NCBI RefSeq assembly: GCF_000949295.1
Contig: NZ_JXYS01000069.1
Location: forward strand, 1-36,518
Origin: Acidithrix ferrooxidans
Lineage (GTDB): Bacteria > Actinomycetota > Acidimicrobiia > Acidimicrobiales > Acidimicrobiaceae
Direction of reading: 5' to 3'
DNA length: 36,518 bases
Part shown: positions 1 through 36,518 of the stretch, one piece after another
How the letters are laid out: every line of letters starts with the position of its first letter
How positions within the stretch are numbered: the first letter of the stretch is position 1
The notes under the pieces: generated by a model
The model's input: only the letters and a program-made list of their open reading frames with translations
Told to the model about the DNA's origin: nothing
Database searches by the model: none
Program-made: the position numbers and the translations under genes

Positions 1-661
1 CTCCCACCAGAGTCGAAGGAGCGAAGTTGGCCCCTTGCATCGCAAGTGCTGCACATACCCGGTTGATCGGGAGCCCAAGGAGAAACTTCGCCACCACGAT
101 ATGGGCGAGGAACCCAGCCGACAGCCTACCTTTTGGAACTACCTTCGCTGGTGGTGCGCCAGCTACGACCCCCTTGGTCGCCTTGCAGTTACATCCTCTC
201 CGGTACGTCGGACGGATATGGTCGATGACCCGGACTATCACCTCGACGTCGATCTCCTCGCAGCGTTCCTCTCCGAAAGGCGCATAAGGCGCACCACAGC
301 TCCCACAGACCAACAGCTTGGAATCGGGCTCATGGATCTGTTGTACGCGTGGTAGGTGGTCATAGCTGCGTCGACCATGGCCGCGGTGCCCGAGTTGTTG
401 ACCTCTCTTGCGCCTTGGCACCTCATCAGGCTCAGGGTCGCTACTTTCTTCCAAGGCGCCTATTGGTTCTGCGTTCACATCCTGAGCCATCTTCGCCCGT
501 TCGGAGCGACGCCCGAAAGCCTGTTTGGTTAGCTCGACGATCTTGGCTGTGAGTGCATCCACTTTGGCAGACAACTCGTCACGCTCGGACCTAAGGACGA
601 CGTTCTCGGCCTCCAGCGAAGCGATCCGCTCGTTGTCGTATTGGCGCACTGTTTTTGCCAC
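1..661 (-). CDS. IS66-family transposase (TnpC type), 5' part, runs off the window
   Basis: Transposase of an IS66-type insertion sequence. I translated the minus strand by hand: one frame stays open from a GTG at 661-659 down to base 1, about 220 codons, so the protein continues beyond the window. The N-terminus is a leucine-rich coiled coil (ERIASLEAENVVLRSERDEL), followed by the QAFGRRSER segment and a basic linear stretch (PRRKRGQQLGHRGHGRRSY). Then comes the IS66 zinc-finger region: VCGSCGAPYAPFGEER with a second cysteine pair in RRGCNCK, about 45 residues apart. The PKGRLSAGFLAHIVVAKF segment matches the start of the IS66 catalytic region. The DDE residues lie outside the window. No frameshift or stop is seen in the visible part. 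No tnpA or tnpB partner lies upstream at 662-833, which fits the single-gene IS66 subgroup or a truncated element. The start could also be the second GTG four codons later. Confidence 0.88.
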   Translation of the reverse strand, partial: MAKTVRQYDNERIASLEAENVVLRSERDELSAKVDALTAKIVELTKQAFGRRSERAKMAQDVNAEPIGALEESSDPEPDEVPRRKRGQQLGHRGHGRRSYDHLPRVQQIHEPDSKLLVCGSCGAPYAPFGEERCEEIDVEVIVRVIDHIRPTYRRGCNCKATKGVVAGAPPAKVVPKGRLSAGFLAHIVVAKFLLGLPINRVCAALAMQGANFAPSTLVG

Positions 662-833
662 GTAACTATAACTATCACAATTAAAGCGCCGTGTCCAGCC
701 ACCCTAGGCCACAGAGGATAGGCCAGCTACCCCAACCTTACGCCATCATCGAGTGTCTACAGCACCGCTTGTTTGACGGGATCACCGAATGTGTACGACC
801 AAGCTAAACCTTATACGAAGCTCCAAACTCTGT

Positions 834-1937
834 TCAAGGGGTTTCGCTGTACTTCACAATAAGCCGCTTGATGCGGAGCTGCTCCGCAAATGGGAGTTCC
901 GAAAGGTTTTTTAAACGCTGGATCCGATCGTCTTCAGACAATGCTGCCAATTCCTTTGCCTGTTGCTCTAGCGGAATTATATTCGTCTGATACGAATGAA
1001 CAATCTGTTTCAGATTCTCGACGAGCGCGGCAGAGCGGAGAATCGAGACGAAAAGCGGAAGAATTACAACAGCAGTATAGGCATTTCCTTGGAGTGGTTC
1101 TATGCCCGCCAAACCGGAAGTATTGTCCACGCCCACAAAAGCATCAGCGATCTTCGAGAACGCTGTCATTCCGTCCAACAGATTTCGAGAGAACGTGGCT
1201 GCCAGCTGCAACTCCTCGTCAGACGCAATATCAATGACTTCAATCAAGCGGGACAGGTTTCCCACGCGAGCAAACACCTCCAATCCTTCCTCAGGTGATC
1301 GATCTAACCACGGGCCAATGCCTGCTGGCCGGGCTCGACGTCCTTGATCAAGTCCGATTAGGCGCTCGACTGATGGTGCATCATGCTCTAAGTGCTGCAT
1401 TGCAGAAGGATTCCCGAACAGAAGACCGAGCATCAAAGCGACGGCCTGAATCCGATCCGCCTGTGGTTGGCGAGCTAAGCGTGGCAACCCCTTGCGTCGC
1501 TTCCGTGCAAGTTTGGATGCAACTTGTTCAATAGCAAACCAACTCGCCTCACTCTCATCAGCGACTTGCGGACGCCGCTTCTCCAGTTCCTTTTCAAACG
1601 TCGCTTGGAGTTGACGGAGGTATGTAGCGATTGACTTACGGACATAAGTCATTTTGACTGGATAGCCCTCAAACCAGAGTGCAGCTCGAAGCACATTAGG
1701 ATCCCTGGACTCTTTACGAAGGCGTAAGAGAGTCCTCAGCTGGTCTGTAGTTTCATCAGGGTAGGTCCATATTGGTCGCTTGCCTTCCTGGCTGGACCGC
1801 ACTGGCGAAGGCAGAAGATTTTGGTTTCTCCAATATTCCAGCGTTCTCTCTGTAAGTTCTGGCTCTATCTTTCTCCCGATTTCAATTAGATCCACAGTTC
1901 TAAGTCGAGGTGATGTACTCTCACTAGCCTTCTCCAT
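834..1937 (-). CDS. Uncharacterised protein with N-terminal MerR-like helix-turn-helix
   Basis: 367-residue protein of unknown function. Residues about 12-60 read like a MerR-type winged helix: ELTERTLEYWRNQNLLPSP is the recognition-helix pattern, followed by a basic wing with RPIWTYP and QLRTLLRLRKESRD. The remaining 300 residues are mostly helical, without catalytic motifs that I recognise and without membrane segments. A Shine-Dalgarno-like GGGAG lies about 9 bases before the ATG at 1937. It is transcribed away from the small membrane-protein gene at 2092, so the 150-base spacer probably carries divergent promoters. MerR proteins often control a divergent neighbour, so it could regulate that gene or itself. 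Most MerR regulators are far shorter, so the long C-terminal part must have another role. The location inside a block of defence-like genes is suggestive only. Confidence 0.7.
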   Translation of the reverse strand: MEKASESTSPRLRTVDLIEIGRKIEPELTERTLEYWRNQNLLPSPVRSSQEGKRPIWTYPDETTDQLRTLLRLRKESRDPNVLRAALWFEGYPVKMTYVRKSIATYLRQLQATFEKELEKRRPQVADESEASWFAIEQVASKLARKRRKGLPRLARQPQADRIQAVALMLGLLFGNPSAMQHLEHDAPSVERLIGLDQGRRARPAGIGPWLDRSPEEGLEVFARVGNLSRLIEVIDIASDEELQLAATFSRNLLDGMTAFSKIADAFVGVDNTSGLAGIEPLQGNAYTAVVILPLFVSILRSAALVENLKQIVHSYQTNIIPLEQQAKELAALSEDDRIQRLKNLSELPFAEQLRIKRLIVKYSETP

Positions 1938-2091
1938 TTGACAGTACTCCCACTCTCTTTCCCATTATGTTGCAATCTTACACCATATCTATAAGTTGAG
2001 GTAGCAGCTATATTACTACCTGTATTGTTAAATATGTCGGCTAAGGCTTTGCCGACCTTGTACCCACAATAATAATAGGAGTATATAGCAA

Positions 2092-2496
2092 ATGAAACAA
2101 TCCGAAATAATCAAGTTGCAGACCTACCTGAGAAATTGGTACTCAACACACTCGTACGGGTGGCACCTTCGCGGTGCTCAAGAAATTGCGAAAGAGTTAC
2201 TCCAAGATACGGCCTTTACCGACATTAAGCTCGCTAGTTGGTTGGAGTCTCCAGAGGGTTCCACTATCGCGCAAGTGGTAGAAAGTGTCATACCATTTCC
2301 GGGAAATATTGAGATCACAGTTATGACCGATGCTGTAATGATTGCAGCTAAGAACGAGACATCTGGTCAGGTCGTCGGGGTTCTTGCAATCGGAATCGTT
2401 GCGGTTTTGATTCTCTGGGGACTCTCTGGGGACTCTTCGGGGACTCTTGAAGCGAACTGGCACCCATATGCCTTATTTGAAAGCAAGGACCGATAA
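2092..2496 (+). CDS. Small hypothetical protein with one C-terminal membrane segment
   Basis: 134-residue protein that I do not recognise. Residues 1-90 look soluble and mixed in charge. Residues about 93-111 (VVGVLAIGIVAVLILWGLS) form a convincing membrane helix, leaving a short tail of about 25 residues. A good ribosome site (AGGAG, 11 bases upstream) supports the ATG at 2092. It is the only rightward gene in the first 7 kb and is divergent from the MerR-like gene. The codons just after the membrane helix are made of three tandem 11-bp units (2417-2449). Because 11 is not a multiple of 3, gain or loss of a unit would change the C-terminal reading frame. A tail-anchored or single-pass membrane protein is the most that can be said. 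Confidence 0.6.
   Translation: MKQSEIIKLQTYLRNWYSTHSYGWHLRGAQEIAKELLQDTAFTDIKLASWLESPEGSTIAQVVESVIPFPGNIEITVMTDAVMIAAKNETSGQVVGVLAIGIVAVLILWGLSGDSSGTLEANWHPYALFESKDR
2417..2449 (+). repeat. Three tandem 11-bp repeats (GGGGACTCTnn)
   Basis: Three consecutive units, GGGGACTCTCT, GGGGACTCTTC and GGGGACTCTTG, lie inside the coding region of the small membrane protein at 2092-2496. Units are identical over the first nine bases. The 11-bp period shifts the reading frame between units. Confidence 0.9.
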
Positions 2497-2680
2497 TTTC
2501 AAGTCCTGGCATTTTAAAATCAATAGATCTCAGCAGCGTCAATCATGTGCCGAATAGGTAACAAGAGTATCTCATAGGTATCGGTTAGGACTACCAAATC
2601 TCTTATGCGTTTCCAGTACTGAAGTCTTTGTGGCGCTCATGCAGTCACTCTGCTGCCCACTAACAAGTCGCAAATCGCAA

Positions 2681-3589
2681 TTAGCTATTTACCTTAAGTT
2701 GAGCGAATGCGGCCTTGAAAACTTGCCAGCATATGTCAGCAGTATGCTGATCTGGGCTGAATTGGTATGACATTTGATGGTATGGGTGGATGTAGTTACG
2801 AAAATCCCGTAGCTCGTGGCTGAACTTTTTCACATCAAGCTTGAGTAGGTCTAATTCTTGAGCGACATCAATTAGTTGACTTAACTTCCAGTCATAGACC
2901 TTGAGAATGGTCCCTGACTTATCCTTAGGTGCAGCTTTCGCAGTCATGAAACTTGGCAGGTTTTTAGTAGCAACTGCGATAAGAATCCCTTCAAGTGTGC
3001 TACCTAGTAAAAAAATTGTCCCGAGAGGCACCTTGTCACGGGGACACGCTTGAACTTCATCAACTCTAGCCTGAAGAAATCCGGTGATTACTGCGTCAAG
3101 TTTCAGCTCGCCTAAATCAATGACATCACTAAACTGTTGTTTAAGAAAAGATGACTCGTCAGTAGCTATAGGTACCTTCGTCAAATCGCTTATGTCAATA
3201 TTTATTGGTGTCGCATCGGTAAGCACTGGTCTTGAACTGACAAAATTAATTCCGAGATTATCCATTACAAGTATGTCGTTCATGGTTCGAACAGCGAGGC
3301 CAAGTTGCTCCTTGTTGCCTTTATACTCTCGTAGGTCCACAATTCGTAGAATGATCTTCTCGAGCTCTAATGGTGTCAACTGCGTCAGGATTCCCAGTGT
3401 CCACCATTTTCGAGTAGACCCATCATGCACTGCGTTTATATTTACACTGGTAAAGAAGCGAGTTAAGTTAGACGAAGTGCGATAGACAGGAAACCGTGTT
3501 TCGTCGTCTCCACAGATAAAGTCAGCCAGTGAATCGAGTGTTGCTGGGTCAAGCTGATTGCCGATGTGGAGTTCTCGTTTTGTAGACAT
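2681..3589 (-). CDS. Hypothetical protein with HEPN-like C-terminal motif
   Basis: 302-residue protein with no signal peptide or membrane segment. The C-terminal part holds HELRDFRNYIHPYHQ at about residues 258-272. It contains R261, R264, N265 and H268 and resembles the R-x(4-6)-H motif of HEPN RNases and of related helical domains near defence genes. The helix before it (LSQLIDVAQELDLLKLDVKKF) fits the helical bundle preceding this motif in several uncharacterised families. The N-terminal 200 residues are unrecognised. It lies on the same strand as, and 320 bases downstream of, the KAP-type NTPase, so a shared transcript is possible but not shown. No strong ribosome site precedes the ATG at 3589. 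Whether it is an active nuclease or only a structural relative cannot be decided by eye. Confidence 0.65.
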   Translation of the reverse strand: MSTKRELHIGNQLDPATLDSLADFICGDDETRFPVYRTSSNLTRFFTSVNINAVHDGSTRKWWTLGILTQLTPLELEKIILRIVDLREYKGNKEQLGLAVRTMNDILVMDNLGINFVSSRPVLTDATPINIDISDLTKVPIATDESSFLKQQFSDVIDLGELKLDAVITGFLQARVDEVQACPRDKVPLGTIFLLGSTLEGILIAVATKNLPSFMTAKAAPKDKSGTILKVYDWKLSQLIDVAQELDLLKLDVKKFSHELRDFRNYIHPYHQMSYQFSPDQHTADICWQVFKAAFAQLKVNS

Positions 3590-3909
3590 AAATCTTGTTC
3601 AAGAATATCACATGCGCACTGACTGAAATAGCCCAACGCGCACCGTAACTTGCCCACATTGAGTTTAGTTAGACGATTACCATATTGATAGTCTTTGCAG
3701 ATCAGGAAAACCGCCCTAAAACAGGTAAGTACTTGGTACCACTGTTGCTTGGATTGTTGAAACTCCTGTATGATCTTTGTGCAGCTACTCGGACTATTGG
3801 TGGCCGATGGGTCGTCAAACGTCATTCCGAGGGTGTTGGGGGACTACACGCCCGTTCATGGACCAAGATTATCAATCATGAGCTGGGTTTTTAAGAGGCT
3901 GGCCTTATT
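3590..3909. other. Intergenic spacer without a convincing gene
   Basis: This lies between the end of the KAP NTPase gene and the start of the HEPN-like gene, both on the minus strand. Short open frames exist on both strands, the longest on minus at 3463-3825, but it overlaps the HEPN-like gene and shows no recognisable protein character. The spacer probably holds the promoter of the HEPN-like gene. No clear terminator was found. Confidence 0.5.
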
Positions 3910-6900
3910 TCAGCTCTCGAAATTGGGCTGTATGTTGTTGTCTACCTCTTTAGCAGAATCTCCACCTAGCAATTTCAGGAGGTCCGTCAACGGCACTGGC
4001 GTCGCATCCCCCTCTGCATCCACCCTTTCGATAGATTTACGTCGAAGTACATCGAATGCAGCTCCACGGTTGTCTCGGTTCAGCGTGTCACCGTGCTTTT
4101 GAGCGACTCCGACAAACCATTTGAGGGCCTCCCAACGGTCACCTGCCACAAGCCGTTCAACGACATTCGGAAGTTTCTCGTGAATACGAAATAAACGCTG
4201 CCCAGACAAGAAAGCACCGTACACTTCAAAGAACTTGTCCGAGATCTCTGCGCCTTCCTTGCCTTCCAAGTTTGCACACAAGTGACTTGCCAACACACCC
4301 TGTAAGTCCTTGTCTAAAAGGCTCACCACTTTCAGGAACTCTTCAGACGACGGCGTCCATCCTATCTGGCCCGCGATCAACAGATTCGCATGTGACCGGA
4401 TAGCATTGTCCAGGGTTCCGCCAAGAACTGGAGGCTTAGACAAAGAGCTAACGATCAACCCCAGTTGAACGAACGGTCCTCCAGCCAACACACTCAACGA
4501 ACTCTCCCAATCAGCCTGCGAAGCCTTGCTGAGTATGTGATTTGCCCATCTAGATATGCCTGGCTGAGCCTTTGAACAACCCGGTTCGCCAAAGGCGAAC
4601 AGGACAGCCTCATGGGCAAGCTCGGGATTCTGGGAATTGGTTGTGACTGCAACTCGGTTTTTCGGCTCTTTTAATATCTCACCCAGTAAACTCCGAAATC
4701 CTTCCTCTCCTAACGCACGCCTTAGTACGTCGAAGGATTCAGCAAACTCGGTCGCTGTCACAACAAGATTGGAATCAACACGAAGTGCGCGAATCTGGTA
4801 GCTCACCCATGGCTCGTTCCCAACTCCGGCACTCAACTGCCTCATAAGAAGTGCCCATGCTTCAGATGAGTGCTCGATAAGCCATCGACTCTGAGCATCA
4901 GCGATCTTCGTGTCAGTTGTCGGATTCGACAATATCTCTCTTAGCTTTAATATCCCTGCTGCAGAACTACGGGAGACCTGAGGTTCAGTCGTACTCAGTT
5001 GAACACTCAGAAGGAGCATGGACGTCGAAGCCGCTGCGATTTCCCAATCTTTAGTTACGGCAACAGCGAACTGGTGTGTACGACTTCCATCGCTGGCGAG
5101 CTGCTGTAAAATAGATTGACCCTGATCAGATCGAACCATATCAATAGCACTACAGACACCTTGAAGCTGAACACCATCTGTCATTTCGCTTGCTCTAAGA
5201 AAGTCGCAACATCCTGTCAGCACTACTTCAGGATCAAATCGGTCAGGACGAGCCATCAAGACTTCAAGTGCTTGTGCCGCTGGCTGAGGATTGGGAGCCG
5301 AAGTTCCGGCAATGACCATTTGGTTGACTTCAGCTGGAGTTGCTTTTGGCTGAATTATCTCCCAAGCTATTTTATTATCGGTTTTGGAGCGCAGATAAGC
5401 CAACGCTGGCACAAACTGGTTGTCAGGCACATCTAGTCGAACCCGCAAATTTGAAAAAGATTCTGGAGTAAGTGAATCAACCAGTCCTACTAGGCCATCA
5501 AGTGCTGAGTTGGCCGTCCCTTGTGCGTCTCCTTTCAAAGGCTCGATTGCTTCTAAGAGTGCTGATCTGACACTATCTTCTAGCACAAGACCGGTAACTG
5601 CACCGATTCCAATTCCAGATTCTGTGTCTGCTAACCGCCAGGACTTTACGAGAGAGACCGCCTTAAGTAGACAATCGTCGATCCAATCGCCTGCGACATC
5701 CCTAGTGAGAAGACCAGCCTTGCTCAGAGATGCTACAGCGCGTGACAACTCCACAGCTCCGTCCTGAGCCCAACCAGATAGGTCAAGAGCGTCAAGAGCT
5801 TCCAAGAAGCCATAGCGATTGGACAAGCTTGTGAGTTCATCCGTGTTATCCGTCTTCAAGGCCACATCGAGTGAACGTCCAAGCAGCATTTGATTGGCAA
5901 TTGCAGCCTCGGTCCCGAAATGAATAGCTATGAGGTTCTCTCGCACAGAATTACTCAATAGATATGCAAGTGAGCCGTGAGGGATAGCTCCATCCTTCGT
6001 CAACTCGCCGATGAGCGGAACACTGTCACGCTGAAGAAGACTAAAATACGCGACATCAATTAGCGGAACGTCGCTCCGCTGTCGAAGAATAGCTCCGATC
6101 GAGTTCACGTACTGCTTAAGTTGACGAGGGGTCGGCTCTTCTTGTGCTACTCGTCCCGCTGGCGAAGCAGCGGGATAAAGCGCACGAAGACGCACAACGT
6201 TACGATGTTCCAAAGGTGATCGATCTGGTAAGGCCTCGTTCAACAATTCAGTAAGATAGCGTCGCCAATCGGTTAAAACTATCGGAGGCGTCAAAAATCG
6301 AACTGCAAAGAGCTTTGCTAAAAAGTCATCCGCTACACCCGAGTTCGAAATTGCAGCAACCTTCGTGATAGCTTCCTCTGCCGGATCTCGTGGCTGCAAA
6401 TCCCATAGGTGATCCAGACCTTTCTTGTCGTAGGGAATCAGAGTCCATACTCGGTCACTCCACTCGTCGTCGGCTGTCCGCGCCGTAGAACCAGTGAAGG
6501 TTTGCATCGTTGCAAATATGGAGCGTGCGTCGTTCTCATCAACTCGATCGAGATTATCTAGCACCAATACGCAGCGTCGGCCGCCTTTTAGGGATGCCTT
6601 AAGAATTTTCCGAAAAAAGTGTTCAAACTCCACTGAAGTTGGTTCACCGTGCTCTATCGAATCCGTGGTAGTTTCAACCTCTTGATCCTTACGGAAGAAA
6701 TTAAAGGCTTTCGTATCCTCGCAGTGCTCGAAATAATGCAATACTCCGAGAATGATCCAAAATCCAAGTATTACTAGCAGCGGTAGCGCTGCTAGTAATA
6801 AACCTATAACGATTATAATTCGGTGATAGTGAACAAACCGATTATCGAATGCCGCTACACCCAGAGGAACAAGCAGCAAAGCTATCGATGCTAACAACCC

Positions 6901-7410
6901 TTCTAGAGTGAGATGCGGAGTTGCCGTCACGGTGCTCGTTATGCGCTTGCCCGTGAAGCGCTTCCGGAACCCCTTAGCCTCTTTTGAATCCAACCATTCC
7001 CACTTGACGAGGTATCTTAAAAGACTTTCGAGAAACGTACGTCTCAATGGGTCACCCTGGTGAGCCCACGCATCGAATACAGCAACTCGAATCTCGGCAC
7101 TGATTGTAGACGTATCATCTTTTGATTGATCTTCAAGCTTATGCTTGAGAAGAGTAACAATTGTGGATTTACCTGATCCCCAGGTACCTTCTAGTCCGAT
7201 GACCCGACCACCGTGTTCATGGGTGATGAGCGCAGCAATTGCAGCAGCTACCGTGGAATGCGCGTGGCTACTAAAAAGATCTTCTTCTGAGGGAAGGTCC
7301 GAAACCAGATTCACCGTCTTCACCGATGGCTTGCTACTGTCGAACTTCACGATCTGATTTCTCCGTTCAGAGAATTGGTCCACCTTTGTACGTTGTGTCC
7401 CACTCTCCAT
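3910..7410 (-). CDS. KAP-family P-loop NTPase with membrane insertion
   Basis: 1166-residue STAND/KAP-type ATPase. The Walker A motif GTWGSGKST is at about residues 75-83, in the context VIGLEG typical of KAP proteins. Two strongly hydrophobic segments (about 168-188 and 197-226) follow, the membrane insertion seen in many KAP NTPases. Walker B with the KAP signature, VLVLDNLDRVD, is at about 281-291. The remaining 850 residues are helical and contain no further motif that I recognise; such a long C-terminus may act as a sensor or effector platform. The family is known from phage-defence and plasmid contexts, where the ATPase domain is thought to organise membrane-associated signalling complexes; a defence role here is inference. 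The ATG at 7410 has no obvious ribosome site, and an IS3 element begins only about 10-20 bases upstream, so the native promoter has probably been displaced. Confidence 0.85.
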   Translation of the reverse strand: MESGTQRTKVDQFSERRNQIVKFDSSKPSVKTVNLVSDLPSEEDLFSSHAHSTVAAAIAALITHEHGGRVIGLEGTWGSGKSTIVTLLKHKLEDQSKDDTSTISAEIRVAVFDAWAHQGDPLRRTFLESLLRYLVKWEWLDSKEAKGFRKRFTGKRITSTVTATPHLTLEGLLASIALLLVPLGVAAFDNRFVHYHRIIIVIGLLLAALPLLVILGFWIILGVLHYFEHCEDTKAFNFFRKDQEVETTTDSIEHGEPTSVEFEHFFRKILKASLKGGRRCVLVLDNLDRVDENDARSIFATMQTFTGSTARTADDEWSDRVWTLIPYDKKGLDHLWDLQPRDPAEEAITKVAAISNSGVADDFLAKLFAVRFLTPPIVLTDWRRYLTELLNEALPDRSPLEHRNVVRLRALYPAASPAGRVAQEEPTPRQLKQYVNSIGAILRQRSDVPLIDVAYFSLLQRDSVPLIGELTKDGAIPHGSLAYLLSNSVRENLIAIHFGTEAAIANQMLLGRSLDVALKTDNTDELTSLSNRYGFLEALDALDLSGWAQDGAVELSRAVASLSKAGLLTRDVAGDWIDDCLLKAVSLVKSWRLADTESGIGIGAVTGLVLEDSVRSALLEAIEPLKGDAQGTANSALDGLVGLVDSLTPESFSNLRVRLDVPDNQFVPALAYLRSKTDNKIAWEIIQPKATPAEVNQMVIAGTSAPNPQPAAQALEVLMARPDRFDPEVVLTGCCDFLRASEMTDGVQLQGVCSAIDMVRSDQGQSILQQLASDGSRTHQFAVAVTKDWEIAAASTSMLLLSVQLSTTEPQVSRSSAAGILKLREILSNPTTDTKIADAQSRWLIEHSSEAWALLMRQLSAGVGNEPWVSYQIRALRVDSNLVVTATEFAESFDVLRRALGEEGFRSLLGEILKEPKNRVAVTTNSQNPELAHEAVLFAFGEPGCSKAQPGISRWANHILSKASQADWESSLSVLAGGPFVQLGLIVSSLSKPPVLGGTLDNAIRSHANLLIAGQIGWTPSSEEFLKVVSLLDKDLQGVLASHLCANLEGKEGAEISDKFFEVYGAFLSGQRLFRIHEKLPNVVERLVAGDRWEALKWFVGVAQKHGDTLNRDNRGAAFDVLRRKSIERVDAEGDATPVPLTDLLKLLGGDSAKEVDNNIQPNFES

Positions 7411-7483
7411 ATAATAAACACCAAGTCCATTCTAGATAGACTTTAAAAGATATAAACTAGTAATAACTTGGAGGTTAAATTAT

Positions 7484-7741
7484 ATGGCTAAAGGTATAAT
7501 TGTTGATTTAAAAATTAAGTCAGAGATAATAACTAAAATACGTGATGAAGGTATGACAGTAACCGAAGCATCAACTAAATATGGTGTAGGCAGAACTGCT
7601 ATATACACTTGGTTACGTGATGGAGTAGTTAATACTAGTACTAGCTTAATACTAGAGAATAATCGTCTTAAGAAGGAGAATGAGCAACTATACAATCTTC
7701 TAGGCAGAGCCACTGTAGAGATGAAACGACTAAAAAAATAG
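7484..7741 (+). CDS. IS3-family transposase OrfA
   Basis: 85-residue DNA-binding half of an IS3 transposase. An N-terminal helix-turn-helix is seen at about residues 22-46 (MTVTEASTKYGVGRTAIYTW), followed by a leucine-zipper-like coiled coil (LILENNRLKKENEQLYNLL). A good ribosome site (TTGGAGG) sits about 10 bases before the ATG at 7484. The gene ends in a run of seven A residues directly before its TAG stop, the expected slippage site for making the OrfAB fusion. Length is slightly short for OrfA (usually 90-110). Confidence 0.88.
   Translation: MAKGIIVDLKIKSEIITKIRDEGMTVTEASTKYGVGRTAIYTWLRDGVVNTSTSLILENNRLKKENEQLYNLLGRATVEMKRLKK
7732..7738 (+). promoter_or_regulatory. Programmed -1 frameshift site (A7) between orfA and orfB
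   Basis: Seven consecutive A residues precede the orfA stop codon TAG. Slipping back one base changes the frame from AAA-AAA-TAG to AAA-AAA-ATA-GCC, which continues into the catalytic domain. This is the classical arrangement for IS3 elements. Confidence 0.75.
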
Positions 7742-8595
7742 CCGTCCTGGAAGTAGTCGAACCAGGATGGCGAACTCACTTTTCTCGAGTACTAAAAATA
7801 GCCCGTTCTAATCTATATACAAAACCAGTAAAACAATCTTTTAATGATCAACTTGCTATAACTGAACTTAAGACTGTTAGTGATATTAATCCCTATTACG
7901 GAGTAACGAGGCTAGCTATTGAGCTAGGTTGGAGTGAGAAGAAAACTAGACGTATACGTAACTTAGCAGGAGTAGTCGCAGCCAAAAGAACTAAGAGACA
8001 TAGTAAATCATCTATTAAGGCTGAAGTTAAAGCTCCAAATAATGCTCTTAAATCCTATATAGATTTTAATAACCCTAATCGACCACAGGATGGACAAAAT
8101 TATTCCAGGATGACTGAATCTGGAGCTTGGGTACAGGATTTCACGCATATCTATTTTATGGGAATGTGGGTATATGTAGCTACTGTTTTAGATATTAAAA
8201 CTAGAAGAATAGTCGGTTGGAGTATTGGTCTTCGACATGACACCGAACTAGTGCATAGAGCAATCCTAGATGCCTTCAGTAAGTATCCACCGCCTACTAT
8301 CCTGCATAGTGATCAGGGTAGTGAATATCTGAGTTACCGTTTACAAGATTTATGTCAGAAGATGGAGATTATATTATCCTGCTCCGATAAAGGTAGTCCT
8401 TGGCAGAATGGTTTTAAAGAAAGATTTTATAGTACCCTAAAAGATGAACTAGGACCTGTTAAAAGATTTAAAGATATTGCAGAACTTAATGAGGGTATTG
8501 CCTTAACTATTTACTATTACAACCATAAAAGAATTCATACAGCTTTAAAGATGAGTCCAGCTGCTTATGCTGCTACATTACAAAACATTAATTAG
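7732..8595 (+). CDS. IS3-family transposase OrfB (integrase catalytic domain), -1 frame
   Basis: Catalytic half of the transposase. The frame is open from the A7 slippery run at 7732-7738 to the stop at 8593-8595, about 287 codons. It has no plausible start codon near its beginning; the first ATG is at 8110, inside the domain. Expression therefore most likely needs -1 ribosomal frameshifting from orfA. The early part contains the IS3 HTH_21-like region (DINPYYGVTRLAIELG). The integrase core carries the DDE residues: D in WVQDFTHIYF, D in LHSDQGSEY, and E in NGFKERFYSTLKDEL. The C-terminus has YYYNHKRIHTAL, typical of the family. No internal stop or frameshift was found apart from the programmed one. 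Confidence 0.87.
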   Translation, partial: KKIAVLEVVEPGWRTHFSRVLKIARSNLYTKPVKQSFNDQLAITELKTVSDINPYYGVTRLAIELGWSEKKTRRIRNLAGVVAAKRTKRHSKSSIKAEVKAPNNALKSYIDFNNPNRPQDGQNYSRMTESGAWVQDFTHIYFMGMWVYVATVLDIKTRRIVGWSIGLRHDTELVHRAILDAFSKYPPPTILHSDQGSEYLSYRLQDLCQKMEIILSCSDKGSPWQNGFKERFYSTLKDELGPVKRFKDIAELNEGIALTIYYYNHKRIHTALKMSPAAYAATLQNIN

Positions 8596-8632
8596 AGAAC
8601 GAACAAGGTGTCTAGAATTAGGGGAGGTTGAC

Positions 8633-8890
8633 ATTGCTTCATATTAAACTAAATTATGATCTAAGACTTGCGGAGGAGCAAGCATGAGCATGATCCCACA
8701 GTGACGAATTGACCGCTTACGGGACAAGTCTTTGGGTGGTTCATCATGCTGATCAGTTGACATTGACGAATGTAGCCGGGACAAATCGACTTGACAATCT
8801 AACCTTCGTTCACACATCACACCACGTCACTCTCCCGCAAACCACTAGGGGCTTTTGTATTATCAATGGCAAGAATGCTCTTGTACACAG
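8633..8890. other. Non-coding stretch between IS3 element and methyltransferase gene
   Basis: No believable gene on either strand. It contains GTTGACATTG twice (about 8627-8636 and 8756-8765) and inverted CATGATC/GATCA-like sequences near 8690 and 8745. These could be remains of an older insertion or part of a terminator for the methyltransferase operon, which ends at 8891 on the minus strand. Confidence 0.35.
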
Positions 8891-11800
8891 TTATTTCATA
8901 TTTTTGATTACAGCAATTTCCCCAGGAAGAAGATTATAAAGCTCATAGACAAGGTTATCAATTTCTATTTCAAGATTCTCCAACGAACCTTTGCCAGCAT
9001 AGATGTCATCAACCTTGTCTGCAATCTGCTTTTGTATGGCAGGATTAGTGACGATTATTGGGATCGCGAGTAGCGGTTCTTTATCTATTTGATAGTTATT
9101 GCCCTGCATCTTGCCTTTATTCTTTAGCCAAAATGTCACTAATTTTGAATTCAGCAAGCCAGTTAGATATTTCAGATTAATGCCTTCAGTTTTTATGATG
9201 TAGAAAGCAGCAGATACGTAACAATCGAAATCTGTAAAAGTGAATACTGGTCGAGGTGTACTTTTCCTCAGCGCCATAATTTTTTCTCCAGTAAAAAATC
9301 TCGGCTCTCTTGCACGATGCAAACCATAAGGGTGATTTGCGGATGTGATTACTTCTCGAAATTGGTCTAAGTGGTTTTTTAGCGCCGGATAGGGATCCAT
9401 GCTCCTGACGTTTTTGTAGTTCGAACCGGTGTAAATTATCCACTCCTCATTCGTCGGGAGCGCGCGATATCGTCCCAACTGTTTAGTCGTGTAGTAGGGT
9501 CTAATCAACGATTCTTCCTCAGGAGTTAGGTTTAACGTTGCCTTTTCCTTTTGGCTGAGTACGAATATCCCATCTCCAACTTTATGCGAACCACCAAGTT
9601 TGCTCGCTGCTTTCTTATTTACGTAGTCAAAGTGTGGATGGATACCATTGGCAACTTCATTTTCGGTTAACTTAATATCGCCCCGACTAATAATTCTTCT
9701 AAGAAGTTTCTCGCTCTCGTTATCTGAGAATGTGAGTAGCGAGTTGATGCGTTCAGAGAAATCAATAGTCGGCTCCAGATAGGCTGTATTAGCGCTTGCA
9801 GCTTTAGCCAGAAGATCAAGCATGTCTCGACCCACTGGTTTATCGGTGTAAATCTTCCGGTAGTCGAATACGTAGCGTGCTTCGTTAGTCTTTTTGAACA
9901 TCATCACCATGGTTTGTATCGATGATGATTCAAATACAAAATAGCTCCCGAAATCTAGCATTTGTAGAATTGTGGCTTCTTGCAATATCTTGTTTCTAAA
10001 TTTTGAGGCTCCTGCGTTTGTGGTCCAGTTGTTAGTTGCTATATAACACAGTATGCCAGCAGGTTTTAATATATCGAGGCCAAGTGCACCAAACAAATAC
10101 CACACATCCATCTTGCCCTGATAACACTCTGAGTCTCTAAGGTTGTCGAATCTTGTTCGATCGTCATTTTCTTTGTAGTAAGGCGGATTTCCAATGACAA
10201 TATCAAAGCCATCAGTAACACCGAACATCCATTCAGGATCAAACCAGTCTGTAGCATGGTGGCCGAATGGGTCCCATGTAGAGACTTGTCTTGTTAAATC
10301 TGCCAAATCGTGACTGCGTTGAGAAATTATTCCTTGCAACATCAAATTCTGACGTTGTGAGAACTGTAATTTCAGACTGCCTCTTTCTGAGTCATGACTG
10401 CTGAAATACTCTTTGCGGAGTTGTTTAAGTTCATTGATGCCATCCGTGTCCTCGAATAATCCAGTTTGGCCAGTGATACCTTTTTTGCCGCCTCCCAGCT
10501 TTATTAGACTGTTTGCTGTCACAAATTTAAAATCCAGATTAGGCAGTGGTTCAATGCCCCGGTTTATTGCACCATCTTCTACGGATTGGTCAACAATAAG
10601 TGTGAGAAAACAGCGCAGTCTAGATATTTCCGTAGCAATTGGTTGAATGTCAACGCCGTAGATGCTTTCACGAATCACACCTAGTTTGCGAATATAATTA
10701 AAATTCTTGTTACGAAATTCTTGTTCAAGATGGTTTCTAAGCTCAGGACTAGCCCCGGCGATTTGTTTTTGTAGCCATTCTTTGGAGTCCGGATCAACTT
10801 GCTGAAGGATAAACACGATCTTCTGCAAAATACCTATAGGGAAAGCCCCGGATCCGCAGGCTGGGTCTAGAATTCTTACCTCACCAAGAGCCCTAATAAT
10901 CTCTTGTTTTTCGGTACCCGCAAAGGCGTGCTCGCTGTCATCGAGTACGTCATAGCTGACTAGAGCTGCAATTTTATTATCTGAAACCTTTGTAACGTTT
11001 TTGAGGTATTCTTTCAAGCTCTGGTCTACCATATATTCCACAATCTCACGAGGGGTGTAGAAACTTCCCGTGCCCCTACGCACTGTTTCGCCAGTTTCGG
11101 GATTGATTCTTGCAAGTAGATTTTCAAATATGCGTCCCAGCATCTCAGGATCTATTGAGAGGTCTATGTCGTAGCTAGTGTTCTCGTCAACAGTAAAGTT
11201 ATAAAGCTCGAGCAGATCAAACAATTTCCTGAGCCAAGTATCAGGAACCTCGACAAGGCCCGGGACTGAAAGTTGCAGGGCTTTATCAAATTTGTAATAG
11301 TCATCAGGATCCGGACTAAATAGACCTCCATTGAGGTACGGGATCGACGCATAATAATCACGTTGGAATTTGTCTTCTCGATTCTTAAGGTGCTTGTTAA
11401 GCACCTCGAAGAAGAGGGACGTCAAGGTTGCGTGATAATAGTTGTTCTCGCTAGCAGCGTTACGAGATAAAATATTTACTGGTACTAATGGCGTACCTGA
11501 GTCGCTTCGCTTTTCTCGTAAGAACCAACAGAAAATAATGCGGCCGATTAGCCGGACGGCAAACTCATGACTAGCTTCGCCATGATCGGGATATTTTAAA
11601 ACACCTGGCGTTTGGTCACTACCAACCAATTCGTCGTATAGCTTGGCGACCTCTTTATAGAATTCGTTGTTAACTACCTCAACAGCAAACCGTTTTGATA
11701 AGTCATCGAAATCTGTAACTTGACCCTTTGAAATAAGTTGTTTGTTGGGTGTCTTCAACTTGCTCCCTGGGCCCAATAAGTATGAATGCCGTTTGGGGCT

Positions 11801-12157
11801 GGAAAACGTAGTAACAACTTTCCCGTTATCAATTGTGGGTTGAGCTGTCATGAGTGAAAGACGCCATTGATTGGTGTCATCAGAATAAAAAGCCACCAGA
11901 CATCTATAAGATGCTGTAAGCTTCATAAGTTTGAAGCCGTCACTAGCTATGGCAGCTCGCTTATCAAGTGAACCTGATACTTTAACCTCAAAAATTTGCA
12001 AATCAAGTTTTGGTGAAGAACCAAGCGATAATACCTCAGAAAAGTGTGATGCTAACTCCGTAACAGTTCTCATATCATGACCCACGGATGGTAATAAGCT
12101 GTCAACAAGCTCAAGGAAGGCTTGCCGATTATAAGGTCGACCAAGATCGAAACTCAT
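8891..12157 (-). CDS. Eco57I-type N6-adenine DNA methyltransferase of a restriction-like operon
   Basis: 1088-residue class gamma-like adenine methyltransferase. Motif I, the SAM-binding DPACGSGAFPIG, is at about residues 431-442, and motif IV, IGNPPY, at about 655-660. It is preceded by the GSFYTPREIVEYMV segment typical of this family. The C-terminus (about 870-1080) looks like a TaqI/Eco57I-type target-recognition region, with QIDKEPLLAIPI near 1023-1034. The N-terminal domain (about 50-105, IFEVKVSGSLDKR to WRLSLMT, then LIGRIIFCWFLREK near 203-216) occurs in large type IIG/ISP-like proteins. I see no certain nuclease motif; FEVKV at 55-59 weakly recalls the ExK part of a PD-(D/E)xK site. 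Its ATG overlaps the stop of the upstream helicase by four bases, so the two are almost certainly cotranscribed and coupled. It likely marks host DNA while the helicase partner attacks unmarked DNA. Confidence 0.88.
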   Translation of the reverse strand: MSFDLGRPYNRQAFLELVDSLLPSVGHDMRTVTELASHFSEVLSLGSSPKLDLQIFEVKVSGSLDKRAAIASDGFKLMKLTASYRCLVAFYSDDTNQWRLSLMTAQPTIDNGKVVTTFSSPKRHSYLLGPGSKLKTPNKQLISKGQVTDFDDLSKRFAVEVVNNEFYKEVAKLYDELVGSDQTPGVLKYPDHGEASHEFAVRLIGRIIFCWFLREKRSDSGTPLVPVNILSRNAASENNYYHATLTSLFFEVLNKHLKNREDKFQRDYYASIPYLNGGLFSPDPDDYYKFDKALQLSVPGLVEVPDTWLRKLFDLLELYNFTVDENTSYDIDLSIDPEMLGRIFENLLARINPETGETVRRGTGSFYTPREIVEYMVDQSLKEYLKNVTKVSDNKIAALVSYDVLDDSEHAFAGTEKQEIIRALGEVRILDPACGSGAFPIGILQKIVFILQQVDPDSKEWLQKQIAGASPELRNHLEQEFRNKNFNYIRKLGVIRESIYGVDIQPIATEISRLRCFLTLIVDQSVEDGAINRGIEPLPNLDFKFVTANSLIKLGGGKKGITGQTGLFEDTDGINELKQLRKEYFSSHDSERGSLKLQFSQRQNLMLQGIISQRSHDLADLTRQVSTWDPFGHHATDWFDPEWMFGVTDGFDIVIGNPPYYKENDDRTRFDNLRDSECYQGKMDVWYLFGALGLDILKPAGILCYIATNNWTTNAGASKFRNKILQEATILQMLDFGSYFVFESSSIQTMVMMFKKTNEARYVFDYRKIYTDKPVGRDMLDLLAKAASANTAYLEPTIDFSERINSLLTFSDNESEKLLRRIISRGDIKLTENEVANGIHPHFDYVNKKAASKLGGSHKVGDGIFVLSQKEKATLNLTPEEESLIRPYYTTKQLGRYRALPTNEEWIIYTGSNYKNVRSMDPYPALKNHLDQFREVITSANHPYGLHRAREPRFFTGEKIMALRKSTPRPVFTFTDFDCYVSAAFYIIKTEGINLKYLTGLLNSKLVTFWLKNKGKMQGNNYQIDKEPLLAIPIIVTNPAIQKQIADKVDDIYAGKGSLENLEIEIDNLVYELYNLLPGEIAVIKNMK

Positions 12158-15100
12158 GCTTCAAGCTCCTCAGCAAGTAGTAATAGTTCCTTTCCTTCAT
12201 TAGCTCGGTGAGCACGATCTATAACGTTGCGAATAAATTGAACCGGTATTAGTTCTTGCAGACGTGAATAGGTATCTTCGATATTTCGCATGTCAATTTG
12301 TACAATATCTTTCAAGGTACCTTCACTAACATCGTCGAATTCCTTGATGACCTTTATCAAATCCGAACAATAGCTTTCAGACCTTGGTAGGGCATCCTTA
12401 ATCGCCATAAGATTCTTGATGGCATCTTGGCGCCGTCCTTTTATGGCCGGGAGTGGATGTTTAGCGAACAGCTTTTCTTTAGCTTTATTGAATATTGGTG
12501 CAAACTTATCCTGCACTTCGAAGCTCTGCTCATCCACTGTTGCTGCAAAGAGAGGGACAGCTCTTTCTGCACTTACTACTACAGGCTCAATATCACCATC
12601 GGCAATAGTAAATATTGATTGTTCGCCTTTCTTACCAAAAACCACCACAACGGAATCACTTCTATTCTTTCTTAGGATTCTTGATCGACGAGGAATCTGA
12701 AGTGCTTTAGCTATTAATAGGTCGTCCTTAAGGGCTTTAAAGTAGACGTCTCTATGTATAGCGTCCCAAGAGAGAGTTTCATTTTGAGCGTCAGCATTCT
12801 GATATTCATCTTTAAAATAGCTTTGAATTTGCTCGTCATTCGTAAGCGTCTTTGTGTCACTGCCTACAATCGAATTAATCAGCTTTATTTTGAGGGTTGA
12901 TATTTGCTTTACACGAGTCTCAGCTTCACCAATAGCAGTTGGAAAAGAATTGAATACATAGAGATGATCAAAAACCTTTTTGTTTATACGATTGATACGG
13001 CCGACACGCTGAATGACACGAGTGGGGTTGTATGGGATATCGTAATTAATTACTACGCCTGCCCTATGAAGGTTGTAACCCTCGCTCAAAGCATCAGTAG
13101 CAACTAAAATGTCGTAATTATTTGATTGCTGAGCTTTTGGGACTGAGGCATCAAAGTTCTCTTTAATTATCTTCCGTGTAGTTGCACTGGCATCAGCGGC
13201 TGTGTAGTGGTACATGCGCTGAATCCCTCTTTTCCCAAGAGCTGCATAGAGGTAGTTCACTGTATCGGCATAACCTGAGAAAATAATTATTTTTCTATCG
13301 GGGTTTTCGGATAATAGCTTCGAAATTCTCTGAGCAAGATCATCAGTCTTAGGGTCTTCGTTGCTAATCCTGGGATCATTAAACCATTTGTCCCGGATAT
13401 TGATCAATAACGCGGTGTCCTTCCGAACATCATCAATAAATTCAGGATCAATTAACTCCTTCGGTACAGAAATCAAACCTTTTTGCTCTTTTAGTTGATC
13501 CAGTTGTTCGTCTAATGCGTTGTGATCCTCACCATCATCCTGGTCGTAATCGGCAAAATCGTCAGGATCAGGAATTTGACCTTTTTTCATAATCGGGACA
13601 CTGCCAAGCTCTTCCCACCAGCGTTCAATTAATTTGTTGGTTTGGATCATCTTGTTTAACGTGCTTTCAAAAGCGTATTTCGAGCTTTCAAAGCGCATGA
13701 CTAAGAGCTTGCGCATAAAGTCTGCAAGGTTTACTTGGGCTGTTTTTAGGTCGGTTTCATCGAGATCTGCGCCAAACTTATCCAGAAACGCTTGCCGATC
13801 ATTTATATAGACAGCAGGTTTATAGCGAGCACCGATAAAGCCGTTGCCACCATCAGTTGCACTAATCGTGTTCAGTGTTTCTAAGTAAAGATCCAATAAT
13901 GCGCCGAGATCGTATTCCATTAACTCAGGACCAACTACATCGGCAAAATCTATCTTCTGACGTTTTAGATCTTCTCTATATCTTGTGATTTGTTTTAGAT
14001 CAAGCCGTGACCGTCTGATGACAACGCTTTCAATAAGTCTTCTTTGTTCTTCAGCGATTTCTTCTGCCTCTTGATCAATCTGGCTTGGTTTCAAACCTCT
14101 GGTCATATCCTTTCGTAGTTTTTTGTAGCGATCAATGAGTTCACGAAATCTCAGACTTAGGTTGTCAACCGACCTAATCGTTGCCTGTCCAGGGGTTTGA
14201 AAGAGCTTTACAAGTGCGAAAACATCTTTAGGTGCATTGTTAAAAGGTGTAGCTGTAAGAACGAGTATCTTATTATCCGGGTGACTGCGACAAACTTGAT
14301 GCAACAACTTGTAGTCGTTTGTATCTTCATTGCGATAGCGATGGGCTTCGTCGAGAATAATAAGAATTGGGTCACTAGTATCTTTATATCGTTCATAAAC
14401 CTGGCTGATATTGCCTGAGCTGTATACACGAGAGCCTCGAATTCCGAACTGCTCTTTGTAATCTTCCCACTGGGGCATTAAGTGCGGGGGTGCAACGATA
14501 ACTGTGTTCATGTCTAGATTTCTGGCGATGCAAGAGGCGATGATGCTTTTTCCGAGGCCTACTACGTCCGCAATTATGACTCCGTCGAATTTAGCCAGTC
14601 TTTCAATCCCCATGCGTACCGCATCGAGTTGGTACTCTAGATCCAGAAACTGGCCATTCGTAATTTTGCCTGGTGAAAGAATGCCTTCTTTCTCTTCGTG
14701 GCTAAAAACTTCATGTAATACTCGAATATACATTTCATACGATGATGGAGTTTGATACTTCCAAACCTTGGATTTCAACTCTTTGAAGAATTCCTCTTTG
14801 TTGTGGGAATCTGCAATTGCAATAGATTTGGAAGGACTCCATAAATCCGTAAATCGCTGCTCGTACTCTTGAAACTTTGATTTATCGCGGTGAGAGTCGT
14901 TGAGTTCACCTTGGCCAACAAGACCTCTGTAAGTCATGTTGCTTGAACCGCTAAAGACTGTACCTGGAAAGTCTCCGTCGTGTGAACTCTCTTTGTTGTT
15001 GTAAACGAGATAGAACTTACCGTGTTCATCAGTGATTGTCTTTCGTATTTCTAATGAACCATCTTGGAGCTTTTTAGCAAAGATATCAAAGGCTTTTTCT

Positions 15101-15474
15101 GCTTTAGGATCATCAAACGTATCGCTATCGTTAATAAAACCAACTAATGCGTCTGCATAATTCTGTTTCAGTCCAAGTGCGGATCGAGTCGGCTGTCTTG
15201 GCTGCCAACGCGAAAGGTCCTCATCTGCTTCTTTAGAGAATTGAACGATATCTGGAATACAAGATGGGTCAACTTCCATTCCAACGAGTATTCGAACATG
15301 CTTATCTTCAAGTTCTGCAGCCAACGCTTCGAAACCTGAAAAATAAAAATAGCCAACAGAAACGTCTACCCGATCAGCATTGCTCAGAGCATTTATCAAC
15401 GCTTTTTGCATCGTTTGGGTTTTATTATCGATTAAAGTCATAGCAAAGCGGATTTCCGGGTCATTTAAAATCAT
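12154..15474 (-). CDS. SNF2-type helicase with N-terminal phospholipase D-like nuclease domain
   Basis: 1106-residue fusion. Residues about 20-215 form a PLD-like domain: H151-x-K153 in DEHGKFYLVYNN and GSSNMTYRG at about 176-184 make the HxK...GSxN signature. An SF2 helicase core follows: motif I DVVGLGKSI (303-311), motif II ILDEAHRYRN (373-382), motif III LTATPFNN (406-413), and motif VI QRVGRINRI (822-830). SNF2/HepA-like translocases with a PLD domain occur in defence islands. Here the gene is the first of a two-gene operon with an Eco57I-type methyltransferase. The arrangement recalls DISARM (separate SNF2, PLD and methyltransferase proteins) and type ISP enzymes (fused), but it matches neither because no drmA/drmB-like or extra nuclease gene is nearby. 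The ATG at 15474 lacks a strong ribosome site; the ATG 11 codons later is an alternative. Confidence 0.88.
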   Translation of the reverse strand: MILNDPEIRFAMTLIDNKTQTMQKALINALSNADRVDVSVGYFYFSGFEALAAELEDKHVRILVGMEVDPSCIPDIVQFSKEADEDLSRWQPRQPTRSALGLKQNYADALVGFINDSDTFDDPKAEKAFDIFAKKLQDGSLEIRKTITDEHGKFYLVYNNKESSHDGDFPGTVFSGSSNMTYRGLVGQGELNDSHRDKSKFQEYEQRFTDLWSPSKSIAIADSHNKEEFFKELKSKVWKYQTPSSYEMYIRVLHEVFSHEEKEGILSPGKITNGQFLDLEYQLDAVRMGIERLAKFDGVIIADVVGLGKSIIASCIARNLDMNTVIVAPPHLMPQWEDYKEQFGIRGSRVYSSGNISQVYERYKDTSDPILIILDEAHRYRNEDTNDYKLLHQVCRSHPDNKILVLTATPFNNAPKDVFALVKLFQTPGQATIRSVDNLSLRFRELIDRYKKLRKDMTRGLKPSQIDQEAEEIAEEQRRLIESVVIRRSRLDLKQITRYREDLKRQKIDFADVVGPELMEYDLGALLDLYLETLNTISATDGGNGFIGARYKPAVYINDRQAFLDKFGADLDETDLKTAQVNLADFMRKLLVMRFESSKYAFESTLNKMIQTNKLIERWWEELGSVPIMKKGQIPDPDDFADYDQDDGEDHNALDEQLDQLKEQKGLISVPKELIDPEFIDDVRKDTALLINIRDKWFNDPRISNEDPKTDDLAQRISKLLSENPDRKIIIFSGYADTVNYLYAALGKRGIQRMYHYTAADASATTRKIIKENFDASVPKAQQSNNYDILVATDALSEGYNLHRAGVVINYDIPYNPTRVIQRVGRINRINKKVFDHLYVFNSFPTAIGEAETRVKQISTLKIKLINSIVGSDTKTLTNDEQIQSYFKDEYQNADAQNETLSWDAIHRDVYFKALKDDLLIAKALQIPRRSRILRKNRSDSVVVVFGKKGEQSIFTIADGDIEPVVVSAERAVPLFAATVDEQSFEVQDKFAPIFNKAKEKLFAKHPLPAIKGRRQDAIKNLMAIKDALPRSESYCSDLIKVIKEFDDVSEGTLKDIVQIDMRNIEDTYSRLQELIPVQFIRNVIDRAHRANEGKELLLLAEELEA

Positions 15475-15856
15475 TTTACGTCAATTTGGCTGAATTTCAT
15501 AATGTTATAAAAAAGCGTATGGCTTATTCCTCAGTTTCTTGTGATTGCTCCTATTACTCAATATTGAGCATTAGGAAATCAAACATAACCTGGACTCCAC
15601 GCTTCAAGCAACTCAATGGCCTTTCTCCCGATTAACTCGATTAAGGGCGCTGCGCTGGCTTTAAGGGCTCGCTCAAGACTAGCCCGCGATTCATCTCATC
15701 TTTAGATACAGAACATGCCAGTGGTGGCTAGTGCTTGCGGAGATCAGATCTGACAGATGCCCAAATACTCCACGACAATATTACAGATTATGGCAAATTG
15801 GCTGCCGAAGACAATCTCAGATAGTTGGAGCGTTTGAAAATTAACATCGGCAGGAA
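15475..15856. other. Spacer upstream of the helicase-methyltransferase operon
   Basis: About 380 bases with no convincing gene. The part next to the helicase is AT-rich and, read on the minus strand, contains TTATAACATTATG about 35-45 bases before the start codon, a plausible -10 region. The rest lies downstream of the XRE/DUF5753 gene and shows no clear terminator. The change from AT-rich to mixed sequence here may mark a boundary between two independently acquired modules. Confidence 0.4.
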
Positions 15857-16753
15857 TCATGATTCTTCGCAGTTGAGTTCTAAATGTGTCGTTGCTCGAT
15901 TGATCATCTCAAGCGCTTCTTGACCGTATACTGAGCGCTCCGCAACCAATGTATGTAGCCTCACGAAAGTTGATATGCTGTCAGCGTTAGAAATGAATTG
16001 TTCTATAACTACCGTCTCGGTTGAAACAAACCTGCCGTCATAGATCGTAAACCCTGTAAGTGCACCTGGGATATTTCCACGAACAGTAGGAAGAATACCA
16101 ATTCGTACATTATCCCATTTTATGTGCATAGAGAGCCACCTCAGCTGTTCAACTTGAACCTCTCTAGATGAGACAACGGTATAAAGCACTGATTCTGCTA
16201 TCACGAAGTGAAAAGAGCGTTGACGTTGCGTTAGCACCTCTTGCCGTTCCCTACGTCCACTTATTGCTGCTTCTATGTCATTCTCTGGTACTTCGAACCA
16301 ACGAAGTAATTCTCGTGTATAGCCCGGCAGCTGTAGCAGGCCCGGTATCACAGTTGGCTCGTATTGGTCAAATACTCGAATATACTTTTCGTAGTCCCGA
16401 ATCTGCCGTTGCCGATTTTCAACTCCGTGCGCTATAACAGCACGCATGGACAAAGGTGGAAGCAGTGTTAATTCAAACTGTCGGACAACAATTGTTTCTT
16501 CATCAACCGTTAGTTCAAGGGTCTTAGCAATTTGGTCAAGATCTTGCCTGGTGAGTTTGGCGTGGCCATTCTCTATTTTGGAGACGTGGGATTGGCTGAA
16601 GCCCACGCGCTCGCCAAGCTGTTTACTTGTCAAACTACGAGACACGCGTAGACTTCGCAAAGTTTTCCCAAGCGCGATCTTGGCACGCTGAGTATTAGGA
16701 GGAATATGAAAAGTTAAGCGGCCTCCAGCCACAATTAGGCCTGATGTGTACAA
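15857..16753 (-). CDS. XRE-family regulator with DUF5753-type C-terminal domain
   Basis: 298-residue actinobacterial regulator. The XRE helix-turn-helix lies at about residues 27-85, with SKQLGERVGFSQSHVSKIEN as its core. The C-terminal two thirds match the DUF5753 pattern: YEPTVIPGLLQLPGYTRELL near 130-150, then RRERQEVLTQRQ. This architecture is widespread in actinobacteria and usually sits beside small partner genes of the DUF397 or DUF6879 type; the biochemical role of the C-terminal domain is not established. Its start lies inside the 3' end of the upstream DUF6879-like gene (19-base overlap), so the two are probably translated together. It might act as a regulator with a partner, or as an antitoxin-like module; that is inference. 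Confidence 0.85.
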   Translation of the reverse strand: MYTSGLIVAGGRLTFHIPPNTQRAKIALGKTLRSLRVSRSLTSKQLGERVGFSQSHVSKIENGHAKLTRQDLDQIAKTLELTVDEETIVVRQFELTLLPPLSMRAVIAHGVENRQRQIRDYEKYIRVFDQYEPTVIPGLLQLPGYTRELLRWFEVPENDIEAAISGRRERQEVLTQRQRSFHFVIAESVLYTVVSSREVQVEQLRWLSMHIKWDNVRIGILPTVRGNIPGALTGFTIYDGRFVSTETVVIEQFISNADSISTFVRLHTLVAERSVYGQEALEMINRATTHLELNCEES

Positions 16754-17235
16754 GCATAGACGTCACGCAAATTGGGGGAATTCTCGAAAACTCTAAGCCA
16801 CTGTTCAACTACTTTGATCTCGCTTGCCGAAGCAGTCGAAACCTCAGCTCCTTGAAATGAACCATCACTAAGGTAGTTCATCCACGCGATCCATTTACCA
16901 TCAAAGAACCAAAAGTCGGATTCATATGCACAATCGATTCGCGGTGCTACGCGGATTTTTTCCCCGACACGTAGTCCTGCTTCATATGCTTGTACTTCAA
17001 AACTCTCGTAATCGGTAAGCGATTCAGACAACAATCGTAGCCGATTCACTGTCTTTCCCTCAGCAAGAAAATCTTCGACAAGCGCCACCCACGGCGCGTT
17101 AAATCCAGCAGGAATTGTTCCCTGTTTGAGGAATGAAGCAAACGCCAAATCCTCACCCGGCACACGATACGTAGGCAAACCTTCAAGACGAAAGGCGCTC
17201 GACTGAAAATTTACAAACAAAGCCTCTAGATCCAT
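16735..17235 (-). CDS. DUF6879-like protein, partner of the XRE/DUF5753 regulator
   Basis: About 166 residues from the ATG at 17235, chosen because GGAG lies eight bases before it; an ATG six codons upstream (17253) is also open. The sequence has the pattern of the DUF6879 group: a central RLRLLSESLTDYESFEVQAY, then VAPRI, FWFFDGKWIAWMNY and a C-terminal helical stretch VVEQWLRVFENS. No catalytic residues are known for this family. It overlaps the regulator gene by 19 bases and follows two small genes in the same direction. The combination is typical of actinobacterial regulatory cassettes, so it is likely a protein partner of the regulator. Confidence 0.72.
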   Translation of the reverse strand: MDLEALFVNFQSSAFRLEGLPTYRVPGEDLAFASFLKQGTIPAGFNAPWVALVEDFLAEGKTVNRLRLLSESLTDYESFEVQAYEAGLRVGEKIRVAPRIDCAYESDFWFFDGKWIAWMNYLSDGSFQGAEVSTASASEIKVVEQWLRVFENSPNLRDVYACTHQA

Positions 17236-17288
17236 ATATATTGCTCCACTCATACTTTGAACGTCTACAGTCCGATTGTCAAGACGGT

Positions 17289-17325
17289 GGGTACGGAGCC
17301 ATATGGATCATATGGCTCCGTACCC
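17289..17325. repeat. Perfect 17-bp inverted repeat with 3-base loop
   Basis: GGGTACGGAGCCATATG at 17289-17305 is followed by GAT and the exact reverse complement at 17309-17325. It lies between the end of the 82-residue gene (17336) and the start of the DUF6879-like gene (17235). There is no T-run on either side, so it is not a standard intrinsic terminator. It could be an operator, an mRNA processing or stability hairpin, or a remnant of a mobile element. Confidence 0.9.
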
Positions 17326-17335
17326 TAATCACGAG

Positions 17336-17584
17336 CTACAATTCGCCATTAGCTACCAATTGCCGCAACAACCCTCGGGGTATTCGTACTACGCGTTCTC
17401 CGTCAGGAATTGAATTCTCTCTAAATAGCAGACTTGTTTCATATCCCTGAATGAGAATGTCGTCGCCCTCAGCTCCGTACACCGTCGGACAGTCTTTGCC
17501 TACACAGTCTTCTAAACCACTCCGATCAGTCTTCGCCAGGATCGGGAATGCACCACTTCCAAATTCGTGAACTTGCATATTCAT
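17336..17584 (-). CDS. Small hypothetical protein in the XRE/DUF6879 cluster
   Basis: 82 residues, not recognised. It has moderate acidity, a DCVGKDCPTVYG segment with two cysteines, and a C-terminal end (VVRIPRGLLRQLVANGEL) that looks like a folded terminus. GAGAGG lies directly before the ATG at 17584, which overlaps the stop codon of the preceding small ORF by ATGA. Position and direction suggest that it belongs to the same operon as the DUF6879-like and XRE/DUF5753 genes, though the 17-bp inverted repeat separates them. Small DUF397-like proteins occupy this place in many actinobacteria, but I cannot show that this one belongs to that family. Confidence 0.55.
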   Translation of the reverse strand: MNMQVHEFGSGAFPILAKTDRSGLEDCVGKDCPTVYGAEGDDILIQGYETSLLFRENSIPDGERVVRIPRGLLRQLVANGEL

Positions 17585-17763
17585 ACCCTCTCTACTCGAT
17601 TGAGTACACCTAATTTACCTTGCAACGTCTTCGAACAACAAGACAACCCCAGATTATCAGGTGCCATGTTTACATGAGAAAATATTCCCCTCATCCGAAT
17701 ATTTTCCTCGTCAACTTCTTCGCCGAGAATCCAATAGTCCCAAATTCTGGCTTCTCGAAACAC
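17581..17763 (-). CDS. Possible small ORF at the head of the XRE/DUF6879 cluster
   Basis: 60 codons starting with GTG at 17763; TAGGA lies a few bases upstream. The product (WDYWILGEEVDEENIRMRG and so on) is unrecognised and could be a remnant. The ATGA overlap with the following gene supports translation. Confidence 0.35.
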   Translation of the reverse strand: MFREARIWDYWILGEEVDEENIRMRGIFSHVNMAPDNLGLSCCSKTLQGKLGVLNRVERV

Positions 17764-17801
17764 ACGGGTCCTAGAAAAGTAACTGGCTAGCTTTAGCCTT
17801 G

Positions 17802-17818
17802 ATGCGTGTCGAACGCAT
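17802..17818. promoter_or_regulatory. Operator-like inverted repeat ATGCGT-N5-ACGCAT
   Basis: A perfect 6-bp inverted repeat in the divergent spacer between the small minus-strand ORF (17763) and the first gene of the rightward conjugation operon (17849). A possible promoter overlaps it: TTGATG, 17 bases, TAACTC. Related motifs with ATGCGT occur at 19638-19656 and 25599-25616, each in front of another gene of the element, so a common regulator is plausible. Confidence 0.5.
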
Positions 17819-17848
17819 AAGTAACTCTTAGTGAAAGGAAAGTCTTCT

Positions 17849-18148
17849 ATGAATAACCTAATTCCTGCAAACTGTGATCCTATTGCTCTTCAAACCCTTG
17901 GACAAATGACGCCCTCTCTCGCCCGCCAGACCCGGCGGCAGATCGAGCGAGTCGTTGGCCAAGGTCTGGTCGCCGAAGTTCACGAACAGGTTCGAGCAGT
18001 TCTGGCGAACACCGCACTTGATAACGTTGGAGCGCTTAGCGCCCTTGAAGCACACCTTATCGAAATCGCTCCGCTGGGAGAGGCTCGTTACAAGCACATT
18101 GTCGATGCCTACGCGATGGGCGCTGCTCGAGTGATCACCAGATGGTAA
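17849..18148 (+). CDS. Hypothetical helical protein, first gene of the element's rightward operon
   Basis: About 99 residues from the ATG at 17849, chosen because AAAGGAAAG lies 6-8 bases upstream; a GTG six codons earlier is in frame. The sequence is helical, with LARQTRRQIERVVGQGL and a central VHEQVRAVLANTALDNVGAL. No membrane segment or catalytic motif is seen. It overlaps the next gene by seven bases. It resembles in style the small accessory genes upstream of coupling-protein genes in actinobacterial integrative elements, but I cannot name it. Confidence 0.65.
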   Translation: MNNLIPANCDPIALQTLGQMTPSLARQTRRQIERVVGQGLVAEVHEQVRAVLANTALDNVGALSALEAHLIEIAPLGEARYKHIVDAYAMGAARVITRW

Positions 18149-18432
18149 GAGTAATCGAGATCCTCGAGATGGCTCCACTGATCACGATAGTGGTCATGTT
18201 TGTAACGGCGGCAGCGGAGAATGCACCCCGATGGTTGCAGCGCCTTCGTGGAAGACATGCACAGCGCCTAGAAGCCGAATGCCATCGCCAAGAGATAGAA
18301 GCTCAAGTCAGGCTTCACTTGTTCGCATCAGTACTAAAGGCAAATGCGCATCAGGCCCGCAAAGAGTTGATCCAAGCATCGTTCATTGCCTCAAAAGAGG
18401 CGCAGAAGCAAAAAACTGACCAGGATTATTGA
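18142..18432 (+). CDS. Small membrane-anchored hypothetical protein
   Basis: 96 residues. Residues about 10-26 (MAPLITIVVMFVTAAAE) form one N-terminal hydrophobic segment, followed by a highly charged helical region with many Arg, Gln and Glu, likely a coiled coil. The start ATG at 18142 lies inside the end of the previous gene; an alternative ATG nine codons later just precedes the membrane segment. Such N-anchored coiled-coil proteins are common in conjugation operons, but the function is unknown. Confidence 0.55.
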   Translation: MVRVIEILEMAPLITIVVMFVTAAAENAPRWLQRLRGRHAQRLEAECHRQEIEAQVRLHLFASVLKANAHQARKELIQASFIASKEAQKQKTDQDY

Positions 18433-18601
18433 CGAATCAACATCATCGTTTTTGCTACCCGTATTTCGCAAATCTGACCCGGCATGGGGTGTGCTGTCGC
18501 TCCTAATTGTTGGACGACACGCTCTTGTCCGGGCCACGTGAGTACTCAAGATAGCCGTGGAGGAATTGAAATCGCTTGGCTCTAACTGAAAGAAGGCATA
18601 A

Positions 18602-18694
18602 ATGACAAGAAACAAGAAGTACTGCACCACCATGGCTGGTCTGCGGTGGGATGTTCGACAAAAAGGCAAAATTCCGGTGGTGCGAAGGACATGA
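18602..18694 (+). CDS. Possible 30-residue leader ORF
   Basis: ATG at 18602 with GAAGG six bases upstream; ends with TGA at 18692-18694, which overlaps the ATG of the next frame by four bases (ATGA). The product is short and basic. It may be a small protein or a translational leader coupling the next gene. Support is the ribosome site and the overlap only. Confidence 0.4.
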   Translation: MTRNKKYCTTMAGLRWDVRQKGKIPVVRRT

Positions 18695-19368
18695 TGACCT
18701 TTGATCTAATCAAGGCGATGTCTTTCTGTGAACTCGTAAATCCTGAGTGCACCTGCGGCTACAACGAGCACTTGACAGGGAGATGTGGTGGGCCGAACAA
18801 AAGGAGGATTCAGATGACCAACAATAGCAGTGAACTTTCGGATACCGAACTTTGGACGGCCCGGCTACGCCTCAGTAAATTCATTCGCTTAGAGGCACAA
18901 CGCACCGCGACAGAGCTCGGATTTAGCTGGCGTCCAGCGTCCATAGCCCCGAGCGATCTGGATGCCCTGCGGGCTGAGTTCCAAGTCTGTCATGTCTCTG
19001 GACTGCCACTGCGAGTTCTGCGGGATTTTTCAGAGGTCACCATCTACGACCGTTCAGCGACGAACTGGGCTTTCCGATACATGCATGACACTCGACATGT
19101 CTGGCTCTCGGCCGATTTCTCAACTGAAGCAGAACTGGCGGTAGCTTCTTGTCACTTGGCTAGGGCCAAAGCAGAAGGGCTAAGTCCTAGATCACTGGAA
19201 TACGAGCTGTTATTGGCCGACACGGTGGGTCAGACCTTGTATATGGCTCACACCCACCGATTCGTTATTAACCAGCTCCAATTTGCGCTCGACTGCATTC
19301 GGTTTGACTTCGACACGGCGCTTGAGCGTGAGGCCGGGTGGAGTCTCATGCAAGGAACGGCAACATGA
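18691..19368 (+). CDS. Hypothetical protein with N-terminal Cys-rich motif and internal start
   Basis: About 225 residues from the ATG at 18691. The first 40 residues contain CELVNPECTCGYNEHLTGRC, a C-x6-C-x-C-x8-C pattern resembling short Cys motifs in small actinobacterial element proteins, possibly metal binding. A very strong ribosome site (AAAAGGAGG, 18799-18807) lies just before an in-frame ATG at 18814, so a shorter 184-residue form is likely made as well, or instead. The main part is soluble and mixed in charge: YDRSATNWAFRYMHDTRHVWLSAD, then a helical region rich in Ala and Leu. I do not recognise the fold. It overlaps the downstream membrane-protein gene by ATGA, placing it in the conjugation operon. 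Confidence 0.6.
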   Translation: MMTFDLIKAMSFCELVNPECTCGYNEHLTGRCGGPNKRRIQMTNNSSELSDTELWTARLRLSKFIRLEAQRTATELGFSWRPASIAPSDLDALRAEFQVCHVSGLPLRVLRDFSEVTIYDRSATNWAFRYMHDTRHVWLSADFSTEAELAVASCHLARAKAEGLSPRSLEYELLLADTVGQTLYMAHTHRFVINQLQFALDCIRFDFDTALEREAGWSLMQGTAT

Positions 19369-19559
19369 TCACACCAAGTTCGTCGGGTTGGCGCAAGTCA
19401 CTGACAGGTGCCGCCTTCACACTATTGGTCTCGGCTTTCGCCCTTTACATTGCGATGCGACTTATCGAGGCAATGCTGCCGGTACTAATCGCAGTGGGCG
19501 TGGTAGTAGGCGTTGTTTACGTGTTGTGGATAATTCATCGCCGGAGGCAAGGGTGGTAA
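19365..19559 (+). CDS. Small two-helix membrane protein of the element
   Basis: 64 residues from the ATG at 19365, which overlaps the previous stop (ATGA). Two hydrophobic segments are visible: GAAFTLLVSAFALYIAMRL and VLIAVGVVVGVVYVLWII, ending in a basic tail HRRRQGW. Small membrane proteins of this shape are regular neighbours of coupling-protein genes in actinobacterial integrative elements. Function unknown. Confidence 0.65.
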   Translation: MITPSSSGWRKSLTGAAFTLLVSAFALYIAMRLIEAMLPVLIAVGVVVGVVYVLWIIHRRRQGW

Positions 19560-19809
19560 CTACTGCCCACAATGAGAACGGTACCAGAGGTAGAAGATGT
19601 CCAATCGGTGTTGTGGAATTAACAATCATCATTGACTAATGCGTAAAAGCATTATTTACTTATCAGTCCATAGTAATGCGTTTCAGCAGCAGGCGAAATG
19701 GATCGGTGCGGGTGTAACCCGTGTAGTTCATTCCGTTTGCATTCAGGGCTCTGGAAATAATCGCCCTTGTTTATTAACCCATAAATAAAAGAAAAAAGGA
19801 GGTAACGCT
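19560..19809 (+). promoter_or_regulatory. Promoter and structured leader before the coupling-protein genes
   Basis: 250 bases without a gene. A possible promoter, TTGACT (19633-19638), 17 bases, TTTACT, brackets an operator-like motif (19638-19656). Downstream are several small hairpins: GGGT-GTA-ACCC near 19713-19722, and AGGGC (19745-19749) pairing with GCCCT (19763-19767), followed by TGTTTATT. The last could act as a weak terminator or attenuator. The region ends with the strong ribosome site AAAAAAGGAGG before 19810. Confidence 0.45.
19638..19656. promoter_or_regulatory. Operator-like motif AATGC-N6-GCATT
   Basis: AATGCGTAAAAGCATTATT matches the motif at 25599-25616 in all but a few positions (shared ATGCGTA, three variable bases, GCATTATT). 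It lies in the spacer of a possible promoter for the coupling-protein genes. Confidence 0.5.
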
Positions 19810-20064
19810 ATGAGTAGAACATTCCACAATAATGACGGTCATATCAGAGTCCGAGGTGTCAGAAAAGATCCACCTGATCTGCGACGTTTGGCGAGGGCGT
19901 TGATTGCCCTGGCTGAAGCTCAAGCCGAAACTGAGGCCGAGGCTGAAGCCCAAGCCGGGATTCAAGCCAAGGCAGAAATCCGGGCAAAGCGTAATAAAGC
20001 TATCCAGCCTGTCAAACCCCTCAAAGATGAAAACAACTCCGATAACCAAGGTGATGCGGCGTGA
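19810..20064 (+). CDS. Small conserved-type protein with Ala/Glu repeat helix, beside coupling protein
   Basis: 84 residues. The N-terminus, MSRTFHNNDGHIRVRGVRKD, followed by PPDLRRLARALIALAEAQAE, resembles short proteins found immediately before TraD-like genes in actinobacterial integrative elements; I know it from pattern only and no function is established. The middle is a low-complexity helix made of AE/EA and QA repeats (about residues 36-56). A perfect ribosome site (AAAAGGAGG) precedes the ATG. The stop overlaps the GTG start of the coupling-protein gene, indicating translational coupling. It may bind the coupling ATPase or DNA. Confidence 0.7.
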   Translation: MSRTFHNNDGHIRVRGVRKDPPDLRRLARALIALAEAQAETEAEAEAQAGIQAKAEIRAKRNKAIQPVKPLKDENNSDNQGDAA

Positions 20065-22217
20065 ACGCCGGTCCTGTTATCTGGTATCGACTGCGTTGGC
20101 CCAGAAATGTCTCAGCCCAGCAGGTTGAACAGGCTTTTCTGCTGCTCAGCGCTACAGCTGGAACCCCAGTTGTAATTGAAACAGTTGGCAGTGCTGACTT
20201 CGTGGAGCATCGTCTGGCACTGCCAAGAGACCGGGTCGGAAGCATCGTCCATCAGCTACGCGCTGGTCTGCCTGGACTGGCCGTTGAGACAATAGACCAC
20301 AATAACAGTGCATTCAATCGGGCGGTAGAACTGCGGTTATCGACCCGTCGTCGACCACTTGGTACCGACGATCCTGAAGTTGTCAGTACGGCACTGCTGA
20401 GCGCGCTATCTCACCTTGGTGCCCATGAGCGTCTGGTTCTGCAATGGGTACTTGGTCGTCAGCTGTCTTCAACTCCGGTTCCCAACAAGATCAATGCTTC
20501 TAGTGAATTCTGGCTATCCAACGTGGCCGATACCGTACTGGGTAAAGCACAATCAGCTGACAGCGAATTTCGCACTGCCCTGCGTTCCAAACAGGGCATT
20601 TCGGGCTGGCAAGTGGTCGGGCGAGTTGGCGTTATAGCCAAGAGTTACGCAAGGCAGCGTCAGTTGACTCGCCAAGTTCTCGGAGCACTGCGCACCTCTG
20701 AATCCCCCGGTGTCAGTTTCCGGGCTCGTTCGACCAGTCCTAAACGAATCACGGGTGTTCATGTTCCCTTATTCATTCCACTGCGGTTGAACGCTCTTGA
20801 GCTGGCCACGGTGTCCGGGTGGCCAATTGGCGCCACCAGTGATCTTCCGGTTGCCAAGGTTGGCAGCCGGATGCTGGCCCCAACATCTGCGATACCAAAG
20901 TCGGGACGCATTATTGGCGAAGCGACATTTCCAGGGAGGGAACGACCGCTGGCGGTCTCGGCAACTGACTCGCTGCGCCATCTTCACGTCCTTGGTCCAA
21001 CCGGATCCGGAAAATCTACATTGCTGTTAAATCTCGTTGTCCAGGATATGGCAGATGGCAGAGGCATCGCGGTGATCGAACCCAGAGGCGACCTGATAAA
21101 AGATATCTTGAGCCACGTCCCACCACACCGCGCTGGCGACGTGGTTTTGCTCGATCCAACCGATGACAAGCAACCAGTGGGGCTAAATCCCCTGTCTACT
21201 CATGGTCGTTCGCCTGAACTGGTGGCCGATCAACTGCTCGGCGTCTTTCACAACCTCTACGCCGCAAACTGGGGACCAAGGACCCAGGACATTTTGGGTA
21301 GTGCCTTATTAACCCTTGCCCGCAATCCCGGTATGACACTGGTGGCTTTGCCGTTGCTTCTAACCAATGCCGGTTTTCGCCGTCGAATGGTGGCCAACCT
21401 CGATGATCCGATAGGCCTGGAACCATTTTGGGCTTCCTACGAAAACTGGAGCGAAGCCGAGAGAACTACCGCCATCTCCCCGGTCATGAATAAGCTGCGT
21501 CCTTTCTTACTACGTCCTCAAATTAGGGCCATTATCGGGCAAGCTAAGCCCCGATTCGATGTCCGTGAATTATTCACCAAACGGAAAATCCTGCTTGTCA
21601 ATCTGGCCAAGGGAGAACTGGGACCAGAGACCGCGGCACTGCTTGGCAGTTTGGTTATCGCTCAGTTGTGGCAGGCTACCCTGAGCCGTTCGATGATTGC
21701 CCCAGAGAAGCGTCACCCGGTCTTTATATACGTCGATGAGTTTCAGGATTACCTGCGACTTCCAACTGATTTTGCCGATGCCCTGGCTCAAGCCCGGGGT
21801 TTGGGCGTCGGATTTGTCTTGGCCCATCAGTACATGCACCAACTGGATATACCAATGCGTTCAGCGGTAATGAACAACGCCCAGTCCCGCATCGCCTTTC
21901 GACTACCGAACGAAGATGCCAAGCTGATCGCCGCCGGTAGCAACTTAGAACCGGAGGATTTTCAGAGTCTTAACGCTTATCACTGCTACCTGCAACTGTT
22001 GGCCCGAAACTCGGTTCAGCCCTGGTGCAGCGCCCGGACCCTTTTGCCAGATAGTTCGACAAGCGATCCGGAGCTTATTCGCACTGCATCGCGTGATGCC
22101 TACGGCATTGACCGAAGTGTTGTCGAGGCCGCAATTCGTGAACTTGCCTATGGGCGAAAAACTGAGCCAACTAACGATCTTGGTCGTCGCCAGCGCACTA
22201 GTGGGGATAGCTTATGA
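20061..22217 (+). CDS. VirD4/TraD-like type IV coupling ATPase
   Basis: 718-residue DNA-pumping ATPase that would bring the element DNA to the conjugation machinery. Start is GTG at 20061, overlapping the previous stop (GTGA). The Walker A motif LGPTGSGKST is at about residues 311-320, followed by IAVIEPRGDLIKDIL near 336-350. Walker B FIYVDEFQDYL is at about 555-565, with the DEFQ typical of VirD4/TraG proteins. The C-terminal RIAFRLPNEDAKLIA stretch fits the TraM-recognition region of this group. No N-terminal membrane helices are apparent, so it probably works with the small membrane proteins upstream. No mating-channel genes (VirB4-like) or a classical relaxase appear in the window; transfer may use a reduced or double-stranded mechanism, or those genes lie elsewhere. 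Confidence 0.88.
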   Translation: MNAGPVIWYRLRWPRNVSAQQVEQAFLLLSATAGTPVVIETVGSADFVEHRLALPRDRVGSIVHQLRAGLPGLAVETIDHNNSAFNRAVELRLSTRRRPLGTDDPEVVSTALLSALSHLGAHERLVLQWVLGRQLSSTPVPNKINASSEFWLSNVADTVLGKAQSADSEFRTALRSKQGISGWQVVGRVGVIAKSYARQRQLTRQVLGALRTSESPGVSFRARSTSPKRITGVHVPLFIPLRLNALELATVSGWPIGATSDLPVAKVGSRMLAPTSAIPKSGRIIGEATFPGRERPLAVSATDSLRHLHVLGPTGSGKSTLLLNLVVQDMADGRGIAVIEPRGDLIKDILSHVPPHRAGDVVLLDPTDDKQPVGLNPLSTHGRSPELVADQLLGVFHNLYAANWGPRTQDILGSALLTLARNPGMTLVALPLLLTNAGFRRRMVANLDDPIGLEPFWASYENWSEAERTTAISPVMNKLRPFLLRPQIRAIIGQAKPRFDVRELFTKRKILLVNLAKGELGPETAALLGSLVIAQLWQATLSRSMIAPEKRHPVFIYVDEFQDYLRLPTDFADALAQARGLGVGFVLAHQYMHQLDIPMRSAVMNNAQSRIAFRLPNEDAKLIAAGSNLEPEDFQSLNAYHCYLQLLARNSVQPWCSARTLLPDSSTSDPELIRTASRDAYGIDRSVVEAAIRELAYGRKTEPTNDLGRRQRTSGDSL

Positions 22218-22545
22218 GTGGCCTGGGGCGGTGTCCGCTCGCTCTACCGTTCGCGTGTACAACAGGGGTGGGAACCACCTGGCCAGAAGTCATAAACGCT
22301 CCGACAAGGGCGCGGACTCTATTGCTACATTGCTGCATTCTCTCTTTCTTCGCCAAAGGCCGGAGGCCTGAGCCGACGGCGGCAAATAAAGGCTATTACT
22401 CGACGGACAGAAGTCCCAGAACAATCAATAATCAGCTAATTGCAAAGGGTTGTCTGTCCCATCGTGTTGCCAAATTCCCACTCACTTACACCTTTCATAC
22501 TCTCTCTACAGGCGCGGAATTGGTATGCAACTCCGGGAGGTTTCG
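22218..22545. other. Gap between coupling ATPase and replication-relaxation gene
   Basis: About 330 bases. An open frame on the plus strand (22214-22549) starts with an ATGA overlap, but its protein lacks any family character and runs into the next gene, so I do not call it. Two short inverted repeats are visible: GGTGG-GAA-CCACC (22267-22279) and AGGCC-GGA-GGCCT (about 22358-22370). The stretch could hold a terminator, a promoter for the next operon, or a transfer origin; nothing decides between these. Confidence 0.4.
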
Positions 22546-23349
22546 ATGAGTGATCAACGAACCAGTTCAAAGGGACTCAGAAGATCTCGCGAACAACTCT
22601 CAACCCGGGATCTTGAGATAATCCGCCAAGTTTCTGAGCTGCGGCTGATGAGTACTCGCCAGATCGAAGTTCTCTATTTTTCAGCCGATGATCACGCCAG
22701 TGCCTTATCGGCGGCCCGCAGCTGTCGTCGGGTTCTGGTCGGACTAACCAGGGACCGGTTGCTGGTGAGACTGGATCGTCGGGTCGGTGGGGTTAGGGCC
22801 GGATCGGCTTCGTATATTTACGCCCTTGGTCCGGTTGGCCATCGGGTAACGGCAACAGGTGGCAATCGTCCCAGGTTTCGGGAACCAACCACGATTTTTG
22901 TCGATCACACTCTGGCTGTCTCCCAGGTTGTGGTTGACGTGACCCTAGCCAACCGTCAAGGTGCGTTCGAGATTCTGAGCTGTCAGAGCGAGCCTCGCTG
23001 TTGGCGGAAATTTTCCGGATTGGGCGGTCCGATGTTTCTGCGGCCTGATCTGTTCCTGGCGCTCGGTGTGGGCGACTACGAACAGCGATGGTTCATAGAG
23101 ATCGACAGAGGCAGTGAACACCTGCCAGCCCTTCTTCGCAAGTGTCGCATATATGACGCCTACTATCGCTCCGGCAAGGAACAGGCGGCTCACGGTCTCC
23201 ATCCCCAGGTTTGCTGGATTATGCCAGATAACAAACGTACTGCACGATTACAAGCAGCCATTGCCCGTGATCATCGATTAACCAAGGAACTATTTGTCAC
23301 TACCGTCTTTGAACAAGGGTTGTCGACATTGAGTGGAGGCAGCTCATGA
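22546..23349 (+). CDS. Replication-relaxation family protein
   Basis: About 267 residues from the ATG at 22546, chosen because CGGGAGG lies 6 bases upstream. The N-terminal winged-helix region (LSTRDLEIIRQVSELRLMST, then RQIEVLYF) is the hallmark of this family, found in plasmids and integrative elements of actinobacteria. The middle part contains FVDHTLAVSQVVVDVTLA and the later FIEIDRGSEHLPALLRKCRIY, also conserved in this group and reminiscent of a degenerate nuclease-like core. The family is linked to plasmid replication or mobilisation by context, but its chemistry is unknown. Its stop overlaps the start of the methyltransferase gene (ATGA). It may serve as replication initiator or relaxase substitute for the element. 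Confidence 0.82.
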   Translation: MSDQRTSSKGLRRSREQLSTRDLEIIRQVSELRLMSTRQIEVLYFSADDHASALSAARSCRRVLVGLTRDRLLVRLDRRVGGVRAGSASYIYALGPVGHRVTATGGNRPRFREPTTIFVDHTLAVSQVVVDVTLANRQGAFEILSCQSEPRCWRKFSGLGGPMFLRPDLFLALGVGDYEQRWFIEIDRGSEHLPALLRKCRIYDAYYRSGKEQAAHGLHPQVCWIMPDNKRTARLQAAIARDHRLTKELFVTTVFEQGLSTLSGGSS

Positions 23350-24407
23350 ACGGCCGCCAAGGCAGAAGTCTGCCCGACAGCTCAATCACTCTAAACACCG
23401 TCATCGTCGGTGATGCCCGCAAGCGGCTGGCGGAAATCCCCGAGGCTTCAGTGGATTCTGTCGTTACCTCGCCGCCGTACTTCCAGCTTCGGGACTATGG
23501 GACTAAGAATCAGATGGGTCTTGAGCCTGACGTGTCAGCCTGGGTAAATGAGCTACGTCTGGTAATGGGTGGACTTTCAAGAGTGCTCAAGCCAACCGGA
23601 TCGGTCTGGCTGAACCTGGGAGACAGCTTCAGTCGTCACCCACATTTTGGCGCACCGTCGAAAAGTCTGCTGCTGGGACCGGAGCGGTTGGCACTTGCTC
23701 TTATAGAAGACGGCTGGACGATTCGAAACAAAGTCATCTGGGCCAAGACCCGTTCCATGCCAAGCAGCGTTCGGGATCGACTGTCGTGCACCTGGGAGGT
23801 GATCTATTTCCTGACCCGTTCCCATCATTACTACTTCGATCTTGATGCCATCAGGATACCGCATCTCACGTCACTGAAACACCCCGCCAAAGCACTGAAG
23901 CCCTACCCACCATTATCGGCCAGTCCACCAAATTGGGCCGGACCGCTGGCTGGCAACAACGTTGGACTGGCAAAGTTAAAGGCCCAGGGGTTGAGTGGTC
24001 ATCCGCTAGGTAAGAATCCCGGGGATGTCTGGACAATGGCATCAGCAAACTTCCGAGGTGAGCATTTCGCCACTTTCCCGCCCCGCCTGGTAGAGCAACC
24101 GCTTTTGGCGACCTGTCCGGAAAAGGTCTGTGTTGGTTGCGGCGGTCCTTGGCAGCGAAATCAAGCTAAGACCGTTGGGCAGCTTACTGTACCTGGTGAT
24201 TTACGTCCATCTTGTAAATGTCGCAAGGGGTGGCGTCCCGGAGTGGTGCTCGATCCGTTTTTTGGGGCCGGAACCGTTGGCCTGGTTGCTGAAGCACACC
24301 GGCGGGATTGGCTTGGTATTGAGCTGAACCCCCGCTTTGCCAAACTGGCCATGGAACGGATCACCAAGGCTAGCACCGAAAAACAAGCAAAGAAGGAGGC
24401 TTCATGA
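23346..24407 (+). CDS. Beta-class DNA methyltransferase (N4-cytosine or N6-adenine)
   Basis: 353-residue site-specific methyltransferase. Catalytic motif IV TSPPY is at residues 41-45, and the SAM-binding motif LDPFFGAGTVGLVA lies near the C-terminus, followed by WLGIELNPRFAKLAMERI. This IV-before-I order defines the beta class. The SPPY form is common in N4-cytosine enzymes but does not exclude adenine. A Cys-rich insertion (CPEKVCVGCGGPW, then SCKCRKGW) between them looks like a zinc-binding structural element. No restriction endonuclease gene is adjacent, so it is an orphan enzyme of the element, probably protecting element DNA from host restriction or controlling its genes. It overlaps both neighbours by ATGA, so it is part of a tightly coupled operon. 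Confidence 0.87.
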   Translation: MNGRQGRSLPDSSITLNTVIVGDARKRLAEIPEASVDSVVTSPPYFQLRDYGTKNQMGLEPDVSAWVNELRLVMGGLSRVLKPTGSVWLNLGDSFSRHPHFGAPSKSLLLGPERLALALIEDGWTIRNKVIWAKTRSMPSSVRDRLSCTWEVIYFLTRSHHYYFDLDAIRIPHLTSLKHPAKALKPYPPLSASPPNWAGPLAGNNVGLAKLKAQGLSGHPLGKNPGDVWTMASANFRGEHFATFPPRLVEQPLLATCPEKVCVGCGGPWQRNQAKTVGQLTVPGDLRPSCKCRKGWRPGVVLDPFFGAGTVGLVAEAHRRDWLGIELNPRFAKLAMERITKASTEKQAKKEAS

Positions 24408-24544
24408 TGCATGAGTACCTCGTCGGTGAAATGCGGCTTTACGAGGAGATGCCATTAGGGGATCGCCGGTCGCACCAAACCGAGGAGGATATGGTTATGA
24501 GCCATGTTGCACTCAAGTACTTCTGCCAGGAGGTGGCACTGTGA
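24404..24544 (+). CDS. Small hypothetical protein (46 residues) between methyltransferase and RHH-like gene
   Basis: ATG at 24404 with AGAAGGAGG six to eight bases upstream. It overlaps the methyltransferase stop by four bases and ends at TGA 24542-24544, inside the GTG start of the next gene. The product is acidic (GEMRLYEEMPLGDRRSHQ), with no membrane segment. The strong ribosome site and overlaps on both sides are the evidence; the function is unknown. Confidence 0.6.
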   Translation: MMHEYLVGEMRLYEEMPLGDRRSHQTEEDMVMSHVALKYFCQEVAL

Positions 24545-24858
24545 AATCACTAGCCATTCGACTTGAAGAAGATACACACGCCCAGCTGACAATGATTGCC
24601 CAGCTCGAAGAACTCACGATAAGCGACGCTATTCGCCAAGCCATCGAGAGTTTCATCGAGACAAAGCGCAGCAATCCGCAACTGGCTGGACGGGCTGAAG
24701 CCGTTCTCGCTGAAATCGAGAGCGATGCCGCCAAACGGCGTGAAGCCATCGTCACCCTATTCGGGGGCGAAAGTGTAGCGCCGGAGCAAGGCGGTCCAAC
24801 GGGAGCAAAATCCCAACGGTCCAACCGCTCAAAGGAAAATGAGCCAGCTTTGAGCTGA
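24541..24858 (+). CDS. Ribbon-helix-helix (CopG/Arc-like) DNA-binding protein
   Basis: 105 residues starting at GTG 24541, with AGGAGGT seven bases upstream. The N-terminal 45 residues, KSLAIRLEEDTHAQLTMIAQ followed by ISDAIRQAIESFIE, match the beta-helix-helix pattern of CopG/Arc proteins. The remainder is a charged helix and a Ser/Asn/Glu-rich tail. Such proteins often regulate plasmid or element genes or assist DNA processing at a transfer origin. It is the last gene before a large nested hairpin (24874-24926) that may be its operator or the operon terminator. Confidence 0.75.
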   Translation: MKSLAIRLEEDTHAQLTMIAQLEELTISDAIRQAIESFIETKRSNPQLAGRAEAVLAEIESDAAKRREAIVTLFGGESVAPEQGGPTGAKSQRSNRSKENEPALS

Positions 24859-24873
24859 GCATCCTTTCCACCC

Positions 24874-24926
24874 TGACAGGGACTTTCTGAATCGCAATTA
24901 TGCGACCCTCAAGAAAGTCCCTGTCA
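24874..24926. repeat. Nested hairpin: 15-bp perfect stem enclosing a smaller stem
   Basis: TGACAGGGACTTTCT (24874-24888) pairs perfectly with AGAAAGTCCCTGTCA (24912-24926). Inside the loop, TCGCA-ATTA-TGCGA forms a second hairpin. There is no T-run after either arm, so a simple intrinsic terminator is not certain. It lies between the RHH-like gene and ardA and might be a terminator, a protein-binding site or a recombination or transfer site. Confidence 0.88.
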
Positions 24927-24967
24927 TCAACCCAACAAAAGATAACGAATAACTAAGGAGGTGAACT

Positions 24968-25567
24968 ATGGAAGAAGAACCAAAGATAGAAGTAGATGGA
25001 CAAGAACAAAATAAGACTGAATACCTGGAAGATCAGCCACGCATTTACGTGGCCAGCCTGAGTGACTACAACGACGGCTACCTGCACGGCACATGGATAA
25101 ATGCTTCACAGGAACCAGAAGATATCCACTCAGCAATTCAAGACATGCTGACAAGATCTCCAACACCCGGAGCTGAAGAATATGCCATACACGACTATGA
25201 GAACTTTGGACCGCTGAAACTCGGTGAATACGAGAGCATTAAAACTGTTTCCCTACTGGCTCAGGGAATCACTGAACACGGAGTGGCCTATGCCCACTGG
25301 GCGGCACTGGTTGAAGATAGTAGTCCCGAAGCACTGGGTCGTTTTGAAGATGCCTATCGCGGACATTTTGACAGCCTGGTTGACTACGCCGGTCAACTCT
25401 TTGATGATTTCGGTTATAACGATCTGATTGAGACTATCGTGCCAGAACACCTTCGGTCTTATATCCGTGTTGACATTGAAGCCTTTGCCAGAGACCTTGA
25501 ATTATCTGGAAGCATTTCCACAAGCGAGGGAGACGGGGGCGTTTATGTATTTGATGAAATTTATTGA
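24968..25567 (+). CDS. ardA: Antirestriction protein ArdA
   Basis: 199-residue acidic protein. After a short charged leader the ArdA pattern begins: RIYVASLSDYNDGYLHGTWI, then DIHSAIQDML, AEEYAIHDYENFG and, near the middle, GVAYAHWAALVE. Very high Asp and Glu content fits its known mode of action: ArdA mimics bent B-form DNA and blocks type I restriction-modification enzymes in the recipient. The normal length is 160-200. A perfect ribosome site (AAGGAGGTG) precedes the ATG at 24968. It stands alone after the nested hairpin and before the XRE repressor gene, so it may have its own promoter. Its presence supports a conjugative lifestyle for the element. Confidence 0.93.
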   Translation: MEEEPKIEVDGQEQNKTEYLEDQPRIYVASLSDYNDGYLHGTWINASQEPEDIHSAIQDMLTRSPTPGAEEYAIHDYENFGPLKLGEYESIKTVSLLAQGITEHGVAYAHWAALVEDSSPEALGRFEDAYRGHFDSLVDYAGQLFDDFGYNDLIETIVPEHLRSYIRVDIEAFARDLELSGSISTSEGDGGVYVFDEIY

Positions 25568-25598
25568 ATTTCCACGTTGTGGAATTGGCAACAATGGG

Positions 25599-25616
25599 AT
25601 GCGTACGCGCATTATT
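25599..25616. promoter_or_regulatory. Operator-like motif ATGCGTA-N3-GCATTATT in the XRE gene promoter
   Basis: Almost identical to the motif at 19638-19656 and related to 17802-17818. It contains the 8-bp palindrome GCGTACGC. A possible -10 (TAGAAT, 25622-25627) lies just downstream, so a bound protein would block transcription of the XRE gene. A second small palindrome, TTCCAC-GTT-GTGGAA, sits at about 25570-25584. Confidence 0.5.
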
Positions 25617-25653
25617 CCTGGTAGAATGGGTATTGGGAAAAGGAACAATATTC

Positions 25654-26067
25654 ATGAATCCAGAACAATCACAAGCACTCGGAGAATTATTCCGCCAGAA
25701 ACGCAAGGAACTGGGGTACTCGGTCTATCAGGTGGCCGATGCTGCTGGAGTGCGCAGCTCAACCGTGGTGCGTTTCGAACAAGGCAAATTCGCCGCTCCA
25801 AGGCCAGACAAGCTGGCCCGCTTCGCCAGCCTTTTGCAGATACCGTTGGCCGATGTATACGCCCGGGCCGGATACCTGGTACCAGAAGAACTGCCAACCT
25901 TCGAGTCTTATCTGAAAACCAAGTATCGGGATCTTCCGGCAGCTGCGGTTATAGAGCTGAAGAAACTCTTCGAAGAACTCTCAGCCCGTCATGGTTTAGA
26001 CAACAATCAGGCAATTCCAATTACAGAAGAGGCAGGTGATGATGAAATCAGAAATAGCGCATCATGA
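25654..26067 (+). CDS. XRE-family HTH regulator of the integrative element
   Basis: About 137 residues from the ATG at 25654, chosen because AAAAGGA lies eight bases upstream and because the helix-turn-helix begins directly after it. The XRE domain spans about residues 8-65: LGELFRQKRKELGYSVYQVA, AGVRSSTVVRFEQG, LQIPLADVYARAGY. The last part is a helical tail (LPTFESYLKTKYRDLP) of the kind seen in actinobacterial element repressors. It overlaps the recombinase gene by about 29 bases, so both are translated together. It is the best candidate to bind the ATGCGT motifs in front of itself and two other operons, controlling excision and transfer; that is inference from position. Confidence 0.82.
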   Translation: MNPEQSQALGELFRQKRKELGYSVYQVADAAGVRSSTVVRFEQGKFAAPRPDKLARFASLLQIPLADVYARAGYLVPEELPTFESYLKTKYRDLPAAAVIELKKLFEELSARHGLDNNQAIPITEEAGDDEIRNSAS

Positions 26068-27874
26068 GTCAGGAGCAACAGAGGCCATGACAAACACTGA
26101 TCAAAGCACCCTTACACTTCCAACGGAGATGGCCCGCGATCAGAGGTCAAATCCGGAGGATAACGATACAGTTCCTCAGGATATTTCCACCAAACGTGCC
26201 GTTGCCTATATCCGTGTCAGCACCAAGGCACAGGCGGAACGTGATGGAAACCCGGAGGGCTATTCCCTGCCGACTCAGCGAGCAGCTTGTTCAAACCGTG
26301 CCCACCAGCTTGGAGCGGTAATCGTAGATGAATACATAGACAAGGACAGTGGCACCAGCGTCGACAAGCGCCCTGCCATGTTGACGCTTATTGATCGGGT
26401 GACCCAAGAACGAGACATCGACTACGTAATCGTGCACCAGCTCAGTCGCTTTGCCCGTAACCGCCTGGATGATGCTAGTATCACCATGCGTTTGGAGGCG
26501 TCTGGTGCAACCCTGATCTCCTGTATGGAGGGTGGAATAGATCAGACTGCTTCAGGTCGAATGCTTCAGGGAATGTTGGCCGTCGTCAATGAGTATCAAT
26601 CGCGCAATCAGGGCGACGATATCAAACGCAAGACGCTACAGAAAGTCAAAGACGGTGGAACTCCATCGCTTGCGCCAATTGGATATGTTAACGTTCAAGG
26701 TATCAATGCTGAGAAAGATAAGCGCTGGGTGGAAGTAGATCCAGAGCGTGCACCTCTTATCACGTGGGCATTCGAAGAATACGCAACCGGGAAGTGGTCG
26801 CTCGCTAAGCTGCTAGCGGAACTTACAGAACGTGGGTTAACGACTCGTCCAACTCCGAAGAGACCATCACAGCCATTGCATCTATCCCTTCTCCAGCGAC
26901 TTTTCACAAGACCGTACTATAAGGGCGTCGTGGTATATCACGGCGTTGAATACCCTGGCAAGCACATTCCACTGGTATCGGCTGAAGTTTTTGGTCGAGT
27001 ACAGGAAGTACTGACAGCTCATAATGTTTCAGGGGAGCGGCATTGGAAACACGAGCATTATCTCAAAGGTACCATATTCTGCGCAAAGTGTGGCGGGCGC
27101 CTATCTCTAACACACGCAACTGGACGTGGGGGAACCTACGTCTATTTCTACTGTCTGGGGCGAAAAGCCAACGGCCAGTCCTGCTGGCAAAAGGCACTGC
27201 AGGTGGAGCTTGTTGAACAACGAGTGGAGGAATTCTGGCAAGGAGTTCGAATCACCTCAGTGCGAGCGGAAGAACTTCGTTCAGTTCTCGCGAGTGGCCT
27301 TGACGACGCCCGAGCTGATGCGGAACAACAAAAACATCTGCAGCAGTCTCGGATCGCCAAGCTAGTCATTGAGCGAAAAAAGTTGCTTGATGCATATTAC
27401 CAAGGTGCAGTGCCGATGGACTTATTGGGATCTGAACAGGATCGCATCAGCACAGCGATGGACAATGCTCTAAGACAGCTCGACGAATCTAGTCTGGCAT
27501 TTGACGGCGTAGAACAGACGCTCAACAAAGCTATTGGATGGGCGTCTGAACTTCCCGAAGCTTATCGATACGCGAATGATAAAGTTCGTAGAGGACTGAA
27601 CCAGGCGGTCTTCACTCGACTGATGGTCTGTGAAGACGGAGTTACAGCTTATGAGTACACCGATGGGATGGATGTCTTTTTAGAAAGAAACCCAAGGGTA
27701 GTGCCGATTCCAGAGCGATTTGAGAATATTGATCTACAAGACAGAAACCCATTCAGATTCTCATTTGAGAAGTTGCAAAATTATATTGGCATTGCTTTCG
27801 CCCAGGGTTTGGACGTCATGCATCTGGTGGAGGTGAGCGGACTCGAACCGCCGACTTCTACGATGCGAACGTAG
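26039..27874 (+). CDS. Large serine recombinase (integrase) of the element
   Basis: About 611 residues from the ATG at 26039 (a GTG one codon earlier and an ATG one codon later are also possible). The catalytic serine is in VAYIRVSTKAQAERDG, about 55-60 residues in. The resolvase core continues with GYSLPTQRAA, DKDSGTSVDKRPAM and HQLSRFARN. The recombinase domain follows (YATGKWSLAKLLAELTERGL), then a zinc ribbon FCAKCGGRLSL with a second pair in YCLGRKANGQSC. A coiled coil and C-terminal region complete the standard large serine integrase. The last 15 or so codons (EVSGLEPPTSTMRT) are the antisense of the tRNA-Ala gene, so the stop codon is supplied by the attachment site. The N-terminal 50 residues before the core are longer than usual and may start later. 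Confidence 0.92.
   Translation: MMKSEIAHHESGATEAMTNTDQSTLTLPTEMARDQRSNPEDNDTVPQDISTKRAVAYIRVSTKAQAERDGNPEGYSLPTQRAACSNRAHQLGAVIVDEYIDKDSGTSVDKRPAMLTLIDRVTQERDIDYVIVHQLSRFARNRLDDASITMRLEASGATLISCMEGGIDQTASGRMLQGMLAVVNEYQSRNQGDDIKRKTLQKVKDGGTPSLAPIGYVNVQGINAEKDKRWVEVDPERAPLITWAFEEYATGKWSLAKLLAELTERGLTTRPTPKRPSQPLHLSLLQRLFTRPYYKGVVVYHGVEYPGKHIPLVSAEVFGRVQEVLTAHNVSGERHWKHEHYLKGTIFCAKCGGRLSLTHATGRGGTYVYFYCLGRKANGQSCWQKALQVELVEQRVEEFWQGVRITSVRAEELRSVLASGLDDARADAEQQKHLQQSRIAKLVIERKKLLDAYYQGAVPMDLLGSEQDRISTAMDNALRQLDESSLAFDGVEQTLNKAIGWASELPEAYRYANDKVRRGLNQAVFTRLMVCEDGVTAYEYTDGMDVFLERNPRVVPIPERFENIDLQDRNPFRFSFEKLQNYIGIAFAQGLDVMHLVEVSGLEPPTSTMRT
27825..27874. other. Probable attachment site (right end of the integrative element) in tRNA-Ala
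   Basis: The recombinase reading frame ends inside the 3' half of the tRNA gene, and mobile genes stop here while household genes begin on the other side. This is the classical sign of integration at a tRNA 3' end. The partner repeat was not found elsewhere in the window, so the left end lies outside it. The exact core cannot be defined. Confidence 0.65.
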
Positions 27875-27900
27875 CGCTCTTCCAACTGAGCTACACCCCC
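27825..27900 (-). tRNA. tRNA-Ala (anticodon CGC)
   Basis: Complete cloverleaf on the minus strand. The acceptor stem GGGGGTG pairs with CACCTCC, including the G3-U70 wobble that identifies alanine tRNAs. D arm GCTC...GAGC, anticodon stem CTACG/CGTAG with loop TTCGCAT (anticodon CGC), variable loop of 5, T arm with TTCGAGT loop, discriminator A and encoded CCA (27825-27827). It lies 18 bases downstream of the membrane-protein gene on the same strand and is overlapped by the recombinase gene on the other. Confidence 0.93.
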
Positions 27901-27918
27901 GTTATTTACTTATTTAGC

Positions 27919-28554
27919 TTAGTAGTAACCAACTTTAAGAGGATCCCCTTTTTGGAGTTGGCCCTCTAGCTCAAAGTAGCTAACATCCTCATTTAGTGCC
28001 TGTCTTGACAGATATGGAGCTCTTTGCGGACTATCTTCACGTGGCGAGCGAGGAGCCGGCGACGGATATTGAAGTTGGGCGTTCTGCCGGCGATAATGGG
28101 ATCCTTTGCGGTTTCGCTTGATTGAAAGTAGAGCCAAGATGTAAACGATTACCAGTGCCAAGACTCCGACAAATCCTAAAAGTGCAAAAAATGAGGCAGA
28201 AATTACAAGAGCTAGGGTCATCAATAGCAGTGCTGTCAAGAGTGCGAAAAGCGTACGAGTTCTTCGCTCAACTGCGGTGATCGGATGATTTCTCACGGTT
28301 GAGTCAGTGGCGCTTTGTGTCAGGACCCTATGAGGCTGATGATTATGGCTATGAAGGTGGGTTTGTCGCATGTAAAGGGTGTGAGTCGTGGAATAATTAT
28401 CTTCACCGTTATGCAGTGTTGAGGTCCTGCCAAGTACTAGCAATTGTTCGTGAAATTGTGATACTGAGGTTACGACGCCTCTATTATGCACTTTTACAGC
28501 GCTAATTGTAACTAGGGCAATAAACCACCCTGAAAGTACCAAAATAATATTCAT
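27919..28554 (-). CDS. Hypothetical membrane protein
   Basis: 211 residues. One N-terminal hydrophobic segment (ILVLSGWFIALVTISAV) and a central pair of membrane helices (about 105-145: LFALLTALLLMTLALVISAS, then ALLGFVGVLALVIVYILALL), separated by a polar His- and Thr-rich region. The C-terminal tail is basic then acidic, with a Pro-rich stretch (QYPSPAPRSPREDSP). A ribosome site, AAAAGG, lies before the ATG at 28554. It resembles small uncharacterised membrane proteins of actinobacteria. It is the first chromosomal gene beyond the tRNA and may share a transcript with it. A 36-bp palindrome lies 27 bases upstream of its start. Confidence 0.7.
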   Translation of the reverse strand: MNIILVLSGWFIALVTISAVKVHNRGVVTSVSQFHEQLLVLGRTSTLHNGEDNYSTTHTLYMRQTHLHSHNHQPHRVLTQSATDSTVRNHPITAVERRTRTLFALLTALLLMTLALVISASFFALLGFVGVLALVIVYILALLSIKRNRKGSHYRRQNAQLQYPSPAPRSPREDSPQRAPYLSRQALNEDVSYFELEGQLQKGDPLKVGYY

Positions 28555-28580
28555 TTTCAGCCTTTTAGGAATTCCTCGTT

Positions 28581-28616
28581 AACCTAATAAATTACACTAG
28601 TGTAATTTATTAGGTT
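28581..28616. repeat. Perfect 36-bp palindrome
   Basis: AACCTAATAAATTACACT (28581-28598) is followed directly by its exact reverse complement, with no spacer; the centre is ACTAGT. It lies between the end of moaC (28654) and the start of the membrane-protein gene (28554), both on the minus strand. It may be a terminator for moaC or, because it sits about 30-60 bases before the next start, an operator. Confidence 0.93.
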
Positions 28617-28653
28617 TGTCCATCTCTATTTTGGAATTAGCCTTTAATTGACG

Positions 28654-29190
28654 TTAAAAAAGCGGATCTGCGAGCTTATCGTGGCCGGGTCGTTTCCAGG
28701 TTCCAGATTTCCCGCCCACCTTCTCCCAAAGAGCGAGATCTGTTATGGTCATCGATCGATCTATGGACTTGCACATGTCATAGATCGTTAGCGCAGCGAT
28801 AGAACACGCCGTCATGGCCTCCATTTCAACTCCGGTTCGATCGATCGTCTCAACCTGGGCCTCAACCTCTACGAAGTCGTCTCCAATAAGAAAGTTTACG
28901 TAGATGGACCCTACCAAGAGTGGATGACAAAGGGGTATTAGGTCCGAAGTTCGTTTTGCTGCTTGAATCCCAGCGATTCGTGCCGCACCGAGCACGTCAC
29001 CCTTATTTATTGCGTTACTGGCAACTTTAGCCGTTGTCTCAGCCTCCATCACAACCCGGCAGCGCGCAACCGCTCGTCGATGTGTTGGCTCCTTGGGTGT
29101 GACGTCTACCATGCGAGCGCGTCCAAGTGGGTCTAGATGGGTCAATCCGGAGTCTGTCATAGGGGTTAAGCCTAGATCGTATTTTTGCAC
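28654..29190 (-). CDS. moaC: Cyclic pyranopterin monophosphate synthase
   Basis: Converts the product of MoaA into cyclic pyranopterin monophosphate, the second part of the first step of molybdenum-cofactor synthesis in the cytoplasm. The family pattern is complete: LTHLDPLGRARMVDVTPKEP near the N-terminus, RTSDLIPLCHPLLV in the centre, VETIDRTGVEMEAMTACSIA and YDMCKSIDRSM towards the end. 178 residues from the GTG at 29190, which has AAGG seven bases upstream; the ATG at 29160 would give 168 residues, closer to the usual length. It follows moaA by 31 bases on the same strand, so they are cotranscribed. A 36-bp palindrome after the gene may end the operon. Confidence 0.95.
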   Translation of the reverse strand: MQKYDLGLTPMTDSGLTHLDPLGRARMVDVTPKEPTHRRAVARCRVVMEAETTAKVASNAINKGDVLGAARIAGIQAAKRTSDLIPLCHPLLVGSIYVNFLIGDDFVEVEAQVETIDRTGVEMEAMTACSIAALTIYDMCKSIDRSMTITDLALWEKVGGKSGTWKRPGHDKLADPLF

Positions 29191-29221
29191 TGTGATGCCT
29201 TAGCGCGATCTTTGCGCGATT

Positions 29222-30229
29222 TTATCCCCCGATTTGGCTCATTGAACGATTGGGACGTAAGAAGTTGACGTTGCCGATCTGGTGCCCTGCCCATTTGAGA
29301 CCCACAGCTCGTTCCATTTCCGCAGCCAATTCGTCGTCACTGCCTCCGCGTCGCATGATCTCACGAAGATCGTATTCCTCGATAGCAAAGAGACAAGTTC
29401 GAAACTGTCCTTCGGCTGTAATGCGAACTCTGTCGCAACTCTCACAAAATGGTTCTGTTACAGTTGGGATTACCCCAAACTCGTGGTTGGTATCTCCTAA
29501 GCGATATCGGCTAGCAGGGTCTGAACCGTTGTTTATCTTTGTCAATGAGTATTTGCTAGCTATAATGTCGACTATCTCATCGGAGGGCACTACCTTATTT
29601 TCAGACCAAGCGTCGTCTGCATCAAGAGGCATAAATTCAATGAAGCGTGGTGTGACACCCAGATCTACTCCAAATTCGATGAAATCAAGTATTTCGTCGT
29701 CATTAATTCCCCTCATTACTACCACGTTTAGTTTTACGGGATCGAATCCAACGGCTTTTGCAGCTTGAATTCCACCTATTACTTTTAGTAGCTGGTCGCG
29801 TCGGGTAACTTGAGCGAATTTTTTCCGGTCCAAAGTGTCAAGGGATATATTGATTCTGTTCAACCCAGCTTTTTTTAGATCTTCAGCCAAAGTGGAGAGT
29901 GTGGCCCCATTGGTCGTCATTGCGATATCGACTGGTTTTGAAGTAAGCGGATTTCGCAAGGACGAAAGCTTTTCCACAAGGAGTGGAAGTTGTGCGCGAA
30001 CTGTCGGTTCTCCGCCTGTCAAGCGGATCCCGTCGAAGCCGTATCTTTCGACTCCAATTCGTGCAATTCTAACGATCTCTTCGAAGGTGAGCACATCTTC
30101 TCGACGCACCCACTGCATCCCCTCGGCAGGCATACAGTAGAGGCACCTAAAGTTGCATCGATCGGTAATTGAAATTCTTAGATCTTTTACGACCCTTCCG
30201 AATGAGTCCACCAAAGCTTTTTCCTGCAT
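29222..30229 (-). CDS. moaA: GTP 3',8-cyclase (radical SAM)
   Basis: Radical SAM enzyme that rearranges GTP in the first step of molybdenum-cofactor synthesis, partner of MoaC. The N-terminal cluster motif is DRCNFRCLYCMP, with cysteines at about residues 25, 29 and 32 (from the ATG at 30229). The second, substrate-binding cluster is FCESCDRVRI with the third cysteine in FRTCLF near the C-terminus. The protein ends in GG, the conserved tail needed for activity with MoaC. GGEPTVR and the LNVVVMRGIND segment also fit. The ATG at 30229 is preferred over a TTG three codons upstream. Length (about 335) is normal. The gene lies between moeA and moaC, all on one strand. Confidence 0.96.
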   Translation of the reverse strand: MQEKALVDSFGRVVKDLRISITDRCNFRCLYCMPAEGMQWVRREDVLTFEEIVRIARIGVERYGFDGIRLTGGEPTVRAQLPLLVEKLSSLRNPLTSKPVDIAMTTNGATLSTLAEDLKKAGLNRINISLDTLDRKKFAQVTRRDQLLKVIGGIQAAKAVGFDPVKLNVVVMRGINDDEILDFIEFGVDLGVTPRFIEFMPLDADDAWSENKVVPSDEIVDIIASKYSLTKINNGSDPASRYRLGDTNHEFGVIPTVTEPFCESCDRVRITAEGQFRTCLFAIEEYDLREIMRRGGSDDELAAEMERAVGLKWAGHQIGNVNFLRPNRSMSQIGG

Positions 30230-30345
30230 AGTATTCAAAGCCTATCACTATGGTTGGAATTCGGAGTGTGTTTGGTTGGTTCTGGCACTAGATGTAACTT
30301 TCGTTTCTCTTTGAGGGTTCTATTTGAGTTGAATGTGTCGTTTCT

Positions 30346-31566
30346 CTAAAGAGCACCAAGAGGTAATACTTCGACCTCTTGGTCTTTGAGGAATCCATCT
30401 CCGTCTTCGACGATGATAAGAGAATTTGCTTTCGACATCTCATGGAGCATGTGTGAACCTTGTTTGTCAAGAGGCTTTACTGCTAGGGCTCCACTGTTAT
30501 TTACATGTAGATTCGAACGTACAAAGTGTCTTTTACCGTCAGGGGTTCGCTTGTAAGCGCCGGTGGCTTTTGCTAAAACTGGCCGAGGGAGCGGCTCTAG
30601 ATCTCCTTGCATCTTTCGAAGCGCGGGTTTGACCAATAGTTCGAAGCTGACTAACGCGGAGACGGGGTTGCCGGGTAAACCGAAGAATGGAGTGTTGTCG
30701 ATTTTTCCAAACGCAAAGGGCTTGGCTGGTCGTATCGCGATTTGCATCCACTGAGCTTTTCCATTTGACAGTTCGTTTAAGATTGCTTTGGTGTAGTCGA
30801 AATCTCCTACACTGACGCCGCCAGAGGTTATTATGACGTCTACCTCTTTGGCTGCGTCTAAAAATGCCTTGCGTAGATCCTCTGGTCTATCTTTCACGAT
30901 TCCTAGATCGAGGACGTTGGCGCCGCTTGAGGATGCAATTGCAAGTAGGGAATGACGATTTGAATCTCGTATCTTTCCGTAGGTTAGGGCCTGTCCGACC
31001 TCGGCGAGTTCGTCTCCGGTCGAGATCACGCCAATTTTGATTCGGCGAAAGGCTGGCACTTTCGCAAATCCCACAGATGCTAATACACCTATATGAGCTG
31101 GGGTTAATCGGGTATTTGATTCAAAGAGCCGAGTTCCAATTGCTATGTCTGAACCTTTGCGTCGTATGTTGTCACCCGGCGCAATTCGACAAGAAATAGT
31201 CGCCATAATATCGCTAGCAACGACATCTTCTATCATTACCACGGCCGAACAATTTGATGGTATTGGTGCGCCCGTCATGATTCGAACGCATGTACCCGGG
31301 GCAATCTCTACCTTGTCTGGGCTACCGGCGGCAATGGTGGCTGCGATTCTTACCTCGATGCTCCCTGAGAGGTTTAGACGATCTATCTCCTCTGATCTAA
31401 TGGCTATTCCGTCGACTGCTGTGTTGTCAAATGGGGGAATTTCTTCCATGGCCTCAAGCGAACCCGAGGTAATGAGTCCGTTTGCTTCGTCGATAGGAAT
31501 TGCCATTGCCCGTGAGGTATCAATATTTGACAATACGTACTGCTGTGCCTGTGTTAAGGGGATCAT
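30346..31566 (-). CDS. moeA: Molybdopterin molybdotransferase
   Basis: Inserts molybdate into adenylated molybdopterin, the last common step of cofactor synthesis. 406 residues, the usual length. Recognised are PPFDNTAVDGIAIR near residue 45, the MTGAPIPSNCSAVVMIEDV stretch, the nucleotide-binding core TSGGVSVGDFDYTKAIL, and FFGLPGNPVSALVSFELLV. AAAGAGA lies just before the ATG at 31566. It heads the moeA-moaA-moaC cluster. The next gene upstream is galU, 640 bases away, so the cluster has its own promoter. Confidence 0.95.
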   Translation of the reverse strand: MIPLTQAQQYVLSNIDTSRAMAIPIDEANGLITSGSLEAMEEIPPFDNTAVDGIAIRSEEIDRLNLSGSIEVRIAATIAAGSPDKVEIAPGTCVRIMTGAPIPSNCSAVVMIEDVVASDIMATISCRIAPGDNIRRKGSDIAIGTRLFESNTRLTPAHIGVLASVGFAKVPAFRRIKIGVISTGDELAEVGQALTYGKIRDSNRHSLLAIASSSGANVLDLGIVKDRPEDLRKAFLDAAKEVDVIITSGGVSVGDFDYTKAILNELSNGKAQWMQIAIRPAKPFAFGKIDNTPFFGLPGNPVSALVSFELLVKPALRKMQGDLEPLPRPVLAKATGAYKRTPDGKRHFVRSNLHVNNSGALAVKPLDKQGSHMLHEMSKANSLIIVEDGDGFLKDQEVEVLPLGAL

Positions 31567-32209
31567 TCTCTTTGAACCTAACTAGATATTTCCTTTTATA
31601 TACCTACGTTAGATTCAAAATGGAAATTTAAGGCGAGTGCGTACAGGCTAAAGAAGTGCGGTCACTCTTAATGGTCTCCATGGTGGCGATCCGATCTTGG
31701 GAATCTGGGCGCCAGGGGTTTCACTTGGATGATTGCGCCTTGGTTGGGGTGGCGACTAAGGCCAAAAAAGTGATCCCAAGCCTATTTAGCCGATGCCCGT
31801 ATGGGGGAGTTTGCAAGGGTGATTTTACCCGAGGCGTGATCTGTTGGTTGATGAATCTTTATTGTAGGTTTGCCGGTACTTCTTTAATCTCTTTGTGGCC
31901 ACGATGAGATTTTGAGTAGTTGTTGAGACTGTGCTTTGAGTATCTTGGCGAATTGGTAGTAGATTCGACGGCACTTGTAACTAGAAGGCTTGAGTTTCGA
32001 TTTTTGCAAGATTTGCCCTAAAGATCTGACTCAGAATAAGTTTGTTGGGTTTTGTGGTTCCGGGTAAAGCGTCGGTTGAGAATCAATATTTAGAGGGTTT
32101 ACTTAAAATAATTGCTTCTGACGGATTTTCGGTTCTACAGGATATTTGTGGAATCATGCAGAGCAATTACCATATCAGCTATAGTATCGGTGGCTAAATC
32201 AGACAGAAC
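31567..32209. other. 643-base non-coding region upstream of moeA
   Basis: No gene with family character on either strand; the longest open frame (31656-31907, plus) has no ribosome site and an unconvincing composition. The part nearest moeA, read on the minus strand, has an AT-rich stretch (GGTATATAAAAGG) that may be its promoter. G-rich, partly self-complementary sequence at about 31640-31850 could be a structured leader RNA, possibly a cofactor-sensing one, but I cannot match it to a known riboswitch by eye. It may also be a decayed gene. Confidence 0.4.
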
Positions 32210-33169
32210 TTATATGAGTTTGCGATCTAGATCAATCTTTATATCGAGCAGGTCTTGGCACATTTCACGTAATTTTGTATCATTGGCAACCACGTTTGCA
32301 AGAATTTCTCTGAATGGACCCGAGAGGTCGCTGCGATCTAGTGCAGTTTCGACCGTTGCCCTCAGGTAATCCAATTTATTTCCGATGTCATATCGTTTTT
32401 CCGAGGTGATGAGGCCATAGATTGCCTGCCATCCAAGAAGAATTTGAATTGCATCAGTTAATTGGATTTCACCAGCAAAGCCCGGATTTGTCTCTGAAAG
32501 CGCATCGAAGATTTCCGGAGTGAATATATATCTTCCAGTAACTGCTAGGTTGCTAGGTGCATCCTCTACGGTAGGTTTTTCAACTATTTTTGATATTCTA
32601 GCAAAATTTGGAGTCACGAATTCAGGCACAGCGCATCCATAAAGACGTATGTCGGCTTTTGGTACCTCGCGAAGGGCAATTACAGAACGACCGTTTCGAT
32701 AAAATTGTGACAGCATGTCAGGTAATAGGGTAGAGTCCGACGCTGCAATATCATCAGCCAAAAGAACGACAAAGGGCTCGCTTCCAACGTGAGCTTTAGC
32801 AGCTAGTACTGCATGTCCGAGACCTCGTGGATCCCCTTGTCGAACATAGTGAATCTCGGCTAGGTGGTTGATTTTACGAATTTCCGCCAGTTCTTTAGTT
32901 CTGTTGCCTTCTTCTAGGTAGTACTCAAGCTCAAATGATCGATCAAAATGATCTTCGATCGATCGTTTTGATCTGCCGGTAACAATTAGGATGTCGTCTA
33001 AACCTGCTGCGAGTGCCTCTTCGACTACGTATTGTATTGAGGGCTTGTCGACTACGGGAAGCATTTCTTTAGGTTGAGCTTTGGTCGCCGGAAGAAATCT
33101 TGTGCCGAGGCCAGCGGCTGGTATCACGGCTTTGCGAACTTGTTTCAATTTGAGTATTACCTCTCCCAT
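32210..33169 (-). CDS. galU: UTP-glucose-1-phosphate uridylyltransferase
   Basis: Makes UDP-glucose for cell-envelope and storage polysaccharides. The nucleotidyltransferase signature is complete: VIPAAGLGTRFLPATKAQPK with EMLPVVDKPSIQYVVEEA directly after, then FVVLLADDI, the acidic metal-binding site, and ITGRYIF-like VTGRYIFTPEIFD. About 319 residues from the ATG at 33169, which has CGGAGG ten bases upstream; the open frame could extend to an ATG at 33205, but that one lacks a ribosome site and sits in a hairpin. A near-consensus promoter (TTGCAT, 17 bases, TATAAT on the minus strand) lies just upstream. It is divergent from the FmdB-type gene. Confidence 0.95.
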   Translation of the reverse strand: MGEVILKLKQVRKAVIPAAGLGTRFLPATKAQPKEMLPVVDKPSIQYVVEEALAAGLDDILIVTGRSKRSIEDHFDRSFELEYYLEEGNRTKELAEIRKINHLAEIHYVRQGDPRGLGHAVLAAKAHVGSEPFVVLLADDIAASDSTLLPDMLSQFYRNGRSVIALREVPKADIRLYGCAVPEFVTPNFARISKIVEKPTVEDAPSNLAVTGRYIFTPEIFDALSETNPGFAGEIQLTDAIQILLGWQAIYGLITSEKRYDIGNKLDYLRATVETALDRSDLSGPFREILANVVANDTKLREMCQDLLDIKIDLDRKLI

Positions 33170-33182
33170 GGTGAGGTAGCCT

Positions 33183-33218
33183 CCGGGTTGTCGGTTGGGT
33201 CGCATTTTGACAACCCGG
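33183..33218 (-). promoter_or_regulatory. Hairpin in the galU leader, next to the ribosome site
   Basis: CCGGGTTGTC (33183-33192) and GACAACCCGG (33209-33218) form a perfect 10-bp stem. On the galU transcript the second arm ends in CCGG directly before AGG, so it partly covers the ribosome site of the ATG at 33169 and could modulate translation. Confidence 0.6.
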
Positions 33219-33233
33219 CGACTATAGCTATTG

Positions 33234-33262
33234 ATTATATAATCTTAATCCTTAAAATGCAA
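33234..33262 (-). promoter_or_regulatory. Sigma-70-type promoter of galU
   Basis: On the minus strand: TTGCAT (33262-33257), a 17-base spacer, TATAAT (33239-33234). This is close to consensus and about 65 bases before the chosen galU start. Confidence 0.7.
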
Positions 33263-33550
33263 TTGCTAGTGTGAGATTTGTAGAATTAGAAGACTCCAAT
33301 CCTAGATTTATCTATTTCTAAGATTAGCTTTGAGGCGGTGGAAATCACCATAGGATGCCCAATAAAGACGGCGCTTTTAACCTTTTGATCGCGATGATCT
33401 GACTTTGACTACTTTTGAAGTGGGTTAATCTTTTTGGTGCAGAGGTTTCGCGTCAGTTGCAATCTTTCCGGCACCGAAGAGATTTTGTTCTATCACTTTG
33501 TTTTATCGTCGAAGTCATGCGTACGAACTTAAGGCCAAACCATACTAAAA

Positions 33551-33577
33551 TTAGCACTCAGATATATTGAGTGCTAA
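33551..33577. promoter_or_regulatory. CIRCE element (HrcA operator)
   Basis: TTAGCACTC, nine bases, GAGTGCTAA: a perfect match to the CIRCE consensus bound by the heat-shock repressor HrcA. It lies 31 bases before the start of the FmdB-type gene, in a position to control it. CATACT at 33541 or TATATT inside the spacer may be the -10 box. Confidence 0.92.
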
Positions 33578-33608
33578 TCGTGAAAGACCTTTAGATTTAG
33601 GAGTAAAA

Positions 33609-33938
33609 GTGCCAAAGTATGAATACCTCTGCAAGTCTTGTGGCAATAACTTCGAGGTGACTCAATCCTTTACGGACGATTCCTTGACGGTGTGTGAGAT
33701 TTGTGGCGGAGAACTTCGCAAGGTTTTTGGAAGCATAGGAATTGCCTTCAAGGGAAGTGGATTCTACCGAAACGATTCCAAATCCACTTCGAGTTCTATT
33801 AGACCGCCCGCTTCAACTGGTGAAGCTACTACAGTTGCGCCAACCACATCAGAGTCGGCGGCTCCAGCAGCGACAACAGAGAAGAAGTCGACACCGGAAA
33901 GTTCGCCGGCGCCTGCCTCTCCATCTAACGCGTCCTAA
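33609..33938 (+). CDS. FmdB-family zinc-ribbon protein, CIRCE-controlled
   Basis: 109 residues from the GTG at 33609, chosen because TTAGGAG lies 5-8 bases upstream and because the family starts with PKYEYLC. An earlier ATG at 33567 overlaps the CIRCE element and is unlikely. The first 45 residues are the FmdB zinc ribbon: YLCKSCGNNFEV and VCEICGGELRKVFG, two CxxC pairs about 22 residues apart, then IGIAFKGSGFYRND. The rest is a low-complexity Ser/Thr/Ala/Pro tail, probably disordered. The family is described as putative regulatory protein with unknown target. A perfect HrcA operator upstream points to heat or protein-stress control. The 3' end overlaps the convergent dehydrogenase gene by four bases. 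Confidence 0.88.
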   Translation: MPKYEYLCKSCGNNFEVTQSFTDDSLTVCEICGGELRKVFGSIGIAFKGSGFYRNDSKSTSSSIRPPASTGEATTVAPTTSESAAPAATTEKKSTPESSPAPASPSNAS

Positions 33939-35167
33939 CCACCAAGTATTACTCTGGGACCACGACCCCAAGATATGTAATGCCAACTCCAATTGAGCAA
34001 TACCGATAGGCGATTGCGGACGCCCAATAGGGTCAAAAGGTGTAGAGCTAACCATGCGAGCCATGCGGTAGATCCCGTGAGTTTCATTCCATTCGTTAGT
34101 TCGGCGACTGCTGCATTTCTTCCAATAGTGGCCATCGTCCCTTTGTTGCGATAGACAAACTGTGTGGTCGGCATTGAAGTGATTAAGGCCTGGATCATCT
34201 TGGCAACGTGCGTGCCTGTCTGTATTGCGGGCTGAGCTAGTTGCGGAACTAGGCTTCCGTCTGACTCTAGGGTTGCAGCTATGTCGCCAACCGCGAAGAT
34301 ATTTTCATGGCCTACGACCCTAAGGTCATCGCCAACCTCAAAGCGCCCTTGTCTGCCTTGGGGCAGCCCTAAATCTGAGAACTGTTTTGAAACCCCAACA
34401 CCTGCACTCCAGATGACCAGTCGAGAGTCGATGAATTCGCCGTTGGCAAGGTGAACTCCAGCATCGGTTACGCTTTTCACTTCAGTGTTGAGGCGGACTT
34501 CGACGCCACGACCTTTCAGCTCAGCTGAGGCATACTTTGAGAGCTCTGGCGAGAAGGCGCCTAGGAGTCGCTCTCTAGCTTCAATTAGGATCACTCGCGC
34601 TTGGGCGGGATCTAGCGATGGATAGTCTGTTCTAAATGCGCGCAGCTTCAATTCGGCAAGGGCACCTGCCATCTCGACGCCGGTCGCACCTCCACCAATG
34701 ACGATTGTGGTCATTGCATTTCCTTTGATGCCCTGGGATGCTGCCCGTTCAAAGAGAGAGAAGACTTTGTTTCGCACCGCGAGCGCTTCATCGAGGGTGT
34801 AGATGCCGTGGCAGTGCTCTTCTGCGCCGGGAATTCCGAAGAAGTTTGTAGTTGCCCCCATCGCTAAAACAAGAAAGTCATAGGGTACCCGCGCTCCGTC
34901 CACTAGGGAAATTTCGTTTGCAGCACTGTCAACACCCGCCAACATCCCTTGTCGAAAGGTTACGCCTTTTTGTTTTCTTAGAAGAGTCCTGATAGGAAAT
35001 GCTACATCTCCCGGATTTAGGCCAGCGGTCGCGACTTGGTATAGTAGCGGTTGAAATGTGGCAAAGTTGTGCTTGTCTATTAAAGTAATCTCTACATCTT
35101 GGTGGGCCAGAGCCGACATCGTGGCTAGTCCACCAAATCCAGCTCCAACAATTACAACGCGTGTCAT
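33935..35167 (-). CDS. ndh: Type II NADH dehydrogenase (NDH-2-like)
   Basis: Single-subunit, FAD-containing NADH:quinone oxidoreductase on the cytoplasmic side of the membrane. About 410 residues from the ATG at 35167, chosen because AAAGGA lies eight bases upstream and the FAD-binding fold begins directly (RVVIVGAGFGGLATMSAL). The second Rossmann motif is VIGGGATGVEMAGALAEL, and the FAD-contact motif FAVGDIAATLE follows. NFATFQPLLYQVATAGL is typical of NDH-2. The hydrophobic C-terminal helix WLAWLALHLLTLLGVRNR suits membrane attachment. The frame extends 62 codons upstream without family similarity, so I exclude that part. Convergent with the FmdB-type gene. Confidence 0.93.
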   Translation of the reverse strand: MTRVVIVGAGFGGLATMSALAHQDVEITLIDKHNFATFQPLLYQVATAGLNPGDVAFPIRTLLRKQKGVTFRQGMLAGVDSAANEISLVDGARVPYDFLVLAMGATTNFFGIPGAEEHCHGIYTLDEALAVRNKVFSLFERAASQGIKGNAMTTIVIGGGATGVEMAGALAELKLRAFRTDYPSLDPAQARVILIEARERLLGAFSPELSKYASAELKGRGVEVRLNTEVKSVTDAGVHLANGEFIDSRLVIWSAGVGVSKQFSDLGLPQGRQGRFEVGDDLRVVGHENIFAVGDIAATLESDGSLVPQLAQPAIQTGTHVAKMIQALITSMPTTQFVYRNKGTMATIGRNAAVAELTNGMKLTGSTAWLAWLALHLLTLLGVRNRLSVLLNWSWHYISWGRGPRVILGG

Positions 35168-35708
35168 ATCTGAATCCTTTGTGATTGTTCCTAGGTTGAA
35201 AGGGCTGAATATTTGAAGTTGGCGTAATTTTGGATGATTCCCAGAGATGTCTAGAAGTTGACCTCTTGTTATTTTACTTGGAATTTGAGACTTGCTTTGT
35301 CGAATTGACCAACGGAAATATTTAATTAATACGAATAATCCAATTAAATTCATCGAGCATGGATGGCTATCTCATGAAAGGCACCATCCTGATGGCTCTT
35401 ATGTACGAGCATTTTCGAAGAAAAACCTTCTGTCTGGAGCTTTTTGCTAAGTATAAAGCTGCTACTGGCTCTCCTTTAACGGAGCAAAATTACCATCGAA
35501 TTGGATGATAGGCAGCGGTGTTAAAGGTCAGAGCTGTAATAAAGTATTTGTGGCTCTCCTAACATAGATGTGGATCAAGCAACCCTTTCGTAGGGGAGCT
35601 TGAGATCAATCGGACCGCATGAAAGCATCACCAAAGCAAGTGTTGATTTTGCAGAGTGAAGACCATAGCATCTAGCAATGGCGGATCTAATATATTGTTT
35701 CATACTTA
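35168..35708. other. 540-base spacer between dehydrogenase and transposase remnant
   Basis: The open frame that reaches 35353 is only the upstream extension of the dehydrogenase frame. The remainder shows no gene on either strand. GGCTCTCCT occurs twice (about 35468 and 35552). It likely holds the dehydrogenase promoter and the end of the IS1595-type element, whose terminal repeat I could not define. Confidence 0.4.
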
Positions 35709-36518
35709 TCAAGTTTCGTAAGCAAGAGCCATTTTGGAATCAGATTCGCGGAGTAGCGGATGTGGAGACGCAAACACACATGTATTGAGAAGTCGCTCTA
35801 CCAAGGACATTTCAAAGTGCCTTCGGTTGAATCGGTATGCGAATTCCTCGAGGTAAAGTTGCTTATGTTCCTCACGTCCGTGGTATGTTCCGTCGATAAA
35901 TTTCTTGCAGTTCCCTATCAGGATGTTGAGCCATTTGAATGTTACATGTGCTTGTTCGTCTTTGGATAGAGTGATCGAATGCGCTAGTCCAAGGTCTTTC
36001 AGCACATACCCCGTAACTTGGGTTACCATCACTTATCAGCTTGGTATCGGAATCTAAACGTCTCACAAAAACATCTTTGAATGATTTAGCAGTGGTATCT
36101 TTGATTACTTCCATGAAGCAATGAGTAGGAGCACCATTGCTAATCGACACTCCAATTAGGACATTGGTTTGTTTTGTTCCCTTTCCTCTTTAGCCTTCGC
36201 CATGGCTCTCACTACCTAAAAAGAACTCATCTACCTGGACGTTTCCTCCAAGTTTATATAAACCATTTCGGTCAGCCATTGCTTTTCGTAGCTTATTTAG
36301 CATCAACCAGCCAGTCGAATAAGATACTTGAACGAATTTAGCAATGGTAGTAGCCGAAAGACCACGCTTGTCGTTGGACAATAGATAGATAGCGGAGAAC
36401 CACTTGGATAAAGAGATATGGCTTCGATGGAAGATGGTTCTGGAGGTAACGCTAGTTTGACGTCGACAAGATTTACATTGAAAAAGTGGAGCTCGAGATG
36501 CTGCATTTCTTCGATGGT
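35709..36518 (-). pseudogene. IS1595-family (ISXO2-like) transposase, decayed, runs off the window
   Basis: Reading the minus strand from the window end gives the family pattern in order: a zinc-ribbon tail FQCKSCRRQTSVTSRTIFHR, SKWFSAIYLLSNDKRGLSAT, VSYSTGWLMLNKLRKAM, then VQVDEFFLGSESHGEG with the first catalytic Asp. An in-frame TAA (36192-36190) breaks the frame; it continues with KGTKQTNVLIGVSI and KLISDGNPSYG (second Asp region). A frameshift at the C run near 36008-36012 follows, after which another frame gives DLGLAHSITLSKDEQAHVTF and the C-terminal YLEEFAYRFNRRHFE. With one stop and one frameshift the gene cannot make an active protein. Confidence 0.87.

Follow-up and report, generated by a model that had tools for sequence, protein, structure and literature searches.

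What kind of defence unit is formed by two genes that pair a PLD nuclease and an SNF2 motor with a large DNA methyltransferase (MTase) is the question raised by this locus of Acidithrix ferrooxidans. Within the window, the whole 36,518-nt stretch of DNA that was analysed, the first gene (12154 to 15474) codes for a predicted PLD nuclease-SNF2 helicase/translocase of 1106 residues, called the helicase below, and the second (8891 to 12157) for a predicted gamma-class N6-adenine DNA MTase of 1088 residues with a specificity domain. Both genes, and all features located below, lie on the minus strand. The ORF coordinates bear out the 4-nt ATGA start/stop overlap (12154 to 12157) seen in the original prediction, and a -4 nt overlap was also found in 5 of 81 relative loci. 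Pfam analyses placed PLDc_2, SNF2-rel_dom, Helicase_C and ResIII above cut-off on the helicase ORF, and Eco57I (E 5.2e-32), N6_Mtase and TaqI_C above cut-off on the MTase ORF. Together with the motif residues, these matches confirmed the PLD signature, complete SNF2 core and large adenine MTase that had been read from the sequence.

The PLD nuclease domain of the helicase spans residues 26 to 212 (14839 to 15399; PF13091, E 1.3e-9), with an HxK motif at H151-K153 (15016 to 15024) and a GSSN motif at residues 176 to 179 (14938 to 14949). The PLD motifs and the key helicase residues, whose loss in relatives would have spoken against the original prediction, are intact: H151, K153, G176-N179, E190 and N192 were each present in 86/86 aligned helicases. 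The two-lobe SNF2 motor occupies residues about 258 to 904 (12763 to 14703; predicted model, pLDDT 80), and this model superimposed on Chd1 (9gd1_W) with a VIA-align Z of 18.1 and an rmsd of 3.5 over 417 positions. Its Walker A motif, DVVGLGKS, lies at residues 303 to 310 (14545 to 14568). Conservation was again 86/86 for each of D303-K309 in Walker A, D375, E376 and H378 in the DExH motif, and Q822, R823, G825, R826 and R829 in motif VI, with slight variation elsewhere in the helicase motifs (A377, 81/86; E798 and N801, 84/86 each). The earlier remark that the locus has no separate endonuclease holds to the letter, but that role probably falls to the PLD domain.

Linkage of the two genes was assessed in 81 relative loci collected by helicase-only patterns, i.e., independently of the MTase. 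An MTase gene was found downstream of the helicase gene, on the same strand and within 2.2 kb, in 75 of them, at a spacing within 60 nt in 48 loci and with a gap of 270 to 2122 nt in 27. In the six loci lacking it, 0 to 1109 nt of contig extend beyond the helicase gene. In the flanks examined, no MTase gene lay before the helicase gene or in the opposite orientation, and any third gene family was shared by at most 12 of the 81 loci. The proposed survey of how often the pair occurs without other genes therefore yielded a constant two-gene order. The window neighbours were rejected as parts of the system: homologues of the KAP ATPase gene (3910 to 7410) and of the genes at 834, 2681, 15857 and 16735 were each found in the examined flanks of 0/81 loci, and a gene at L035:14888-15778 proved unrelated to the window gene at 15857 to 16753. 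The pair, in a distant form, is also found on an 11.8-kb Lactiplantibacillus plasmid, whose 8 annotated genes include no other restriction-type set but do include a RelE/ParE toxin gene.

Comparison of the divergence of the two proteins revealed that the helicase co-diverges with residues 1 to 660 of the MTase and that residues from 661 on are freely exchanged. The correlation with helicase divergence was 0.81 to 0.96 per block up to residue 660 and 0.05 to 0.10 past it, falling from 0.81 at residues 601 to 660 to 0.07 at residues 661 to 720. Over 55 rows, r was 0.97 for residues 1 to 655 and 0.11 for residues 700 to 1060, and helicase segments, used as a control, gave 0.96 to 0.98 against the whole helicase; the rows are mutually related, which inflates the r values, but not the contrast between the MTase halves. 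The drop coincides with catalytic motif IV, NPPY, at residues 657 to 660 (10178 to 10189; N657-P659 in 62/62 and Y660 in 60/62 aligned MTases). Upstream of it lies the SAM motif I, DPACGSGAF, at residues 431 to 439 (10841 to 10867; D431-A433 and G435-A438 in 62/62, F439 in 61/62), and downstream the exchangeable half, residues 661 to 1088 (8894 to 10177), with a TaqI_C-type target recognition domain (Pfam, residues 941 to 1034). The collapse follows directly after NPPY; exchange is confined to the specificity half, the remainder travelling with the helicase. Pairwise counts, in which the recognition half was measured over residues 700 to 1060, agree: among 410 pairs with backbone identity above 60%, 386 have a recognition half below 30% identity, as with L058 and L041 (99% and 22%). 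The recognition half exceeded the backbone by more than 10 points in 27/1485 pairs. For the window MTase, identity with three relatives (L033, L073 and L080) was 23 to 25% over residues 1 to 330, 36 to 42% over residues 331 to 760 and 47 to 51% over residues 781 to 1060.

Does the MTase cut DNA by itself? One alternative is a conventional type IIG/IIL enzyme able to cut alone, the PLD-SNF2 gene being a neighbour or helper. PADLOC assigned it to REase_MTase_IIG (E 2.4e-89), and a Lactococcus homologue is type IIG in REBASE, as reported in a passage of PMC6098607, and these assignments to a characterised subtype are, in part, an outcome that the original prediction had counted against itself. 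The helical connector (residues 131 to 332; 11162 to 11767) resembles that of MmeI (5hr4_J; VIA-align Z 9.4, rmsd 2.8 over 122). The N-terminal domain (residues 1 to 130; 11768 to 12157; predicted model, pLDDT 84) is weakly PD-(D/E)XK-like and aligned with DrdV residues 1 to 144 at Z 5.2, below the Z 8 caution line of VIA-align and outranked by an unrelated row, a sex pheromone precursor, at Z 5.5; a Foldseek search with this domain returned no match at E < 0.001. The window MTase has both nuclease-like residues (E57xK59), leaving a slight chance of residual nuclease activity, but they are not conserved in the family: E57 was present in 34/62 and K59 in 28/62 aligned MTases, and D52 opens the predicted strand that also carries E57. 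We therefore disfavoured the MTase as a self-sufficient nuclease and regard the PLD domain as the likely cutter. Given also the linkage and co-divergence of the helicase, an MTase that cuts alone is quite improbable. In a set of six plasmid relatives (L160-L165, from 267 matching records) examined for solitary type IIG relatives keeping the nuclease site, none was solitary, the helicase gene being nearby in all six.

We consider it likely that the pair is a two-gene ATP-dependent restriction-modification system, with the PLD-SNF2 protein cutting and the MTase recognising and methylating, and it is best read as resembling a type ISP enzyme divided over two genes and equipped with a PLD nuclease. 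This part of the original proposal, a restriction-like unit that would act in the manner of a split ISP enzyme, is supported. Complex formation, methylation, translocation, cutting and an anti-phage effect are the steps that we infer. The C-terminal recognition domain of the MTase would bind a specific sequence, and the MTase would methylate adenine in the host's copies of it. The PLD-SNF2 protein would dock on the conserved MTase backbone, residues 1 to 660, and pump unmethylated foreign double-stranded DNA through ATP hydrolysis, and the PLD domain would cut the pumped DNA. By analogy with BfiI and NgoAVII, cutting would probably be dimeric and proceed without a metal ion.

A BREX-like mode of action, in which self DNA is marked by methylation and, after sensing, the PLD-SNF2 protein blocks phage replication or degrades DNA without site-directed cleavage, would also fit free specificity exchange. 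The MTase has distant PglX-like similarity, and an excerpt of PMC12839542 describes Type-2 BR systems in which an HKD-SNF2 protein is paired with an N6-MTase. However, the PglX score, 68.6 bits, is far below the curated cut-off of 500, and the PLD motif is intact. DUF499 (PF04465) had no match in the window's own genome, which is 97.98% complete, and of the 50 pair-bearing genomes searched (50 of the 81 loci) 5 contain it, not necessarily beside the pair. DUF3780 (PF12635) likewise had none in the own genome in two profile scans, one of which matched no genome at all and the other 1/396 genomes. The helicase scored 125.5 bits against NF042964 (cut-off, 1100), for which a positive control (L136) reached 1179.3. 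Membership in BREX or BR was ruled out on these scores and missing genes, and a BREX-like block without site-directed cutting is unlikely.

The original prediction had also likened the pair to DISARM, with drmD, drmMI and drmC functions compressed into two genes, a comparison made as well in a paragraph of PMC6098607; the domain kinds are indeed the same. The proposed search against defence-system models nevertheless left DrmD, like PglX and the PLD-antiphage model, far under its cut-off: the helicase scored 141.5 bits against NCBIfam DrmD (NF038317; cut-off, 610), and the PADLOC models gave 118 bits for DrmD and 54.6 bits for DrmMI. With the same PADLOC models, a separate island of the same genome (C34, L120) reached 294 and 197 bits, and its helicase fits DpdE better (735). 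In a tree, the pair clade split at 100 from this DrmD/DpdE-like protein, a long-branched single row that was the chosen outgroup. As predicted, no drmA/drmB-like product was found among the ten nearest window ORFs scanned with Pfam (834 to 8595 and 15857 to 17253). MZB/DUF1998 occurred in 12/50 genomes, with no length-matching ORF listed at those loci as judged by eye, although locus ends could hide one. DISARM membership was rejected on these scores and on the lack of drmA/drmB-like genes among the ten ORFs scanned, and a reduced DISARM is extremely improbable.

A 2018 description of orf33-orf35 of Lactococcus lactis plasmid pLd8, in the same paragraph of PMC6098607, recorded this domain set with the DISARM comparison. 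Calling the system minimal and distinct was fair, except that its domain set had already been described. That paragraph is also the nearest description in the open literature searched, with subscription journals and REBASE outside the search, and a named two-gene system of this sort was not found there. The layout was known from dairy bacteria; what is new here is its wide distribution and the interchangeable target-reading part. The chances are even that the pair represents a distinct, unnamed ATP-dependent restriction-modification class, in which a PLD-SNF2 motor nuclease is co-inherited with a type IIL-derived MTase backbone with a decayed nuclease, and the specificity half is swapped at NPPY across bacteria and archaea. 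In PADLOC the MTase is classed as a type IIG enzyme on its own, and annotations of plasmids label its partner 'helicase-related protein' or 'SNF2-related protein', which makes this widespread two-gene system easy to overlook. From the abrupt break at a catalytic motif we predict that members could exchange their recognition halves and that the conserved half is where the motor docks. If shown, this would indicate a route from a fused nuclease to separate ATP-driven restriction.

The pair shares features with several known systems. Like pLd8, as described in PMC6098607, it combines a PLD-SNF2 protein with a type IIG-like MTase that has TaqI_C and no recognised nuclease domain, but pLd8 has a third listed ORF, orf35. 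In the plasmid pairs L161, L162 and L165 the helicase gene likewise precedes the MTase gene; they are distant relatives and differ in that the window MTase is 28 to 32% identical to theirs, with helicase profile matches of 330 to 371 bits, and in that their MTase N-terminus is unmatched, profile matches starting at 168 to 169. Type-2 BR systems also fuse an N-terminal PLD domain to an SNF2 motor and include an adenine-type MTase, but theirs is DUF1156, whereas that of the window is gamma/Eco57I, and the DUF499 and DUF3780 present there were not found here. CglI, NgoAVII and BceSIV have a PLD nuclease, an SF2 ATPase and an MTase. Excerpts of PMC4267653 report that CglI and NgoAVII are ATPase-dependent PLD nucleases that cut DNA, that mutation of the HxK histidine abolishes cutting, and that more than 95 homologues have a fused nuclease and ATPase. 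According to the same excerpts, recognition there lies in the nuclease's B3 domain and a distinct DEAD-family protein provides the ATPase, whereas in the window recognition lies in the MTase and the motor is of SNF2 type; in sequence profiles, no B3 family of Pfam matched the helicase up to E 1. Unlike type I systems, which have a separate HsdS with two recognition domains, the window system has its recognition domain fused to the MTase, and no hsdS product was found among the neighbouring window ORFs scanned with Pfam. Type IIL/IIG enzymes (MmeI and DrdV) likewise join the MTase backbone, helical connector and recognition domain in one chain; the window family differs in its unconserved N-terminal nuclease residues and its constant motor partner. 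Type ISP enzymes (LlaGI and LlaBIII) are single polypeptides with an Mrr-like PD-(D/E)XK nuclease, as an excerpt of PMC3874165 states. In place of that single chain, the window system has two genes and a PLD nuclease, yet it keeps the type ISP order of nuclease, motor, gamma MTase and recognition domain, with translocation predicted.

The two open reading frames expected to overlap by ATGA are present on the minus strand, with a 4-nt overlap and the helicase gene (12154-15474, 1106 aa) preceding the methyltransferase gene (8891-12157, 1088 aa), and each domain named in the original prediction is backed by Pfam. The HxK/GSxN and helicase residues, whose loss in relatives was to count against that prediction, proved constant in an alignment of 86 helicases (the window and loci L030-L115, omitting the fragment L069): PLD residues H151, K153, GSSN 176-179, E190 and N192 are invariant, and there is no variation in Walker A (303-309), D375, E376, H378 and the motif VI arginines. 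In 62 methyltransferases longer than 850 aa, NPP is invariant, as is motif I except for C434 and F439. The G+C content of the pair (41-43%) and of the adjoining IS-like remnant (37.5%) lies below the 45-55% of the majority of the window's other 1.5-kb blocks, which fits horizontal acquisition. The remnant, immediately downstream of the methyltransferase gene (7484-8595), consists of an 85-aa ORF, helix-turn-helix-like on visual inspection, followed by a 161-aa piece of an integrase core (Pfam rve), and we take it to be of the IS3 type.

Relatives were collected by one scan of genome contigs and one of viral contigs, with a two-row helicase alignment as the query. Since the peptide patterns came from the helicase alone, a methyltransferase neighbor was not built into the search. 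The resulting 81 loci, i.e., the best 80 of 137 genome relatives and one viral contig, include many MAG contigs and many Bacteroidales, which are non-independent rows. A methyltransferase gene lies downstream on the same strand in 75 of them according to a profile that is sensitive by construction, because it was built from the same locus set, and in 71 of 81 with the window's methyltransferase alone as the query. None was found upstream or on the opposite strand in the flanks examined of the 81 loci. The six loci devoid of the gene (L038, L062, L066, L069, L112 and L114) have 0 to 1109 nt of contig remaining past the helicase. The two genes are at most 60 nt apart in 48 loci (overlapping in 15) and separated by 270 to 2122 nt in 27, 16 of which carry an ORF of at least 120 aa in the gap. 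These 16 ORFs, all scanned, matched SLFN_AlbA_2 with HATPase_c_4 (seven), RhuM (four), NYN (three), Fic (one) and AbiEii (one); genes of this sort are commonly carried as passengers within type I operons. In L040, L047 and L111 the methyltransferase gene occupies two frames, representing a broken gene, an assembly error or a natural split. Across the two pair-bearing clades of the helicase tree there are 21 different phylum labels, including two archaeal ones.

How often the pair occurs without other genes was a question attached to the original prediction. Clustering of all 601 flanking ORFs of at least 100 aa from the 81 loci gave a commonest family present in 12 loci and a second family in 7; homologues of the window's own neighbor genes occurred in none. 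Thus, the pair, found in 75 of 81 loci, has no constant third gene. Some of 73 flanking genes, chosen out of 182 meeting a distance rule, match defense models, with PDC-S06 and mad3 (four each), REase_MTase_IIG (three), AbiEii and GajA (two each) among the matches listed, which cover 25 of 281 families. In the window, a 1166-aa KAP-family P-loop NTPase (3910-7410; E 3.9e-19, with a weak PADLOC match to PifA) is possibly a separate defense gene; no homologue was found in the flanks examined of the 81 loci. Adjoining HTH/DUF5753 and DUF6879 genes upstream of the pair in the same orientation (15857-17253) were not found near it in the 81 loci; the closest relative, L035, has a LexA-like gene upstream. 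A TrwB/TraG-like coupling protein (20061-22217) and a nearby tRNA-Ala gene (27825-27900) suggest an integrated conjugative or mobilizable element.

Pairwise identities among 55 loci with methyltransferases of at least 1000 aa revealed that helicase identity follows that of methyltransferase residues 1-655 (r = 0.97), in contrast to residues 700-1060 (r = 0.11). By 60-residue blocks, r stayed at 0.81-0.96 as far as residue 660 and was 0.05-0.10 for residues 661-1020, the break falling immediately past NPPY (657-660); control helicase blocks compared with the whole helicase gave 0.96-0.98. The methyltransferase backbone is more than 60% identical in 410 pairs, in 386 of which the recognition half, measured over residues 700-1060, is less than 30% identical; in L058 and L041 the values are 99% and 22%. 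The opposite case also occurs: L033 (Prevotella), L073 (Roizmanbacteria) and L080 share 47-51% identity with the window in the recognition half but only 23-42% in the other parts, and the recognition half exceeds the backbone by more than 10 points in 27 of 1485 pairs. Such a pattern is characteristic of an exchangeable specificity module, like that of HsdS, and points to residues 1-660 as the part that the helicase probably contacts. A parallel is offered by pJM1F (L161), a Lactococcus plasmid on which a related methyltransferase gene is followed, in inverted orientation, by an alternative recognition-domain gene; the neighboring gene carries the annotation master DNA invertase Mpi. The methyltransferase gene (5707-5728) and the alternative gene (7471-7492) are linked by a perfect inverted repeat of 22 bp, with two matches against none expected; this arrangement probably mediates specificity switching by inversion.

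In the predicted structure of the methyltransferase N-terminal 340 residues (pLDDT 84.4), residues 131-332 resemble the MmeI connector (Z 9.4, rmsd 2.8 over 122). The match of residues 1-151 to the DrdV N terminus (Z 5.2, rmsd 4.3 over 110) is below the tool's caution line and outranked by an unrelated row (Z 5.5); lower-ranked matches include some nuclease folds and many other folds. As E57 and K59 are poorly kept (34 and 28 of 62 rows), in contrast to the nearly constant R67, R99 and R123 (61, 62 and 62), a nuclease-derived domain repurposed for another role is plausible. The helicase model (pLDDT 80) resembles SNF2 remodelers, with Z scores reaching 18.2 across residues 258-904.

The pair is best read, with fairly good confidence, as a restriction-modification system with divided labor, in which the methyltransferase would read and mark the target, the SNF2 motor would move DNA and the PLD domain would cut it. 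That a PLD nuclease can rely on an ATPase of the SF2 class is shown by CglI and NgoAVII (PMC4267653). Cleavage may occur at a fixed distance or upon collision of two motors, the sequence being compatible with either.

The likeness to DISARM proposed in the original prediction was not supported, as scores for the DISARM models, like those for BREX, are far below cut-off. Type-2 BREX-related (BR-2) membership was also rejected, with an NF042964 score of 125.5 versus 1179 for the true member L136; true members (L136-L138) combine DUF499, DUF3780, a DUF1156 methyltransferase and a PLD helicase roughly 900 aa long. Neither DUF499 nor DUF3780 was found in the window's own genome, and DUF499 turned up in five of the 50 genomes with the pair that were checked (50 of the 81 loci, many being incomplete MAGs). 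In a 77-row helicase tree (quick search, SH-aLRT support only, the own genome's DrmD/DpdE-like protein chosen as outgroup), the window falls within a 19-member clade of pair helicases (100), sister to two Thermus/Meiothermus plasmid proteins, L031 and L032 (97), whose methyltransferase is upstream. The remaining 27 pair helicases branch next (99), and BR-2 and BR-1 (three rows each) lie outside, the deep order being unsure because of long branches. More distant PLD-SNF2 proteins with other partners, often with a methyltransferase-like gene first (L140-L159, L160 and L163), form a larger, unsorted superfamily. Elsewhere in the same genome (L120, C34:28000-46000), three consecutive genes (395-10418) encode a protein matching DruE models, an SNF2 helicase of DpdE/DrmD-like type and a DrmMI/IIG-like methyltransferase, an order that agrees with the ARMADA type I system (PMC12458937); Orf5/SspE-like, PDC-S73-like and RmrA-like genes follow.

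This kind of system is already known. The same domain content was described for orf33/orf34 (with orf35) of Lactococcus pLd8, where the methyltransferase is said to have no nuclease domain, the PLD domain is proposed as the cutter and the genes are compared with class I DISARM (PMC6098607); more than 95 homologues in which the PLD nuclease and the ATPase are fused are mentioned in PMC4267653. To these descriptions our analysis adds the breadth of the family, the constant linkage, its separateness from both BR and DISARM, and NPPY as the point of exchange.
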